From the NCBI RefSeq assembly GCF_900890425.1, contig NZ_CAAHFG010000001.1, positions 2,852,001 to 2,916,000 on the forward strand: a stretch of DNA of 64,000 nt, given 5' to 3'. The notes beneath the pieces are model-generated. The model saw nothing but the letters and a program-made list of their open reading frames with translations. It had not been told where the DNA came from and did no database searches. The stretch is from Pontiella desulfatans. GTDB lineage: Bacteria > Verrucomicrobiota > Kiritimatiellia > Kiritimatiellales > Pontiellaceae. A program made the position numbers and the translations under genes. Position 1 is the first letter of the stretch, and every line of letters begins with the position of its first letter. Positions 1-64,000 of this stretch are shown one piece after another.

Positions 1-412
1 TGTGTGCAGAGTGGGCGATGCACCACAAATTCCCTTTAAGAATTGGAAGAACATAAGTAACGCTCGCATCCCAGTCACTCGAGGCTGTGTGGCAGATCTG
101 AACCCTCCCTTCGGGTCCATTACTTAATGTATGGTACGCGTGAGTTGCACCGACCTCGTTTATAGAGCCGCTGGGCATACGAGGCACAATCAGCGGGGCC
201 CACACGTACAGTGCGGGGCACACCTCGGGAAGGAGGGGGTTGAAGTAAAGCCGCAATTGGTAATCGATGCTGTCCTGCTCACCGGCCACCCACCCCTCGA
301 AGTAGGCCTCGTCTTCCTTCACCCTAACCATTTGAAAGTGGGGGAAGTGCAATTGCATCAAATACACTTGCATGGCTATTACCATATTAATGCTGTTGAT
401 GATCGTACTCAT
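1..412 (-). CDS. E2-like (UBC-fold) ubiquitin-conjugation protein, partial at left edge
   Basis: The reading frame opens with ATG at 412, five bases after the upstream stop at 418-420, and stays open to base 1, so at least 137 residues are present and the C-terminus is missing. The translated segment has the order of a prokaryotic E2: a beta strand ending in FNPLLPEVCP, a Pro-rich loop, then HAYHTLSNGPEGRVQIC with Cys107 in the position of the E2 active-site cysteine, and a Trp seven residues later (ASSDW) as in E2 cores. I infer that it transfers a ubiquitin-like modifier. The neighbouring JAMM isopeptidase supports this. Without the C-terminus or a profile search the family is not certain; Cys65 and Cys131 are other cysteines. 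An E1-like gene should lie further left if the reading is right. Confidence 0.5.
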   Translation of the reverse strand, partial: MSTIINSINMVIAMQVYLMQLHFPHFQMVRVKEDEAYFEGWVAGEQDSIDYQLRLYFNPLLPEVCPALYVWAPLIVPRMPSGSINEVGATHAYHTLSNGPEGRVQICHTASSDWDASVTYVLPILKGNLWCIAHSAH

Positions 413-417
413 GTTAC

Positions 418-1092
418 TTACCGTTTTCCTTTCTTGTGCTTGCGCCCCTTGGAGCGCTGTTTCGTTTTTCCTTTACCCCTGCGTGGGCGTGTGCGCCGGA
501 CTTTCTTTTTGGCTGGGGTGCTTTTACCGGATCGTTTGCGGTCTCCACTGGAGCCTTTGCTGGATACAGCGGTCACCGCCTTACTCTTGCCAGTGTCATC
601 AGCAGGAGATGAATTGCGTGCCGGAGAGGTTGACTCACCTCCCACGAACGAACACAACCGCGAATAGATTTGATCTAGCCTTAGATCCAATCCGCGGGGA
701 TTGATCGTCCGGGAGACATCCATGGGTTCATCCTCAAGATCGGTTTGGCAGAGAACAACAGTTTTGCCATCGCCTAAGCTTTGGAAGAAGCCAATCCACG
801 CAATCCCGCCTCCAGGTAAAGGTATTTCGATGGTAGCGTCACCATCCACTTCGCCAGGGAGAACCTTGACAGCGGAAGCCACCGGGTCAGGAAGCGAAGC
901 AATTCCCTTGGCGAGCGATTTCAGTTGAGGGCAAGGATCTATGGAAGCCTCATTAAGGGTCGATGCGTCAGTATGCCCGGCATATTGGCACCCGTAGCCC
1001 TTATGAGGGGATAGCACCATGCTCCCTAACAATCGTTCGCGTATAGGGCTCATTTCCGAAAGCGGAACAAGTTCTACTGGTATAGGTTTCAT
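418..1092 (-). CDS. Unrecognised protein with long Lys/Arg-rich basic tail
   Basis: This 224-residue protein of unknown family starts at ATG 1092, placed six bases after a strong AGGAGG; an adjacent ATG at 1095 is the alternative. Residues ~1-140 are mixed and could be folded, with a Gly-rich turn (LPGGGIAW) followed by beta-like strands and VVLCQTDLEDEP. The last ~75 residues are low-complexity Ser/Thr then Lys/Arg (TPAKKKVRRTRPRRGKGK and onward), resembling a nucleic-acid-binding or multi-lysine tail. It sits between the JAMM gene and the E2-like gene, so the dense lysines could be acceptors for a ubiquitin-like modifier or a DNA/RNA tether; both are speculation. It does not end in the GG expected of a mature Ub-like modifier. 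Confidence 0.65.
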   Translation of the reverse strand: MKPIPVELVPLSEMSPIRERLLGSMVLSPHKGYGCQYAGHTDASTLNEASIDPCPQLKSLAKGIASLPDPVASAVKVLPGEVDGDATIEIPLPGGGIAWIGFFQSLGDGKTVVLCQTDLEDEPMDVSRTINPRGLDLRLDQIYSRLCSFVGGESTSPARNSSPADDTGKSKAVTAVSSKGSSGDRKRSGKSTPAKKKVRRTRPRRGKGKTKQRSKGRKHKKGKR

Positions 1093-1102
1093 CATGAACC
1101 TC

Positions 1103-1654
1103 CTATCTGTATATGTATGCGTTAATGGTGACATTGCCCTTTGAAGGGCTCATTGTGGTGATCAGCTCGACAAAGGTAGGGATGCAGTTTTTGGCCATAA
1201 TTGAGCTGGCAGACGCAATATCCCCCATACTTGGGCGACGAAGCCCCATGACGTGGTGCGAGTGCCATCGCCCGATAAAACAAAGTCCAAACCGCTTATA
1301 GATCTTTTCGCTGCAACGCCGAAAATAGTTGATATCCTGAATGAACGTTGCAGTGGAATGCACGGCTTGTGGACCAGGTGGCGTAGCCAGCATAACAATC
1401 GGCGTTCCGCTCCCAGTGTATGCCCCGTAAAGGTGTCCCCCGGTCTCGGTATCGCCCCACTCTAATGTATTGCAACGGATGGATTCGATTTCCGAGCGGT
1501 GAATTAGGATTCGCTCTTCCTGTTTAACCTCATCGCAGGCATAGTCACATTGCAGCGTCTTAATACCAACGAGAGCGGAGTCGTGCGTAGATTTTTTGCC
1601 CGGAAGCCCCTCGTTCGATGGCTTCCATAATCCCAGACTATTTTGTGTCTTCAT
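1103..1654 (-). CDS. JAMM/MPN-domain (Prok-JAB) metalloprotease, putative deconjugating isopeptidase
   Basis: All JAMM residues are visible: Glu71 in TETGGHLYG, the His131-Ser-His133 pair in GRWHSHH, and Ser142-x-x-Asp145 in PSMGD, the zinc site of Rpn11/AMSH-type isopeptidases and of bacterial JAB enzymes. In ubiquitin-like systems such enzymes process the modifier precursor or remove it from targets. The frame is open back to 1795, but I place the start at ATG 1654 because AAGGGCAAGAG precedes it and the JAMM domain begins after it. A longer form with a CxxC segment is possible. Length (183 residues) is normal for a stand-alone JAB domain. The gene sits downstream of the solenoid protein and upstream of the basic and E2-like proteins, probably in one transcript. 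Confidence 0.8.
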   Translation of the reverse strand: MKTQNSLGLWKPSNEGLPGKKSTHDSALVGIKTLQCDYACDEVKQEERILIHRSEIESIRCNTLEWGDTETGGHLYGAYTGSGTPIVMLATPPGPQAVHSTATFIQDINYFRRCSEKIYKRFGLCFIGRWHSHHVMGLRRPSMGDIASASSIMAKNCIPTFVELITTMSPSKGNVTINAYIYR

Positions 1655-1831
1655 CTCTTGCCCTTTCTGCTTGCTAGTTTCGCTGAATCCGAACACCGCA
1701 GTGCGGAGCTCGATCACGTGAGCAAGAGTAAGGGGACAGAAGCGGCAGTTGTCGATTGTGGGTGCCAGTTGTAACTCCCCAAGGTAACTCCCCAAACCTC
1801 ACGGTGAAGGCCGGGGATCCACCTCTGGAGA

Positions 1832-4800
1832 CTACGTCAGGGAGTCGCAGGCGCGGGAAAGCCGCAAGGGGATCTCAGCAAGAAACCGATTGTGCGAGTC
1901 ATCACCGGACTCAGATGGCCCAACACGGAAGGAGTGCACATAGCCATACAATTCCGGAAACTGTGGAGTCTCAACATAATCAACAAGGACGGACAGGACT
2001 TCGTGTTCCACTTCGGGAGGAATGGGGGTGTTTGGTGCACAGGCGTTTCGCAACCGACAAAGCAACTGCAATAAATGCGGGGAACCGGTTAATCTTGCGC
2101 ACCTGGCGATACGCCACCAGTAAGGAATCGGTATTTTCGCCGGCGAAGCATCTTGCAAACACACCTCTGCTGCAGACGCAAAGTACTGAGCCCACTTCGA
2201 ACCTTCTTTGAATGCTTGCGCAGAAGTCCATGCGAGTTCTTCAATTCCGTCGATTTGCACCTCATTGAGTACATACATGCGATAAGCATGTGCCTGCTTT
2301 TGTAGCAAGGCAAGATCCTCGCTGGCTTCCATATTCTCTGAATCGATGGTGGGATAGAGGCTTCTAAACTGGAAAACAGTCCCTACCCGAATGGCGAATG
2401 CGAGATCATCCTTCGTTGCTCCCAGTATGCATTCGGCAAGATTCTTGTCCGTCAAGAGATCACATATTCCGCGAAGGACAGTGGCACTTCTCAGAGAAGA
2501 GGCTGCCAGTAACATAAATTTGACTCTACCGTAGATGGATGATTCAGCTTCCGCCACTTCCAAAAAGGCCTCAGCAAAAGCCTCTTTCCATGGATGATCG
2601 GCAAACACCTCCCCTACCATCTCGAGAATCGCCACCCTCGAAGAGCCACTACCAATAATAAACTCGGGATTCTCGACGAAGATCTGTTTAAACAACTTTA
2701 GAGCCCCGACTTTTTGTTCCACAAGATCCGGTCCGTCTCGCATGCATAGGAAAAAAAGTTCATAGTCTTCGGAATCGAGAACAACGAACGGGACGGATTC
2801 CCCCGTATTCTGCCGGGTATGCAATTCGCGCACAAGGCTGCTCCAATGCTTGCAATACGCTTCAAACAGGTGCCATTCCTCGGGAGGTGCTTCGGGTTCG
2901 GCTCCGTCGATCAGTTCATCGCATAGATCGGCCCACTTCGCACCTCCAGGGCCTTTCACCATTGAATGCGTAAATTTTTTCACCAGCCACATCACATCTT
3001 CGCCGCCTCCGGCCTTGAAACTGTCAATCCATAACAGGGCAGCAGAATCGCCAGGCCATATGTTGGCTACGATATTCCTGGAAAGCTCCTGGGCCCATGT
3101 CTCGAGATCGCCATAGCTGTCTCGGCGCCCCGCTAGACGGCTCATAAACACTTCCCATCGGGAGGCCTTCTCGGAACATACATCGGAAACAAATCCAACC
3201 CCCTCTTCACTTTTGGTTACGTCATTCAGTCCCGAAAGGAAGTCCTGCATTATTTCCTCGGAAACATCGCGCTCGAGCTCTGGCAGATTGTCCAGCATTT
3301 CCCCAAACGCATCCGCAATTGGAGCATGAAAAACCTCCAACCAGATCTCTATGTCCTCGAAAAGCGCTGCAAGAACCGAGAACAGGCACGCCGCCCCGAC
3401 TTTTCTTGCTGCTTCCAGCAGTTCGTCAAGATGATGGCGAAGCACATCTACGTAGAGTCCCGGTGTGTCTTCGGGCATGAGTATGCCAAAGGCTTGCGAG
3501 AGTGGGCCTACACGCTTCAAGGGATCGTCGTCCTGTACGAACCATAGCACACTTGCCTGGGACCAGAGTTCCTCACGAATCGTTTGGTTGGCATCTCCAA
3601 GGTATCTTACCAACCGCCCATAGAAGGCGGAATGGTAACGTTCCTCGAACTGCAACGGGAAACGCCGAATGCTAATCAAGAGCGGCTCTTCAAGGGGACG
3701 CTCACGGAGCACCGCATTCGCCGTGTCAAGGAATCCTACGCTAATCCAGGTTCCACAGGCGGATATTTCCTGGGCGACCATGGCGAAGAGATCTATTCGC
3801 ATTTCCTCGTCACCACACCGCAGCACCTCTTCCCCAAGCCCCTTGCTGTCTTCGAAGTTGAATCCGTTCTGTGACTGCGGTTGGTCTATCGTCCCATCCG
3901 TCTGCCGTCGACCTGTCTGCCGAAGTGAGGGAAATACGCGTTCAACTTGCCTTCTGATGAAGGCACCGGGAAGCGTGCCCTCCACATTCTGGCTGGCCAT
4001 GTGCAAAACCCTGAAACCTTCAAGGTCAAAGGTTAGGTGTTGCTCGAGAACCAATAGCGTATCGAGATCTATCTGCTTCACTTCTCCCAGCGCAGAACAA
4101 GCGATCCTGTCGATCGAAAGCGGTTCCAGGGTTGAAGGGGGACTGTCGAGCATCGGCCCACATTTCTCAGCCTCAACGTATTGATGAATCAGCAAGGCCC
4201 GTTTGGACACTTCGCGTATAGATGGAAGCCGGGAAAGAAGCAGAGCTTGATGCTCTTTGTTCTCAGCCATAATCACACCGGCATATAGCAGGAAATCCAT
4301 TCCATCGATCTTGCTCAGGTTTACTCCTTCCACATCCGCAGCCCGCAGTGTCCCGGGGCATCGCAATTCAACCGATAGACACAGGTGGGCACGCTCATCC
4401 TCTGTATACATCACTCGTATCGCATGGAGTATGTCGCGCCGGCTCTGAGGGTCGGGAATATTCTTTATAGAGATTCGAAGAAAACTATTTTCATCGCTTT
4501 GCGTAACGAACCGTTCCCTTAATCCTAGAAGATGTCCTGCCATATCTCGCGTGTGGAATCCGATCTGGCCGACACAACTGGAGCAAAACCGGGCGAGCGC
4601 TTCCGGATGAGGGATGGTTCCAAGAACCGGGGACGGGATAGGCTTCAATGAGGAGAGAATGGATAGGCAACGATCATAATCTGCTCCATCAACGGGAGGC
4701 GACTGCATTGATGCACGCAAAGCCGCTTTCTTCTCGGAGGAAATCCGAAGTCGAAGCAGTTGACGGATCATATGCTCATTAAGCCACTCACATCCCACAG

Positions 4801-6541
4801 AGCTCCCATGATTCAGCAGGAGTGAGAGTCCGGCCAATCGTACTCGCACTCCTTCCATTTTGCGGAGTTTTCCAGCAGCCTTCCACATTCTATCCCAGGT
4901 GTCTTTGAGGTAATCGTCTCCGACCTTGAATGCGACGGACAACGCGACCGCGCAAAGCTCACAGTCACCCATGGAAGCCCATAAGAGTAGAATCTCATCA
5001 ATCCGCCGTTTAAGGAAATTATCGATTACGAGTTTCACGACTTGGTGGTTCTCTGCTTCGTTCACCAAATACTCCGCAGCACGCAACAATTTTCGATAAC
5101 TTTCGTAGTCATTGATCCAAAACAGGGAATCTTCCTCCAACACCTCGGCAACGGAATCCCGAAGCATGGTTGCGAATGGTTTTGGCATGATCCCCGTTGA
5201 CAGGAAAAAGGTCATGATATCCCCTACACGCGTCGAAGCATCGGGTTTATTGAGTTTCCAGTAGGCATTCAGGTGTTTCCGCAATTCGGGCGCACAGGCA
5301 GAGCGCGACTTCCCATCAACGGTGTCAAGTATGTCGGCTGCATCTTTGTAATGGTTCCGGCATATCTCTTCATGTAAGACTTTTTCTTCATCACCGGGGT
5401 TGGCATCAAAACTGGGCTTCATGCCACAACGAGCCAAATGCTCTGAAACAGTAGGTAGTTGCGCGCCAGCCTTACGCACAGTAGAACTCAATGCTTCACG
5501 GCAGAATGATTTATCCTTTCCATCTAGGGAGCTCAGTAGCCGGGCACAATAATCGAAGACAGGTCCCGCGTGCCCCAGTTCCTTAACTGCCGAAAGAAAA
5601 AGCCTATGCATTGCGGAGGCTGCTTGTGTATCGACCAGTGCGAGTCGCGCAACCACACTGCCAGCATATCGATGCCCCCAAAGTGGCTTCAAAATACCTA
5701 AGATGGCATCTCCGGCATTCTCCTGTAGTTGCTCTTCGAGGCATGCACACGCTTCAACAAGCTTGGCTGTAAGTGCTGGACAGTTTCTGACAGCCGCCGC
5801 TTCCGCCGTGGCAATCAACTCTATGACGCTTGATTCGGTAAGAGAATAACTGAGATGGGGTATAATGTTCTCGAGGGTAGCTTCGGATTGCCAGAGTGAA
5901 AGGATAACATCCCCTCGCTCTGCCATCCGGCGGTTCGATTCAGCCAGCGTTGCGGCCGCCAGAATATGTTTATCGGCATCCCCATCAGGGTGCAAAGCCA
6001 GTGAACTTTCGACGCGACGATGCAACAGGTTCTGAAATTGTTCGGGAGTGGTCTCGGGCTTGGTTCGCAAAGTTCGCAACACAGAATCTGTAACAAGATC
6101 AAGGTAAATCTTCGGATCACGTATTCCCAGCACCAAAAATGTAAACGCATATCGACAATGGCTTCCTTCCAGGGAGTCATCTGCGATGACCTCTGAGCAT
6201 CTCTTTGCCAGATTATGTTGCAGCGAGTTCTTCACTTCGAATGGCGTGATTGGTGGCAGCAAAACCTTCATACGCAGGGAGGGAGGGCGCAGAATACAGT
6301 GACCTACAGGAGATGATTGGATAATTTCCGGTGCCAACGAAGCTAGCCGCGAAATGCTGTGACTATCCCAGCCGGTTAAGTACGGCAACAATTCCGTCGG
6401 AGAATCCTCCGGCAACAGAGCGAGAGCCTGAAGCAGCCGGAGCAAGTCCTCCCATTTCTCCTCGGGGCATGCTTGCCGGGTACGGTTCAGGGACTCCGTC
6501 GCGATACTGCTTGTGTTGATTTGGCCACCATTATTCGACAT
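1832..6541 (-). CDS. Giant alpha-solenoid (HEAT/ARM-like) protein partnered with a STAND NTPase
   Basis: This 1,569-residue protein shows no recognised catalytic motif. Almost the whole length reads as amphipathic helix pairs, for example repeated Leu/Ala-rich segments around LLRLLQALALLPEDSP near the start and LLQLLCRLRNACAPN near the end, typical of a HEAT/ARM/TPR-like solenoid. It has no signal peptide or membrane segment, so it should be cytosolic. The ATG at 6541 overlaps the 3' end of the NTPase gene by 11 bases, implying translational coupling and equal stoichiometry. In STAND proteins a NTPase is normally followed in the same chain by a superhelical sensor; here the sensor-like part seems to be a separate protein. 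Sensor function is inference. Intolerance to frameshift over 4.7 kb says the gene is under selection. Confidence 0.75.
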   Translation of the reverse strand: MSNNGGQINTSSIATESLNRTRQACPEEKWEDLLRLLQALALLPEDSPTELLPYLTGWDSHSISRLASLAPEIIQSSPVGHCILRPPSLRMKVLLPPITPFEVKNSLQHNLAKRCSEVIADDSLEGSHCRYAFTFLVLGIRDPKIYLDLVTDSVLRTLRTKPETTPEQFQNLLHRRVESSLALHPDGDADKHILAAATLAESNRRMAERGDVILSLWQSEATLENIIPHLSYSLTESSVIELIATAEAAAVRNCPALTAKLVEACACLEEQLQENAGDAILGILKPLWGHRYAGSVVARLALVDTQAASAMHRLFLSAVKELGHAGPVFDYCARLLSSLDGKDKSFCREALSSTVRKAGAQLPTVSEHLARCGMKPSFDANPGDEEKVLHEEICRNHYKDAADILDTVDGKSRSACAPELRKHLNAYWKLNKPDASTRVGDIMTFFLSTGIMPKPFATMLRDSVAEVLEEDSLFWINDYESYRKLLRAAEYLVNEAENHQVVKLVIDNFLKRRIDEILLLWASMGDCELCAVALSVAFKVGDDYLKDTWDRMWKAAGKLRKMEGVRVRLAGLSLLLNHGSSVGCEWLNEHMIRQLLRLRISSEKKAALRASMQSPPVDGADYDRCLSILSSLKPIPSPVLGTIPHPEALARFCSSCVGQIGFHTRDMAGHLLGLRERFVTQSDENSFLRISIKNIPDPQSRRDILHAIRVMYTEDERAHLCLSVELRCPGTLRAADVEGVNLSKIDGMDFLLYAGVIMAENKEHQALLLSRLPSIREVSKRALLIHQYVEAEKCGPMLDSPPSTLEPLSIDRIACSALGEVKQIDLDTLLVLEQHLTFDLEGFRVLHMASQNVEGTLPGAFIRRQVERVFPSLRQTGRRQTDGTIDQPQSQNGFNFEDSKGLGEEVLRCGDEEMRIDLFAMVAQEISACGTWISVGFLDTANAVLRERPLEEPLLISIRRFPLQFEERYHSAFYGRLVRYLGDANQTIREELWSQASVLWFVQDDDPLKRVGPLSQAFGILMPEDTPGLYVDVLRHHLDELLEAARKVGAACLFSVLAALFEDIEIWLEVFHAPIADAFGEMLDNLPELERDVSEEIMQDFLSGLNDVTKSEEGVGFVSDVCSEKASRWEVFMSRLAGRRDSYGDLETWAQELSRNIVANIWPGDSAALLWIDSFKAGGGEDVMWLVKKFTHSMVKGPGGAKWADLCDELIDGAEPEAPPEEWHLFEAYCKHWSSLVRELHTRQNTGESVPFVVLDSEDYELFFLCMRDGPDLVEQKVGALKLFKQIFVENPEFIIGSGSSRVAILEMVGEVFADHPWKEAFAEAFLEVAEAESSIYGRVKFMLLAASSLRSATVLRGICDLLTDKNLAECILGATKDDLAFAIRVGTVFQFRSLYPTIDSENMEASEDLALLQKQAHAYRMYVLNEVQIDGIEELAWTSAQAFKEGSKWAQYFASAAEVCLQDASPAKIPIPYWWRIARCARLTGSPHLLQLLCRLRNACAPNTPIPPEVEHEVLSVLVDYVETPQFPELYGYVHSFRVGPSESGDDSHNRFLAEIPLRLSRACDSLT

Positions 6542-7754
6542 CTTCTGCCTCCAGCATATCGTGTGCGACTCTCCTCATGAGGAGGATGTTGGAGCCTGAC
6601 AGTTCATACACCTCATTGGCTACTTTCTCCAGGCTGGAACAATCGTAGGATGCAACAGCAAAATAGGATTGTATGAACTCCAAAACACAGGATTCTTCAT
6701 CAAACGAAAAAACAACCGAAGAACAAGGTAGACTACACAAGGCCAGTTGAGCTGGACTTGGAGAGCGAACCGTAAGTATCCAACGGAGTGGTCGTTTTCC
6801 TCCCTGAAGATACTGTCGGATCATTGTGAGTATCCGGCCAAGAAGCTCATCGCCGGATTGGTCGATCCCATCAAGCAACACCAGAACATCAAGCCCATCC
6901 AGTTTGGCTCCCAGCGCAGCAACGAATTCCCCTAACTTCGCACAGGAATCTACTCCACGAACAGACTTGGCCGCGCCGGACACTCCTGTAAATTTAGTCA
7001 GTTGCACAGCAAGAGATTCCGCAAGACAGGATTCCCGCTGCAGTTCTGTATCGTCTTCGCAAAATGGATAGTAGACCGAGGAACGTCGGTTTCGCTGATG
7101 GAAATCAAGGAGCCAAGTAGATTTTCCTGACTGGAAGCCACCAGGTAGAATAAGTATATCGGCCAGATTGCCGGACAGGGCTGTCTCGACATTCTTGTCA
7201 ATGACAGACCGATGAAGAACCACCGGCGCAGATCGCTGGATCTGAAACATCCTGCGCTCCCTTGCATCAGAAGCAATGCCAAGCTGCTCCGCCGGCCTTG
7301 GCCCCTTCTGGGATCGAATGGTTTGCGCGACTTGGGCAGAAGGCATCACGCTGAGGCGATATCCGTAGTCTTTGCTTGTCCAAACAATCGCAATAACAAT
7401 CCGACCCAAGGGCGAGGCTTCGTCCGCTAGCTTCTTGTGAATATGTTCCCTGGTTTTCTCCCGTGTCGGATCGTTCTTCAAATCCATCCATAGCACATCG
7501 CCATACTCTTCATTTGTCAGCAAATGCTCCTTTAACTTGCTGTACAATGAATGTAGAAGTTTTACTTGCGTAGAGGGCGGTTTGGCCTCTTTTACAGCCC
7601 CCGATGCAAACACCCAAAACCCCCGATTTAGAATAGCCTTCTTGCCTTCTCTGGTCTGCGTGCCGGGGAAAGCCGAGGCAAGGGCGCACTGCACCTCTTC
7701 CGAGTCGAGAAACTCGAGCGCCTTGGATGCTGAAATGGATCCTAAACCTTTCAT
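6531..7754 (-). CDS. STAND/NACHT-like P-loop NTPase
   Basis: The protein has a clear Walker A (GGFQSGKST, residues ~205-213) and a Walker B of the NACHT/STAND style (LDVLVLLDGIDQ, ~288-299), followed by an Arg-containing strand (LRWILTVRS) and a helical C-terminus. The N-terminal ~170 residues are a separate domain I do not recognise; they contain GDVLWMDLKND and a beta-rich GRIVIAIVWTS stretch. The frame opens from a TTG at 7775, but ATG 7754 is the likelier start. At 407 residues it is too short for a full STAND receptor and has no repeat domain of its own; the adjacent solenoid gene, overlapping by 11 bases, probably supplies it. Such NTPases act as switch-like sensors in immunity and signalling. 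The specific role here is unknown. Confidence 0.75.
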   Translation of the reverse strand: MKGLGSISASKALEFLDSEEVQCALASAFPGTQTREGKKAILNRGFWVFASGAVKEAKPPSTQVKLLHSLYSKLKEHLLTNEEYGDVLWMDLKNDPTREKTREHIHKKLADEASPLGRIVIAIVWTSKDYGYRLSVMPSAQVAQTIRSQKGPRPAEQLGIASDARERRMFQIQRSAPVVLHRSVIDKNVETALSGNLADILILPGGFQSGKSTWLLDFHQRNRRSSVYYPFCEDDTELQRESCLAESLAVQLTKFTGVSGAAKSVRGVDSCAKLGEFVAALGAKLDGLDVLVLLDGIDQSGDELLGRILTMIRQYLQGGKRPLRWILTVRSPSPAQLALCSLPCSSVVFSFDEESCVLEFIQSYFAVASYDCSSLEKVANEVYELSGSNILLMRRVAHDMLEAEDVE

Positions 7755-7857
7755 AACCCGTTTTCCGTGATACAAATGAACTATACGGGATGATAAGATA
7801 ACACGGAATCAAAAAACGAATCGAAACAGGGCCAGTAAGATGCCGAGACGAGCAAGG

Positions 7858-8763
7858 TTATACAGATTTCCAAGATTCGACTTCCCGATTTGCTCCCATG
7901 ATCGAATACGGAGATTCCTCGCCACCACCATGCCACACTGGAGCATCGAGGCCCGAATCTATCAGTAACGCGTCGCAGGTGAGCCACACGAAGTCGCTCG
8001 GGGCCATTTCGCGCGTCAATGTGCAAAGCGACTCCAGACGAGGTGTGCTTGATGTCACCAGCAGCACCCTGAACCCAAGGAGTTTTCGATTAAACCAGTT
8101 TGGGTCTTCGTATCGTTTGTAGCCATTTCGACCGAGGTATGTACGGTAGACAAGCACCTTGCGCCGCACATCGCTTATAGCTTTTGATTTTCGTGCCGCG
8201 ACCCTTTCCGTGCCCATGTCAATCTCCATAAAGAAGAGGAGCCCTTTGTCTTGCGTCGTGTCAGTGAGACAAAACACCGCGTCAGGAGTGAAGGAAAAAG
8301 ACTCACCATCTGCACTTTCAACATGATCCGATATAATCGGTGCCCCGGTTTTCTTTACATGTGAAGGAGATGTTGAGGAGATGAAGCGTAGAGTCAGTTC
8401 CGGCTTTAGCCTGACGGTCTGCTCGAGGGCACACCGTACCGAGTTAAGCATAACCTGATGGTCTATCAGAGTGCCGATGCCCGAGTCAGTGACCGAGGAA
8501 GGTTTCACACATGCATCCAGCCGCCCGTGTTCTTTTAAAAACTGAACACCTGATTCCGTGACGGAGAACAGGTTTTCCGGCCGACCGCGCCGGCGTCCAA
8601 TGCCGCGAGAGCCGATGTTGAGCAACCCATCCGCTGCCAGGCGCCGCGTCCGCCGTCGAACCATCTGCTCTGATGTATCGAGAAACTGCGCAAGCTGGAT
8701 CGGGGTCGAAACCCTCAGTTCGGCTGCGACCACCATGAGGTTAATATCCTTATCCGCCGGCAT
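7858..8763 (-). CDS. Replication-relaxation-family protein: wHTH plus PD-(D/E)XK-like domain
   Basis: Residues ~8-75 form a winged helix-turn-helix (TPIQLAQFLDTSEQMVRRRTRRL, then a GRPENLFSVTESG wing). The second half has the PD-(D/E)XK-like pattern of the Replic_Relax/MobC family: Pro160-Asp161 in FTPDAVFCL and Glu180-x-Asp182 in FFMEIDMGTE, then a long helix with KSKAISDVRRKVLVYRTYL. Members are common on plasmids and integrative elements, near replication or mobilisation genes. ATG 8763 is preceded by GGAGAT at good spacing. The stop lies about 100 bases before the NTPase start, so it may be the promoter-proximal gene and regulator of the cassette. A 17-bp perfect hairpin upstream (8818-8834) would suit autoregulation. 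Confidence 0.7.
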   Translation of the reverse strand: MPADKDINLMVVAAELRVSTPIQLAQFLDTSEQMVRRRTRRLAADGLLNIGSRGIGRRRGRPENLFSVTESGVQFLKEHGRLDACVKPSSVTDSGIGTLIDHQVMLNSVRCALEQTVRLKPELTLRFISSTSPSHVKKTGAPIISDHVESADGESFSFTPDAVFCLTDTTQDKGLLFFMEIDMGTERVAARKSKAISDVRRKVLVYRTYLGRNGYKRYEDPNWFNRKLLGFRVLLVTSSTPRLESLCTLTREMAPSDFVWLTCDALLIDSGLDAPVWHGGGEESPYSIMGANREVESWKSV

Positions 8764-9154
8764 GAAACATCTCCATTCTGAATAGTTGAATTCATAGAGA
8801 TGAGCGGCAGAAACAGACTGGATGTTTCATCCAGCAGCGGTTTTTAGGGCAAAACTGCTGTCAAAACGTCCCTCCCGTGAAATTCTTCTTGTTAAAATTA
8901 CACGCACCTACTGGCTTCAGACAATGCAACCACCAAAAACCGCGCGATTTGGTGAAAAATCTGTTCGCTACGGTGGGATTATGGAGCCTTACAGCCTGGT
9001 TGGTGATTTTGTACTGAGTAAGAAAACCATCCAGATGCCCGATCCATAGGAGGGCAAATCCCTTGTCATTTGGGAGACCGCTTAATGATGTAGATTGCTT
9101 GAACAACACCGACGAGAAAACAAGTCTGATGATGAAAGTGATGCCTGTAGCAGT
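8764..9154. other. Intergenic segment, about 390 bp, with two inverted repeats and no gene seen
   Basis: No frame here has a credible start, ribosome site and protein-like composition; an 82-residue frame on the minus strand (8861-9109) has none of these. Two inverted repeats stand out: CTGGATG-TTT-CATCCAG at 8818-8834, just upstream of the wHTH gene, and CACCAAA-N10-TTTGGTG at 8931-8954. Either could be an operator. Neither is followed by a T-run that would make it a clear terminator. Confidence 0.5.
8818..8834 (-). promoter_or_regulatory. Perfect 7-bp inverted repeat upstream of wHTH gene, possible operator
   Basis: CTGGATG and CATCCAG flank a 3-base loop, 55 bases upstream of the ATG at 8763. 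Its place between a wHTH gene and its presumed promoter suggests an autoregulatory site; this is inferred from position only. Confidence 0.35.
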
Positions 9155-9574
9155 CTAAACGTAGTGTAAGGACGCTCTGTCCTTTTCTTCCGATATGGAA
9201 TCACGGGTGGCTGTTGCGTAACTTCTGAGCATTCTTGCCATCTTCTGTAACATGCTGGAGCATCGGCTGGAGAACACCCAGCCGGAGCGGTAGCCGTATG
9301 TAGGATTAAAGTGGCTGATGCGTTTGATAATGCCCAGCTTCTTGAGCTTCGCGCGGACGATATCGAGGATTCGAGAAGAGATTTCGTATCGAGATGAAAT
9401 ATCCGTGCTGGACAGAAGGAACTGGTTGTCGGCGTACTTGATCTCAAGCCAGATGGCTACAAAAGCCCGCTGGTGATTGCGGTTGTCCGGAAAGAAAATA
9501 CGGGCGAGATCGTCAAGACCTGAAATCCGTCGCGCCAAAGCCGGGTTCATCTCAATCTTTGTTCTTACCGGCAT
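9155..9574 (-). CDS. Small winged-helix DNA-binding protein, hypothetical
   Basis: A 139-residue protein with a likely winged helix: NQFLLSSTDISSRYEISSRILDIVRAKLKKLGIIKRISHFNP reads as helix, turn, recognition helix and wing (roughly residues 50-93). It has no known enzymatic motif. ATG 9574 follows AGAGGTGA at seven bases; the 5' end overlaps the upstream gene by 23 bases, so the two are translationally coupled. It is the last gene of a three-gene operon. Small wHTH proteins of this kind are common on plasmids and integrative elements as copy-number or transcription regulators; the exact job is unknown. Confidence 0.6.
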   Translation of the reverse strand: MPVRTKIEMNPALARRISGLDDLARIFFPDNRNHQRAFVAIWLEIKYADNQFLLSSTDISSRYEISSRILDIVRAKLKKLGIIKRISHFNPTYGYRSGWVFSSRCSSMLQKMARMLRSYATATRDSISEEKDRASLHYV

Positions 9575-9920
9575 AGGGATTCACCTCTCGGAATGATGGT
9601 TCCGTCAACGCCCGCTGCCGCTGGATAAAGCGATCATGGGCGATGATCAGGGCATCCTGACGAAACCCCGTTCCGAGCTGTTTCTCGATGAAGATGATGG
9701 TCTCGTAGGCGGATACGTAAATATCATTGAAAAGTCGCCAGAATCGCCATCGCACACCCTGGCGGGTCAGCTTGAAGAGACGTTCTACGTGTTCCCCATA
9801 GTTACCCCGCAGCACGAAGTAGAACGGCGAGTCAAACGTTCGTTCGATCCAGACCGCGTCCTGGTCGATGAGTTTCTGAAGCCGCTCCAGGAAGGCTTTG
9901 TCCTTTTCATTGAGCTTCAT
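9552..9920 (-). CDS. Hypothetical 122-residue protein of the zinc-ribbon/wHTH operon
   Basis: I do not recognise this family. The protein is largely helical with an aromatic-rich centre (WIERTFDSPFYFVLRGNYGEH and WRFWRLFNDIYVSAYETI) and no cysteines, signal peptide or membrane segment. It overlaps both neighbours, by four bases upstream (ATG 9920 against the stop at 9917) and 23 bases downstream, so the three genes form a tight operon. The aromatic centre may be a nucleic-acid or protein contact; that is a guess. Confidence 0.6.
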   Translation of the reverse strand: MKLNEKDKAFLERLQKLIDQDAVWIERTFDSPFYFVLRGNYGEHVERLFKLTRQGVRWRFWRLFNDIYVSAYETIIFIEKQLGTGFRQDALIIAHDRFIQRQRALTEPSFREVNPYAGKNKD

Positions 9921-10687
9921 TTCCCTGCCAGGCGAAGCCTGCCTCCCTCTATCTGTTCGATCTCCAGCAGTCCCTCGTGCTCCAGGAATATGGCCGTGAC
10001 AAACCGGAATATCTTATCGAGCTTCGCGTCCTCAATGAGTTGACGTATGCCTTCGAACTCGACGACGCAGCCCTGAACCAGGGCCATTAGGTGATGGCGG
10101 TAGACCTCAAGGTCGAAGTGTTCCGCGACTGCTTGGCGCAGCTCATCGGGAACGACGGAAGCGATGATGGCGTTCAGATCCATCTCCAGCCCCGGCACCT
10201 GATCGATCGACATAGGCTCACACATCACAAGAGGATCTGAGTGCGTGTGTCGGAACATCTGCCGAGACATTTCCTGTTTTCGGCGCTTCTGGTCCCGCGA
10301 CGCCTGCATCTTTTCCCGAAAGTAGGCCGCGTTGAAGACTTTGATCTCAACATTGTAGATGGATCGCACAGGTTGACGGCACCGTGGACACCAGTAGTGG
10401 CATACCTTCAGAACCAGCTTGGATTCGCAATCCGGACAGGTCTGAAATACCAGCGTAGGATCGACCTGTGACGAACAGTTTGCGCACACAGCGAGCGCAT
10501 CGCGTACCATTTGAAGTTCCGGCTCCCCGCATTCAGGGCAGAGCTTCTGAAACAGTACAACTGCGTAGAATAGATCCCTTGCACGAGTCTGGAGTGTAGC
10601 GATGCGGCTCTCGACCTCTCGGAATGCCATAAGGAGTGGGTTGCTTCGCGGCATGCAAATGTTCTCGTCGTATTGAGCTTCGATCAT
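9917..10687 (-). CDS. Zinc-ribbon protein (four CxxC knuckles), hypothetical
   Basis: Residues ~50-103 carry four CxxC pairs (CPEC, CANC, CPDC, CPRC) plus a single Cys96, a tandem treble-clef/zinc-ribbon arrangement that should bind two zinc ions. Before it is a helical segment with EVESRIATLQTRARDLF. After it are a Lys/Arg/Gln-rich helix (REKMQASRDQKRRKQEM) and a helical C-terminal domain rich in acidic and hydrophobic residues. The protein is cytosolic. ATG 10687 has AAGGA four bases upstream. It leads the three-gene operon ending at 9155. Zinc-ribbon proteins of this type bind nucleic acids or act as scaffolds; no specific function can be assigned. Confidence 0.65.
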   Translation of the reverse strand: MIEAQYDENICMPRSNPLLMAFREVESRIATLQTRARDLFYAVVLFQKLCPECGEPELQMVRDALAVCANCSSQVDPTLVFQTCPDCESKLVLKVCHYWCPRCRQPVRSIYNVEIKVFNAAYFREKMQASRDQKRRKQEMSRQMFRHTHSDPLVMCEPMSIDQVPGLEMDLNAIIASVVPDELRQAVAEHFDLEVYRHHLMALVQGCVVEFEGIRQLIEDAKLDKIFRFVTAIFLEHEGLLEIEQIEGGRLRLAGK

Positions 10688-10743
10688 GCATTCCTTAAGG
10701 TCGCGACGCTTATAAAGGTTTCGGTGGGGAATGTCCTGTCAGA

Positions 10744-10762
10744 CCATTCGCTCAATGAATGG
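10744..10762. promoter_or_regulatory. Inverted repeat CCATTC-N7-GAATGG upstream of zinc-ribbon operon
   Basis: A perfect 6-bp inverted repeat with a 7-base loop lies about 57 bases upstream of the first start codon of the operon. It may be an operator or leader hairpin. No T-run follows, so a terminator is less likely. Confidence 0.3.
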
Positions 10763-10820
10763 ATTCCACAATTATTAGCGAAAAAAAAAGTCAATGTGAT
10801 GCAAATGCGTTTTTAGCATT

Positions 10821-11050
10821 CATCCAGACAGGTCGGCCCGGTTGGACAGCAATGCGAACCTCTCTAAAACGACTCTCCATCCGACTCGGTACCGATCAGG
10901 ATAGTAATGCGAACTTGGAATCCTGAAAATTAAGTTTCGTGTTGATAATGACTTGCAACAAAAAAGTGCGAAACCGGATCAAAACGACCCGATTTTCGCT
11001 TTTTGAACGATCATCCAGATCGGTACTCCTGACTGGATAGCGATGCGAAC
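10821..11050 (+). repeat. Three degenerate ~38-bp repeats ending in ATGCGAAC
   Basis: Copies lie at 10821-10859, 10878-10914 and 11012-11050. Each begins CATCC, has an internal partly self-complementary stretch with CGG, then a GGAYAG block, and ends RATGCGAAC. Copy 2 contains the perfect palindrome TCGGTACCGA; copy 3 has ATCCAG...CTGGAT arms. They fill an otherwise empty ~390-bp gap between the toxin-antitoxin pair and the zinc-ribbon operon. They could be REP-like hairpins, iteron or attachment-like sites, or remnants of cassette recombination sites. Unequal spacing argues against CRISPR or simple tandem iterons. Confidence 0.55.
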
Positions 11051-11078
11051 TCACCCTCCTCTACAACCCCAGTCTAAA

Positions 11079-11411
11079 TTACACCGCCACGGCTTCACTT
11101 TTACGAATATCATCGAACTGATTGATTAGAACATCGCCATCATCGAAGTGAGCAACGATCCTAAGTTCTCCACCCATAGCAAAAAGAATCTTGCGCAACG
11201 TGCTAATATAGATATCCGACTGACTTTCAAACTTTGAAACTGCAGCCTGATTAACATGCAGCTCCTTGGCCAGCTCCTCCTGAGTCAATTCCATAGCCTG
11301 GCGTAACTCTTTTAGAGCCAGTTCATTTTTCAGGACCTCAGTCTTGATTTTTATTTTTTCCAGGCGCTCTTCGGGCATATCGGCTAATAGCTTTTTGAAT
11401 GACTTACTCAT
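11079..11411 (-). CDS. higA: HigA-type antitoxin, XRE-family HTH
   Basis: This 110-residue protein carries an XRE helix-turn-helix at ~40-75 (LTQEELAKELHVNQAAVSKFESQ), the signature of HigA-like antitoxins that bind both the toxin and the operator. The start at 11411 overlaps the toxin stop by four bases, giving the toxin-first order typical of higBA. It should neutralise the upstream mRNA interferase and repress the palindrome in the promoter at 11780-11807. The symbol is by family and order, not proven orthology. Confidence 0.85.
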   Translation of the reverse strand: MSKSFKKLLADMPEERLEKIKIKTEVLKNELALKELRQAMELTQEELAKELHVNQAAVSKFESQSDIYISTLRKILFAMGGELRIVAHFDDGDVLINQFDDIRKSEAVAV

Positions 11412-11767
11412 AGCAAACCCTCCTTCTCTAATTCTTCCATATGTTTATCGTATATCTTATCCGCCTGAGGAACGAATTCATCGTACCAACGGTTATTACC
11501 AACCTTATTTCCGCCAATCAACAGGATCGCACATCGTCTGGAATCAAAGGCATATAATACCCGATACGGGTCACCTGCATGCTGAACCCTCAACTCACGC
11601 ATATGACTATGCTTGGATCCAGCTATTCCCGAGCTGAATGGAAACGGGAGAGATGGCCCCTTTTCGCCAAGCAGATTTACAGTAGCCACAACGTCATCCT
11701 GCACAGCTTCGGAAAGCGATTCCCACCAGCCCTCAAATTCATCCGTATATTCGACATCCCATTTCAT
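11408..11767 (-). CDS. higB: HigB/RelE-family toxin (Gp49-like)
   Basis: The protein has the RelE/HigB fold signatures: DVEYTDEFEGWWESLSEAVQD, the conserved MRELRVQHAGDPYRVLYAFDSRR strand pair, and ILLIGGNKVGNNRWYDEFVPQAD, ending in an acidic helix. Such toxins cleave mRNA on the ribosome. The frame opens at 11782, but that ATG lies inside the predicted -10 box, so I place the start at ATG 11767 (MKWDVEY), which would give an almost leaderless mRNA. About 119 residues, normal for the family. It sits beside mobile DNA, as such modules usually do. Confidence 0.85.
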   Translation of the reverse strand: MKWDVEYTDEFEGWWESLSEAVQDDVVATVNLLGEKGPSLPFPFSSGIAGSKHSHMRELRVQHAGDPYRVLYAFDSRRCAILLIGGNKVGNNRWYDEFVPQADKIYDKHMEELEKEGLL

Positions 11768-11779
11768 AACGGCGCTCAA

Positions 11780-11807
11780 CATATAACCTTAGAGTTATAT
11801 TTGTCAA
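11780..11807 (-). promoter_or_regulatory. higBA promoter with embedded palindromic operator
   Basis: Read on the minus strand, TTGACA (11807-11802) and TATATG (11785-11780) are separated by 16 bases, a good sigma70-type promoter. The palindrome ATATAAC-N6-GTTATAT (11781-11800) fills the spacer and -10 box. A HigA-type repressor bound here would block RNA polymerase, the usual autoregulation of type II toxin-antitoxin operons. Confidence 0.6.
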
Positions 11808-12028
11808 TCATATGTTTTTATTGCTCTCCCGATCTCTGCTTTTCGGTAGCCCGAACAGCATCCTTCAGGTAAATTTTGCAGCTTTGCTGATTTCTTAGGG
11901 GTGCGAAAAGGTATCGCCTCCCATAAGTTCATTATTGATAGCAAGTTTTGAGGATTATTATTTTGGGTAAGACAAACGATAATTTTAGATTTTTGCAGGT
12001 GGTATTCATCCTTCTTTCGAGGTTTTAC

Positions 12029-12349
12029 ATGCCTAGATATGATGTGCGGATTCAGATTCTTAAATATCAGATTAAAATGCTTCGTGATCGGATTGATGAT
12101 CCACGAATCATCACGGAGAAAGAGGAGCGTACGGAATTGATGCGACTTGGAGCTTTGATCGACCATGACATCTCCGATGTGATGCTGGTGGTTAAGCCTA
12201 AAACCTATCGCACTTGGCAGCGAAAGAAAGCGGGTAAAAAACCGAAGCGCAAAGGGGGACGACCGGAAACGGAAGCAGGAACGATCCAATTGATTCTTAA
12301 ACTCGTCACAGAAAACCTTGGCTGGGGATACAAAAGAATATTTGGAGAA
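12029..12349 (+). pseudogene. Integrase-type (IS3/IS481-like) transposase, N-terminal fragment cut by an IS4 element
   Basis: This is the only accepted coding sequence on the plus strand. ATG 12029 has GAGG upstream and begins MPRYDVRIQILKYQIKMLR, followed by a helix-turn-helix region (YRTWQRKKAGKKP) and ENLGWGYKRIFGE, the typical lead-in to an rve integrase catalytic core. The frame then enters the IS4 terminal repeat at 12350, so the whole DDE core is lost. The rest of the gene is not found on the other side of the IS (after 13809), which means sequence beyond the insertion point was also lost. Confidence 0.75.
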
Positions 12350-13809
12350 CACTGTCATCCCATAGAGAACGCTAATGAAGTATAAGCGCCCGTTTTTGTT
12401 AAGGTTTTTGATGTTCGGTTCATTTAGTCGATTTCGATTTTTTATCGAAGGTTAATGATGGTTCCCCGTTTTAAACAGTTGGCTGTCCCACAGCTTTTAG
12501 ACGAACCCCGGCAGATACGCCTGTTCCGGTGCTCCTCTGATACGACTGGGTGGTTTGGCTGTCCCATAGGATTCCAGCAAGGCCGTCAGATCCCAGCGTC
12601 GCCACAGCGCGGCGCGCACAACGGTAAAGAGACGCTTGAAGCTGTGTCCCCACCCGTGCATGAACGCCAGGCAGCGCATGAGCAGATGCACCAGCAGCCC
12701 CGTCCAGACCTGCCAGCGAACGGCGTTGGCGCTGTAGCCGAGGAAGTCGGAGAGCTGGAGCGTCTGCTTGATCTCTTTGAAAAATACCTCGATGTCCCAT
12801 CGGCAACGGTAGAGTTCAGCGATCGTCCACGCGCTCCACTCCATGTGGTTGGTCATGAAGACCATTTCGACATCTTTGCCGTTGATCTCCACGAGGGCAA
12901 CGACGCGGCGCAGCTCGCTCGGGTAGGCCTCCTTCGATTTTTCGAGCGCCATCTCAATCACCTCGTCGCGAATGATGCGCTTGTGTCCGGTAGTTTCGAG
13001 CGTGCGCACCACATCGTATTGCATGTTGTCCTTGGCCCGGCCTACCCACCAGATGCCGCGCTCCGTCAGTTCGTAGAGATGCCCGAATTTCGTGTAAGCC
13101 TTGTCGAACACGGCGATTTCACCGGATTTGAGCCCTGCGCACAACGCCTGCGCCTTGGTGCTATCATGGTGCTTCGCCGTATCAACGATGGCGCACCGGG
13201 GCAGAAAGCTCTGCAGGTCGAGGCGCAGATGACACTTGGCCGCGGCTTTGCGACGGCGGTGCTTCGCCCAGTCCATGCAGTTGGCGACCAGTTGGACCGT
13301 GGTCGAGTCCATCGCATGGATCGCCTTGCTGAAGCGCCGAAGGTATCCGCGCCGAACTTTGCCTTTCGCGAAGCCCGGAACCGTATCCATCAGATGCTTC
13401 ATCATGCTCCAGTAGAGTTCTTCAGCCATGTCCGCGCTGCGGACCCTGTTCGCATGGCTCAGGTTGTTGCGCGAAGGAGGAACTGCACCTCGTATAGTCG
13501 AGAGCGCCGCCGCATTCATCTGGAGCGCGTCGCACACATCATTGAGTCCAAGCGCGTGCGAGAAGTGGGCGTACATCAACGAAACCACATGGCTCCACGG
13601 CGTGTACGTCCGGCATCGGGCGTCTACGCCATGCTTCTTCGCAAGGTTCGACACCATGTGTCCGGGAATCAGATTGCACATTTGTTTCAAGGTAGTATAC
13701 CTATGTCCGGCTGGTTTGTGTTTTTGTCTTTGTTTTTTCATACCCTCCGAGTGGAGGATTTAAGACGCACTTACCAGCCTTTTTATTTAAGAGCTATGGG
13801 ATGACAGTG
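12350..13809 (-). mobile_element. IS4-family insertion sequence, copy 1 (1,460 bp)
   Basis: The element is bounded by 16-bp perfect terminal inverted repeats (CACTGTCATCCCATAG at the left and its complement at the right) and carries a single transposase gene on the minus strand. A second copy lies at 26406-27865 with the same length. The flanks show no target duplication: the left is ...TTTGGAGAA and the right is ACTTGGATT.... Together with the missing 3' half of the interrupted transposase, this indicates a deletion or recombination after insertion. Confidence 0.9.
12497..13741 (-). CDS. IS4-family DDE transposase, copy 1
   Basis: The 414-residue protein has an N-terminal DNA-binding domain and an RNaseH-like core: Asp145 in AMDSTTV, Asp213 in VFDKAYT, and the IS4 signature Y-(2)-R-(3)-E-(6)-K at Tyr311, Arg314, Glu318 and Lys325 (YRCRWDIEVFFKEIK). 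All catalytic residues are present, so the enzyme should be active. It differs from copy 2 at residue 208 (Glu here, Lys there) near the second Asp. Confidence 0.92.
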   Translation of the reverse strand: MKKQRQKHKPAGHRYTTLKQMCNLIPGHMVSNLAKKHGVDARCRTYTPWSHVVSLMYAHFSHALGLNDVCDALQMNAAALSTIRGAVPPSRNNLSHANRVRSADMAEELYWSMMKHLMDTVPGFAKGKVRRGYLRRFSKAIHAMDSTTVQLVANCMDWAKHRRRKAAAKCHLRLDLQSFLPRCAIVDTAKHHDSTKAQALCAGLKSGEIAVFDKAYTKFGHLYELTERGIWWVGRAKDNMQYDVVRTLETTGHKRIIRDEVIEMALEKSKEAYPSELRRVVALVEINGKDVEMVFMTNHMEWSAWTIAELYRCRWDIEVFFKEIKQTLQLSDFLGYSANAVRWQVWTGLLVHLLMRCLAFMHGWGHSFKRLFTVVRAALWRRWDLTALLESYGTAKPPSRIRGAPEQAYLPGFV

Positions 13810-13911
13810 ACTTGGATTTCTACCCTTTGATTTTTTCGTTTTTGCACTCACATTGATCATTCGACCGGAACTGAGAATTTCCTCGAGTTTTTCATCCCTT
13901 CTTCCTCTGTC

Positions 13912-15077
13912 CTATTTAGCGGGGAGTTTGGCGCCGACGCTTTTGAGGTATTTCAAATCGTCCGCCTGCAACACCTTCGAACCGAGCATGCTCGTTTGAC
14001 CGTTGGCTGTTTTGATGGTCAGAATTGTTTTGCCTTTCGGGTTCACGAAAATATCGGCGAGCGATCCTTCCATCTCCTGCTTTTTTCCTTTAGCCCAAAC
14101 CCGGCTTTCAAACGTTTTGCCGGCAGGCATCAGGTGGGCGCTGGATTTCTTCGTAGATACAGCGGGTTTCTGTGCCGGGTTTTTACGGACCGCCGCACTA
14201 CCGGTCAGTTTCTCAACCGGCAGGTTGCGGAGATTCCGATAGGGGCGCAGCTTGCTATTTGCGTTGGCTTCGGGATCATACAGAGGGTTGGGACGACGCT
14301 GATATTTTAGCGGCACGACTTCGTCGATTATGACGTCGATTTGCTTAACCAGCTCCTGCGCTTTTTCCGGCATCTTTTCGGCGAGATCGTTTTTCTCTTC
14401 GATATCCTGCGCGATGTTGTAGAGCTCGAGATAGCCCTGATCGTCATAGATCAACTTGTAATCGCCTTTTCGAATCGCACTGCGAGGATCGCCGGCTTTA
14501 TGCCAGAAGAAGGTATCGCGGGTGTATTGATTGGCTTTGTTTTTCGGATCTTCGAGCAGCGGAAAAATCGATTGCCCGTCCAACCTCATTGCGTCCAAAT
14601 CGCCGGCTTGTCCCACCACATTCATAATGGTCGGGAACATATCTTCGATGCCAATCGGCAGATCGCAGAATGTGTTCGGCTTAATTTTACCAGGCCAGTA
14701 GGCGATAAACGGAACGCGCACGCCGCCTTCTGCAACAGCTTGGGAAAGGATTGCTGCGAACCGTCGAACACCCCTTTTTCATTCACCTTGAAACCATTTT
14801 TGTGGCTGTGCTTACCGGTCAGAATGGTGGCGCGACTCGGCCCGCAGATCGAATTACCCACCATACAACGGTTAAACCGCATTCCATCAGCCGCAAGCTG
14901 GTCAAGGTGCGCGGTCGGTGCGACTTTCGCAAGGATTCCACCGTAAGCACTGATCGCCTGGGTGGCATGATCGTCCGTAAAAATAAAAACTATATTCGGT
15001 CGCGCGGCCGAGTGGGCAGTCATCACCATCCCCGCAAAACAGACTGTCCAAAAAATTAATTGTTCACACCGCTTCAT
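13912..15077 (-). pseudogene. S1 sulfatase with internal deletion and frameshift; SHD1-like C-terminal tail
   Basis: The 5' part (from ATG 15077, with GGAGG upstream) encodes a signal peptide, the NIVFIFTDDH metal site and the formylglycine motif CGPSR. At about 14723-14733 the frame breaks. The second part, in another frame, resumes at EGGVRVPFIAYWPGK, so several hundred central residues, including the GKWHL region and the second metal-binding half, are gone. The C-terminus carries an extra ~70-residue domain like SLA1-homology domain 1 (FESRVWAKGKKQEMEGSLADIF...ADDLKYLKSVG), known from PVC secreted proteins. It cannot make an active sulfatase. It lies next to IS copy 1. Confidence 0.85.
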
Positions 15078-15180
15078 ACAGCCTCCATATCCACAATCGT
15101 TCTTTCCTTTAATTTTCCATCAAGCATCCGGTCAATATGATCGCTCAATTCACCCAATGAAATTTCGGTATACATTTCCA

Positions 15181-17913
15181 TTAATTAACGGATACCGTAC
15201 TTCGATGATTCTCAACAACGACCTCCAAACCTCGGAGGCTTGTGTTGTGTTCAACGTCGACCTTAACGCCCTTTGGAGCCCCGATATTAACCCGCAGGGT
15301 TTTGCCGAAGATCTTCCAATCCACATGTACTGGCCCTTTGGGCGTAGCCATGGAACCGCTCGCCTGCGTGAGGCCGCACAGACGCGGGCTGACTTCAAAG
15401 GCTGTGCCGCCCGCCGCAGTCTGACGAATCCCCAGTACAATACGGGTCAGGAACCAGATCGGGCTCGATGCCCAGGCATGACAGTGGCTGCGCGTCGGAA
15501 AACCGTGCGTATCAAAGTCGCTGCCTGCAAACATTTCCCAAACGGTACTGGCGCCGACATCAATCATCGGCTGGAACTTGGTACGGATCGAATCGAGCAG
15601 CGCATCATATTCACCGACTTTCTCAAGCGCCTCATACATAAACTGCATCGCGAAGGGAGATCCGATGGTGGTCATGTCTTTCGGCGGATTAAGCAGGTTG
15701 TTGAGTGCGGGCTTCTGGATGCGCTTATCGGCCACATCGCACATGATCGACAGCATGGAGGTGTGCTGGCAGGTTTTGGTACTCGGTTTACCGGTTGCAT
15801 CCAGCAGTGCGTCCGGATAGCTTCTCCGCTCTTCGTCCCACTGCGCATTGATGGCACGAATCAGCTTATTGCGTCGGGTTTTCAGCTTCTTTGCTGCCTT
15901 TGCTTCACCCAAAACTTCAGCGCAGCTTTCGGCCGCTTTCAGCGCACCGGCCAACAGCATGCTGTTGTGCAGCAAGGTTTCGTTGTCATGATCGATCGGT
16001 GCCCATTCCAAAAGATTCCACAGCGGCCCGCTGAAGAGGCCTTGCTTATCTTTATACTGCTCGGCACCGTCCAGGTTTTTCAAAACGGCGGGCCACAGTT
16101 TTTTAAGGAAGCGCTTGTCGCCGGCATGAAAATAGTGTTCCCAGACCTGCATGCCCCAGAGAAAGCTCCAGGCCGGAAGCTGACAGTCCCACGACGACGG
16201 AACCTGACATCCGACTATGGTAAACTGATCAAGCGACTGCGCCCCGAGTTCGAGGCTCCGCGCGGAAACATCATAATTCCCATAAGCCGCAAAAGCATAG
16301 AGCGCCTCGTTCCGGGCATCGCCAATCCAGAGCGTTTGTTCGTAGAGAGGGCAATCCGTAAACGTATCCTCCATACAGAGCTTCAGCGCGCGCTCGGACA
16401 TCTGCCAGATTTTATTCAAAGCCGGATCGCTCGATTTGAATGGTTGAACCGGCGTCACCGGTGCGGTGGATTCAATAATGCGCACCGATTTAATTTCAAC
16501 CGGGGACTTTGCATTCCGGATGGTCACGAAAAGATATTGTCCCGCACGACGCTTGAGCGACCTGAAGCGGTTGACCCCCTTCTTCGTAATATAGCGCATG
16601 CCATTGCGGTTGAACGGCAGCGTATGCTGGATGGTTCCTTCGGGGGTAATGTACTCAACGGCGTTGAGGTCGATGATAACCCCCTCTTCGGCCTTGACCG
16701 TAAACTCAAAATAGCCGCAGGTTTGTTCACCAAAATCGTAACAGTATTCCGCGACTCCAGCAGGTAGGGCGTTTTCGATGAAAGCGCCGCCCGCTTGACT
16801 GCGGACCGCTCGGCGAGCCGTCCCTACCTTCTGGCGTGCAGCAAACTCTGCAGCCGGATCTTCCATGAAGATCTGTTCCTCCGGACGATCCAAAGCAGAA
16901 AACCCTTTCGGATATTGCTCGATAGCCTTCTGCCAACGCCGTTCGGCCTTTTGAGCCTCTTTATCTTCAAAGCTGGCAAACCAGCGTCGGTCATTATTGA
17001 GGAACAGGCATGTTGCAGCGATTGAAACCGTCCAATCACCCCACCCCTTCAGATTGCGCCACGGGAAGGTGAGCTCCTTGTTATGGCCATAGAAACTGGT
17101 ACAGAAAAAACGGACGTCATGCTTGCCGGGTTTCAAGGTCACCTTACCCGTTTTAAGCAGGTGGCCGTTTACCGATATCTTCCATTCATTGGAACCGAAA
17201 TCAAAGGGTTGCTTTTTGCGAACGGTGAGCGTGGAACCGAGCACCACCGGCCGGCTGGTATAAAAATTGGCTTCGACCAATTCGCCATGCGCTAGTTGCG
17301 TAACCGGAACACACCAGTGCGGCTCTCCTTTTTTTACGCGGGCAATGATCGGCTCCCCTTTCGGGCGACGCGGTTTTTTGGTGAGCAACTGCGTATTGCG
17401 GCGGAAAAGTTTTCCGGGGCGCTTCACTTCAACGGCGGGCTGCCAGTCGAGGATCTTTTCAAGGCGCGCATCATATTCCTCGAATGGTTCCATCTGAATG
17501 GAAATCTTGGGAGTCCACTGCTGCCATGCATTCGACGGTGCAGCCTGCCAGGAGGCATCGGTGCCGATGACTTCGCCATCGACCAGTATCGCGGCGCGCA
17601 ATCCGGCCGCCTGTGGAATCTGATGAAAGGTGCCGATCCCGAAATAACGGGCGATCACTTCGATGGTGTTCTTACCCGGTTTGAGCACGGCAGAAAGATC
17701 GTGTTCGTCATACTGAAAGTAATCCGGATAGGCGCGCGCGGGCCCGTCATGGATCCAGGTGCCATTTACCGAAACGCGATACCAGCTGTCCGCCGTAATC
17801 TGCAGCCGTGCACCATCCGTTTTGGTTACTTCAAACTCCTTTTGAAAGAGTACGGTTTGATTGTATTCGCGCAGACTCTTCTGCACGCACCAGATCCATT
17901 TGGATGCCTTCAT
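15181..17913 (-). CDS. GH78-type alpha-L-rhamnosidase, cytoplasmic
   Basis: This 910-residue enzyme has N-terminal beta-sandwich domains (MKASKWIWCVQKSLREYNQT; SWYRVSVNGTWIHDGPAR; GKNTIEVIARYFGIG), then an (alpha/alpha)6 barrel. The GH78 acid motif appears as DCPLYEQTLWIGDARNEA (~519-536) and a second acidic site as WEMFAG near the end of the barrel. It should release terminal alpha-L-rhamnose. ATG 17913 is preceded by AAGGAG; a frame extension to 17973 lacks such a site. There is no signal peptide, unlike the second GH78 at 47021-49378, so it probably acts on imported oligosaccharides with the GH94 phosphorylase upstream. A 9-bp hairpin lies in the 152-bp gap before it. Confidence 0.85.
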   Translation of the reverse strand: MKASKWIWCVQKSLREYNQTVLFQKEFEVTKTDGARLQITADSWYRVSVNGTWIHDGPARAYPDYFQYDEHDLSAVLKPGKNTIEVIARYFGIGTFHQIPQAAGLRAAILVDGEVIGTDASWQAAPSNAWQQWTPKISIQMEPFEEYDARLEKILDWQPAVEVKRPGKLFRRNTQLLTKKPRRPKGEPIIARVKKGEPHWCVPVTQLAHGELVEANFYTSRPVVLGSTLTVRKKQPFDFGSNEWKISVNGHLLKTGKVTLKPGKHDVRFFCTSFYGHNKELTFPWRNLKGWGDWTVSIAATCLFLNNDRRWFASFEDKEAQKAERRWQKAIEQYPKGFSALDRPEEQIFMEDPAAEFAARQKVGTARRAVRSQAGGAFIENALPAGVAEYCYDFGEQTCGYFEFTVKAEEGVIIDLNAVEYITPEGTIQHTLPFNRNGMRYITKKGVNRFRSLKRRAGQYLFVTIRNAKSPVEIKSVRIIESTAPVTPVQPFKSSDPALNKIWQMSERALKLCMEDTFTDCPLYEQTLWIGDARNEALYAFAAYGNYDVSARSLELGAQSLDQFTIVGCQVPSSWDCQLPAWSFLWGMQVWEHYFHAGDKRFLKKLWPAVLKNLDGAEQYKDKQGLFSGPLWNLLEWAPIDHDNETLLHNSMLLAGALKAAESCAEVLGEAKAAKKLKTRRNKLIRAINAQWDEERRSYPDALLDATGKPSTKTCQHTSMLSIMCDVADKRIQKPALNNLLNPPKDMTTIGSPFAMQFMYEALEKVGEYDALLDSIRTKFQPMIDVGASTVWEMFAGSDFDTHGFPTRSHCHAWASSPIWFLTRIVLGIRQTAAGGTAFEVSPRLCGLTQASGSMATPKGPVHVDWKIFGKTLRVNIGAPKGVKVDVEHNTSLRGLEVVVENHRSTVSVN

Positions 17914-17998
17914 AAAACTCCTTAATAAACCGATACCGTTTGTTGAATGGTGTCGCGCCAGGGGCAACACCAATCCGATTTAGCCTCTTATACTCAAC

Positions 17999-18033
17999 GA
18001 TCCAGCAAAAATGAAAATCATTCCTGCTGGATC
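17999..18033 (-). terminator. Strong hairpin between GH94 and GH78 genes
   Basis: GATCCAGCA (17999-18007) pairs perfectly with TGCTGGATC (18025-18033) around a 17-base loop. It follows the GH94 stop at 18066 and precedes the GH78 start, so it may partly terminate or stabilise the upstream mRNA. No clear U-run follows on the minus strand. Confidence 0.4.
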
Positions 18034-18065
18034 GCACTAACAGAGGACTGCACGTTCTATATGTA

Positions 18066-20417
18066 TTAGGCCTCCAGCACGACTTCTACGGTATGCTTTT
18101 CACCGTCGATCGGAAGTGGTTGCGATGCATCGTGCGGTTGGCCGTCCACGGTGATGGATGCCACGGCGGAACCGGCTTTTTTAGCCGGATTAGCGATACG
18201 GATGTCGTAGGTGGTTCCACGATAAATGCGCTGCACCGAAGCCGTTTCCCATGCGGATGGCAAACACGGCTTAATCACCAAACCGCCGAGTGTGCGGCGC
18301 ACGCCGAGCATGTGCTCGGTCACACACTGGTACATCCACGGCACGGAACCCGTCGTCCAGGAGTGCTCGCCCATACCGACGCGGTTTTCGCTGTCAGGAC
18401 CATAATATCCATTAAAGAAGACGTTCGGCTGGTTGAGCACGGGGCGCTCCGGGTTACCGGGCTGAACGGCATTCCACAGCTCATACGCTTCGTCGGCCAT
18501 GCCACGCTCAAGCAAGGCCAACAACATGAAGGCATTGCCATGGGTGTAGACGCTGGCATTTTCAGCCGCACCGGGACGGATCGAGCTCAGGCGCCCGACG
18601 TTGTGCACATATTTTGTGTAGGCCGGCCAATTCAGCATCAGGCCCCAGCCGGAATCGAGCATTTGCCCAACACTGCTCCAGCTTTGCTCCCAGCGATCTT
18701 CCGGCACCACTTTTCCAAGCTGCGCCCAGCTCTGCATGTTAAGGAAAATCTTTCCTTCATCGTTCTGCTGCGAGCCGATCGCATTCGCATCATCATCCAG
18801 TGCGCAGATATACCAGTTGCCGTCCCAGGCATGTTCGTTAATGGCCGCGGCCATCTCTTTCTGCCACAGGCGATATTCAGCAGCATCATCGGCTTTACCG
18901 ATGTGCTCCGCAATGTCCGCAAGAATCAGGCAGCTGCGACAAAAGGCCATCGAAAGCCAGACGCTCTCGCCACGCCCTTCGCGGCAGACGCCGGTCAGCG
19001 AATCGTTCCAGTCGCCGTAGAAAACCAGATTCAGATCGTGCGCCCCGCGGTCTTCACGCAAACGTAGAAGCGAGCGGCGCAGATGTTCATAAACCGATGC
19101 CTCGCCCTGATCGAAGAACGGAACCGTTTTTTCCAAGGTTTGGAAATCGCCGGTTTCGGCAAGGTATTCCGAAAACGCCCCGATCATCCACTGCGAGCTG
19201 TCGGCGTAGCGCAGGTCATCAATCGGATGCCAGCCGCGCAGCCCGAACCCGGATTCATACTGGTGAGCACAGGCCTTCAGCAACTGGTCCAGCGCCGCTT
19301 CCGGCTGCTGGATCACCGCGCCCTGGCACTGCTGGATTATGTCGCGATAGCCCTTGAAGCCCCAACGGGTCCAGACCACGCCATAATCAATCTGCTTCGG
19401 ACTCCAGACGTTGATCATGTTATTCAACACTTCATCGGGCGTCTTCACCTGGAGATTGGCAGCACGATCGTTTTCCACTTTCAACAGCGCGTCAAAATGA
19501 ACATCGGATTCCAAGGAACCGGCCGAGAGATATTTTGCGGTCAGCTTGTCAATCATCGGCACCGCATCGCAGGCGCCGATCATAAAGCGCACTTCATCCT
19601 GCGCACCGGCAGCCAGCTCCATTTCAATCTGCAGCGTTCCCACCGGGCTGAACATAGCACATTTTGAGTTGGAGCATTTACCCTGCTCCACCGCCAGCGG
19701 ATTCTGCGTGGTGCGGCGCGAGCCGATCACGGCACCCAGGCTGGCATCCCAGCCATCGGGATTACGATTAACCGCCATAAAGCCATTATGCCACGGCAGG
19801 TCAACGCCCTCCAGATAGCGCGGCGCATCCATACAGACAAAGATCGCCCGCTGTTCCGGCAGATATTCAGCAATACGGTGCAACTCACCGCAGTAGAGGT
19901 CTTCGCCATCGCAGTTCATCGGGACATAAGTAAACAGCTGCATCTTGCGCGTGCGGTCCCCCACATTGCGCAAGCGGACGTCCCACACTTCCACCGGATC
20001 TTCACCGGCTGGCACGTAGATGCGCCAGACGGCTTCAATGCCATCGGTGACATTTTCCACCACCTGATAGTTCTGCCCGTTGCGACATTCGTAGCGCTCG
20101 TAGTCCTTGTAGACCGGTGCAAAACCGACCGAAAAATATTCACCGCTCTCCGCATCGCGCACATAAACGAAGCGATCGTTCTGCACAATCTTGCAGTTGC
20201 GCCCCGCCGGCGACATGTGCTTGGCCATCCCGCAGTTACCCTGATCGAGCATCGTCAGGTAGTTCGGGTTATACATCATATTGTGCAGTGTGCGATCCGG
20301 CTCCGGCGTCGCAATGCACAGCTCTTTTCCGTCCGCCTTGTATTCGAACGGGATTTTTTCCGCAGCACCGCCGAATTCGGCGGGAATGATTTCCGTTAAT
20401 GTTCCACTGTCAGCCAT
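18066..20417 (-). CDS. GH94-type glycoside phosphorylase (cellobiose/chitobiose phosphorylase-like), cytoplasmic
   Basis: The 783-residue protein matches the GH94 layout: an N-terminal beta-sandwich, then an (alpha/alpha)6 barrel with the catalytic acid motif FYGDWNDSLTG (DWND at 469-472), and a C-terminal jelly roll. Such enzymes cleave a terminal glycosidic bond with phosphate, giving a sugar-1-phosphate, which saves ATP. No signal peptide is present, as expected for a phosphate-dependent enzyme. Bond and sugar specificity cannot be read from the sequence. The start at 20417 is only three bases after the stop of the upstream lipoprotein gene, so both are in one operon. Confidence 0.85.
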   Translation of the reverse strand: MADSGTLTEIIPAEFGGAAEKIPFEYKADGKELCIATPEPDRTLHNMMYNPNYLTMLDQGNCGMAKHMSPAGRNCKIVQNDRFVYVRDAESGEYFSVGFAPVYKDYERYECRNGQNYQVVENVTDGIEAVWRIYVPAGEDPVEVWDVRLRNVGDRTRKMQLFTYVPMNCDGEDLYCGELHRIAEYLPEQRAIFVCMDAPRYLEGVDLPWHNGFMAVNRNPDGWDASLGAVIGSRRTTQNPLAVEQGKCSNSKCAMFSPVGTLQIEMELAAGAQDEVRFMIGACDAVPMIDKLTAKYLSAGSLESDVHFDALLKVENDRAANLQVKTPDEVLNNMINVWSPKQIDYGVVWTRWGFKGYRDIIQQCQGAVIQQPEAALDQLLKACAHQYESGFGLRGWHPIDDLRYADSSQWMIGAFSEYLAETGDFQTLEKTVPFFDQGEASVYEHLRRSLLRLREDRGAHDLNLVFYGDWNDSLTGVCREGRGESVWLSMAFCRSCLILADIAEHIGKADDAAEYRLWQKEMAAAINEHAWDGNWYICALDDDANAIGSQQNDEGKIFLNMQSWAQLGKVVPEDRWEQSWSSVGQMLDSGWGLMLNWPAYTKYVHNVGRLSSIRPGAAENASVYTHGNAFMLLALLERGMADEAYELWNAVQPGNPERPVLNQPNVFFNGYYGPDSENRVGMGEHSWTTGSVPWMYQCVTEHMLGVRRTLGGLVIKPCLPSAWETASVQRIYRGTTYDIRIANPAKKAGSAVASITVDGQPHDASQPLPIDGEKHTVEVVLEA

Positions 20418-20420
20418 AAC

Positions 20421-21626
20421 TTATTCCTCTAGTCGTTTTAATTTGTTCACCAGCAGTCGGCTCACACCCATATCCGTGTCGCGGACGGTCTCGGGACCGG
20501 TCACGTCGGGATAGGGTTGCCAGCGCTGTAAAATCCATGTATCGGGTTCGCCGCCTGCGGCGACGTATCCGTCAAAATATTCAAGGGTGTTGTCCACAGC
20601 GGACGCACTGCGCTCCGCCGCATTCTGCGCCTTTTCTTGTTCCTGTACTGTGTTCGAACCAACATACGACATATCATCGAAAGCATTGATGATCATGCCG
20701 CTGTCGAGGCCGATCGATTTAACAATGCCTTCCGCAGCCATGATGCGCCCGAAGTCCAGCCGTTTTTCATTGCGACCGTCATAACGGCAGTCCTGATAGC
20801 TGAAATCAATGTGCAAGTGATCCAGCTCCACGCCGCGCTCACCAAGCTTCTGTTTGGCGGTCGACAGGAACTCTTCAAGGTCGATGGGATAAATACACAG
20901 CGGATCAGTCGTGGTGTAGTTTTCTCCTACTGAAAAATAACCGAGCGATTCAATCATGCCGATTTTGGCATTCGGAAAAGCCTCGTGAATCATGGAAAGA
21001 GAAATTACGACCTCATCCATCACGATGCGCCAATCCGGATCTTTAACATACGGGGCCATCGGCTTGGCACCCTGCAGGCAGAGACCAACGTTCCACATCA
21101 CCGCATGGTCGGTACTCAGAAAATCGACCGTTCCCCCGGCATCCACCCAGCGCTGCAGCACCTTGATTTCCTGCGCGGCATATTTAGCGCCGCTCCCCTC
21201 GCCGTAAAGCTTGGGATCCCAGCGCAGTGCACCGATTTCAAAAGCACATTTGAGTCCGGCTTCGCGGGTAAAGGTCGCCAGCTGTTTCAACTCTTCATCG
21301 CTGTACTTTGTTCCACCCAGCGATTCAATGAACTGCTTAAACACGGCCGTTTCGCCATACACCGTCGGCCAGTTACCGATGTCGGTAAACTGGCCCAGAA
21401 AATCATCACGAATTCCGCGCGTCACCGTATTGAGCGACGCTGGCCCATACCAGATCCCGAGCCCCGAATCGCGCACAGACTCTGTCTGACCGACCTGATT
21501 AAGGGTTTCCGATCGCGATCCGGCACGTTGCTCCGATTCCTTCGGCCCGCAACCGGTCAATACGCCAGCCAACGCCAAACCGGCTACCAGGCAACCCCAC
21601 CCAAAATTTTTATCTCTCCGACTCAT
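20421..21626 (-). CDS. Lipoprotein with TIM-barrel-like domain, putative glycan-active
   Basis: A lipobox (VLTGC, Cys26) follows a short hydrophobic segment, so the protein is lipid-anchored. After a Ser/Gln-rich linker comes a barrel-like domain with acidic strands: GLKCAFEIGALRWDP, GTVDFLSTDHAVMWN, AKIGMIESLGYFSVGEN, VELDHLHIDFSYQD and SGMIINAFDD. The pattern recalls glycoside-hydrolase-type barrels, but I cannot name a family. It is the first gene of an operon with the GH94 phosphorylase and probably the GH78 enzyme, suggesting that it handles the same glycan at the cell surface or periplasm. A promoter-like sequence lies just upstream. Confidence 0.65.
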   Translation of the reverse strand: MSRRDKNFGWGCLVAGLALAGVLTGCGPKESEQRAGSRSETLNQVGQTESVRDSGLGIWYGPASLNTVTRGIRDDFLGQFTDIGNWPTVYGETAVFKQFIESLGGTKYSDEELKQLATFTREAGLKCAFEIGALRWDPKLYGEGSGAKYAAQEIKVLQRWVDAGGTVDFLSTDHAVMWNVGLCLQGAKPMAPYVKDPDWRIVMDEVVISLSMIHEAFPNAKIGMIESLGYFSVGENYTTTDPLCIYPIDLEEFLSTAKQKLGERGVELDHLHIDFSYQDCRYDGRNEKRLDFGRIMAAEGIVKSIGLDSGMIINAFDDMSYVGSNTVQEQEKAQNAAERSASAVDNTLEYFDGYVAAGGEPDTWILQRWQPYPDVTGPETVRDTDMGVSRLLVNKLKRLEE

Positions 21627-21901
21627 AATTAATACAATCTGTCATATTTTATATTACAGAGCAATTCTATTTTTCAATTATTTTTAAAACCCGGAAGTCG
21701 GATTGATCATGTTCAGACTGTCACCTCACCGCCCCATATTGATTTGGCACCCACCCGCTGAAAACGTTTTGCCAGCAATATTCTTAAAAGGTTTGGAGGA
21801 GCCAGCTTGACCGGCGGATTTCCAATGTCTGGAAATAACACTCGGAGACTTCTCGAAGATGTGGAGCAAAGGATCCTATATGCTCCAATCATTGGAAAAC
21901 A
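21627..21901. other. 275-bp intergenic region with promoter of the GH94/GH78 operon
   Basis: The region is AT-rich next to the lipoprotein gene, where the candidate promoter lies, and holds no credible gene. It separates this operon from the sulfatase gene upstream (stop at 21902). Confidence 0.5.
21648..21677 (-). promoter_or_regulatory. Candidate sigma70-type promoter for lipoprotein-GH94-GH78 operon
   Basis: On the minus strand TTGAAA (21677-21672) and TATAAA (21653-21648) are separated by 18 bases, about 22 bases upstream of the ATG at 21626. The match is good but AT-rich sequence gives such hits by chance. Confidence 0.4.
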
Positions 21902-23431
21902 TTACTGTTTGCCTTTGGGTCTCTTCTGGCGATAGACTTGGTTTTCCTTGGCCCAGTTTGTCCAGTCGCGTTTCAGTCCGTCAGCACGTTCGGGGAACTG
22001 CTTTGAAAGGTCGTTTTGTTCGGTGGGGTCAGCCATCAGGTTGTAAAGTTTCCACGGGCTTTTCGCTCCATCGGCGACAAGTTTCCAACCGTCCTGATAA
22101 ACCGCACGACGACCCAGATGTTCCCAGTAAAACGGTAGCGGTGGAAGTTCCGCCCCCTTGACAGCGTCCAGAATGCTTCTGCCATCCGGCTGTACCGCTT
22201 TTTTTCCGCGGAATTCGCTCGGAAATTCTACGCCCGCCGCATCCAGGCAGGTCGGCAGGATGTCAATTATATGGCATGGTCCGTGCCGTAGAGTGCCGGC
22301 GTATTCACGCAGTTTGGTGGGCCAGCTGACAATCAGCGGTGACGCAATCCCGCCTTCAAAGGTGTGGGCCTTATAACTGCGGTAAGGTGTATTGCTGAGT
22401 TGAGCATATGTTGCGCTGCCCTTTCGCTCCGGGGTGGATCCGTTGTCGCTCAAGACAAAGATCAGGGTGTTGTCGTATTGCCCATTCGCTTTCAGTGATT
22501 CGACAAGCATCCCAATGCCGTCATCCATAATCTCGATCATCGCGGCGTAGGTCGCCATCATGTTCGCCCATTCCCGTTTTTGGGAATCGTTAAGTTTATC
22601 CCATGAGGGCATCCCGGCGGCAATTTTTGCATTTTCCGGAACGACGCCGAGCTCCAACTGACGGGCAAAGCGTTCGCGCTGGAGAGTCTCAAAGCCTGCC
22701 ATATAGCGATCGAAACATTTTTGAACGCGATCTGCCGGAGCCTGAATCGGCGCATGCGGCGCGTAGTGCGCCAAGTAGAGGTAGAACGGGCGGTTCTGAT
22801 CTATTTGGTTCTGAACAAATTCTATTGCGGAATCGGACAAGGCATGGGTCAGATAAAAGTCGTCAGGATATGGGGTATTGTCATCGATATGCTCGCCGTT
22901 TTTCATCATAAACTTTGGGCTGAAATAGTCCTTCGCCCCCCACCAGGTTCCGTAGAAAAAATCGTAACCGCGGTCGAGCGGGAACAACGGCTTCTGAGTA
23001 GACTTACCGGTAAACGTCTGGTGCCACTTTCCAACAATGCCGGTGGCATAGCCATGCGGTTTCAGGATTTCGGCCATCGTCGGGGCGTCCGCCGAAAGCT
23101 GCCCTCGATAACCGGGCAGTTCCTCATCTTTCGACATCGCCCCTATTCCGACCGAGTGCGAATAACGTCCGGTCAGCAGGGAAGCACGCGACGGTGTGCA
23201 ACGGGCGGCGTTCCTGAGGCCGGTCAAGCGGACGCCCTCTTTGGCGAGTTGATCGATGTTCGGTGTCTGAATTTCGCCGCCGTAACAGCCGAGATCCGAA
23301 AACCCCATATCATCGGCCATGATGACGATAATATTGGGTTTTTCGGCCGCAGCGGAGACGCTGCAGAAAAGCGGTGCGGCCAAGATGGCCCCCATCAAAA
23401 AGCATTTCACAATACGTTTGAGGCTCTTCAT
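21902..23431 (-). CDS. S1-family sulfatase (CTPSR), exported
   Basis: A signal peptide (FLMGAILAAPLFCSVSAAA) precedes the alkaline-phosphatase-like domain: IIVIMADDMGFSDLGC (metal Asp pair at 40-41), the formylglycine motif CTPSRASLLTG with Cys78, GIVGKWHQ, and FVLSDNGS for the second metal ligands. Length 509 is normal. It hydrolyses a sulfate ester on a sugar or aryl group once Cys78 is converted to formylglycine; the exact substrate is not readable. ATG 23431 has GGGGGG upstream; a frame extension into the FAD oxidoreductase gene is not needed. It follows that gene directly and is probably co-transcribed. Confidence 0.88.
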   Translation of the reverse strand: MKSLKRIVKCFLMGAILAAPLFCSVSAAAEKPNIIVIMADDMGFSDLGCYGGEIQTPNIDQLAKEGVRLTGLRNAARCTPSRASLLTGRYSHSVGIGAMSKDEELPGYRGQLSADAPTMAEILKPHGYATGIVGKWHQTFTGKSTQKPLFPLDRGYDFFYGTWWGAKDYFSPKFMMKNGEHIDDNTPYPDDFYLTHALSDSAIEFVQNQIDQNRPFYLYLAHYAPHAPIQAPADRVQKCFDRYMAGFETLQRERFARQLELGVVPENAKIAAGMPSWDKLNDSQKREWANMMATYAAMIEIMDDGIGMLVESLKANGQYDNTLIFVLSDNGSTPERKGSATYAQLSNTPYRSYKAHTFEGGIASPLIVSWPTKLREYAGTLRHGPCHIIDILPTCLDAAGVEFPSEFRGKKAVQPDGRSILDAVKGAELPPLPFYWEHLGRRAVYQDGWKLVADGAKSPWKLYNLMADPTEQNDLSKQFPERADGLKRDWTNWAKENQVYRQKRPKGKQ

Positions 23432-23444
23432 TATTCCCCCCAAA

Positions 23445-26414
23445 TTATTTACTGTCACTCATTGCGGTACCATGCGTTAAAACGTGATGGGCATATTCAG
23501 CAAAGTGCCCGTTAACGTCTTTGGTGTAGGCTTCCAGAATGTTTCTTCCTACGTCTTGGTAATCCCCGCATTCGTAAAGCAGTGCGGCCACCAGAACCTC
23601 TTTGAATTTTCGGTTCAGCTCCTTACCACCCTTTGGGCTCAACGGGTTTCGGGCAGGCGTGTTTTTTCCGTCATAGTAATCCAGCACTTGCGCATGCCCT
23701 GTGAGTCCTTTGTTATTCAGGAAATCCGCCACCGGCTTGGCCATGGATGCGTTTTTGTTCATTCGCAGAGCCAGGCAGATCGCCTTGTAGTGAGATAAGG
23801 GACTCTCCATCGTCAATTGATCCAATTTTCCCAGCAAGGGTTCTACCACATCCGGCGTTTGCAGGAATCCAGTGGCAATGACCATGCGGTCTACTTCCCC
23901 AAAGGTGTTCGCATACTTGCGCTGGTTACTGTAATCCCAGCCATTTCCCCAATCCGGAGCATTCCGCACCGCTGCGATCAATGTGTCCTTGCCGGTTGCA
24001 TCATCCAGAATGGCCAGAACTCGGGCAAAGTTCAGTTTAATATCGGGATTTGACGCTTTCGCATAAGCCTGTTTTAACAAAGGAATGGACTGCTGCGGGT
24101 GGCTCATCACTACAGCTAAGGCACGGTGCGTATCGTCGTGCTCTGGTTTTTGGTGAACCCCGATCGTAAGGGCGTTCAGTTGTTTTACCGCCTGCCGTAT
24201 CGCTTCCTGGCTCAGAGGGAAAGAATCCACGTCCGCAAGAACCCGTTCTTCCAGACAACCGTTTTCCACCAAAGCCTGCTGCAATTCCTTAAGGTTGATT
24301 TCCCGCACCAGCCCCCTGGTCCGGTCCACCGCCATGGCCGCCGCCATTCCAACGGCGTAGCCCTGGTTCTGCAGGTCAGGCTGCATACGGGTTAAGGTCA
24401 TCGCATCACGCGTGGTACTGGCCCCGAGCCCGGTGACGAGAACTCCTTCCAGACCTTTAGGCGTCAAACAGCGGTATGGCATATCGCAGGTAAAAACCGG
24501 TCCTTTCATATCTTTCACCAAAAACATCTCCGTATCCGGATGCGCCCCGGCATCGAAATTACTTTTGTGGTGGCTGATGGTATCGGGGAAGGTGCGCTTA
24601 GTGAGAATATCCTCGGTGGTGAGCGTGTAGTCACAAATGGAGCGGCGACGATCCCGCGACGGGATAAGCTGCGCCATATCGTGAACTTTTCCTCCCGTCT
24701 TTCTACCTGACAACTTCAGGTGCCAGCGATCGAAGACATCGTTATCATGCAGCATATAACGAGCCGGGTTCGTTGTTCCGGCGCCGAGTTTGCGGGGCGG
24801 ATTATTTGAAATCTGCACGGACAGGTCGCCATATTTGGAGATGCTGTAGTGCGTTTGCGCATGAGCGGCCGCAGCAATATCGGAGTTACCGGTACTATCA
24901 ATCACCACATCCGCCAGCACCACGCCCCGACCGAACGGCGTAGCGACCACCACGCCCGTGACTTTGTTGCCGTCCATCACGGTGCCACACCCAAAACTGG
25001 TAAACCATACCTCGCCGCCGCTTTGAATCAGCTGACTGCGAAGCCATTCTGATTTTTGAATTTGGCTCCACTCCTCTTTTGTACCCAGCGCCTTATCGAT
25101 TTCAGCGGTATAACCAAACCGAAATCCAAACCAGTACCTTGAAATCAAGCCGGCCGTGCCGACCCCGCCGAGCTCATCCATATACTCGATCGCCAGCGTT
25201 TTAGCGCCCGAGCGAGTGGCGCCCAATGCGGCAGGAGCGCCCGAGGTCCCACCACCAACTACGACAACATCCCAGCGCCCGAGTACCGGCAACTCATGGT
25301 TACCAAGTTTTAATTGAGGGCTATTCCGAAAACGGAACGACGGCTCGACCTCCGTTACGGCCAGGCTCGGCTTTGCATCACTCGTATGAGCGTATTGTAA
25401 GCTGGCGGGGACGACACGGGCTTTCGCCTTCTTCGCCGCTTCGCGCCCTACTTCTTCGCCCACTCTAGCAAATCCCAGCAGGCTCTTCTGCTCACCGGAA
25501 TAAGCGTTCAGGACATAAAGGTGATCGACGCCTTTCGGGCGAACACCACCCGCCACCACATTATCCGGCGTGTAGCGTAGCTTCTCGGAGTGGTCGACCA
25601 TATTGGGGTCGTAGACTTTTGAGCGGACTTCGTTCAAGACCCGGCTGCGCTCACGGAAGGTGTCGGCATTGTATTCGAGCGGGAAGCTGTACTCGTAAAC
25701 AGAGTGGGTCTTCTTCTCTGTTTTTCTATTCTTTCCCCGTCCCTTTGTGATGGAAGATTTAAAAGTTAAACTCGGCACTTTCGTTCCCGTTTCTTTCAAA
25801 TCACCGCCGATCACCGTGTATTTGAATGTTTTTTTACCCGGTTTAAAGGGCGCGAATTTTGCGGCGGTTTGACGGGTCAGGATCGCGTTTTCGGTGGCAT
25901 CGATTATGACCTTCGCGCGAATCGCCTGACGGCCGCTGCGGTTCATCATCGTCAACCCACTCGGCACGCCCTGCTCATCCACCAGCAGTTCGGCGGGAAA
26001 GCTGCCGGTCATAAATTTGACCTTACGCGTCAACAAAGAGCGGTCTAACAGGGATTTTACCTGTAGCGGAGTTATCTGGCGCGAAGCTTTAAACAGCTCT
26101 TTAGTAATTTTTGTTAACGGTTGTTCCTCGGGGTTGAGCCATAGTTTCTGGCTCGCGCAGAGGTCGTACCCAAGATACGGGCGCGATTCAACGACGAGTA
26201 CCGAGGCTCCACTATCGGCGGCGGCACAAGCCGCTTCCACCCCGGCGACCGAACCGCCCGCCACAACCACATCCACATCGTAGGCTAATGGAATTTCTTT
26301 GGCGGTCTCAATAACCCCTTCCGCGCTCGCGCCCACTTGAAACGCAAGCGTGGCGAAGATGGACAGGAATCCGATTTTTAACTGACTAACATTTAACTTT
26401 ATATTCACTGTCAT
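23445..26414 (-). CDS. Two-module FAD-dependent oxidoreductase with HEAT-like tail; 5' end rebuilt by IS copy 2
   Basis: This 989-residue protein has a signal peptide and two Rossmann FAD domains, with VVVAGGSVAGVEAA at ~50-62 and VVVVGGGTSGAPAA at ~383-396, each followed by VIIDATEN or VVIDSTGNSD strands typical of PF12831-type oxidoreductases. The last ~250 residues are helical repeats like HEAT. Such proteins accompany sulfatases and glycosidases in PVC bacteria and probably oxidise sugar moieties. An IS4 element inserted after native codon 4. The ATG now at 26414 comes from the IS terminal repeat (M-T-V then the native N-I-K-L), keeping the frame, but the native promoter and ribosome site are 1.46 kb away. 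Expression is uncertain. Confidence 0.82.
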   Translation of the reverse strand: MTVNIKLNVSQLKIGFLSIFATLAFQVGASAEGVIETAKEIPLAYDVDVVVAGGSVAGVEAACAAADSGASVLVVESRPYLGYDLCASQKLWLNPEEQPLTKITKELFKASRQITPLQVKSLLDRSLLTRKVKFMTGSFPAELLVDEQGVPSGLTMMNRSGRQAIRAKVIIDATENAILTRQTAAKFAPFKPGKKTFKYTVIGGDLKETGTKVPSLTFKSSITKGRGKNRKTEKKTHSVYEYSFPLEYNADTFRERSRVLNEVRSKVYDPNMVDHSEKLRYTPDNVVAGGVRPKGVDHLYVLNAYSGEQKSLLGFARVGEEVGREAAKKAKARVVPASLQYAHTSDAKPSLAVTEVEPSFRFRNSPQLKLGNHELPVLGRWDVVVVGGGTSGAPAALGATRSGAKTLAIEYMDELGGVGTAGLISRYWFGFRFGYTAEIDKALGTKEEWSQIQKSEWLRSQLIQSGGEVWFTSFGCGTVMDGNKVTGVVVATPFGRGVVLADVVIDSTGNSDIAAAAHAQTHYSISKYGDLSVQISNNPPRKLGAGTTNPARYMLHDNDVFDRWHLKLSGRKTGGKVHDMAQLIPSRDRRRSICDYTLTTEDILTKRTFPDTISHHKSNFDAGAHPDTEMFLVKDMKGPVFTCDMPYRCLTPKGLEGVLVTGLGASTTRDAMTLTRMQPDLQNQGYAVGMAAAMAVDRTRGLVREINLKELQQALVENGCLEERVLADVDSFPLSQEAIRQAVKQLNALTIGVHQKPEHDDTHRALAVVMSHPQQSIPLLKQAYAKASNPDIKLNFARVLAILDDATGKDTLIAAVRNAPDWGNGWDYSNQRKYANTFGEVDRMVIATGFLQTPDVVEPLLGKLDQLTMESPLSHYKAICLALRMNKNASMAKPVADFLNNKGLTGHAQVLDYYDGKNTPARNPLSPKGGKELNRKFKEVLVAALLYECGDYQDVGRNILEAYTKDVNGHFAEYAHHVLTHGTAMSDSK
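26397..26405. repeat. 9-bp target-site duplication, left copy
   Basis: CTTTATATT directly abuts the left end of IS copy 2 and is repeated exactly at 27866-27874, the mark of a recent simple insertion. Confidence 0.9.
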
Positions 26415-27865
26415 CCCATAGAGAACGCTAATGAAGTATAAGCGCCCGTTTTTGTTAAGGTTTTTGATGTTCGGTTCATTTAGTCGATTTCGATTTTTTA
26501 TCGAAGGTTAATGATGGTTCCCCGTTTTAAACAGTTGGCTGTCCCACAGCTTTTAGACGAACCCCGGCAGATACGCCTGTTCCGGTGCTCCTCTGATACG
26601 ACTGGGTGGTTTGGCTGTCCCATAGGATTCCAGCAAGGCCGTCAGATCCCAGCGTCGCCACAGCGCGGCGCGCACAACGGTAAAGAGACGCTTGAAGCTG
26701 TGTCCCCACCCGTGCATGAACGCCAGGCAGCGCATGAGCAGATGCACCAGCAGCCCCGTCCAGACCTGCCAGCGAACGGCGTTGGCGCTGTAGCCGAGGA
26801 AGTCGGAGAGCTGGAGCGTCTGCTTGATCTCTTTGAAAAATACCTCGATGTCCCATCGGCAACGGTAGAGTTCAGCGATCGTCCACGCGCTCCACTCCAT
26901 GTGGTTGGTCATGAAGACCATTTCGACATCTTTGCCGTTGATCTCCACGAGGGCAACGACGCGGCGCAGCTCGCTCGGGTAGGCCTCCTTCGATTTTTCG
27001 AGCGCCATCTCAATCACCTCGTCGCGAATGATGCGCTTGTGTCCGGTAGTTTCGAGCGTGCGCACCACATCGTATTGCATGTTGTCCTTGGCCCGGCCTA
27101 CCCACCAGATGCCGCGCTCCGTCAGTTCGTAGAGATGCCCGAATTTCGTGTAAGCCTTGTCGAACACGGCGATTTTACCGGATTTGAGCCCTGCGCACAA
27201 CGCCTGCGCCTTGGTGCTATCATGGTGCTTCGCCGTATCAACGATGGCGCACCGGGGCAGAAAGCTCTGCAGGTCGAGGCGCAGATGACACTTGGCCGCG
27301 GCTTTGCGACGGCGGTGCTTCGCCCAGTCCATGCAGTTGGCGACCAGTTGGACCGTGGTCGAGTCCATCGCATGGATCGCCTTGCTGAAGCGCCGAAGGT
27401 ATCCGCGCCGAACTTTGCCTTTCGCGAAGCCCGGAACCGTATCCATCAGATGCTTCATCATGCTCCAGTAGAGTTCTTCAGCCATGTCCGCGCTGCGGAC
27501 CCTGTTCGCATGGCTCAGGTTGTTGCGCGAAGGAGGAACTGCACCTCGTATAGTCGAGAGCGCCGCCGCATTCATCTGGAGCGCGTCGCACACATCATTG
27601 AGTCCAAGCGCGTGCGAGAAGTGGGCGTACATCAACGAAACCACATGGCTCCACGGCGTGTACGTCCGGCATCGGGCGTCTACGCCATGCTTCTTCGCAA
27701 GGTTCGACACCATGTGTCCGGGAATCAGATTGCACATTTGTTTCAAGGTAGTATACCTATGTCCGGCTGGTTTGTGTTTTTGTCTTTGTTTTTTCATACC
27801 CTCCGAGTGGAGGATTTAAGACGCACTTACCAGCCTTTTTATTTAAGAGCTATGGGATGACAGTG
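26406..27865 (-). mobile_element. IS4-family insertion sequence, copy 2 (1,460 bp)
   Basis: This element has the same length and the same CACTGTCATCCCATAG terminal repeats as copy 1 at 12350-13809, with a perfect 9-bp target duplication. The only difference I found between the copies is one base (27176 T against 13120 C). It lies within the first codons of a FAD oxidoreductase gene, between it and the upstream sulfatase gene of the same operon. Confidence 0.95.
26553..27797 (-). CDS. IS4-family DDE transposase, copy 2
   Basis: The protein is identical to copy 1 except Lys at residue 208 in place of Glu. The catalytic residues Asp145, Asp213 and Glu318 with the Y-R-E-K signature are intact. 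A clean target duplication shows that an element of this type has moved recently in this genome. Confidence 0.92.
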   Translation of the reverse strand: MKKQRQKHKPAGHRYTTLKQMCNLIPGHMVSNLAKKHGVDARCRTYTPWSHVVSLMYAHFSHALGLNDVCDALQMNAAALSTIRGAVPPSRNNLSHANRVRSADMAEELYWSMMKHLMDTVPGFAKGKVRRGYLRRFSKAIHAMDSTTVQLVANCMDWAKHRRRKAAAKCHLRLDLQSFLPRCAIVDTAKHHDSTKAQALCAGLKSGKIAVFDKAYTKFGHLYELTERGIWWVGRAKDNMQYDVVRTLETTGHKRIIRDEVIEMALEKSKEAYPSELRRVVALVEINGKDVEMVFMTNHMEWSAWTIAELYRCRWDIEVFFKEIKQTLQLSDFLGYSANAVRWQVWTGLLVHLLMRCLAFMHGWGHSFKRLFTVVRAALWRRWDLTALLESYGTAKPPSRIRGAPEQAYLPGFV

Positions 27866-27877
27866 CTTTATATTCAT
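27866..27877 (-). other. Orphaned native start codon and first codons of the FAD oxidoreductase gene
   Basis: On the minus strand, ATG AAT ATA AAG begins at 27877, with GGAGAT upstream. The last nine bases are the target duplication, repeated at 26405-26397 at the other side of the IS. The native protein therefore began MNIKLNVSQ, and its translation signals are now stranded beyond the element. Confidence 0.85.
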
Positions 27878-27923
27878 TTTATCTCCGATTTTCTTACCTG
27901 TCTGTGGACGGAAAAGTGAACGA

Positions 27924-29834
27924 TCATTTTTTCTTACGGGAGGGATTCTCTGGAAGCAAACCAAAAGATTGCTGACAATATCCAATGTAAGACAGGAATT
28001 TTGCACCTCTTGCCTTGTGGATAATGTGCGCTCTGCTCAATTCTTCTGTACAATCGGGAGCCTTCTCTTTGAGGTATCTCAATGCTTCGATTGCGGCCAG
28101 AACATTGTAGGCCGTTGGTCCGCTTGTATTGATAATCTCTTTCTTCAACACATTGCCGGATTCTTCCCGATGCTTGCCCAGGGATAGAAGAACAGTGGCT
28201 GAAGCAATCCGGGTGTCCGTCGTAGAACATCTAAGGAGTGGAGCCACTTTGTCAACCACGCCAGATGCCGCCGTTCCTTGAGATATTAGCCCGATGAGGG
28301 CCCAATACTTAACAATGTCGTCCGGATGATCGAGGAATTCCGCCTGACGCGACAATACGTCGGGGCCACCGCCAACCAAATCCGCCGCCGCGAGAATATC
28401 TTTGAGAGGGTACTTTTCGTCATTTGTGCGGATCTCATATGGAGTCGAGCCCTTTGCGCGAACAGCCATTTCATATTCAGGAAGAAACATAACGTCACGT
28501 CTTTGCATGATCTCTTGGTGCATAGTACCCCGAAGCTCATTCAGGACATGACTATGCTCAGGCGAGTCCACCAGATTCCGAATCTTGTGAGGATCTTTTT
28601 TGACGTCGTAGAGTTCTTCGGGTGGCGTGGTCGGATCAGCAAAGTCCAGAGTGGAACCTGTGAGAGCTCCCTTTTTATAGCAGTTCTTTATCTCCGGTGT
28701 TATCTCCGAAGTATCGAAATAGGCGGTTCCGTGCATTTCCGAAATATGGGGCATGTAGTTGCGGTTGTACTGATATCGGTCAGTTCGGATCGTGCGCGAG
28801 TTGCGGATAACTTCTGCCGTCCGGTGAACACTGCCAAAGGTATAACTACGCGCGGCGGGCTCACGGCCTTTGCCCAGAAAAACATAACCTTTCATGTAAG
28901 AGGGTATCTTACCTCCTGCCAGGCTGATCACTGTGGGTCCAAAGTCCTCGAATGTGACAATGTCATTGCAGACCGAACCCGGAGCAGAAGGAGCCAGATG
29001 CTGATACTTTTTGGGGAACTTAACGATCAGAGGGATCTGGTAGCCAAAGACGGGACTGCATTTGGCACGTGGAATCCCCTCTCCGTGATCGGCATAGATG
29101 AAAATGATCGTGTCATCTGCAAGTCCGTCCTGCTCCAGCTTATCCAAAACCACCCCCATCTGCTTGTCCACCATGGTGGTGCAGTCATACACGCGCGCCA
29201 TCGTGCGCCGTGAGATGGGGGTCTGGGGAAAATACGGGGGGATTGAAGCATCCTCAATAACATGCTGTTCCTCTTCCGAGAGCTTGTTCCGGATTACCGC
29301 AATGTATTTCTCATAAGAGCAGGTCATTTCTCTGGACTGGTGAGAATCTCCGAAGTTGATCACCGAGAAGAACGGTTTTCCTTTGGGTCGATCTTCATAT
29401 TTTCCGCGCTGCCTGGTCCAGGACTCTTTGATGAGCCGTTTTGCGGCGGAGGTGTTGTAGTCAGTCTTATAATAATTGGAGGTGTAATATCCCGCTTCCC
29501 GCAGGAAGGTTGGAAACCCTTTGATGAAATCAGGGATATCATGCGTGCTTCGTTGATTGCCTGTTCCCAGACAGGTGGCAAGAACACCGGTTATCAGCGA
29601 GCTTCTCGATGGGGCACAACTAGAGTTTGTGCTGAACGCACGTCCATAGCGAATCCCTTCGGCGGCGATCCGGTCTATGTTCGGCGTATGGGCATACGGA
29701 TCCCCATAACACCCGAAAGAATTGGGAGAGGTATCCTCCATCACCAGCCAGAGAATATTCGGTTTAGACACTTCCGCATAGGCCAAGACCGACGCGAAAA
29801 CCACAAGCACCATCAGTGCGACTTGTTTTTTCAT
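27924..29834 (-). CDS. S1-family sulfatase (CAPSR) with HEAT-like C-terminal extension, exported
   Basis: The 636-residue protein has a signal peptide, the metal site NILWLVMEDTSPNSFGC (Glu-Asp replaces the common Asp-Asp), formylglycine motif CAPSRSSLITG with Cys73, and IFIYADHGEG for the distal metal ligands. Beyond residue ~490 it carries helical repeats (ILAAADLVGG, ALIGLISQGTAAS, ASATVLLSLGKH, VLAAIEALRYL) like HEAT, which makes it longer than a plain sulfatase. It lies three bases after the upstream FAD oxidoreductase, also HEAT-tailed, and was followed by another before the IS inserted. Shared helical tails hint that these proteins associate. Confidence 0.85.
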   Translation of the reverse strand: MKKQVALMVLVVFASVLAYAEVSKPNILWLVMEDTSPNSFGCYGDPYAHTPNIDRIAAEGIRYGRAFSTNSSCAPSRSSLITGVLATCLGTGNQRSTHDIPDFIKGFPTFLREAGYYTSNYYKTDYNTSAAKRLIKESWTRQRGKYEDRPKGKPFFSVINFGDSHQSREMTCSYEKYIAVIRNKLSEEEQHVIEDASIPPYFPQTPISRRTMARVYDCTTMVDKQMGVVLDKLEQDGLADDTIIFIYADHGEGIPRAKCSPVFGYQIPLIVKFPKKYQHLAPSAPGSVCNDIVTFEDFGPTVISLAGGKIPSYMKGYVFLGKGREPAARSYTFGSVHRTAEVIRNSRTIRTDRYQYNRNYMPHISEMHGTAYFDTSEITPEIKNCYKKGALTGSTLDFADPTTPPEELYDVKKDPHKIRNLVDSPEHSHVLNELRGTMHQEIMQRRDVMFLPEYEMAVRAKGSTPYEIRTNDEKYPLKDILAAADLVGGGPDVLSRQAEFLDHPDDIVKYWALIGLISQGTAASGVVDKVAPLLRCSTTDTRIASATVLLSLGKHREESGNVLKKEIINTSGPTAYNVLAAIEALRYLKEKAPDCTEELSRAHIIHKARGAKFLSYIGYCQQSFGLLPENPSRKKK

Positions 29835-29837
29835 GAA

Positions 29838-32800
29838 TTATCTCCCTGCATATTTGATTGGCGAAACCGTTGCCGTTTTAAGCCAAGCTTTCCACGCCTG
29901 CGGGTCATAGCCGAAATCACGCTGCGAAAGTGCCGCAAGCTCTTCGTGGGCACTGCGGGCAATAAAGCCGCGAATATCCGTGAGGTAGTCGATCATCATT
30001 TCATAGCCCTGTTTCGATCCGCAACGCGCCATCGCCCGTCCGATGCTGAATTCCAGATAGGCGTAGCGATCTTCCATAATGCTTGCTTTCCCTTTACCGG
30101 TTTCGCGCGGATCGGTACCGATCGGGAGCCGGCTACCAGAAATTCCCTTCTTTTTGGCAAGCAGGTTTAGCGCCGGAATACATTCAGGGTCGGCCAATCG
30201 ATCCGAGGCATAGCAGATGCTGTAAACGTAGTTGAACATCACGTCGGATTTTTCGGGATTCATTTCGACCCGCTTCGCAATCTCGGTCATCAACGGAATC
30301 ACTCTGGAATCACCCGATCGCCCAAGCGAGTTGACCCAGTAGGTTATCTCCGGCGCGGAAGCGTGGTCGGGGGTATCATGCCGCATCTTCACGTGGCTCT
30401 TTTTGGAAAGACCGGGGGTTTTGAGGCTCTGTTCCAATTCCTCCAGCAGCACATCCGCACCCTGGCGATCACCGAGAAAACAGAGCGCCTTCCCAAGATC
30501 CAGGCGTCCCGTTCCTGTAGCATTTCCCAACGCCGCTTTGAGTAGCGGCAAAGATTGTTCGGGTCGCATCAACAGTGAAACCTTGTCCATCAGCTTGAGT
30601 TTGCCGGCGGCGAGCTGGTCGGCCATTTGCTTAAGTTGAGCACTATCAATTTCCGGCAAGGCACTATCTTTCACACCTTGTGTTCCGCTCAAGTCTTCGG
30701 CAGAAAGTGCGCCCAGGCCGATCACTCCTTGCTGGAGGGCTTTAATATCAATCTCGCCAAACGACTGATTATTCCCGATGGATTGCGCCGCGGCCAGTCC
30801 CGCCGCACCGCCTATCGCCATAAGATCGCGCTGCATGCGAGCCAGCGCCAGCGTATCATGGTCGACGGACATCGCTTTGCCGACCACCAGAACGTTGTCA
30901 AACTCCACTGGGCGCAGGGCGCGATAAGGAATCTGAACCAAGAAGGTCTCCATCCAGTCGGTAACATAGCCGCAGAACGACAGGTCGCTGTCGGCGATGC
31001 CCTTGATGTCCACATCAGCTTTGCAGACCGCGATCGTGTCCTCAAATTGGCGGTTCGACATAATATCGGCGTAGGTTACCCGAACACTCCCCTCGATATT
31101 TCTGGATTCACGCGGGGTCAGGTAATATTGAGGAGAACTCCCTTTTTGGGGATTACCCTTTCTTGCCGCTTTTTTGAAGCGGCGTGATGCTACCAAAACC
31201 CGGCTCAGGTCGGTCGGGTCGCGAAAATCGACTACAAACGCGAAGTGGCGTCGCGCTTCCGGATTGGTTCCGATGAACTGGGCAAAGGAGTAGAATAGGG
31301 TCATCGCGTCCCGCGTTGGACCATAGGAAAAAGCACCGCCAGCACGCGCCACGATATCGGCATCGCCGGTTGCATCGATCACGCATTTTGCCTGAACCAC
31401 GCCCAGCCCGTTCGGCGTCGTGACCACAACGCCACTGATCTTTTCCCCATCAACCACCGCGCCCACGGCCAGCGTGTGGGTCAGCATACGCGTCCCGGCG
31501 CGCATCAGGCAGTCCAACATACCCATGCACTTCGGCATCCCCGTCGCCTGCATCGTTTGGGCGGCATCCTGATCCAGCTGCCCCACAAAATCGGTCTCGC
31601 GCCCGAACCAGTATTTGCAAACGCCGCCAATCGTATGCGTTCCGCCGCCGTCGCCAAACTTTTCTACGACAATCGTATCTACGCCTTTTCTGGATGCAAC
31701 CAGTGCGGCGGGCATTCCGCTCGTTCCGGCACCCACCACGAGCAGGTCGCAGGTCGCAACGACCGGCAACGTTCCGGGCTGGGCCGCAACCTGTTTTCCG
31801 GTGCTGTAAATCGGCGCTATGGCATCGAAAGAGGCGGTTCCTGACGTGCTCTTTTTCGAAGCGGTTCCGAGCTGCAGCACCCCGTCGAGCGTTCCGGCTG
31901 GTTTCGTAACGACATTTTTCAACAGCGGAACGAACGAGGGACCGGCGAGTGGCTCAACCATACTCAACGCGAGTTCATCGTCGACATCCGCCATCGGCCC
32001 GCAGACCCAAACATTGTCCAGTTTTTCTGGGCGGCATGCGTCCAACGTCAACTTGCCGGACTTTGAGCGGCTGACAATCCGCCGCGCCGGATCCATAAGC
32101 AACGTGTTTCCGCCACGGACATATTGCAGACCGGTCTGGGGGGAAGCCTTCAGAACAATGCGCCGCGCTTCCTGATTGTAGGTTGCTTCCGGGAAATGGC
32201 CTTTCGCAACCGGCAACCGCAACTTAAACTCGGCGAACGGACCGTGCATTACGATCTGACCGTTTGCGAGTTCCGGCACGCCTTTCACGGCAATCGGCGC
32301 ACTGCGTTCCTCATTGCAGAGATAACTGTAGCGAGCCAGCAGTCCCTTTTCGGCGGACGAGCGTGCCTTTGTTTCGCCGCCGGCCGACGTAACGATCAAT
32401 GCATCGGGCGTGTAATCGATCACCGTGTCGGCTTGAACGGCAACCAACCCGCCCTTGCAAGCAAACACCACGGCAGTGATCCGACGGTCCGCCCGCGCCA
32501 CACCGCACGGAAACAGGTCGTAATGCAGTGACGCGCCCGAATCGAGAAGCAGGTCTTCCAGCCCCTCCGTGACTTTGATCATATCGAGGAGCGAATCTTC
32601 TCCCGCCTCCTTCTCGACGCATCCGGTGAGGAACGCGTTGATTTCCGCGTCACTCGAATTCAACCATTCGCGTTTAACCCACGGGCGTTTACACATAATC
32701 AGTTCATGCGGAAGCGACGTGCCAGCCGAGGCCAGCACCGCGCTTTTGCCCTCTTTCGCAAACGTAGATGCCAAGAAACAGGCATCCAGTGTCGAGCCGA

Positions 32801-32942
32801 CAACCAACACATCGGCGATCTTGATCACCGGAATCTGTTTGCCTTCAAACGTGACGTAGCGTGATGCATCACTCGATGCCGCGTTGGCTGAAATCGCCAC
32901 CATGACAACGAGCGCGCATACCGTTAAAACCCACTTTTTCAT
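29838..32942 (-). CDS. Two-module FAD-dependent oxidoreductase with degenerate first FAD motif and HEAT-like tail
   Basis: A 1,034-residue exported paralogue of the protein at 23445-26414. The first Rossmann motif has decayed to VLVVGSTLDACFLA (residues ~45-58), losing two of the three glycines. The second is intact (LLVVGAGTSGMPAALVASRKG, GAGTSG at 404-409), followed by GGTHTIGGVCKYWFG and CVIDATGDADI. Residues beyond ~740 are HEAT-like. Only the second module is likely to bind FAD; the first may have become structural. It precedes the sulfatase at 27924-29834 by three bases. Confidence 0.82.
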   Translation of the reverse strand: MKKWVLTVCALVVMVAISANAASSDASRYVTFEGKQIPVIKIADVLVVGSTLDACFLASTFAKEGKSAVLASAGTSLPHELIMCKRPWVKREWLNSSDAEINAFLTGCVEKEAGEDSLLDMIKVTEGLEDLLLDSGASLHYDLFPCGVARADRRITAVVFACKGGLVAVQADTVIDYTPDALIVTSAGGETKARSSAEKGLLARYSYLCNEERSAPIAVKGVPELANGQIVMHGPFAEFKLRLPVAKGHFPEATYNQEARRIVLKASPQTGLQYVRGGNTLLMDPARRIVSRSKSGKLTLDACRPEKLDNVWVCGPMADVDDELALSMVEPLAGPSFVPLLKNVVTKPAGTLDGVLQLGTASKKSTSGTASFDAIAPIYSTGKQVAAQPGTLPVVATCDLLVVGAGTSGMPAALVASRKGVDTIVVEKFGDGGGTHTIGGVCKYWFGRETDFVGQLDQDAAQTMQATGMPKCMGMLDCLMRAGTRMLTHTLAVGAVVDGEKISGVVVTTPNGLGVVQAKCVIDATGDADIVARAGGAFSYGPTRDAMTLFYSFAQFIGTNPEARRHFAFVVDFRDPTDLSRVLVASRRFKKAARKGNPQKGSSPQYYLTPRESRNIEGSVRVTYADIMSNRQFEDTIAVCKADVDIKGIADSDLSFCGYVTDWMETFLVQIPYRALRPVEFDNVLVVGKAMSVDHDTLALARMQRDLMAIGGAAGLAAAQSIGNNQSFGEIDIKALQQGVIGLGALSAEDLSGTQGVKDSALPEIDSAQLKQMADQLAAGKLKLMDKVSLLMRPEQSLPLLKAALGNATGTGRLDLGKALCFLGDRQGADVLLEELEQSLKTPGLSKKSHVKMRHDTPDHASAPEITYWVNSLGRSGDSRVIPLMTEIAKRVEMNPEKSDVMFNYVYSICYASDRLADPECIPALNLLAKKKGISGSRLPIGTDPRETGKGKASIMEDRYAYLEFSIGRAMARCGSKQGYEMMIDYLTDIRGFIARSAHEELAALSQRDFGYDPQAWKAWLKTATVSPIKYAGR

Positions 32943-33019
32943 TTCTTATCTTCTAATTTAAGATTTGGCCCTGTCAAAACAGGTTGTCTATCCCTTTTCT
33001 GGTGTCGGAAAGCTGTTCA

Positions 33020-34603
33020 TTACTTGGCCTTCTTCCGCTTTTTCTTTGGTTTTCGTACCGGCGGCTTGTCAGAGTCACTGTACACCGTCCAGCGATCATT
33101 CGTTCTCGGATCCTCCGTTGGGACTACCTGTGCATTCGCCAATTCTTCAGAATGAAGGACCTCGGCCGATATGGCTCTCCATTTTGCGATCATCGCCTTC
33201 AACCGCTCCGGCTGTGACTCGGCCAGATTATTGAGTTCGGTGCGGTCATTGGCCATATTGTAAAGTTCCCATTCCTGACCTTTAAAGCTCACCAACTTCC
33301 AATCCCCGTCACGAAGTCCCCAATCCGTATAAAATTGCAAATAGATCGGCTCCGAACGCTTGAGTTCCTCCCCTTCCAAAACCGAGCGCAGGGAAACACC
33401 GGAAACGGGGCGCAAGTCGCGCGTCGAATGCGTGGTTGGGATTTCAGCATCGCCCAGATCGGCCAATGTCGGCAGTACATCAATCAAATGCGCCGGCGTA
33501 TCGACGATGGCACCGGGCTTCGTTTTCAAGCCCGCCGGCCAGTGAACGATGGCGGGGGTACTGATGCCCCCCTCAAACTGATTCTGTTTGTAATAACGAA
33601 ACGGCGCATTGCGTGCCCAAGCCCAACCCGTGGAATCTCTGAAGAAAGCGCCTGCGTTGGTCGGTTCAATATTCAGTCGAAATGCTCCCACGTCGTACGG
33701 ACAGGCCCCATTATCGGAGATGAACAGAATCATGGTGTTCTCGAGTTCGCCATGCTGCTTCAAATCCTCAACCAGTCGCCCCACTTCCTGATCCAGGCGA
33801 TCAATCATGGCAGCAAGAGTCACCATCCTATTGATTTCATAGTCGCGCTGCCACGGGACGAGCTTATCCCATGCCCGGACTTCCGGGGGGTGCGGCGACG
33901 GATCCAACTCTTTTGAAAGCAAGCCCAGTGCCTTCTGTTTGGCGATCCGGGCATCGCGCATTTTGTCCCATCCCATGTCATAGCGCCCTTTGTATTTGGC
34001 GTAGTCTTCCGGCAAGGCGTGTAGCGGACCGTGTGGGGCATTGAACGCCACGTAGAGATAGAACGGCTTTTCGCTCTCCCGCGCCTCCTTCAGAAAATCC
34101 AGCGCAAAATCGACATTCGCCACCGTCGTGTAAAAGCCCGATTTCGGAACGTTCCATTTCTCACCGTTCAGACGGAAGGTATCGTCTCCCTTAAAGAAAT
34201 TACACGCGCCGCTGAGATGTCCGAAATAGCGGTTGAAGCCGAAATCGGTGGGCTGCTTTTTCAGGTGCCACTTTCCGGTCATTGCCGTGAAATAGCCCGC
34301 CTCTTCGAGCACTTCCGCCGAGGTCACCGCGTGGGTCAGCTCGGTATCACCCGCCGCGATGCAGTATTGCCCTGAGAGCAGCGAGACGCGGGAGGAGTGG
34401 CACTTGGCGGTATTGTAGAATTGCGAGAAGCGCAAGCCGTTCGCCGCCAGCGCATCCAGATTCGGAGTCTCAATCTCGGAACCATAACAGCCGAGATCCG
34501 AAAACCCGAGGTCGTCGACCATGATGACGACGAGGTTCGGGGATTTAGCCGCCACAGCCACCACGGCAGATGTCGCCAACAACAAGGTTATCCATTTTTT
34601 CAT
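33020..34603 (-). CDS. S1-family sulfatase with non-canonical CHSSR active-site motif, exported
   Basis: A 527-residue secreted protein with signal peptide, NLVVIMVDDLGFSDLGC metal site, FISDNGACP distal ligands and a Lys-rich C-terminal tail (PVRKPKKKRKKAK). The formylglycine segment reads AKCHSSRVSLLSGQY: Cys68 is present and Arg is kept, but the usual Pro/Ala at +2 is Ser. A close relative at 57177-58775 has CTSTR in the same context (SQFYN-x-AKC...SGQY), so the change is a subfamily trait and not a random mutation. Whether it is matured to formylglycine is unclear. ATG 34603 overlaps the stop of the GH127-type gene by four bases. Confidence 0.85.
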   Translation of the reverse strand: MKKWITLLLATSAVVAVAAKSPNLVVIMVDDLGFSDLGCYGSEIETPNLDALAANGLRFSQFYNTAKCHSSRVSLLSGQYCIAAGDTELTHAVTSAEVLEEAGYFTAMTGKWHLKKQPTDFGFNRYFGHLSGACNFFKGDDTFRLNGEKWNVPKSGFYTTVANVDFALDFLKEARESEKPFYLYVAFNAPHGPLHALPEDYAKYKGRYDMGWDKMRDARIAKQKALGLLSKELDPSPHPPEVRAWDKLVPWQRDYEINRMVTLAAMIDRLDQEVGRLVEDLKQHGELENTMILFISDNGACPYDVGAFRLNIEPTNAGAFFRDSTGWAWARNAPFRYYKQNQFEGGISTPAIVHWPAGLKTKPGAIVDTPAHLIDVLPTLADLGDAEIPTTHSTRDLRPVSGVSLRSVLEGEELKRSEPIYLQFYTDWGLRDGDWKLVSFKGQEWELYNMANDRTELNNLAESQPERLKAMIAKWRAISAEVLHSEELANAQVVPTEDPRTNDRWTVYSDSDKPPVRKPKKKRKKAK

Positions 34604-36309
34604 TTCTTTCTCCAGAGCGCTTGGCGCTTGTAGCCCCTACGCTGGTAGTTGTTATCGATCACGTCGTTGATCGGCGACAACTTCACATCGCTACCGCTGA
34701 CGTCCACTTGTTTGGTTTCCGCATTCCAACTCAGTTTAGCGTCCGCCGGCAAAATCAGCTCTTTATTTGTGATCATTCCAAGCAGGAGCGGTCCCTGATA
34801 GACCCTCTGATAGCCTTTGAGCGTATGGATGTTCTGCGTTTCCGCCCAATACGGAACCTGTTCAAAAGTGTAAACAAGGGCGTCGCCCGCATTCAGCTCT
34901 GCGTTCACGGTAACAAAGCCCTCTTTTTCTGCGGCGTTAACCGATTTGCCATTCAATGTAATTTCCGTTTTTCCTGCCCAAGTGGGCTTAAAGAAGGCGA
35001 GCGCAGTTCCGGCTTCCGGTGCTTTTTCCATTTTAACGCTTACGACGCCTTCGTAGGGATACGCCGTGGTAACTTGGAACGTGCCGCCTTTAAAGTTGAC
35101 GGTAGCGTCGTTAAAGAATGGAAGCATCAGCGTATCACCCGATTGCACAAAAGCATACTCTTCAGCTCTCACCAATCCTTCCGAGCCGCGCATGGTGCAG
35201 CAGAACCAGGCTTCCGGCATTTTTATCTGCATAAATGGACCTTCAGCACCCAGACATTTGTCGCAACCGAATCCGCCGTTTTGACGTTGCCCGTGCCCCA
35301 TTCCGTTGAAGTACATTTTATGCGCTTGTTCGAGGTAACGCGGGTTACCCGAAATTTGCCAAAGTTGGGTGGCCACCATAAAGGCATCGATTACGGCACA
35401 AGGTTCGGTATGCGTCGGGCGTCCGAACCAGTTGTAGTTCGCGTGGTTTTCCGTGGAGCCTTCACGAAGATAGAGATCAAACCGCTTTTCAGCTTCAGCG
35501 ATCAACTCGGGTTTATCCGCCAATTCTGCATAGCGAATCAGGGCACGTAGTGCCGTCATCGTTGAATGGGTTTGTGCCTCGATAGCGACCAAGTCCACCT
35601 CCAGAAAACGGGCAACCATTTCGTCGATAATCGGGTAAAGGTCTTTTCGACCAAGAATGTCGGCGGCTTGGATGACCCCATCCATAAAGATGAAATCGCA
35701 GCCGACATCCGAGGAGAGCCGCCAGATGCCATCTTCACTGAGCACCTCGCCGGAAACCTTGCCTTTATTTTTGACGCGTGTTCTCGGCTCGATCGGATAA
35801 ACCTTGTGTTTGCCTTGGGTCGGCACCACTAAGTTATCGGCGATCTTTTCGATCATCGTTTTGACCGCGGGGTCTTGACGATCGGCATAAAGCTCGCACA
35901 ATCCGCGCAAAAGCCAGCCGTGTCCGGAAAGCTGTTGTTCGTCGCATTTCGGGAAATAATTTATGCCGAAATAGCCCACCTCATTCATTCGACCCGGCGT
36001 CATCTCCATTATTTTCGGCAGATATTTTGCTTCGCGCTCACCGGACTGCTGCAACATCGCCAGCGAAAGAATGGTGCGGCCTTCCATATCGCCCGGCCAC
36101 CGGTAATTAGCTTTCCTAAAGCAACCCGTGTCTTGGATAGGCTGATAACGTTCCTCCTCCAGCCGATTAAAATTTCGGTCAATCCGTTTTCCCAGATCGC
36201 CCTTGATCTCAATGTTTTCAAGACCAATACTGGTGCGTTCACTGGTCGAGCCAGCGAAAACCGATGCCAACATTCCCAAACAACAGATCGCAATAGTTAA
36301 TTTTTGCAT
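34600..36309 (-). CDS. GH127-type (DUF1680) enzyme, beta-L-arabinofuranosidase-like, exported, copy A
   Basis: This 569-residue protein has a signal peptide and the zinc/cysteine site of the GH127 clan: Glu302-x-Cys304 in TEPC and the vicinal Cys370-Cys371 in AWFCCTMRGSEG, equivalent to the E-x-C and CC residues of HypBA1, where one of the CC pair is the nucleophile. An (alpha/alpha)6 barrel is followed by a beta domain. An L-sugar furanosidase is expected, though related DUF1680 proteins have other substrates. It is a paralogue of the gene at 45316-47019 with the same residue numbering through the active site. It sits between an esterase and a sulfatase. Confidence 0.8.
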   Translation of the reverse strand: MQKLTIAICCLGMLASVFAGSTSERTSIGLENIEIKGDLGKRIDRNFNRLEEERYQPIQDTGCFRKANYRWPGDMEGRTILSLAMLQQSGEREAKYLPKIMEMTPGRMNEVGYFGINYFPKCDEQQLSGHGWLLRGLCELYADRQDPAVKTMIEKIADNLVVPTQGKHKVYPIEPRTRVKNKGKVSGEVLSEDGIWRLSSDVGCDFIFMDGVIQAADILGRKDLYPIIDEMVARFLEVDLVAIEAQTHSTMTALRALIRYAELADKPELIAEAEKRFDLYLREGSTENHANYNWFGRPTHTEPCAVIDAFMVATQLWQISGNPRYLEQAHKMYFNGMGHGQRQNGGFGCDKCLGAEGPFMQIKMPEAWFCCTMRGSEGLVRAEEYAFVQSGDTLMLPFFNDATVNFKGGTFQVTTAYPYEGVVSVKMEKAPEAGTALAFFKPTWAGKTEITLNGKSVNAAEKEGFVTVNAELNAGDALVYTFEQVPYWAETQNIHTLKGYQRVYQGPLLLGMITNKELILPADAKLSWNAETKQVDVSGSDVKLSPINDVIDNNYQRRGYKRQALWRKK

Positions 36310-36327
36310 GTTCGATTTCCTTATTCG

Positions 36328-37281
36328 TTAATTTTTCTTTTCTACAAGCGTTTGAACCTCATCTCCCGCAGAGAGCGGCGCGGGCAGATATTCGTGCTTG
36401 GCCAAAAATACGTGCCAGCGATAAAAAATATGCATCAGTTCCGGAGTGAGGTACGATTCTTTGGAGGAAAAAAGCCCGTGCCCTTTTCCGGGGAAAACCC
36501 ACCACTCGAATTCGCTACTGGACTCCGCCACCGCCTGGCCAAACAGTTCGACCGACACCACCCGAATCAGCGGATCTTCATCCCCCATGATCACAAAGGA
36601 ATCCGGCAGATTTTTGTTCAAATTGTGAATGGGCGAAAAATCGCGCCAGAACCCCTTAACTCGGTAATCGGCCTGCTTCGTAGTTGGGTGTCCATTTCCG
36701 TAGCCACCCGGGCCATTATCGATAACCGGCGAAGCCAGCAACAGCAAATCGGGACGACAACTGACACTGAGATCGTCGCCCGCATCGGTGTAATTCTTAA
36801 TCGTTACCAGCGCCGTAGCGAGGTGGCCGCCCGCCGAATTTCCAGCTACCGCGATTTTATCGGGATTGATACCGAACTTCTTGGCATTCGCGCGCACCCA
36901 GCGCATCGCCGTTTTGGCATCTTTAACACACTGAATCGGTTTGATTCCCTTTTTCTCGTTAGCACGCTGATAGCGGATAGTGAACACCGAAACCCCGTGC
37001 TCGGCCAAATAGCGGCACCACCGATAGGAACCTTTGGGGTTACCCCCTCTCCAACCGCCGCCATGGATATAGACGAATGCCGGATTGTTTCCACTTTCGA
37101 TCGGTTGGGTCGGCGCAAAATAGTGTACCTCCACCTGATCGCGAAGCTTGAAAATTTTAGTCGGCTTGGGGTTCCCAGCATCAAAAGATGCCTGAATCTT
37201 GTCGGAAAACTCACTGGCCTGAAGCTCACAGGTTCCCGCCATCGCCAACGCTACCCCTATGCCCGCAATCCATCTCGTCAT
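36328..37281 (-). CDS. Exported alpha/beta-hydrolase esterase (HSL/carboxylesterase type)
   Basis: The protein has a signal peptide, the oxyanion motif YIHGGGW (~71-77), the nucleophile GNSAGGHLA (Ser149), and downstream GDEDPL and GKGHGLF for the acid and base. This is the triad layout of bacterial HSL-like esterases, many of which remove acetyl groups from polysaccharides. The frame opens from a GTG at 37305, but ATG 37281 has AAGGGA at good spacing and gives a normal signal peptide. It is the first gene after a 219-bp gap that holds a conserved palindrome about 79 bases upstream, so it probably heads the operon with GH127 copy A and the CHSSR sulfatase. Confidence 0.82.
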   Translation of the reverse strand: MTRWIAGIGVALAMAGTCELQASEFSDKIQASFDAGNPKPTKIFKLRDQVEVHYFAPTQPIESGNNPAFVYIHGGGWRGGNPKGSYRWCRYLAEHGVSVFTIRYQRANEKKGIKPIQCVKDAKTAMRWVRANAKKFGINPDKIAVAGNSAGGHLATALVTIKNYTDAGDDLSVSCRPDLLLLASPVIDNGPGGYGNGHPTTKQADYRVKGFWRDFSPIHNLNKNLPDSFVIMGDEDPLIRVVSVELFGQAVAESSSEFEWWVFPGKGHGLFSSKESYLTPELMHIFYRWHVFLAKHEYLPAPLSAGDEVQTLVEKKN

Positions 37282-37359
37282 CCTGTGTCCCTTTTTCATT
37301 TTCACTGCCCAGATTTCTGCAAAAGTTGGTAATTTATCCCCTCAAAAAAAATGAGTCAA

Positions 37360-37377
37360 CCTACACAATCGTGTAGG
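37360..37377 (-). promoter_or_regulatory. Conserved palindrome CCTACA-N6-TGTAGG, candidate operator (site 1)
   Basis: CCTACAC-AATC-GTGTAGG is a perfect 7-bp inverted repeat. With flanks it reads CAACCTAC-N7-TGTAGGGGT, matching site 2 at 61344-61361. Read toward the gene, both are followed by a similar T-rich then GGG-containing stretch. It lies ~80 bases upstream of the esterase start. A dimeric regulator site is likely; a leader hairpin is the alternative. Confidence 0.5.
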
Positions 37378-37500
37378 GGTGGGAGGGAGTTCCGAGTTTC
37401 AAGTTTGCCGCTTCGCTGCCCGGCATTCGCCGTGCCCAACTCGACTTCGTCCGGGTGCGCTTCAATCTATTATAAAAGTTACTCTCTCGTTCTCCTGTCA

Positions 37501-38865
37501 TCACTTTTGCCGGTAGCCGTCGAAGCGCTCCATGGAAGAACCTTCATACTTCCGCTTCAGCTGCCAGATCGGGCGTTCGAGCTCGAGCTCCCAGGCAAAA
37601 ATCTTTTTGTAGAGTTCCCGTACTGTTTGCGGCTGCGCGGCAGCCAGGTTGTTCACCTCGGAGGGATCCTTGGAAATATCATAGAGCTCGGCGGGGCGAT
37701 CCGGCAGACGAATCAGCTTCAGGTCGCCTTCGCGGATGGCGGCGCGCGTCTCCTTTTTCCAGTAGAGCGTTTGGTGCGGACGATCCGCCTTTTTGCCTGT
37801 CAGATACGGAAGCAGGCTGACGCCGTCAATTTTCTGCAGCGTGTCGGCTCCACCGGCAACGTCGACAAAGGTCGGCAAAAGGTCCAGCAGCGAAATCGGA
37901 TGTGCATAGGTCGTATCGGCTGTAAATTTGCCGGGCCATTTGATCAGAAACGGCACACGGATTCCGCCTTCTAGATGGGTGGCCTTCACGCCGCTGAGCG
38001 GATCGTTTTTTGCCGAGTTTTGCGGGGTTCCGCCGTTGTCGTTGGTGAATACGACGAGCGTATTTTCGGCTAAGCCGAGGGTTTCCAGTTGATCCAGCAC
38101 CTGGCCGCAGGCCCGATCCATGGCGAGCATCATTGCCGCTTGCTTTTTACGGTTCCCCTTCAATTTCGGGAAGTGGGCCATATCCTCGTCGCGCGCGTGC
38201 ATCGGGGCATGCACCGCATTAAAGGAGAGGAACACAAAGAAGGGGTCTTTCTGGTTCCGCTCGATAAAGGCGCAGGCTTCGTCGGCGAGTACATCGGTTA
38301 AGTAGCCGTCGTGCTCCTTAAAGCCCGCAAAATCGCGCTCCATCCAGTTGAGTGGATCGACTTTTTGGCCCTTTTTGTAAGCGTAATAGCTCCGCGCGCC
38401 GCCGCGGAATCCGTAGAATTCATCGAACCCCCGCTTGAGCGGATGGAACCGGTCGGCTCCGCCCTGATGCCATTTTCCCAAAATGATGGAGCGATAGCCC
38501 TGCGCTTTCAAATAATCGGCGACGGTTTTCTGATCCAGCGGCAATCCCATATCCTCGCCCGTCAACCCGGCATCGCTCATCGCTCTCGGCACGTTATTCT
38601 CTTCAAAGCCAAACCGTTGCTGATAGCGCCCAGTGAGCAGCCCTGCCCGACTCGGTCCGCACACCGAGGCACTGACATACGCCTGCGTGCAGCGAATACT
38701 CTGTTTTGCGAGCTGATCCAAACGGGGCGTTTGGCACTCGGTGCTGCCGTGAAACCCGAAGTCGGCATAACCCGCATCATCGGAAAAAAGCAGGACGATG
38801 TTAGGCGGCTGAGCCTGCAGCGAAGCGGTCGTACAAGCGGCGAGTAGTGCAATTTTCAATTTCAT
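37501..38865 (-). CDS. S1-family sulfatase (CGPSR), exported
   Basis: A compact 454-residue sulfatase with signal peptide (KIALLAACTTASLQAQ), NIVLLFSDDAGYADFG metal site, CGPSRAGLLTG with Cys69 for formylglycine, ILGKWHQGG, and VVFTNDNGGTP. All canonical residues are present, so it should be active once matured. It is the last gene of its operon, 12 bases after the GH106 enzyme start region, and is followed by the 219-bp gap carrying palindrome site 1. Pairing with GH106 suggests that it removes sulfate from a rhamnose-containing glycan; that is inference. Confidence 0.9.
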   Translation of the reverse strand: MKLKIALLAACTTASLQAQPPNIVLLFSDDAGYADFGFHGSTECQTPRLDQLAKQSIRCTQAYVSASVCGPSRAGLLTGRYQQRFGFEENNVPRAMSDAGLTGEDMGLPLDQKTVADYLKAQGYRSIILGKWHQGGADRFHPLKRGFDEFYGFRGGARSYYAYKKGQKVDPLNWMERDFAGFKEHDGYLTDVLADEACAFIERNQKDPFFVFLSFNAVHAPMHARDEDMAHFPKLKGNRKKQAAMMLAMDRACGQVLDQLETLGLAENTLVVFTNDNGGTPQNSAKNDPLSGVKATHLEGGIRVPFLIKWPGKFTADTTYAHPISLLDLLPTFVDVAGGADTLQKIDGVSLLPYLTGKKADRPHQTLYWKKETRAAIREGDLKLIRLPDRPAELYDISKDPSEVNNLAAAQPQTVRELYKKIFAWELELERPIWQLKRKYEGSSMERFDGYRQK

Positions 38866-38878
38866 AACAGTTCCTTTT

Positions 38879-41800
38879 TTAGCGGGCGATTAGTTTTACC
38901 GGACCAAGCATACCAGAAGAGAGCAGCGGCTTCTTGCTGTTGATGTGATCCCATTTCCATGCATAGAAAGCGGTGCGGTCTTTGACCGGACGCTCGCTGT
39001 TGTTGAGCACCCAATCCGGAATTTTTTTCAGTCCCATTCCACTGGCAGTCGAGCCGGTCTCCGTCGTCCAGACGTGATCGTCTTTAAAGCGCTGGTCGCC
39101 GATCAGGCGATTGACCCATAGGTTGGCGACGGTCACTTCAACTTTATTTTCGCCCGCGCGGAGTGCGTTGGCGATATTCACCCGATACGGCGGTTTCCAG
39201 GCGATCCCGCAGTTTTTGCCGTTCACCTTGACTTCGGCGATCACGTCGACTTGACCCAGATCGATCAACATTTCATCGGCTTTCGCGAGCTGCTGTTTGG
39301 TAAGGGCGAATGTTTTTTGATAAGTCGCCGTTCCGGAATGGTATTTCAGCTTATCGAGTTTCGTCCACGACTGAAGTTGAGCCATTGACGCTGATCCGCC
39401 GTTGGAAAAGTTCAAATTCCAGTCGGAGCTCAAATCCGCGATTTGCTGCTCTTTTTTCGACCACGGCGCGGGTTTCGTCGCGGTCGCGACGCTCGGATCG
39501 CGGAACACCACAAAGTAGGCCTCGTTCGGGCCAAACTTGAGTTCGATTTCGGTGTGTTCGCTACCGCTTGGAGTGGCGCTCAGCTTGCAGATTTCGCCGC
39601 TGTCGGGGAACCAAAGCTCCGGTACTTTTCCGCTCACGCGGAAACGGGCTTTCACGGTTTTAGTCACCGCGTGCTGGTTACTCAAAAAGTAAACCTCATC
39701 CGCGCCGACCTGGCGGTGAATAAAGTCGATTCCAACACCGGGGTACATTGTTTTACCCAGCTTCTGTGTGCCGACAACCGAAAAACTAAAATCGGGCGCG
39801 ATGCCGTGCTTTTTCAGAATGTTGCTAAGCGGCTCGCCCCAATAGATGACGCCCTGCCCGTATTGGTTTGATTTGACCTTTCGGCCATTGGCCGCGCCCC
39901 AAATCCGTTTCGTCAAAGCGGCAAATTGATCGCGCTCCGCTTTCGCGGTGTTCCCGGGTGCCGAGGCGGGTTTGGCACCTGAAATCACGGCACCAGCTTT
40001 CAACAGTTCCTCCACTTTCTTCAGCACCTCGACCGACATCCACGGCGAATGCGGGAGTTGCAGGACACCGAAATCCGAACCGTTTTTCGTCAACAAGCGC
40101 CCTTTTTTTACGGTCAACTGCATCAGAATTTCGGTGTTGCACATCGAGTAGTCGTAGCTGTACGGCAAATCCTTGAGGATATGTCCGCCGCGATACAAAT
40201 GCCCGCTTTTCAGCGGAGCATCCTCGCCCGCATAGCAAACCACATCACCGACAAACTTACCCTGCTGCAACATATACTGGTTGCGGGCGAGATACTCGAG
40301 AAAGTCTCCCACATACGGCCACCATGTATTGCGCGAATCAAAGCGCGAGCCGTAGGTGCCCAGACCAAGACCGGGTGCCTGTTCGTACGGATCGTGCGCC
40401 CAGGTGTGAAAACAGAATTTGTTGACGCCCTGTGCCATGAAATAGTCGCCCTGCACTTTGATGCCGCCGGGGTGCGATTCAAAAATCCGCTTTGGCGATC
40501 CTGTAAACGCCTCGGAGCTGACGACTTTGCGTCCGTAGGTGTGGGCGGCAGACGCAACGAGCCGCGCTTCGCCAATGCGGTCTTGCTGCTTTAAATTGGC
40601 CCACCATTCGCAGGTCGGGATATCCACTTTCCCCGCCATATCAAAATCGTTCGCGTTGCCGTAGCGGCCATACGGTTCCGACGCGAATTTCACACCGGCT
40701 TTGGCGCAGTTTTCCTGCATCCGCCCGTAGTAGTTTCCGACGATCATGTCGCTGATCAGCTTGCGGTAATCCCATAGCACCCGCTCGGTATATTCGGGGC
40801 TTTGGATGACCCGTCCGGTCAAAATCGGCAGCACCTTTTTTAAATCGTAGCCGTGGCGGTCGATAAATTTCTGATCAAACCCGGCGGTCCAGTTTTGATG
40901 TCCGGCCTCGTAGCTGTCGCACAATATATTCTGAAAAACGGTTCCGGCACGATCCCCGGCGAGGCGGACAACCCGACTGAGGAAGTGTTCCCAGTAAAAG
41001 TCCATGGCTGCCGCCGACATTTTGTCGATTTCAAGCCCTCTGCCACCGTGAGCGGCGGGATGGTTCCCGCGTCCGGTCGGTTGGTATCCCATCCGGAGGA
41101 TCGTCCATTCGCCAGCGGGCGCTTCCCATTCTAGGAATCCGTCAGCGTTCATGTACTCAGAAAGGTCAATAACCTGATCCTGACGGATCAACTGGCTTTT
41201 CGGAATCTTGAGCTTGTCGGGATTCATGTAGCCCGCGAGCTTGGCGAAACCGGCTTTTTCGCGCCAATTTTTCAGCGTCCGTGGCTTTTCGCCTTTTGGA
41301 ATGGAGGGAACCGCGAAGACAGCGAGATCGCGAAAACAACCCTCTAATCCTTTACGGGGCATGTAATAGCGCTGATTAATCTTGGGATTCTTTTTCATAT
41401 CCCGTTCCAGCCCGAGCACGGCTTTGGGAACGGTGAGCTGAATCTTCGCCTTGCCGGGACCATTAAAGCGCGCCTCGGTCCACGCGACTTCCTGCATCGC
41501 CATTTCGGGCGTCACAAACGGAGCCCCCGTGGCCGACCAGCCGGCGCAGTTAAATATTTCCATAAACAGGCCCAGCCGTTCGGCTTCGTTCATGGTGTGT
41601 TCCACCAACTCCCACCATTCGGGCGTTCCGTACTTTACGGGGCCTTTGGGGATTCCCTCGTGCGTATTCCAGAGGCCGAAACCGCCCAGACCGGAACGCT
41701 TCATTTCTTCCAAATCGCGGGTAATCGATTCGCGGGTTACATGCCCGTTCATCCAGTGCCACCAGGTCCACGGCTTATATTCATCGGCGGGCTTCTTAAA

Positions 41801-41884
41801 CCCGGATTCCAGCGAGGCGGTTGAGGCAACCGCTGACAAACCGGCGCATCCACAGAGTGCTAAAACACACATTATTTTCTTCAT
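38879..41884 (-). CDS. GH106-type alpha-L-rhamnosidase-like enzyme, exported
   Basis: The N-terminus shows the GH106 hallmark after a signal peptide: WTWWHWMNGHVTRESITRDL and EEMKRSGLGGFGLWN, then LFMEIFNCAGWSATG and a long barrel with SDMIVGNYYGRM and KFASEPYGRYGN. The C-terminal ~170 residues hold a GH2-like sugar-binding sandwich (VDVIAEVKVNGKNCGIAWKPPYRV, AGENKVEVTVANLWVNR). About 1,000 residues, normal for the family. It should release alpha-L-rhamnose from the polymer or its side chains. The start is ATG 41884 (or 41887), after GGAG; a GTG at 41896 is possible. It lies between two sulfatases in a tight operon. Confidence 0.85.
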   Translation of the reverse strand: MKKIMCVLALCGCAGLSAVASTASLESGFKKPADEYKPWTWWHWMNGHVTRESITRDLEEMKRSGLGGFGLWNTHEGIPKGPVKYGTPEWWELVEHTMNEAERLGLFMEIFNCAGWSATGAPFVTPEMAMQEVAWTEARFNGPGKAKIQLTVPKAVLGLERDMKKNPKINQRYYMPRKGLEGCFRDLAVFAVPSIPKGEKPRTLKNWREKAGFAKLAGYMNPDKLKIPKSQLIRQDQVIDLSEYMNADGFLEWEAPAGEWTILRMGYQPTGRGNHPAAHGGRGLEIDKMSAAAMDFYWEHFLSRVVRLAGDRAGTVFQNILCDSYEAGHQNWTAGFDQKFIDRHGYDLKKVLPILTGRVIQSPEYTERVLWDYRKLISDMIVGNYYGRMQENCAKAGVKFASEPYGRYGNANDFDMAGKVDIPTCEWWANLKQQDRIGEARLVASAAHTYGRKVVSSEAFTGSPKRIFESHPGGIKVQGDYFMAQGVNKFCFHTWAHDPYEQAPGLGLGTYGSRFDSRNTWWPYVGDFLEYLARNQYMLQQGKFVGDVVCYAGEDAPLKSGHLYRGGHILKDLPYSYDYSMCNTEILMQLTVKKGRLLTKNGSDFGVLQLPHSPWMSVEVLKKVEELLKAGAVISGAKPASAPGNTAKAERDQFAALTKRIWGAANGRKVKSNQYGQGVIYWGEPLSNILKKHGIAPDFSFSVVGTQKLGKTMYPGVGIDFIHRQVGADEVYFLSNQHAVTKTVKARFRVSGKVPELWFPDSGEICKLSATPSGSEHTEIELKFGPNEAYFVVFRDPSVATATKPAPWSKKEQQIADLSSDWNLNFSNGGSASMAQLQSWTKLDKLKYHSGTATYQKTFALTKQQLAKADEMLIDLGQVDVIAEVKVNGKNCGIAWKPPYRVNIANALRAGENKVEVTVANLWVNRLIGDQRFKDDHVWTTETGSTASGMGLKKIPDWVLNNSERPVKDRTAFYAWKWDHINSKKPLLSSGMLGPVKLIAR

Positions 41885-41902
41885 CATTTTTTCCACTCCA
41901 CC

Positions 41903-43333
41903 TTATTTAAAAATATCGTATTCCGGGTTCACGCATCGGTCTTTTGCGCCGTTATATACTTTTTTGAGTTCCGCCTCGCTCGGAGGGATCAGGCCTTTAT
42001 CGCCCGTACTTTTTTCCCATTGTTCCAGCTGCGCGCGGTGTTTTTTGAGGATCGCGGCATATTCGGGATGATCAGCCAGATTGTTCAGCTGGTTGGGATC
42101 TTTGGTGAACTCATAGAGCTCTTCGGATTTCCGCTGTGCGGCGTCATGGTATGAGGCTTGCAGCGGCGTGAGCTTATTCTCGGCATACAGCTTTCTGATA
42201 TTAATGAAAGTGGCAAATTTATCGCGGTATGCCGGCTGATACAGCGGCCGGTCGGTCATGTAGTTTTTGATGTAGACAAACTTATCGGTCCGGACCGAAC
42301 GGACGTGATCGATCGCGTTGCCCATACGGTCTTTGGCCGAAATCACGCACGCGCGAGGGTGATAATTTTCCGCAAACAGATTTTTTCCCTCCATAAAGTC
42401 CGGCACATCCATTCCGGCCAGCGCGAGCGAGCTGGCGGTGATATCGATTCCGCTAACCAAATCATCACGAACCGTTCCGTTTTCTGCCAGCTTTTGACTC
42501 CCGTTAGGCCAGCAAACAATCAGGGGCACCTGAGCGCCTTCATCATAAAGATGTTGCTTGGCGCGCGGCATCTGGCAACCGTGATCAGTGAAGAAAAAGA
42601 CGATCGTGTTATCCCAAATTTCATATTTCTTGAGCGCATCAATAATCGCGCCGACCTGACTGTCGCAATAAGCGATCTGCTCATAGTGGCGGGCGATGGC
42701 GTTGCGCATCACGGAATTATCCGGGTACTGCGGTGGCACGGTCACTTCGCTCTCTTTTATGCGGCTTGGGGCGGGATATTTATTCCCCGCTTCGCCCTGA
42801 TATTTTCCGCCATAAAGCTGGATCTGCCCGAAAAACTGCTTGCCTTTCAGCTGTTTGAGCCAAGTTAAATCATGTCCGACCAGATGACTGCGCATGGCGT
42901 TCTTTTTGGGTCGCTTAAATTCGGGCGAAAACAGGTCGTTCTGTTTATAGGTAAAGTTGTAGTCAGCTTTCTTTTCGTTGAAGGTAAGGTACCCCGCTTT
43001 ACGGAACAATTGCGGAATCGTAGTTACCCCTTCAGGCAGCGACTTTTTGATCATCGTCCGATGCTGATGCAAACCGTGCGAGGTTTGCATGGTGCCGGTG
43101 ATCAGTGCCGAGCGGGTCGCTGAGCAAACCGGCGCGGGCATATAGGCGCGATTAAATTTTACGCCCTGCTCCGCGAGCATATCGATATTGGGCGTGGGAA
43201 CCGTTGAGTCACCGTAACAGCCCAGCCAGCCGCTCATATCGTCCACGTAGATCCACAACACATTAGGGGCTTCGTGACAAAACCCGGAAAGAACCGATGT
43301 AAAAAGCGCGAAGGCGGCTATCATTTTTTTCAT
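41903..43333 (-). CDS. S1-family sulfatase (CSATR), exported
   Basis: The 476-residue protein has a signal peptide, NVLWIYVDDMSGWLGC metal site, and CSATRSALITG with Cys70. The Ala at +2 fits the broader C-x-(P/A)-x-R motif, which anaerobic sulfatase-maturing enzymes can process. Distal ligands are in VFFFTDHGCQMPRAK. It resembles the CSASR sulfatase at 49383-50867 in layout (HQHRT, KADYNF, QIQLYGGK, RSVRTDKFVYIKNY), so the two are paralogues, of a type similar to heparan N-sulfatases. The start is seven bases after the FAD oxidoreductase stop. Confidence 0.88.
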   Translation of the reverse strand: MKKMIAAFALFTSVLSGFCHEAPNVLWIYVDDMSGWLGCYGDSTVPTPNIDMLAEQGVKFNRAYMPAPVCSATRSALITGTMQTSHGLHQHRTMIKKSLPEGVTTIPQLFRKAGYLTFNEKKADYNFTYKQNDLFSPEFKRPKKNAMRSHLVGHDLTWLKQLKGKQFFGQIQLYGGKYQGEAGNKYPAPSRIKESEVTVPPQYPDNSVMRNAIARHYEQIAYCDSQVGAIIDALKKYEIWDNTIVFFFTDHGCQMPRAKQHLYDEGAQVPLIVCWPNGSQKLAENGTVRDDLVSGIDITASSLALAGMDVPDFMEGKNLFAENYHPRACVISAKDRMGNAIDHVRSVRTDKFVYIKNYMTDRPLYQPAYRDKFATFINIRKLYAENKLTPLQASYHDAAQRKSEELYEFTKDPNQLNNLADHPEYAAILKKHRAQLEQWEKSTGDKGLIPPSEAELKKVYNGAKDRCVNPEYDIFK

Positions 43334-43340
43334 TTTCTAT

Positions 43341-45173
43341 CTATCCTTTTGCTGTATAGCCGATCATCTTGCGGAGCGCTTTGATGTGATCTTTCCCAAT
43401 CGCGCGCGGGTTGGCATTGTGTTGGATGCATAATGAGGCGGCGCACCCGGTTGCCACACCCATCTGAGCGCAGGTATTCATCACGCGCGGACCACCGAGC
43501 CCGATATGAGAACAACTGAAGCATCGTCCGGCCATCATAAGATTATTGATGTCCTTGGCGTATAAACTACGAAATGGGATGTAATAGGTCTTTCTTTTGA
43601 TTTTCTCGCCTTTGTATGTTCCCCGAAAGTGCATTGCTTTCGAGATATAAGAGTACTTTAATCCGGTCTCTGATTGCTGATAATGCCCATCCATGGGCCG
43701 GACCTCTTCAACTACGCTGTCAGGGAATTCAATACCACTCCTGCAGTCTGACATTGTGAAAATATGATCTCCCATAATGCGGCGCGATTCACGGCGTCCG
43801 CCGATATAGGCCACCCACTTCAGTTCAACCAGATCGTTCTCCGTCAACTTCTTCGCATTGGAAAAATTACCGTAAATGGCGCGGAACATATGATCGCGGA
43901 TCTGTTCGGCATCGCGGATCTGATGCAGGTCATTGTCCGAATACTCCCAGAACCATTCGCCGTTAATTTTGGCTGAGTCCTTTGATACCGGTTGCGCCCA
44001 AGGAACCTCCGGGAAGGTCGATTTCGTCTGACCCTGTTTTGAATTCCACAGGATACTGGTTCCCATCACGCGGTTATCCGCCACTTTCGGGCTCCACAGG
44101 TCGCCATGTTCAGCCCACTCCTCGCCAAATTCCGATGCTGCTTCGCGCCCGTAACGGCAAGTTGCGCCGGACCAGTAGCCGAGCCAGCCATCACCCGTAG
44201 CGTCAATAAACTGAGCCGCCTTAAAACGGCGGATCACGCCGGTCCGGGAATCCCGGGCGTCCACACTGACAATCGTATCCCCATCCTTCTCCAAACCAAT
44301 CGCAAGATGGTTTGCAAACAGCGCCACTTCACTGGCCTTCATGCTAGCTTCACGTTTTTTCTGATCCTGAATGGCGCGGGCATCACCATTCGGCCAGTGT
44401 TCGGTATCAATTTTATCGATAAGCCGCTTACTCTTACCGTGGATTCCCAGCGTGTGAACCCGTATTTCGGCACTAGCATTACCGCCGAAAACAGGACGGT
44501 CATGGATCAAGGCCACTTTGACCCCTTTCTCTGCAGCGGCCAATGCGGCGGCACAACCGCTCATTCCGCCCCCGACAACCACCAGCTCATATTGCTCCGT
44601 TTTCACGGTCAGCTTGCTACGACCAGAGAGTTGATCTTTCCAGCCCATCACATCAGCGGGTGTGCTCGGAAGCTTCGGGTTTTTCTCTTTCGAAAAATAG
44701 ACTGCATCAATACGCCCCTCAAAACCGGTCAGGTCTTTCAGCGTCACCGTATTCGTTCCGGCTTTGAGTGCTACTTTGCCTCCGCTCTGCCAAGCCCAGC
44801 CCTTTTCGGTGCCGAAGGTCGTATCGAGTGCCTTGCCGTTAATCGCGACTTTAAATTGACCCGGCGCATCCCAGTTGCCCGGACACCAGTCTTTTGTGCG
44901 CACGAAAACATACCACTTTCCATCTTTCGGAATGGTCACATCGGTCATCGCATCAACCACCGGCTTACCCATCCCGTGTGCTAACAAATAACAGCCACCC
45001 ATCTGCTGATAAAACTGAGTATCGAGCTTCCAGCCGCCTCGATTCTTAAAGGTGCAGGCTTCCAGCAAAACACCAGCAGATGACAGGGTGTTTTTAGCAA
45101 ATAAATAATTCGGTGCCAGGGCGGTGACAACCGAGGTGCCGCCCACAATTCGGGTAAATTCTCTTCTGTTCAT
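43341..45173 (-). CDS. Tat-type FAD-dependent oxidoreductase with N-terminal beta-sandwich
   Basis: The N-terminus MNRREFTRIVGGTSVVTAL is a twin-arginine-type signal, so the protein is exported folded with its cofactor. Residues ~35-165 look like a carbohydrate-binding jelly roll (GKWYVFVRTKDW, AGTNTVTLKDLTG). The FAD motif is ELVVVGGGMSGCAAALAAAEKG (GGGMSG at 201-206), then QFIDATGDGWLGYWSGATCRYGREA and the C-terminal NNLMMAGRCFSCSHIGLGGPRVMNT typical of PF12831 proteins. It probably oxidises a sugar at the envelope. It leads the operon down to 37501; the 141-bp gap upstream carries hairpins. Confidence 0.85.
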   Translation of the reverse strand: MNRREFTRIVGGTSVVTALAPNYLFAKNTLSSAGVLLEACTFKNRGGWKLDTQFYQQMGGCYLLAHGMGKPVVDAMTDVTIPKDGKWYVFVRTKDWCPGNWDAPGQFKVAINGKALDTTFGTEKGWAWQSGGKVALKAGTNTVTLKDLTGFEGRIDAVYFSKEKNPKLPSTPADVMGWKDQLSGRSKLTVKTEQYELVVVGGGMSGCAAALAAAEKGVKVALIHDRPVFGGNASAEIRVHTLGIHGKSKRLIDKIDTEHWPNGDARAIQDQKKREASMKASEVALFANHLAIGLEKDGDTIVSVDARDSRTGVIRRFKAAQFIDATGDGWLGYWSGATCRYGREAASEFGEEWAEHGDLWSPKVADNRVMGTSILWNSKQGQTKSTFPEVPWAQPVSKDSAKINGEWFWEYSDNDLHQIRDAEQIRDHMFRAIYGNFSNAKKLTENDLVELKWVAYIGGRRESRRIMGDHIFTMSDCRSGIEFPDSVVEEVRPMDGHYQQSETGLKYSYISKAMHFRGTYKGEKIKRKTYYIPFRSLYAKDINNLMMAGRCFSCSHIGLGGPRVMNTCAQMGVATGCAASLCIQHNANPRAIGKDHIKALRKMIGYTAKG

Positions 45174-45250
45174 AATAACGTCTCCTTATCTAAAAGTTAT
45201 AAATCCACGGACCATCCAGTTTTTACCGTTCTCAGTATTTATAGTTTAAT

Positions 45251-45288
45251 CAATAGCTGCTGTCTCCTGTAGGAAACTACAGCTATTG
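45251..45288. promoter_or_regulatory. Nested, partly exclusive hairpins in a 141-bp intergenic gap
   Basis: CAATAGCT (45251-45258) can pair with AGCTATTG (45281-45288), while CTGTAG (45267-45272) pairs with CTACAG (45277-45282) around a GAAA tetraloop. The two share bases 45281-45282, so they compete. The gap lies between the GH127 copy B stop and the Tat FAD oxidoreductase start; a terminator for the former or a regulator site for the latter are both possible. Confidence 0.4.
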
Positions 45289-45315
45289 AACATGAATTAA
45301 TCATTCAACGCGGGA

Positions 45316-47019
45316 TCAGTTCTTTTTCCAGAGCACTTGACGCTTGTAGGTTTGGCGATCGTACATGACATCAATGACATCATTGATCGGAGCCAGCTTC
45401 AATTTGCCGAGCTTGATCTCTTTGGTCTGAGCATTCCACTTTAGCTTAGCGTTTTTCGGCAAGGTCGTTTCCTTTTTGGTCATCGCGCCCAGCACCAACG
45501 GCCCCTGATACACCTTTTGATACCCCTTGATTGTGTGGATGTTGTGGGTATCCGCCAGATAAGGCTCCTGCTTGAAGGAGTAAACCAGCGTGTCGCCCGC
45601 TTTCAACGCCGCGTTTACGGAGACAAAGTTATCCTTTTCAGCGGATTCTACGCTTTTACCGTTAAGCGCGACGGCCGTTTTTCCAGCCCAAGAGGGTTTG
45701 AAAAAAGATAGCGCGGTTCCGGATTCCGGTGCTTTTTCCACCTTAACCGTTACGGATCCGTCGTACGGATACGCGGTGGAAATGTTCAGCATGCCGCCTT
45801 TAAAGGCGACGGTTGCATCGTTAAAGAACGGGAGCATGAGTGTATTGCCGGACTGCACAAAGCTGTATTCCGCCGCTTTGACCAACCCTTCAGAACCGCG
45901 CATAGAGCAGCACCACCACGCTTCAGGATTGCTCAGGTAAAGGTTTGCATCTTTACTGCCGAGACATTTATCACAGCCGAATCCGCCATTTGCACGTTGT
46001 CCGTGCCCCATTCCGTTGAAGTAGATTCTGTGCGCCTCTTCCAGATAGCGGGTGTTGCCGGTAGCTTGCCAAAGTTGGTACCCGACCATAAACCCATCGA
46101 TAAAGGCGCAGGGCTCGGTATGGGTCGGGCGCCCGAACCAGTTGTAATTCGCATGATTCTCAGTGGAACCTTCCCGAACATACAGGTCGAAGCGTTTTTC
46201 GGTTTCGGCGATCAGTTCGGGGTTATCGGTCATTTCCGCATAGCGAACCAGGCCGCGCAATGCGGTCAGCGTTGCATGGGTCTGCGCTTCGATGGCGACC
46301 AGATCCACCTCTAGGAAGCGGGCGACCATTTCGTCGATAATCGGGTAAATATCTTTGCGGTTAAGAACGTCGGCCGCTTGAATGACACCGTCCATAAAGA
46401 TGAAGTCGCAACCCACATCGGTCGAAAGACGCCAGACGCCTTCCACTCCGGCAACCTCGCCAGAATAACTCCCCTTCCCTTTTGCGCGAGTGGTCGGGTC
46501 GATCGGATAGACTTTGTGTTTTCCTTGGGTCGGAACCACCAGATTATCGACGATGTTTTCAATCATCTTTTTAACTGAGGGGTCTTTGCGATCCAGATAC
46601 AGCTCACACAATCCGCGCAGGAGCCAGCCATGCCCGGAAAGCTGCTGCTCGTCACATTTCGGGAAATAATTTTTGCCGAAATAGCCCAGCTCATTCATCC
46701 GACCGGGCACCACTTCCATCGTTTTGGGCAGATATTTGGCATCGCGCTCACCGGCCTGCTGCAACATAGCCAGCGACAGAATGGTGCGCCCTTCCATATC
46801 GCCCGGCCAACTGTATTGGGGAACACGAAGGCACCCTTTATCCACGATGGGCTGAAAGCGCTCGCTTTCCAACCGGTCAAAATTTCGATGAATCCGTTTT
46901 TCCAAATCTCCTTTTATCTGGATATTTTCAAGACCAATGCTGGCGCGTTCACTTTGCTGACCGGCCCAAACCGATGTCAACATGCCCAAACAGAATAATG
47001 CCGTAGTTGTTTTTCTCAT
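45316..47019 (-). CDS. GH127-type (DUF1680) enzyme, beta-L-arabinofuranosidase-like, exported, copy B
   Basis: A 567-residue paralogue of the protein at 34600-36309, aligned almost without gaps: the TEPC (301-304) and AWWCC (CC at 370-371) zinc/nucleophile residues are in the same positions, and whole blocks such as DVGCDFIFMDGVIQAAD are identical. The start is ATG 47019 (MRKTTTALF, a signal peptide) with GGAG nine bases upstream; a frame extension to 47073 runs into the upstream gene. Only one base separates it from the GH78 stop, so the two are coupled. The same activity with different linkage or sulfation preference is likely. Confidence 0.8.
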   Translation of the reverse strand: MRKTTTALFCLGMLTSVWAGQQSERASIGLENIQIKGDLEKRIHRNFDRLESERFQPIVDKGCLRVPQYSWPGDMEGRTILSLAMLQQAGERDAKYLPKTMEVVPGRMNELGYFGKNYFPKCDEQQLSGHGWLLRGLCELYLDRKDPSVKKMIENIVDNLVVPTQGKHKVYPIDPTTRAKGKGSYSGEVAGVEGVWRLSTDVGCDFIFMDGVIQAADVLNRKDIYPIIDEMVARFLEVDLVAIEAQTHATLTALRGLVRYAEMTDNPELIAETEKRFDLYVREGSTENHANYNWFGRPTHTEPCAFIDGFMVGYQLWQATGNTRYLEEAHRIYFNGMGHGQRANGGFGCDKCLGSKDANLYLSNPEAWWCCSMRGSEGLVKAAEYSFVQSGNTLMLPFFNDATVAFKGGMLNISTAYPYDGSVTVKVEKAPESGTALSFFKPSWAGKTAVALNGKSVESAEKDNFVSVNAALKAGDTLVYSFKQEPYLADTHNIHTIKGYQKVYQGPLVLGAMTKKETTLPKNAKLKWNAQTKEIKLGKLKLAPINDVIDVMYDRQTYKRQVLWKKN

Positions 47020-47020
47020 C

Positions 47021-49378
47021 TTACTTCTCCTTTGTTTTAAGTTCGATAGACCATTGACCGGAAGATAGCTCAATCCGGATCTCGTTGTTCGTTATCCCCT
47101 GAAACCTGCAACCAGCCGGACATTTTTTTTGCGTTCCGGCTATCCAAACCACGGTTCCATTTACCTTTAAAATATTCGTCTTTTCGCCTAACGGAAGGAC
47201 CGCCGTGGCAGTGGTTCCCGTCGGCGAGGTCAAATCCATTGAAAGTACTCCGTCTTCGGCTTTGTTCAGCTCCATTTCGATGGTGCCGAATTGGGTTGGG
47301 ACTTTGGTGCGAATCTGTTTAAGGGGTCCCATTTGCGGCCTGACCGAATAGGTTTTAAAAGCCGGGCTGGTGGGCTGCACGCCGGCAACATATTGGTGCA
47401 TCATCGTCAGTCCGCCACCGGACCAGGCGTGGTTGATCGTGCCGTGATTCGCGCGATCCTCTCCGCCGCCGAAATTTTCGTACAGCGTTGAGATCGGAGC
47501 ATCGATCATTTTGGCGAACCGCTTCAAGATCCGCTCAACCGCCTGATCCGCAGTACCCATTATGAAGAGCGATTCGAGCACATATTTTTCCATGTACGGC
47601 GACGCGTTATACTCCTGTTTCAGCACCTGCTGAATCGCGGGATAATATTCGGGTTTTGCCAGTCCGGCAACCACCGCCATCGCATTGGCGCGGTCATCAG
47701 TCAGCCCCTTATGCGTCGCGCTCCGATACTGTTTGCCGTCCCAAAAGGTTTTGTTGAAGTTCGCCTCAATCGATTTCATCGTCGCCTGATAGCCCGCGAT
47801 ATCGGCCGTGTTCCCGGAAAGTTGCGCCATTTCGACCGCAGCTTTAAGCGCGAGATAGAGCCAGGCATTTTCCACCACAGGCACATCTTTGTGTTTGCCC
47901 CAGTCGGTCCAGTCCCAGTCGCCGGTCCGATGGATCACCAGGCCGTCAGCCCCTAATTTCCAGAGCGACAGATAATCCCTGACGTGCGGGTAGACATCAA
48001 CGATCGTCTGCTGGTCGTCGGTGTACCAGTAATAATACCAGAACCCGTACCAGCCCACACTGGCGAGCATTTGACGCGGCAACTCTTTATACCAAGTGCC
48101 GTCCTTCCTTCTCGCCTTACGGTTGCCCGGTTTCGGCACTCCGGCCGGAATTGGCGAATAAAGCACCTTGTCGTCGCGCTGCCATTTCGCCAGCTCGTAA
48201 ATACCTTTTTTGGCCAACATCGGCCCTTTGACCGCATCGAAAACGTAAAAGGCTTCGCCCATTTCGTTAACCATATCGCCCCACCACTGGGCGCGTTCGC
48301 GATCCGGGCAGTCGAAGTAGGTATCGCGCATCGTAACGTAAAGGGTTCGGAACGATTTTTGCCACAGTTCGTTCAGCCGCGCGTTGTCGCATTCGAACAT
48401 ACCGACCACATCCGCGTCATAGCCGGTTTCTCGGTAAAGGATTTCGAGAACTTCGACGCCCTGCGGGATTTTGTAGTGGATGTGATGGCCGTTGATCCAA
48501 GCGGGCGTTTCGAACTCCTGATTTCCATTTTTGGTGATGTATTCGCTGCGAACACACGCGTTTCCGGTCACGATGTAGTTATCGCTACGGATATCGATCT
48601 TTTTTCCCGCCTTCGCTTTCAGCTTGATGTACGGAGTGACATGACAGTTATACGGGAGCTTGCCGGTAACGGTTGTGGAACCGTCTTTGTTTGTTTTTTT
48701 GGTGACCTGCTCATATTTCCGAAACCCAGAATCGAGCCACTGCGGAATCTGACGTTTGGCGAGTCGGCCCCACGGACGACAGGGCGGTGTGCCCAATTCA
48801 GCCGCATTTTGCCAAGCGGTATCATCAAATGCCGGCGCGGTCCAGTCGCCCAAATCTTTGCGGGCATCAAAGAGGACGTTGGATTCGGGCAGACGGAAAT
48901 TCGGAAGCGGTTTTCCGGTCATGCCGAACGCCGGATGCTTGATGACTTTCCACGAGGAGTCCGAATGAAACAATGGGGTATCAAAAATCAACCCCGCCTT
49001 TCCGCTGTTGTTATGCGAAAAGCCGTGTTTGCCAAAGTGCCACATCAAAACCGCGATGGTGTTATCGCCCTTTTTCAGATAAGGGGCAATGTCGACCGGG
49101 TCGTAATAGGTATCCTTCGGATTGGGACCCCGTTTCAACTGCCCTTCAAAGACCGCCATTTCGCCGTTGATCCAGAGCCAGTATTTACTGTCGCACGCGA
49201 TGTTGGCGATCACCTCTTCAGGCACCGAATCCAGCTCAATCTGGGTGCGGTACGCGAGCCAGGTATTGACGGCAGACTTTTCGGTAAGCCCGATCCATTT
49301 TGCGTTCCAGTCGGTTTTAAATTCGAACCCGAACGCGGTTGAGCTCAGCAGCATTCCTATTAGCATTAATTTTTTCAT
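47021..49378 (-). CDS. GH78-type alpha-L-rhamnosidase, exported
   Basis: The 785-residue protein has a signal peptide (MKKLMLIGMLLSSTAFG), N-terminal sandwich domains (TDWNAKWIGL, KYWLWINGEMAVFEG, GDNTIAVLMWHFGKHG) and a barrel with the GH78 acid motif DCPDRERAQWWGD (~355-367), followed by GDWDWTDWG and ENFGGGEDRANHG, and a C-terminal sandwich. It should remove terminal alpha-L-rhamnose outside the cytoplasm, complementing the cytoplasmic GH78 at 15181-17913. It lies five bases after a sulfatase and one base before GH127 copy B in a long operon. Confidence 0.85.
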   Translation of the reverse strand: MKKLMLIGMLLSSTAFGFEFKTDWNAKWIGLTEKSAVNTWLAYRTQIELDSVPEEVIANIACDSKYWLWINGEMAVFEGQLKRGPNPKDTYYDPVDIAPYLKKGDNTIAVLMWHFGKHGFSHNNSGKAGLIFDTPLFHSDSSWKVIKHPAFGMTGKPLPNFRLPESNVLFDARKDLGDWTAPAFDDTAWQNAAELGTPPCRPWGRLAKRQIPQWLDSGFRKYEQVTKKTNKDGSTTVTGKLPYNCHVTPYIKLKAKAGKKIDIRSDNYIVTGNACVRSEYITKNGNQEFETPAWINGHHIHYKIPQGVEVLEILYRETGYDADVVGMFECDNARLNELWQKSFRTLYVTMRDTYFDCPDRERAQWWGDMVNEMGEAFYVFDAVKGPMLAKKGIYELAKWQRDDKVLYSPIPAGVPKPGNRKARRKDGTWYKELPRQMLASVGWYGFWYYYWYTDDQQTIVDVYPHVRDYLSLWKLGADGLVIHRTGDWDWTDWGKHKDVPVVENAWLYLALKAAVEMAQLSGNTADIAGYQATMKSIEANFNKTFWDGKQYRSATHKGLTDDRANAMAVVAGLAKPEYYPAIQQVLKQEYNASPYMEKYVLESLFIMGTADQAVERILKRFAKMIDAPISTLYENFGGGEDRANHGTINHAWSGGGLTMMHQYVAGVQPTSPAFKTYSVRPQMGPLKQIRTKVPTQFGTIEMELNKAEDGVLSMDLTSPTGTTATAVLPLGEKTNILKVNGTVVWIAGTQKKCPAGCRFQGITNNEIRIELSSGQWSIELKTKEK

Positions 49379-49382
49379 ACGC

Positions 49383-50867
49383 TTATTTCCCTTCAGATGC
49401 CCATTTTTTCATTACGGCGATATTGGCCTCGATGGATTGAACCTTCTCGGTGTCTTTGCGCCTTATAAAACCTGATAAATAAGCCGCCATACTACTGCCG
49501 TAGCTTTCTTCGCTTTCAGGGGATATTCCTTGATCGCCCGTGTCTTTTACCCAGCCGGACAAGAGGGTTCTCAACTCTTCCAGTTTTGAAGCGTAGGCTT
49601 TATCCGCAGCCAAATTGTTGATTTCAAACGGATCGGCGGACAGATCGTACAGTTCCTCGGTCGGACGCGTTTGGGCGGTCACTATTTTTTGGGCCGCATT
49701 GAGTTTTCCCTGCTGATCCAATTGGCGCAGTTTTTGCATCCAAGGCTTGGTGTCTTTATAGTCGCAGGGTTGCAGATAGGGACGATTCGGCAGGTAGTTT
49801 TTGATGTATTTTAAATTCCCCTTCCGGACGCTGCGGATGTGATCGACCGTTTCATCGCACCGGTCGCGGGCGGTGACCACAAACTCGCGCGGTTGATGGT
49901 TTTCGTTAAACAGCGGTTTGGCATCCATAGTTTCGGGGATTTTGATTCCGGCAAACTCCAACGAAGTCGCCGCCATATCGATATGGGCAATGAGCTCCTC
50001 TTTAACCTGCGGTTTTAAGTGTTTTGGGGCCCAGACGATAAACGGAATGCGCGCGCCTTCGTCGTAGAGGAACTGTTTGCCGCGTGCCTGACTGATGCCG
50101 TGGTCGGTAATGAAGAAAATAACGGTGTTATCCAGCAACTTCTCCGTTTTTAAGCGCTTGATGATCTTGCCAACTTCGAGGTCGGTGAAGGTTACCGAGT
50201 TAAGATATTCCGCCCAATCTTTGCGGTACTCGGCGCAGTCAGGATAGTACGGCGGCAGGGTTACCTCATCAGGGCTCACCAAATGCTCAGGGATCGCGCG
50301 GTTTACTTCATCGTTCCATTTTTCAACATTGCGCAATTTTCCGCCGCGCAGCTGGATCTGCGCAAAAAACGGCTGACCATTGGCTCGCTTGGACCAACCG
50401 GGCGCGTCGTAGAGCTTTTTGCGGCTATAGACGAAGTTGTAATCCTCCTTGCCGTATCTCTTCGGATTTTCCTGACTGTTGCAGGTGTAATAGCCATTCG
50501 CCTTGAAAATTTCGGGAATCGTTTTTATGCCTTTCGGCAGCTGGATTTTATGCGCGCCGCGCGACGAGCGATGGTTGTGCGCGCCGATGGAGGTTTGATA
50601 CATGCCGGTAATCATGCCCGACCGGCTGGCGGAACAGACCGGCGCGGCAACATAGGCGTTCTCGAAAACAACGCCCTCTCCGGCCAGTTTGTCGACGTTC
50701 GGGGTGTGCACCAATTTTTCGCCCTGATAGCCAAAATGGCAGGACATATCTTCGACGACAATCCAGAGGATGTTCGGCCTGCCCTGAGCCTGTCGAAGAG
50801 GTTTCTCGGTGGCCAGAGCCGAAGTTAACAGGCTCAAACAAAACAGGGTTGTGGTTAATCTCTTCAT
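49383..50867 (-). CDS. S1-family sulfatase (CSASR) with in-frame repeat insertion, exported
   Basis: A 494-residue sulfatase related to the one at 41903-43333. After the signal peptide comes an unusual PLRQAQGR segment (residues 23-30) encoded by a dispersed repeat, then NILWIVVEDMSCHFG, CSASRSGMITG with Cys78 and IFFITDHGISQARGK. The insertion lies between signal peptide and catalytic domain, where it is unlikely to harm folding, and the frame is kept. A C-terminal extension (SSMAAYLSGFIRRKD...MKKWASEG) follows the domain. The Ala at +2 of the formylglycine motif suits anaerobic maturases. Confidence 0.88.
   Translation of the reverse strand: MKRLTTTLFCLSLLTSALATEKPLRQAQGRPNILWIVVEDMSCHFGYQGEKLVHTPNVDKLAGEGVVFENAYVAAPVCSASRSGMITGMYQTSIGAHNHRSSRGAHKIQLPKGIKTIPEIFKANGYYTCNSQENPKRYGKEDYNFVYSRKKLYDAPGWSKRANGQPFFAQIQLRGGKLRNVEKWNDEVNRAIPEHLVSPDEVTLPPYYPDCAEYRKDWAEYLNSVTFTDLEVGKIIKRLKTEKLLDNTVIFFITDHGISQARGKQFLYDEGARIPFIVWAPKHLKPQVKEELIAHIDMAATSLEFAGIKIPETMDAKPLFNENHQPREFVVTARDRCDETVDHIRSVRKGNLKYIKNYLPNRPYLQPCDYKDTKPWMQKLRQLDQQGKLNAAQKIVTAQTRPTEELYDLSADPFEINNLAADKAYASKLEELRTLLSGWVKDTGDQGISPESEESYGSSMAAYLSGFIRRKDTEKVQSIEANIAVMKKWASEGK
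50778..50802. repeat. Dispersed repeat of the 'PLRQAQGR' type inside a sulfatase gene
   Basis: On the minus strand the core TTCGACAGGCTCAGGGCAGG is a short repeat widely dispersed in unrelated bacterial genomes and often seen between or inside genes. Here it adds eight codons in frame just after the signal peptide. I saw only this copy in the window. Confidence 0.65.
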
Positions 50868-50878
50868 TCTCTTCCTCT

Positions 50879-52348
50879 TTATTTCAGGCGGGCTTCGACG
50901 CCGGGTTTATATTGTTCTGGTGGTGGGGGTAGATTCGGGTAAAGGGAGTTGAGTTTCTTTTTGAGCGAGTTCCGCAATTGGCTCGCCAGTTCGGGCCGTT
51001 CATTAATCAGGTTCTTGCGCTCTGCGATGTCGCTCGGGATGTGATACATCTCATCCTCGTCACCCGTAAAAAACAGGATGTATTTCATCTGGGTTGCGGT
51101 GTCAAAAAGCGCGGCATTGGCGCGTTGCCCCCAGTGCGGTCGGTTTTCGGGGAAATACCAGAAAAGCTGCCGTTTTACGTCCAGCGATTTTCCATAAAAG
51201 GTAGGCACCAGCGAGTAGCCGTCGCTCGCATAATCCGCGGGCAATGTTGCGCCTGTCACATCCATTACCGTGCTGAAAATATCGGCCAGATAGACCGGCC
51301 CGTTATACTCAGTGCCGGGCTTGATTTTTCCCGTCCAAACGGCAATCGCGGGGACGCGGACGCCCGCTTCGTAGGTGGAGTTTTTTCCGCCATTGAGCGG
51401 CGCGCACGGCACATCGTTGACCGTAGGGCCGTTATCGGAGAGAAACAGAAATAGCGTGTTTTCGTATTCACCGATGGCTTTGAGTTTGGCGACCACTCGG
51501 CCGACGGCGGTATCCATCAATTCGATCATGGCGGCATATTTCGGGTTGGTTTCGCTCGTCAGCAGTTTCCGTCCGGTTTTGGGGTCCTTGCGATACGTCG
51601 GCTTCAGGTCCAGCCGGTTTATCTTTTGCTGATATTTTTTGACCAGTGCCGGTTTGCCCTCTTTCTTACCGCGATCCGCATTATGAACCTGGTAGAAAGA
51701 GAAGTTCAGGAAGAACGGCTTATGCGGGTCGCGTTGATCGATCAGCTGCAACGTTTCTGTGGCCAACCGGTCGGTCAGATATTCGCCCGCTTTGCCGGAA
51801 CTCATCAGGCTATTGAATTTCGTGCTATCCGGCGGAACAGGATCGGTGCCGGCTTGTGTGAATTTGTACGGCCAGAAAAAGGTGCCGGGTTGATGCGCCG
51901 TCGAGCCGGCGATATTGCGGTCGAATCCCAGCTGGTGCGGCAAGGTTCCGTCTGAATTTTGTCCGAGGTGCCATTTACCGACGTGCCACGTTTGATAGCC
52001 GCGCTCTTTGAGGTAGCCCGGCAGGATGGTTTTTGTGTCCGGCGACAGAATATGCGTATAGGTCCACATCCCCAGTTTTAGCGGATTGCGCCCGGTCATC
52101 AGCGTCGCGCGCGCGGGTGAACAGATCGGGGCGGACGTGTACATCTGCGTGTAGCGGATCCCTTCCGCGCAGAGCTGATCCACATTCGGCGTTTCGTACA
52201 ACTTGGCACCATAGCAACCGAGATCTTTCCAGCCCATATCATCAACCAGAAAAACGACCACATTCGGCTTACTCACCGGTTCTGATTGCTGTCCCAACCC
52301 TGACTGGGTTAGGCACAGCCCACATACGATCATCAATAACTTTCTCAT
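50879..52348 (-). CDS. S1-family sulfatase (CSPAR), exported
   Basis: The 489-residue protein has a signal peptide, NVVVFLVDDMGWKDLGC, CSPARATLMTG with Cys76, HVGKWHLGQ and FLFLSDNGPTVND: all the canonical metal and catalytic residues. The CxPxR motif can be processed by both FGE and anSME-type enzymes. It overlaps the DUF4832-type gene upstream by four bases (ATG 52348 against the stop at 52345). A Pro-rich C-terminus (YPNLPPPPEQYKP) closes the chain. Substrate unknown; the neighbours suggest a rhamnose or arabinose glycan. Confidence 0.9.
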   Translation of the reverse strand: MRKLLMIVCGLCLTQSGLGQQSEPVSKPNVVVFLVDDMGWKDLGCYGAKLYETPNVDQLCAEGIRYTQMYTSAPICSPARATLMTGRNPLKLGMWTYTHILSPDTKTILPGYLKERGYQTWHVGKWHLGQNSDGTLPHQLGFDRNIAGSTAHQPGTFFWPYKFTQAGTDPVPPDSTKFNSLMSSGKAGEYLTDRLATETLQLIDQRDPHKPFFLNFSFYQVHNADRGKKEGKPALVKKYQQKINRLDLKPTYRKDPKTGRKLLTSETNPKYAAMIELMDTAVGRVVAKLKAIGEYENTLFLFLSDNGPTVNDVPCAPLNGGKNSTYEAGVRVPAIAVWTGKIKPGTEYNGPVYLADIFSTVMDVTGATLPADYASDGYSLVPTFYGKSLDVKRQLFWYFPENRPHWGQRANAALFDTATQMKYILFFTGDEDEMYHIPSDIAERKNLINERPELASQLRNSLKKKLNSLYPNLPPPPEQYKPGVEARLK

Positions 52349-53850
52349 TCCGACTGCCCCTCGACTTCTTTTGGTTTCAAAGTGATCTGACCGATTTTGT
52401 AACGCCGTTGGCCATCATCCCCATTCAACGGCATGGCAATGGTAGGAGTTCCGTCGCGTTTACCGACGGAGATATAGAGGTCGTAGGTTCCCGGCCGGGT
52501 GGTCGGGGCATAGAGACCGACGATAAATTCGCTGACCCATTTTTTAACCGGAGCTTCGCCAATGGCGCCCACCTCAAGGTCGCGCAGATTCAGCGAATCA
52601 TCCACCAGCAGGGAAACGATGCCACCCTTTTCATCCTTAATGGTCAGTGCCGGGTAGCCGCCGGGGTAACAGGGCGCGACGCCCTTATTGACCCAGGTCC
52701 AGGTCACCTTAAAATTCTTGCTGATATCTCCATAGGGGTAGGCATTCAGGTGTTCAGTGAACGCATCCGGCGAAGTAGCGATGGGTACCGCTTTGGGCCA
52801 GGTTACAGAAAGCGGCATCAGCCGATAGCCCATGCGCTGGTTAATGCGATCGATGGCTTCGCGATTCTCCTCAAGCTCAATCCGAGGCCACCAGTGAATC
52901 GACATAAAGCTTGCATGATACTCTTCCACCGATTTGACCAGCCGATCAGGATCCCAGGCACCCCGTTGCTTGGATGACCCATAATGCTCATGTTCGAGGA
53001 TGACCGGCAGTGTGGGCCAGAAGGCCTGTGCCATTTCATCATGATACCAGGCTCGACTGTCCGGTTGCACCAAGATGCTGTCATCGCGAATGGTTACGCC
53101 TTGGCTCAAGGCATAGTCTGTGATGGGAAACCGCTTCCCCGGTTTGCTGTGCCCGGCAAAATCGTCGGAGATGCACAACAGCGTTTTTTTGAAATACTTC
53201 AGATGCAGGTCTATATGCAGTTTCTGGAGTTCGATTTTATCCTGTTTACTGCTGGCATGAGTGTGTCCCTCGCCCCAGATGCCATAGGTGCCGACATCAA
53301 TAAACTCCACGTTTGGATTGCCGTCGTAGCGTTTGGCATAGGCGGCAATAAACGCTTCGAGTTTTTTGAGATAAACAGGGTCGTCGAAGAACGGATCCCA
53401 CAGATTCCCGTCTGGTGAGGGACCTTTGCCATGAATAAAAAAAGTTCCTTTGGCGCCCGCATCCTTCACCCATTCAGGCGTGGCAAAGGGTATCCAGCTT
53501 TCAGAACAGGTCAAACGCAAGGCGATCTTCTTTCCCTCCGCGATCCAACGCTGCGCGGGTGTATCCAATATTGCCCAATTGTACTTACCCTCTTCGGGCT
53601 CAAGGTAGGCCCACGGAAGGCGCAGGTAAACCGTCGAAACGCCGGGGAAATCCTCAAGTGTGTCGGAGGGTTCCAGTTTGGAACCATAGTTGCGCGCGAC
53701 GTTGGAATAGAAGTGCATCGTCCACCCCATCCCAGGATTGATTAACGCCTCGCCCGTATCCTCCAACGTAACCGACGCGGTCTCCTGCGCGATGGCGCCA
53801 AAGCTGATAAACAGCCCGCACATAAAAAAGCAAAATATAATCGTTTTCAT
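52345..53850 (-). CDS. Exported DUF4832-type putative glycoside hydrolase
   Basis: After a signal peptide (TIIFCFFMCGLFISFGAIAQ), the protein shows the DUF4832 pattern: NPGMGWTMHFYSN, VSTVYLRLPWAYLEPEEGKYNW, VEFIDVGTYGIWGEGHTH, then a C-terminal beta domain (FKVTWTWVNKGVAPCYPGG, PGTYDLYISVGKRDG). The fold is a TIM barrel like GH42/GH2 enzymes with acidic residues at strand ends (LEPEEG, YGIWGEG), so hydrolase activity is plausible. The start is ATG 53850; a longer frame to 53931 runs into the upstream sulfatase. The ribosome site is weak, so coupling to the gene before it is likely. Confidence 0.7.
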   Translation of the reverse strand: MKTIIFCFFMCGLFISFGAIAQETASVTLEDTGEALINPGMGWTMHFYSNVARNYGSKLEPSDTLEDFPGVSTVYLRLPWAYLEPEEGKYNWAILDTPAQRWIAEGKKIALRLTCSESWIPFATPEWVKDAGAKGTFFIHGKGPSPDGNLWDPFFDDPVYLKKLEAFIAAYAKRYDGNPNVEFIDVGTYGIWGEGHTHASSKQDKIELQKLHIDLHLKYFKKTLLCISDDFAGHSKPGKRFPITDYALSQGVTIRDDSILVQPDSRAWYHDEMAQAFWPTLPVILEHEHYGSSKQRGAWDPDRLVKSVEEYHASFMSIHWWPRIELEENREAIDRINQRMGYRLMPLSVTWPKAVPIATSPDAFTEHLNAYPYGDISKNFKVTWTWVNKGVAPCYPGGYPALTIKDEKGGIVSLLVDDSLNLRDLEVGAIGEAPVKKWVSEFIVGLYAPTTRPGTYDLYISVGKRDGTPTIAMPLNGDDGQRRYKIGQITLKPKEVEGQSE

Positions 53851-53860
53851 CAGACTCACT

Positions 53861-55591
53861 TTATTTAGTCTTAGTTTTATAATTAGGCCTATACTCTCTG
53901 GCCCGTTTCTCGTTCGTGGTATCCGTGCCATCGAAAACGGGCTCGTGCATCAGCTCCCCTGCCCCACGGACGTTCGTGTAATCGATGAACTCTTGCAGCA
54001 GTTTTTGACCCGCTTCGCTGGTCGGTAATTTTCCTCCGACAACCTGCTCCTCCTTAAAAAAGGACTCAGGACTTTCCGTGTTACGCGCATTGGTCGGAAG
54101 CTCCTTATGCACCGCGCCCTGAACAGAACCGTCGGTCGTTGACCAGTAGACGAGCTTATCTTTGCCTTTTACATAAACCGCATTAAAAATGCCCTCACTC
54201 ATCCCAATGGATCCAAAAGATTCGGATGCACGCTTGCTCACCTCCTTCGACAGGGTTCCCATCATCTTCTCAAGATAGACTCCGCACGCCTTGTAGAGCG
54301 GGATGCTACCCGATGAATAATAGAACACCTGATCGTCGGGGATCGGCGTGTTTGATTTCAAATAGGGCCAGAGATTAATGCCATCGAACGGGAACGCCGG
54401 CTGATCCTTTTGTGTCGCCATCCCGACCAACGTGGGCGCGATATCGGTGGTCGGGCACAGCTCCTCAACGATACGCCCTTTCGCTTTTGAATCGGCGAGC
54501 GATTTGGACCAGAAAATCATCGGCACCCGCACCCCGCCTTCAAAGTGGCTGGACTTACAGCCGGTGAGCGGATAATTCGACCCCATGATACTGCCGTTGT
54601 CGCAGGTAAAGATGATCATCGTATCCTCTTCGACCCCGCTCTCTTTGAGCGTCTGCATAATCTTTTTGATGCCCAGATCCATGCGATAGACAAGCGCGGC
54701 AAAGTTGTATTTGATAAACTTCTCATTGCCCAGTTCCTTCATCCGGCGGTAAGCAACCGATGTTTCGGGCGACCATCCGGTGCCCTTTTTCTTCGCGCGT
54801 TTCTTTCGTTTGGGCGTGAAATTGCGGGCGCCTGACGCATTCATCAACTCTCGCCAGTCGGCTTCGTCGATCCCGTCAAACTCGCCGGGGAACATCTTTT
54901 GGAGGTCCTCCAGCTTGCCGTCCAGCGGAGAATGGGGTGCGTTGTAGGCCATATAAAGGAAGAACGGCTTCTTCTCCTGAGCCGAGCGTTTGATGAACTC
55001 GGTGCCGAAATCGGTAAAGACGTCGGTGAGATATTCGCCGCCTTTGGCAACGTAGGGTTGAGATTTGAAGTTGATCCGACGTGGAAATTTTTCACCTCGG
55101 CGCAGATAGAATTTACGCATTCCGCCGACAAAGAAAAATCCGTCGTTATATTCCGCCGTTGCGGGCTTCGGGTTCAGCACTTTCGCGCTCGAATTATCGC
55201 CGTGCGATTTGCCGACAAAACAGGTGGTGTAGCCGAGATCGCGCAACTGCTTGCCCATCCATGGACGCTGGACATTATCGGCGCGGTTGCACCAACGCCC
55301 GGAAAGCAGATTTTGACGAGCGGGCGCGCACCAGCTGGTGGTATATGCCTGCATAAAACGGACGCCATCGCGCCCCAGTTTATCGAAGTTCGGCGTAAAC
55401 TTATGCGCCAGCGTCCGGTCATCGCCGCCCTGAAAGAGCTCGCGGTAACAGCCGATGTCGCCATAGCCGAAATCGTCCGCCAAAATGACGATAAAATTTT
55501 TCGGAGCGTTCACTTGCCCAGCATGGACCGCCATATTGAACAGCGCTATTGCCGGGAGAATCAGATGCATTGGTTTAATATTTTGTATCAT
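53861..55591 (-). CDS. S1-family sulfatase (CAPAR), exported
   Basis: This 576-residue enzyme has a signal peptide, FIVILADDFGYGDIGC, CAPARQNLLSGRW with Cys88, CFVGKSHG (Ser in place of the common Trp) and IIFTCDNGSIMG. It carries an insertion between the first metal site and the formylglycine motif (YRELFQGGDDRTLAHK) and a basic loop (PKRKKRAKKKG, ~275). The C-terminal ~100 residues contain a VYWSTTDGSVQGAVHKEL segment seen in arylsulfatase-like PVC proteins. It starts three bases after the upstream sulfatase stop. Confidence 0.88.
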   Translation of the reverse strand: MIQNIKPMHLILPAIALFNMAVHAGQVNAPKNFIVILADDFGYGDIGCYRELFQGGDDRTLAHKFTPNFDKLGRDGVRFMQAYTTSWCAPARQNLLSGRWCNRADNVQRPWMGKQLRDLGYTTCFVGKSHGDNSSAKVLNPKPATAEYNDGFFFVGGMRKFYLRRGEKFPRRINFKSQPYVAKGGEYLTDVFTDFGTEFIKRSAQEKKPFFLYMAYNAPHSPLDGKLEDLQKMFPGEFDGIDEADWRELMNASGARNFTPKRKKRAKKKGTGWSPETSVAYRRMKELGNEKFIKYNFAALVYRMDLGIKKIMQTLKESGVEEDTMIIFTCDNGSIMGSNYPLTGCKSSHFEGGVRVPMIFWSKSLADSKAKGRIVEELCPTTDIAPTLVGMATQKDQPAFPFDGINLWPYLKSNTPIPDDQVFYYSSGSIPLYKACGVYLEKMMGTLSKEVSKRASESFGSIGMSEGIFNAVYVKGKDKLVYWSTTDGSVQGAVHKELPTNARNTESPESFFKEEQVVGGKLPTSEAGQKLLQEFIDYTNVRGAGELMHEPVFDGTDTTNEKRAREYRPNYKTKTK

Positions 55592-55594
55592 GGT

Positions 55595-57157
55595 CTAGTT
55601 CTCCTCCATCATACGTTGCCAGATTTCTTTCTTGCCGACATAGGGTTCCTTATTCTCCTTCATCCACTTCAGGAATGCTTTGCGCAACTCAGTGACCACC
55701 TCTGGGTGCTGTGACGCCAGGTTCTTGTATTCCCCCGGATCAGCAGCGACGTCAAAGAGTAGTGGTTTTTCACTATTCCAGCCGATGAGTTTCCATTTGC
55801 CTGTTCGTGCATACCATGAGGCGAAATAGTCCACGTGCTTGCGCTTCTTCGTCTTGAACTCTTTTTCTACTGTTCTCAATTCTGGATGTCCGTCAATGGC
55901 CATGGGGATGGCATCCAGGTGCGCCCAGAACAAGGTGCGCCGGGGATCGCCTTTCGAGTTACCCGTCAGTTGGGGCAGATAACTCTTTCCGTCTATGGGA
56001 ACATCGGCTTTGACTCCTGCGTAATCGAGAGCAGTCGGCATCAAATCAATCATGTGCTGCAGGGCTCCGCTCTGGCCGGAGTTTCCGCCGGGGACATAGG
56101 CAAACATCGGGGTCCGCACGCCACCTTCCCAGGCGCTCCACTTGGCACCGCGCAGTGGACCGTTGCCGGGAATAGACACCCGCGGCCATGCCGCCTTGCC
56201 CGTCGGTTTTTTATTCTTCTTCTCCCGGTAGTCCGGGGTTTCACGCCAGACCCCGTTATTGAGCCCATTGTCCGAGGCAAATAGAATCATGGTATCGTCT
56301 TCAACGCCCATGGCTTTGATCTTCTTGAGGAGCTTGCCGACGTTATAATCCATGCCATAGATGCTGCCGAAATGCGAATCCACAACGAAAGATCCGGAGT
56401 TAATGGCATCCATATATTTCTTCGGCGGGGTTGGGCTCGGCGGTTTGGGTTCGCACAGAGAGAAAAAGATAAAGAAGGGTTTCTTCTCCTTATCGCACTG
56501 ATCCAGAAAACCGAGAGCCTCGGTAGTCATCTGATCGCAGAGCCATCCTTCGGCTTTTGCCTTTGTCTTGTTCCGGTAGAGGTGTGATGAGTCATACTTG
56601 TCGGTATGCGCACGGTCGTAGCCGAAGTAGGTATCGAACCCCTTGTCGTTGGGGTGCTGGCCCTCCTCCCTGCCAAGATGCCACTTACCGAAAATGCCGG
56701 TGCGATAACCCGCATTGGCAAATGCCTTCACCGGGAAGCCAACAGCCTTCGGCACGCCTGTACCATCGCTCAGTTCTGTATTCGAATAGGCACCAAATCG
56801 TTGCGGATACCTGGCGGACATCAACGCCGCGCGCGAAGGCCCGCAGGTGGGCGCCGCATAGAAATTGGTAAAACGCATCCCTTTCTCAGCAATGCGGTCA
56901 AGGTTTGGCGTGGCCTTTTTTACGGCATCGAAGCAGACCTGCACCGCCTCTCGACCCCCCTTGGTCTTAAGCATGCCTTTCAGAATATCTTTCTTCATGG
57001 GCTGTAGGGTGTCAGGCGTGGCGAAGGAGAGAAAACTGCCGAGTTCGCAATATCCCTGGTCGTCCGAAATAATCAGCAACACGTTCTTGCGCTTCTCTTC
57101 AGCGCCCTGTGCTGTAACCGCCAACAGTGAGAGTAGTAATACAAATTGTTTAATCAT
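55595..57157 (-). CDS. S1-family sulfatase (CGPSR) with N-terminal insertion, exported
   Basis: A 520-residue sulfatase with signal peptide, NVLLIISDDQGYCELG, CGPSRAALMSARY with Cys105, GIFGKWHLGRE and ILFASDNGLNN. About 35 residues (DTLQPMKKDILKGMLKTKGG...) are inserted between the first metal site and TPNLDRIAEKGM, so the catalytic Cys sits later than usual. The insertion may form a lid over the substrate pocket. It lies 19 bases after the CTSTR sulfatase and three before the CAPAR one. Confidence 0.9.
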   Translation of the reverse strand: MIKQFVLLLSLLAVTAQGAEEKRKNVLLIISDDQGYCELGSFLSFATPDTLQPMKKDILKGMLKTKGGREAVQVCFDAVKKATPNLDRIAEKGMRFTNFYAAPTCGPSRAALMSARYPQRFGAYSNTELSDGTGVPKAVGFPVKAFANAGYRTGIFGKWHLGREEGQHPNDKGFDTYFGYDRAHTDKYDSSHLYRNKTKAKAEGWLCDQMTTEALGFLDQCDKEKKPFFIFFSLCEPKPPSPTPPKKYMDAINSGSFVVDSHFGSIYGMDYNVGKLLKKIKAMGVEDDTMILFASDNGLNNGVWRETPDYREKKNKKPTGKAAWPRVSIPGNGPLRGAKWSAWEGGVRTPMFAYVPGGNSGQSGALQHMIDLMPTALDYAGVKADVPIDGKSYLPQLTGNSKGDPRRTLFWAHLDAIPMAIDGHPELRTVEKEFKTKKRKHVDYFASWYARTGKWKLIGWNSEKPLLFDVAADPGEYKNLASQHPEVVTELRKAFLKWMKENKEPYVGKKEIWQRMMEEN

Positions 57158-57176
57158 GAGTAAATCTCAATCGTTT

Positions 57177-58775
57177 TCATTTCTTTTTCTTTTTCCCCAT
57201 CTCATGGAAATTCCCGGGTGTACCTTGACGGGGATCCTTTTTCTTTACGTTCTTCTGATCTTTTCCCCACTCAATAATCGAATCGCCGACCGGTTTGGAA
57301 TACTTATCGTTCACCTTGGTCACTGATTTAGCCATTTCATGCCAGCGTGCCTGCATGGCTTTGATCCTTTCCGGGAACCCTGTCGCCAGATTCTGAGTTT
57401 CAGTGCGGTCGTCTGCCAGGTTGTAGAGTTCCCATGGACCATTGCGGGCAGAAGCGATCTTCCAGTCGCCCACGCGCAGTGCACGGTTGATTGAATATTG
57501 GAAAAACAGTTCGTCGTGGATCTTCTTATTCTCGCCTTGAAGAAGAGCCAGGAAGGATTTGCCGGAAGGCGCGCGGATCTCGCGATCGGGGAAGCTCTTG
57601 GGATAGCGTCCACCACTGACATCAAGCAAGGTGGGCAAAACATCCATCACATGCAGCGGTTCGTCGTTGATGGTTCCCTGCTCTTTGATGGTCGCCGGCC
57701 AGTGAACAATGGCGGGCGTACTGATCCCGCCTTCGTGCTGATTCTGCTTGAACCAGCCGAACGGAGTATTGTCGGCATTGGCCCAACCAACTCCCACATT
57801 AATCGTGCTTGCCGGATCCCACGGCTCGCGGTTTTTGAATTTCGGATTCATGAACGGGCTCGCGCCGTTGTCCGAAAGAAAGATGAACAGGGTATTCTCC
57901 CAGCGCCCCGCCTCTTTCAGATACTCAACCAGCCGTCCCACATTCTGATCCACATTATCGACAATACCGGCATACGCCGCCATGATCTTAGCCTGCACCG
58001 CCTTCTCTGGTTCGGGCAATTGATCCCATGTCGGAATAAAATCGGGACGCAGCGAAAGATTCCATTTCGGATCGATGAGTCCCATCTCGGTCTGGCGTTG
58101 ATACCGAGCCGCGCGAATCTTGTCCCAACCCACCTTGTAGGTCTCCGCATACTTTTCAAAATCCTGTTGCTTGCAGTGCAGCGGACCGTGCGGCGCATTG
58201 TAGGCCAGATAGAGAAAAAACGGACGTTCCGGCGCTTCGGCAATGGACTCTTTTATGCTCTCAATCGAGAAATCGGTGAACGCGTCCGTAGCGTAAAAAT
58301 CCTTGGGGAATTTTTTAAAAGGTTTCCCGTTTTTCCAGTAATGCTCGTTCCCGGTGAAATAGTTGCACAGCCCGTTGAGATGTCCGAAATGACGGTCAAA
58401 TCCGTATTGGGTCGGATCTTTCTTTTCATCCAGATGCCACTTCCCCACGGCGATCGTGCGGTAGCCCAGCGGTCGCAGTGCCTCGCCCATGGAAACCGAG
58501 TGCTTCAACGCTCGCCCTCCGGCCCGCCCTTCATACTGACCGCTCATGATCGAGATTCGGGTCGAGGTGCATTTGGCGCAGTTGTAGAATTGCGAAAAGC
58601 GCATCCCCGTGTCAGCCAATCGATCAATATTCGGCGTCTGAATCTCCCCGCCAAAACAGCCGACCGACGAATAGCCCATGTCGTCGCACAGCACCACCAC
58701 AATATCCGGCTTGCGCTCGGCGGAATGAGCCGCAAAAGCCAACAGTGCCATTAAAAATCCAATCTGTTTCTTCAT
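57177..58775 (-). CDS. S1-family sulfatase with non-canonical CTSTR active-site motif, exported
   Basis: The 532-residue protein has a signal peptide, DIVVVLCDDMGYSSVGC, IFLSDNGASPF and a Lys-rich tail (MGKKKKK). The formylglycine segment is AKCTSTRISIMSGQY: Cys69 and Arg are kept, but Ser stands at +2 where Pro or Ala is expected. It aligns closely with the CHSSR sulfatase at 33020-34603 (TGKWHLKK/VGKWHLDEKK, YGFDRHFGHLNGLCNYF, QNQHEGGISTPAIVHWP). ATG 58775 overlaps the stop of the broken esterase by ATGA, so its translation may depend on that damaged gene. Confidence 0.85.
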   Translation of the reverse strand: MKKQIGFLMALLAFAAHSAERKPDIVVVLCDDMGYSSVGCFGGEIQTPNIDRLADTGMRFSQFYNCAKCTSTRISIMSGQYEGRAGGRALKHSVSMGEALRPLGYRTIAVGKWHLDEKKDPTQYGFDRHFGHLNGLCNYFTGNEHYWKNGKPFKKFPKDFYATDAFTDFSIESIKESIAEAPERPFFLYLAYNAPHGPLHCKQQDFEKYAETYKVGWDKIRAARYQRQTEMGLIDPKWNLSLRPDFIPTWDQLPEPEKAVQAKIMAAYAGIVDNVDQNVGRLVEYLKEAGRWENTLFIFLSDNGASPFMNPKFKNREPWDPASTINVGVGWANADNTPFGWFKQNQHEGGISTPAIVHWPATIKEQGTINDEPLHVMDVLPTLLDVSGGRYPKSFPDREIRAPSGKSFLALLQGENKKIHDELFFQYSINRALRVGDWKIASARNGPWELYNLADDRTETQNLATGFPERIKAMQARWHEMAKSVTKVNDKYSKPVGDSIIEWGKDQKNVKKKDPRQGTPGNFHEMGKKKKK

Positions 58776-59654
58776 TCTGTTTTTCCCGATGCGGTTAGTT
58801 TCAGATAGGCGGCGGCGAATCGTTTGCCGATTTCGATTTGAGCCTGTGTACTGCAGTGCACTTCGTCTCCGATGTGGCCCGTGAGATCGCGGGCATCGAT
58901 ACAGGCGGTATGCTTCCGCTAGGACGGGAGGCTCAGCAGAATCTCATTGATCTTCTCGCCCTGGTTCAACTTTTTGTGGGATTTCAGAAAACTGCCAATC
59001 GTGCAGGCGATAAAGGGAAGCTCCGGGGTACCCAAATCCGCTCGATAGCGATCCACGAGATCGAGCAACTTTTGCTCATACGAAAGACAACCTGCCTTTG
59101 TCGCATCCGACTCGCCTTGCAGCCAGAGGATTGCCTTGACCTCCGTTTTGAGCGGCGATTCCTTCCGCGCCGCGTTCAGGAGCATTAACGAACGGTCGTA
59201 TAATTTTCCGTTTTCTTTATATAGGTCGATCCGTGCTCCGCCCACCGCGGCGGGGACCAAGCCAATCGCCCACTGCTTATGCTGCTCGAGCAAGGTCATT
59301 GCGAAGCTCATGCCCGGCCCCGTCCCGGCATTATCGCTACCGTCGAGCAAATCCGGCGTCCCTTGGGCATGCAAAGGATCACGACTGACGTACCACTGCT
59401 GTTTTTTTCGAATGGAAAAACAGGTTCCGCGCCTGGGTCTTCGGGGTCATATCGATCATGCCGCGCCCCTTCATATTGGACTGCCCCACCAGCAGAAAAA
59501 CGTCCATCGTATCTGCTTCGGCGAACACCGAAAAGTCGGCTGTGTGCAGGGGCGGTTGCGCCGTGCCGCGTTGAGAGCCTTGCGCAAACAGCTGGGTTGC
59601 AGAAGCCGCACACAAAAGCGCAACACCCATTATTTTTATTTTCTTCAGCATCAT
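58772..59654 (-). pseudogene. SGNH/CE6-like (sialate-O-acetylesterase-type) esterase, broken by frameshift and amber codon
   Basis: The N-terminal piece (ATG 59654) has a signal peptide and the block-I nucleophile motif VGQSNMKGRG. At a run of seven A's (59402-59408) the frame shifts; dropping one A restores homology (SRDPLHAQGTPDLLDGSDNAG, GLVPAAVGGARIDLY, ILWLQGESDAT). An in-frame TAG then stops it at 58919, but the next 48 codons are still family-like (DLTGHIGDEVHCSTQAQIEIG with the catalytic Asp/His block) and end at 58772, overlapping the next start. It would have removed acetyl groups from the glycan. Recent decay, or sequencing error for the A-run only, are the options. Confidence 0.8.
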
Positions 59655-59666
59655 GAGTCGTTTCCT

Positions 59667-61274
59667 CTAATAGTAGATCTTCGTTGCGTTCCAAATTTTC
59701 TTACGGGTTTCCCAGTCGTCAGTGGCCTGTTCCCAAGTCACACCGAGCTGGTTCACCGCTGCCGCGATTTTCTTATAGTCCTTGGCATTTTTCTTTTTGA
59801 ATTGAGCCCAATCGATTTCGGGAGCATTGAACGTTTTGCTGGGAATGTGTTCGTAATTTGCCGGATTAGCCTGACGCCATTCATCGAAAGTTGAACGTAG
59901 CTTTTTCACCCGTTCCTGATGTTCCGGATTGTTTACCAGATTTTTAAGTTCGTCCGGGTCCTTGCTCAAATCGAACACCTCTTCGATCGGTTGAGGGGGA
60001 TCGATCCAGCGCAGATACTTTGCATCGACCGTGCGAACGCCTTCATTACGGGCAATGTACACGCCTTTGCAACCTGAATGATAATGCTCGAAGAAAAACT
60101 CCGTTCTCCAGTCTTTAGACTCTACGGGCGAGGCACTCGTGATTAGCGGGAGCAGGCTTTTGCCATCCATCACTTCAGGAACCTTAACGCCGGCGAGGCT
60201 GAGGAGCGTCGGGGCAACGTCAATGTTCAGCACCATTTCATCGCGCACCTGCCCTTTTTGAGCCTGCGGGCGCGGGTCGTAGACGATAAAGGGAACCCGC
60301 AGACTCTGCTCGTACGGCGACCATTTTGCGTAGAGTTGTTTTTCGCCGAAATGGTTCCCGTGATCGGAGAGGAAAATGATGACGGTATTATCGGCCAAGC
60401 CGCGCTTTTCGAGCATCGCCCGGATCTGCCCGACGGAGCGTTCGACGCTGGCGATTTTCTCATAATATTGCCGAGAGAACAGGCTAGGATCTCCGTCGCC
60501 ATACAACTCCTTATAATTCCCGCCGATCGGGTTGAACCCTGAACCGCCGTACAGGTCTTTGTAGTAACAGACCCCGAGGAAGCTATTGCGCACAATTTCG
60601 GGAACCAGTGCCGCGGCTTCTTCATTATCCAGCGGGTTCTTCTCGAAGATATAATCGTCGAGCCGATGATCATCTTCCGGTGCCGGACAGGACGAGGCGT
60701 GCGGTGCCTTATAGTTGACCTGCAAACAGAACGGCTTCCCTGCGGGAACCGTGTCGAGGAAATCGGACGTCCGTTGCGTCAGCCAGGCACTGTCATGCAG
60801 CTTTTTGCCCTTATAGTTCCGAAACATCGGCCCTTGATCCATGCTGGCATCATAGAAATCAAAGCGTGCGAGTTGTTCTTTAGTCGAGCGAACCCCGTAT
60901 TTACCGATCTGGCCGGTGTAGTACCCCGCATTCTGGAGCAGCATATTGTAGCTTTTTTCAAAAACCGGTTGGGGCATAAGCGATTTAAATTTGGTCATCC
61001 CGCTCTTACAGGAGTAGCGTCCGGTCAAAATGCAGGCACGTGATATGGCGCAGATGGGTGTGGTCACGAACCCATTGTTAAATCGAATGCCGTCAGCAGC
61101 GAGCTTGTCGATGTTGGGGGTGGGCAGCGGCTGCTCCTGCTTGTAGCAACCCAGCGAATCCAGCTTTTGATCATCCGTCAATAAAATCAGCAAATTGGGT
61201 CGTTCCGCTGCAAAGCTGCCTGCAGACAGGCAGAAGCAAACGAGCCCTGCAATCAGGTTATATTTATTAGTCAT
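59667..61274 (-). CDS. S1-family sulfatase with non-canonical CAISR active-site motif, exported
   Basis: This 535-residue protein has its own signal peptide (MTNKYNLIAGLVCFCLSAGSFA) and start (ATG 61274, with AAGGA eight bases upstream), although the frame is open further into a FAD oxidoreductase remnant. Metal site NLLILLTDDQKLDSLGC, distal site IIFLSDHGNHFGEKQLYAKW. The formylglycine motif reads CAISRACILTGRYS: Cys75 and Arg are kept but Ile stands at +2, outside the C-x-(P/A)-x-R rule. It could be an unusual maturase substrate or an enzyme using unmodified Cys. Palindrome site 2 lies ~70 bases upstream and probably marks its promoter. Confidence 0.85.
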   Translation of the reverse strand: MTNKYNLIAGLVCFCLSAGSFAAERPNLLILLTDDQKLDSLGCYKQEQPLPTPNIDKLAADGIRFNNGFVTTPICAISRACILTGRYSCKSGMTKFKSLMPQPVFEKSYNMLLQNAGYYTGQIGKYGVRSTKEQLARFDFYDASMDQGPMFRNYKGKKLHDSAWLTQRTSDFLDTVPAGKPFCLQVNYKAPHASSCPAPEDDHRLDDYIFEKNPLDNEEAAALVPEIVRNSFLGVCYYKDLYGGSGFNPIGGNYKELYGDGDPSLFSRQYYEKIASVERSVGQIRAMLEKRGLADNTVIIFLSDHGNHFGEKQLYAKWSPYEQSLRVPFIVYDPRPQAQKGQVRDEMVLNIDVAPTLLSLAGVKVPEVMDGKSLLPLITSASPVESKDWRTEFFFEHYHSGCKGVYIARNEGVRTVDAKYLRWIDPPQPIEEVFDLSKDPDELKNLVNNPEHQERVKKLRSTFDEWRQANPANYEHIPSKTFNAPEIDWAQFKKKNAKDYKKIAAAVNQLGVTWEQATDDWETRKKIWNATKIYY

Positions 61275-61343
61275 ACGAATAATCCTTTTTTCTTCTGTTA
61301 CATGAGAAGCCACAAAAATTACCCGTTTTTCAAAATCGAGCAA

Positions 61344-61361
61344 CCTACTAAAATATGTAGG
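61344..61361 (-). promoter_or_regulatory. Conserved palindrome CCTACT-N6-TGTAGG, candidate operator (site 2)
   Basis: CCTACTAAAATATGTAGG with flanks gives CAACCTAC-N7-TGTAGGGGT, the same as site 1 at 37360-37377. The sulfatase start is ~70 bases downstream. The left flank of the site on the plus strand, read toward the gene, also resembles site 1. It sits exactly at the break point where the FAD oxidoreductase coding sequence ends. Confidence 0.5.
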
Positions 61362-61547
61362 GGTACCGGCCGTTCCGCCGCCCACCACGAGCACCTCGGT
61401 TTTCCGCGTCTCTTTTTTATACCGCTTCCCGTTCGATCCCCGCGCGGTCGCCTGCTCCTCCGCCTGCGCTCTTGCCGTGGCGGCCATTGCAATGCCCACG
61501 GCGGAATATTTCAGAATGTTACGACGTCCCACTTGATTGTTGTTCAT
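61362..61547 (-). pseudogene. Tat-type FAD-dependent oxidoreductase, N-terminal remnant
   Basis: About 60 codons remain: a twin-arginine signal (GRRNILKYSAVGIAMAA), a charged linker, and the start of a Rossmann FAD motif (EVLVVGGGTAGT). The rest of the enzyme, normally about 500-600 residues, is gone; the frame runs straight into the palindrome and leader of the next sulfatase. The start at 61547 overlaps the stop of the upstream sulfatase by ATGA, showing that the gene was once translated in this operon. A fourth exported FAD oxidoreductase has thus been lost here. Confidence 0.8.
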
Positions 61548-63688
61548 TGCGTTCTCCCTGCGGTCTCCAGCTCTTTGCGAGCCTGATCCTTCCAGTGCTT
61601 GCCATGCTTCTTCTTAAATTGCTGCAGAGCTTCGTATTCCGCCGCATCGATCTTACCGTCGCGGTTTTGGTCGATATACGGGAAGAGCCACTCTAATCCG
61701 GATCTATCCCGACTCCATTCCTCCGGCGAGGCCCAGCTGTTTTTTCCGGGGGATTTTGTGTGGCGTTTTGATGTTTTTGGAGCGGCGACGGGCAAGGCCG
61801 CTTCCGCCACCGTCGCGCTGTCGTCTTTAAACAGGTGGAGCCGGTCGAATTTCACCTGCTGTTTCGGTCCGGTTGAAACGAAGCGGATAATTTTGAGACC
61901 CGGCTCGTCAAACCGAACCACGCCGATTCGAACGTCGCTGAGCGCGCCGGAAGGCTCCAACATGCCGATCGTTTTCATTGGATAAGCGGCTTCCGATTGC
62001 GCGGCATCGTTTTTCACATTGTCCACCAACACCGAGTACGTTCCGGACCCTGCAACCGTCGCGCCGATCCGATAGGTTCCGGCTGCGGGTACATCGAAGA
62101 TAAATTCGATATACGTGTTCGGCCCTTTTTTAAAATCCACACAAATAATTTTCCCGCCCGATGCGTTTGCGTCCGTTCTCGGGTAATGGGAATTTTCGCG
62201 ACGGTTATAGTCCGCCGAAGTCTGCGCGGGAACCGATTCCGCCTCGACCCAGCCGTCGGCGGGGATTTCCGGATAGCTGAACGAGAGATGTTTTTCGAGC
62301 TTTCTAATCACCGGCGCATATTCCGGGTTCGCCGCCAGGTTTCTGAATTCGTGCGGATCGTCGGCGAGCTTGTAGAGCTCCGTTTCACCGGTCGCCAGGC
62401 GGGTCATGCGGAAATCGTTATCGAGGATCGACTCAAAAAAGACGCCGTCCATCTGGCTGGTCATCCGCACGGGGCGATCCCAATCGGCGTTCGGATTTTT
62501 AAGGAGCGGAACGAGGCTGTTTCCGTCCAGTCTTTGCGGCGGGTTCGGCAGGCCGATCAGTTCGACGAGTGTCGGGTAGAGATCGAGCAGCGAAACCGCT
62601 TTGCCGCAAACCGCACCTTTCGGCAGACCGGGCCCCGCAATCATGAAATTGCTGCGCGACGAGTCGTACCACGGCTTGATTTTAGACCACGCACCTTTTT
62701 CACCGAGCATATAGCCGTGATCGCTCCACAGCACGACGTAGCCGGTTTCGGCGTACGGGCTGGCATACCACGCATCCAGAATGCGGCCGACCTGTTCGTC
62801 GGCAAACGTGACACTCGCCAGATAGGCGCGCACGAACTGTTTGTCGTAGCCTTTTTCGACCAGCATGTCGTGATAGCCCTTGCCGAACTTGGCCTCAAAA
62901 CCGGCAACCAGTTTAAAGCGCTCCGGCAAATCGTTCAGATCGTCTTCGCGCCGTTCGGAAAGTTGCAAGGTTTCAACGGGGTACATATCGAAATATTTTT
63001 GCGGCACAATCCACGGAACGTGGGGACGGAAAATGCCGACCGAAAGAAAGAGCGGATTCACATTCGATGCAATCGCTTCGATACCCGCCGTCGCCGCCTT
63101 ATAGTCGCCCATTTCCGAGGCGGGGATATCGGCAATATCCCAAATGGCGGAGGCGTTCAATTTAATCCCCACGCCTTTGAGTTTTTTCGGCGTTTTGAAA
63201 GGCGGAATGTAGGTATCGAATTCGGGTTCATCCCCGCTGTGAAAGTTCTTCGCGATGCCAATGCTTTTCCAACCGTTCTGCGAAAAGAGTTTAGGAATGG
63301 TCACCGCATCCGGCCCCACATAAAAGCGCCAGGGTCCTCGGCTGTCATTTGATATCTTACCGGAACGCGACGGCGCGATGCCGGTAAAAAGCGAAGGACG
63401 CGACGGGCCGCACGACGGTGAGGCACAGATCGCGTTGCTGAACGTGACCCCGCGTTCGGCCAGCCGCTCGATGTTGGGTGTAATCGCCTGCGGATGCCCC
63501 TTGAGCACGCTGTTCCAATCATTCCAGTCATCCACATTAATCAACAACACACTCGGCTTCTGCGCTGCGAAAGCAGCAACTGAACTCAACAAACTGAGCA
63601 CCCCGACCATCACACGCCAAGTTCCCCCCTTCGGGCAAAGACTAGGGCGGACACGGAAGGCGAAACTGAATGAATTCATTACCTTCAT
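61544..63688 (-). CDS. Iduronate-2-sulfatase-like S1 sulfatase (CGPSR) with beta-sandwich and EF-hand
   Basis: A ~714-residue multidomain protein. After a signal segment, SVLLINVDDWNDWNSV and CGPSRPSLFTG (Cys ~93) form the catalytic core, with VVLWSDHGYMLGEKGAW for the distal metal site; the layout recalls iduronate-2-sulfatase. From ~480 a CBM-like beta-sandwich follows (NTYIEFIFDVPAAGTYRIGATV, GLKIIRFVSTGPKQQVKFDRLHLF), then a linker and one EF-hand loop (DQNRDGKIDAAEYEAL, ~673) that should bind calcium. The start is ATG 63688, one base inside the upstream stop (TGATG); ATG 63679 is an alternative. The extra domains suggest that it binds the polymer. Confidence 0.87.
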   Translation of the reverse strand: MKVMNSFSFAFRVRPSLCPKGGTWRVMVGVLSLLSSVAAFAAQKPSVLLINVDDWNDWNSVLKGHPQAITPNIERLAERGVTFSNAICASPSCGPSRPSLFTGIAPSRSGKISNDSRGPWRFYVGPDAVTIPKLFSQNGWKSIGIAKNFHSGDEPEFDTYIPPFKTPKKLKGVGIKLNASAIWDIADIPASEMGDYKAATAGIEAIASNVNPLFLSVGIFRPHVPWIVPQKYFDMYPVETLQLSERREDDLNDLPERFKLVAGFEAKFGKGYHDMLVEKGYDKQFVRAYLASVTFADEQVGRILDAWYASPYAETGYVVLWSDHGYMLGEKGAWSKIKPWYDSSRSNFMIAGPGLPKGAVCGKAVSLLDLYPTLVELIGLPNPPQRLDGNSLVPLLKNPNADWDRPVRMTSQMDGVFFESILDNDFRMTRLATGETELYKLADDPHEFRNLAANPEYAPVIRKLEKHLSFSYPEIPADGWVEAESVPAQTSADYNRRENSHYPRTDANASGGKIICVDFKKGPNTYIEFIFDVPAAGTYRIGATVAGSGTYSVLVDNVKNDAAQSEAAYPMKTIGMLEPSGALSDVRIGVVRFDEPGLKIIRFVSTGPKQQVKFDRLHLFKDDSATVAEAALPVAAPKTSKRHTKSPGKNSWASPEEWSRDRSGLEWLFPYIDQNRDGKIDAAEYEALQQFKKKHGKHWKDQARKELETAGRTQ

Positions 63689-64000
63689 CACTTGCTTTTC
63701 CCCTTTTTTTTCTTGTTCTTCTTTGGCTTATCGTCGGGAACGGGTTCGCCCCGACTGACCGCTTCGCTTGCGGCAAATGATTTATGACCAGTTGAATTTT
63801 GACCCAGCACTTCGTGACGTTCCTGCGGAACCTGAGCGCGATGTTTTCGGATCACTGCTGCGTATTCCGGATTGGCAATCACGTTGTTCCATTCGTGCGC
63901 GTCTTTGGTGCGGTCGTAAAACTCCTCCGAGCCGTCGTTGTAATGGATGTAGCGATACCCTTCCGAGACGATCGAATAGTTCCCCGGTCCGAAACTTGTC
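63688..64000 (-). CDS. S1-family sulfatase, C-terminal part only (cut by right edge)
   Basis: The frame is open to base 64000 and encodes ~103 residues of a sulfatase C-terminus: VSEGYRYIHYNDGSEEFYDRTKDAHEWNNVIANPEYAAVIRKHRAQ, the usual closing block of iduronate-2-sulfatase-like enzymes, then a Lys-rich tail (DKPKKNKKKKGKSK). The active site lies outside the window. The stop overlaps the next start by one base, so the operon continues to the right. Confidence 0.85.
   Translation of the reverse strand, partial: TSFGPGNYSIVSEGYRYIHYNDGSEEFYDRTKDAHEWNNVIANPEYAAVIRKHRAQVPQERHEVLGQNSTGHKSFAASEAVSRGEPVPDDKPKKNKKKKGKSK

Follow-up and report, generated by a model that had tools for sequence, protein, structure and literature searches.

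The window analysed here, a stretch of 64,000 nucleotides from Pontiella desulfatans (G000:C1:2852001-2916000, in a genome of 8.66 Mb), reaches into an integrated mobile element. On balance, we favor the reading that this element carries a complete, diverged ubiquitin-like conjugation pathway that acts with HerA-like ATPase and kinase partners against invaders, and that the split STAND ATPase encoded beside it is a separate matter. The steps of such a pathway can be proposed from its parts: The E1 would adenylate a small protein at its C-terminus, this substrate most likely being the protein of about 60 aa that we refer to as X; the E2, judging by its fold and residues, would accept this substrate on a conserved cysteine; the substrate would then be attached to target proteins; and the JAMM isopeptidase, given its intact zinc residues, would remove it again. 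The partners in this branch would be the HerA-like ATPase, coiled-coil proteins, a WD40-like protein, and a Ser/Thr kinase, and the output would most likely be an anti-invader response, as for the related module in CBASS.

Five co-directional genes at the left edge of the window, noticed in an earlier sequence-only reading, are borne out by the ORF list, all on the minus strand. In their order along that strand, a STAND/NACHT-like NTPase with an N-terminal domain of about 170 aa, the first half of the split STAND (6531..7754, starting at 7754 or 7775), is followed by a 1,569-aa putative solenoid protein that forms the second half (1832..6541), a JAMM isopeptidase (1103..1654; of the possible starts at 1654 and 1795, the ATG at 1654 is the likely one), a Lys/Arg-tailed protein (418..1095; start at 1095 or 1134, likely the ATG at 1095), and an E2 (2..412) that extends about 38 nt past the left edge. 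To the left of the window we covered about 26 kb more (segments L002 and L003, where an L002 coordinate equals the window coordinate plus 16,000), which completes the E2 at 149 aa (L002:15963-16412). Beyond it, on the same strand, lie the copies of X (L002:15489-15920 and 15121-15333), the E1 in a 446-aa ORF (L002:13802-15123, with the ATG at L002:15123 as the more probable start), the HerA-like ATPase of 934 aa (L002:11020-13824), two proteins with coiled-coil-like sequence, p170 (170 aa, L002:10521-11033) and p210 (210 aa, L002:9887-10519), the WD40-like protein of 610 aa (L002:8038-9870, so called for its homology to a protein of a sister element that has a weak WD40 match), and the Ser/Thr kinase (L002:6596-8065; Pkinase, 9e-37). 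After p377 and p171 comes a Lon-like protein of 554 aa with a Lon-type proteolytic domain (L002:3303-4967), and past it p194, p253, and a TrwB/TraD-like ATPase of 902 aa. The conjugation genes sit in a run of about 19 genes, in which most adjacent pairs overlap or almost touch.

The enzymes of the pathway are all recognizable, as the proposal of a ubiquitin-like conjugation operon had it. The E1-like, ThiF-fold gene that was to be looked for further left lies directly past the window edge (ThiF E=8.8e-33). This predicted E1 has intact adenylation residues, and the adenylation and zinc residues of the family are conserved in 46–47 of 47 sequences. In ThiF-like enzymes the catalytic cysteine sits in a loop; at that position there is no conserved cysteine among the 47 sequences, most of which carry E-[I/V]-[S/T] there, and our E1 departs even from this motif. 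For the E2, a UBC fold had been set beforehand as the point on which the proposal could fail, and both structure prediction and structure search confirm it. The AlphaFold model, built from 37 homologues, has a mean pLDDT of 91.8 and a pTM of 0.86; the Foldseek matches listed are all of the ubiquitin-conjugating fold, with single E-values that are weak (0.015 and up), and by VIA-align the best chains are those of Serratia CdnG-E2 complexes from CBASS (Z 11.1 and 10.4), with UEV and E2 domains next (Z 8–10). BubCD-BubB appeared only among these E2 structure matches. C107 of the E2 is invariant in the 37 sequences, and a His comes directly after it in nearly all members.

The JAMM protein scores 7.6e-16 against the PADLOC JAB model and, as first read, keeps all of its zinc residues: E117, H178, H180, S189, and D192 (ORF numbering) are each the same residue in all 42 homologues aligned. 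The Lys/Arg-tailed protein is the detached C-terminal piece of this JAMM; its match is the undivided JAMM protein of 447 aa in a sister element (L035, E=1.9e-10). At the junction of the two genes, the JAMM 3' end reads ...AGATAGGAGGTTCATGATGAAA..., so that the ribosome-binding site of the Lys/Arg-tailed protein overlaps the JAMM stop, with AGGAGG on the stop and 3 nt ahead of the first ATG. The junction within the split STAND is built alike, with GGAGG 6 nt ahead of a solenoid ATG that overlaps the NTPase stop. Because Shine-Dalgarno sequences stand at both junctions, both splits look natural, and a frameshift or assembly error behind them is unlikely.

A ubiquitin-like gene ending in Gly was also to be looked for on the left. 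There is indeed a small gene between E2 and E1, that of X, but it has no ubiquitin-fold match, and a frequent end of the family is GFA. In this element X is present in three tandem copies, an intact 70-aa gene directly before the E1 and a 143-aa ORF that joins two copies; between the X copies (L002:15121-15920) stands a degraded second 5' end of the E1 gene, a local duplication. By iterated profile search, X is present at 46 of 48 related loci; 29 of these encode it separately, and the other 17 as an N-terminal fusion to the E1. Among 30 free X proteins, 11 end exactly in GFA, another 12 carry one to eight residues after it, and 16 end in Ala; GFA, alone or with a few residues more, is the usual end in Bacteroidota, and the HerA branch has no conserved C-terminus of X. 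The structural model of X, of moderate confidence (pLDDT 75), matched no known fold and nothing ubiquitin-like, and no Ubl Pfam match was found among the operon proteins; kelch-like sequence hits to X reflect one short motif repeated. The fold result, the C-terminus in the HerA branch, and the fusions to the E1 all count against our preferred explanation. The cGAS that is conjugated in type II CBASS has Gly or Ala as its last residue (PMC10097602), and by this analogy the Ala end of X is compatible with activation. We take X to be, most likely, the conjugated modifier and small substrate of the E1.

The alternative that survives best concerns this one step and is compatible with the remainder of the explanation: X could be a domain that binds or activates the E1, and the conjugated protein could be another product of the operon, joined through its own C-terminus, as happens to CD-NTases in type II CBASS. 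We regard this as a genuine possibility, short of an even chance. X may be such a domain because it has no recognizable ubiquitin fold, has an unconserved C-terminus in the HerA branch, and is fused to the E1 at 17 loci; conjugation of cGAS via its C-terminus is known (PMC10097602), and the CD-NTases of the CBASS loci related to ours have a conserved C-terminal LFG..FG[AQV] tail. Against it, X is encoded on its own as well: Our element has several copies, and a related locus (L034) has both a free and a fused one. The GFA end of X is also conserved in Bacteroidota. The coiled-coil protein p170, considered as a Pup-like modifier for its SGGQ end, was rejected since its tail is unconserved (GGGQVT in L035, ATRGK in the L034 homologue).

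Beyond this locus, JAMM, E2, X, and E1 form a widespread module that is found across several phyla and coupled to differing partners. Scanning 84,980 species genomes with an E1 profile gave 47 loci, to which further loci from other searches were added; the true number is higher, because the search patterns favor close relatives. The four genes recur in this order, with JAMM in 41 related loci, E2 in 47 of 49, and X at the frequency given above. Downstream partners vary by E1 clade. One clade of 14 loci is joined to Cap4-SAVED and usually a CD-NTase, and is therefore CBASS; 14 other loci have a ClpB-like AAA ATPase as partner; and our locus, L034, and L035 share what we refer to as the HerA cassette (HerA-like ATPase, coiled-coil proteins, WD40-like protein, and Ser/Thr kinase). 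The E1s of these three loci and of a further genome, G048, group together with modest support (80). The order E1-HerA-p170-WD40-kinase-p377 is kept in L035, a mobile element from Phycisphaerae, and in part in L034, which shows no JAMM or E2. That the cassette was found at only three loci counts against our explanation as well; the HerA homologues seen on plasmids and in the rest of the phylum stand in other contexts, without an E1.

Several further associations were seen among these loci. The CD-NTases of the CBASS clade (L046:11066-11938 and relatives) have a near-invariant C-terminus, LFGSTFG followed by A, Q, or V, possibly a conjugated end. Two loci (L060:2142-5147 and L062:3371-7934) carry radical SAM/SPASM proteins, one with PqqD, and an amidohydrolase upstream of the JAMM gene, where L062 also has a Ser/Thr kinase; these sets resemble peptide-maturation clusters. 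A dynamin-like GTPase (L069:12786-15053) lies downstream of another member of the module.

That the locus belongs to an integrated mobile element is apparent from its markers, namely a tyrosine integrase, a TOTE-type archaeo-eukaryotic primase, the TraD/TrwB-like ATPase, and a Replication-relaxation (Replic_Relax) protein, with homologues in sister elements. The integrase and primase lie beyond the TraD-like gene, and Replic_Relax (7858..8763, minus strand; PF13814, E=2e-15; homologues in the sister elements L035 and L026) lies on the opposite side. We found no direct repeat of at least 14 bp shared between L003:4200-6000 or 7430-7935 and window positions 9000-14000 that could mark attachment sites, and no tRNA in L003 or in positions 1-20000 of the window. 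To the right of Replic_Relax, an ORF on the same strand (9917-10687) has zinc-ribbon matches and a weak EAD2 match, and two translations at 11079-11782 have the look of a HigBA-type toxin-antitoxin pair. The Lon-like protein (L002:3303-4967) is without the AAA part, its candidate Ser (GFSAD) and Lys (AK) are conserved in three elements, and part of its C-terminus is found again in p194.

The sister elements show which parts travel together. The L035 contig (genome G289) reads Replic_Relax, JAMM, E2, X, E1, HerA, p170, WD40-like, kinase, p377, and onward to a Lon-like gene (E=2.5e-101), a TraD-like gene, and the primase. G048 has JAMM-E2-X-E1 followed by p194, p253, p377, p171, and Lon-like and TraD-like genes, without the HerA cassette. 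Between Replic_Relax and JAMM, each element has a content of its own: Ours holds the split STAND, L035 a STAND-type WD40 protein that runs the opposite way, and G048 an AAA ATPase and HNH pair plus other genes, the pair being Septu-like as far as its sequence can be read.

In three genomes the module accompanies the element backbone, and for this reason we take seriously, as a rival to host defense, the idea that it serves the life cycle of the element itself. The conjugation module would then regulate the HerA and TraD ATPases, the Lon-like protease, or replication, for example in transfer, copy control, or exclusion of rivals. In its favor, the modules of our element, G048, and G289 all lie inside the backbone (p377, p194-like, Lon-like, TraD-like, and Replic_Relax), even where the HerA cassette is missing, and it is their E1s that group together (support 80). 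For most relatives of the module, however, this backbone was not observed, and their links are to CBASS or AAA partners; we judge the element-serving role unlikely overall. We hold a bolder version of our own explanation to be just as doubtful, namely that these elements form a family with a pathway of their own, in which X is a tandem modifier of about 60 aa with a non-ubiquitin fold, the E1 works without a conserved loop cysteine, the HerA, WD40, and kinase proteins provide the output, and the split STAND is an optional plug-in sensor.

The split STAND itself, as the sequence-only reading had proposed it, is probable: The NTPase has a Walker A motif (GGFQSGKS) and a NACHT-type Walker B motif (VLVLLDGID), and scores just under the curated cut-off of Pfam NPHP3_N (E=7.6e-5). 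The solenoid protein matches no Pfam family and nothing in PADLOC; its translation suggests a winged-helix-like start and then probable repeats, which would place the split between the NTPase lid and the winged-helix-like part. Its proposed union with the conjugation genes into one conserved system fares worse. The two STAND genes overlap each other but not the conjugation genes, because the likely JAMM start is the ATG at 1654, leaving a gap of 177 nt from the solenoid stop. Homologues of either STAND gene were found neither at related E1 loci, nor on plasmids, nor in IMG/VR, and a scan for a P-loop with a NACHT-type Walker B found none near related E1 loci; viral contigs held no relatives of the E1, HerA, NTPase, or solenoid. 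Homologous loci in which the five genes never occur together had been named in advance as evidence against a single system, and this is largely what we see for the STAND part, though not for JAMM and E2. When 278 phylum genomes were searched with the NTPase, nothing but its N-terminal 170 aa came up again, in a protein that fuses them to a C14 caspase domain and lies beside another caspase-like gene (G228; L086:6383-9474); such domain shuffling suggests that this domain couples to effectors as an adaptor.

One integrated immune system, in which the split STAND is the sensor of a trigger and either controls the conjugation pathway or is modified by it, is accordingly the least probable of the alternatives. 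It can point to the shared strand, to the 177-nt gap, in which no promoter-like site was found (the co-direction and this result also count against our explanation), to the STAND-type NTPase beside the JAMM gene in L035, and to the description of Ubl conjugation within NTP-dependent conflict systems (PMC7159879). Yet the L035 STAND is a different protein, with a WD40 C-terminus and on the opposite strand, and G048 has neither type; it is the lack of STAND homologues at any related E1 locus, and the other genes in the sister slots, that leave a STAND-driven system weakly supported. The STAND pair is most likely a separate, exchangeable defense gene in the variable slot of the element and not the trigger of conjugation. 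For the conjugation pathway, defense remains our best guess by association, because of the CBASS sister clade, the resemblance of the kinase and HerA to PADLOC models, and the mobile-element setting.

Bacterial E1-E2-JAB operons, mobile ones included, have been described since 2006 (PMC1779556), and Ubl conjugation within NTP-dependent conflict systems since 2020 (PMC7159879). A literature search, conducted largely outside the subscription journals, found no paper on JAMM-E2-X-E1 with HerA, WD40, and kinase genes, nor on X. The locus would add a multi-phylum conjugation module with an unrecognized small component, which plugs into outputs as different as cyclic-nucleotide signaling, AAA chaperone-like ATPases, and a HerA-kinase cassette, and it offers testable cases both of ubiquitin-like tagging on a mobile element and of protein conjugation via a partner unlike ubiquitin.

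Among known systems, MADS is approached through two matches to broad families, the kinase to PADLOC mad6 (also to PD-T4-6) and the HerA-like ATPase to mad8; the full mad gene set is absent, and no other MADS part matched. The FtsH-ternary conflict system of Kaur and colleagues (2020) likewise joins Ubl conjugation, a beta-propeller, and an NTPase in one operon (PMC7159879), but no vWA, MoxR, FtsH, RING E3, or EAD1-Ubl-E2 was found among the operon proteins scanned. The best anti-phage NCBIfam match of both E1 and JAMM is 6A-MBL (NF058523), whose curated cut-off both miss by a wide margin; in Iyer type 6a, a single E2-E1-JAB polypeptide stands beside a metallo-beta-lactamase (PMC1779556). Bil (BilABCD) and Iyer type 6d likewise have separate genes for the Ubl slot, E2, E1, and JAB, and type 6d has a His close to the E2 cysteine, as here (PMC1779556). 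In contrast to both, X is not recognizable as a beta-grasp Ubl (the operon has no Ubl Pfam match), and the partner genes differ; unlike that of Bil, our E1 is short and MoeB-like, without the BilD Cys domain or a conserved Cys in its loop. Type II CBASS (Cap2 E1-E2, Cap3 JAB) differs in that here there is no SAVED effector, the operon proteins scanned gave no CD-NTase (SMODS) match, E1 and E2 each have a gene of their own, X is added, and the partners are HerA, WD40-like, and kinase proteins. At the same time, type II CBASS likewise has E1, E2, and JAMM in one operon, its CdnG-E2 complex is the closest match to the fold of our E2, and CD-NTase and Cap4-SAVED accompany the sister clade of our E1.
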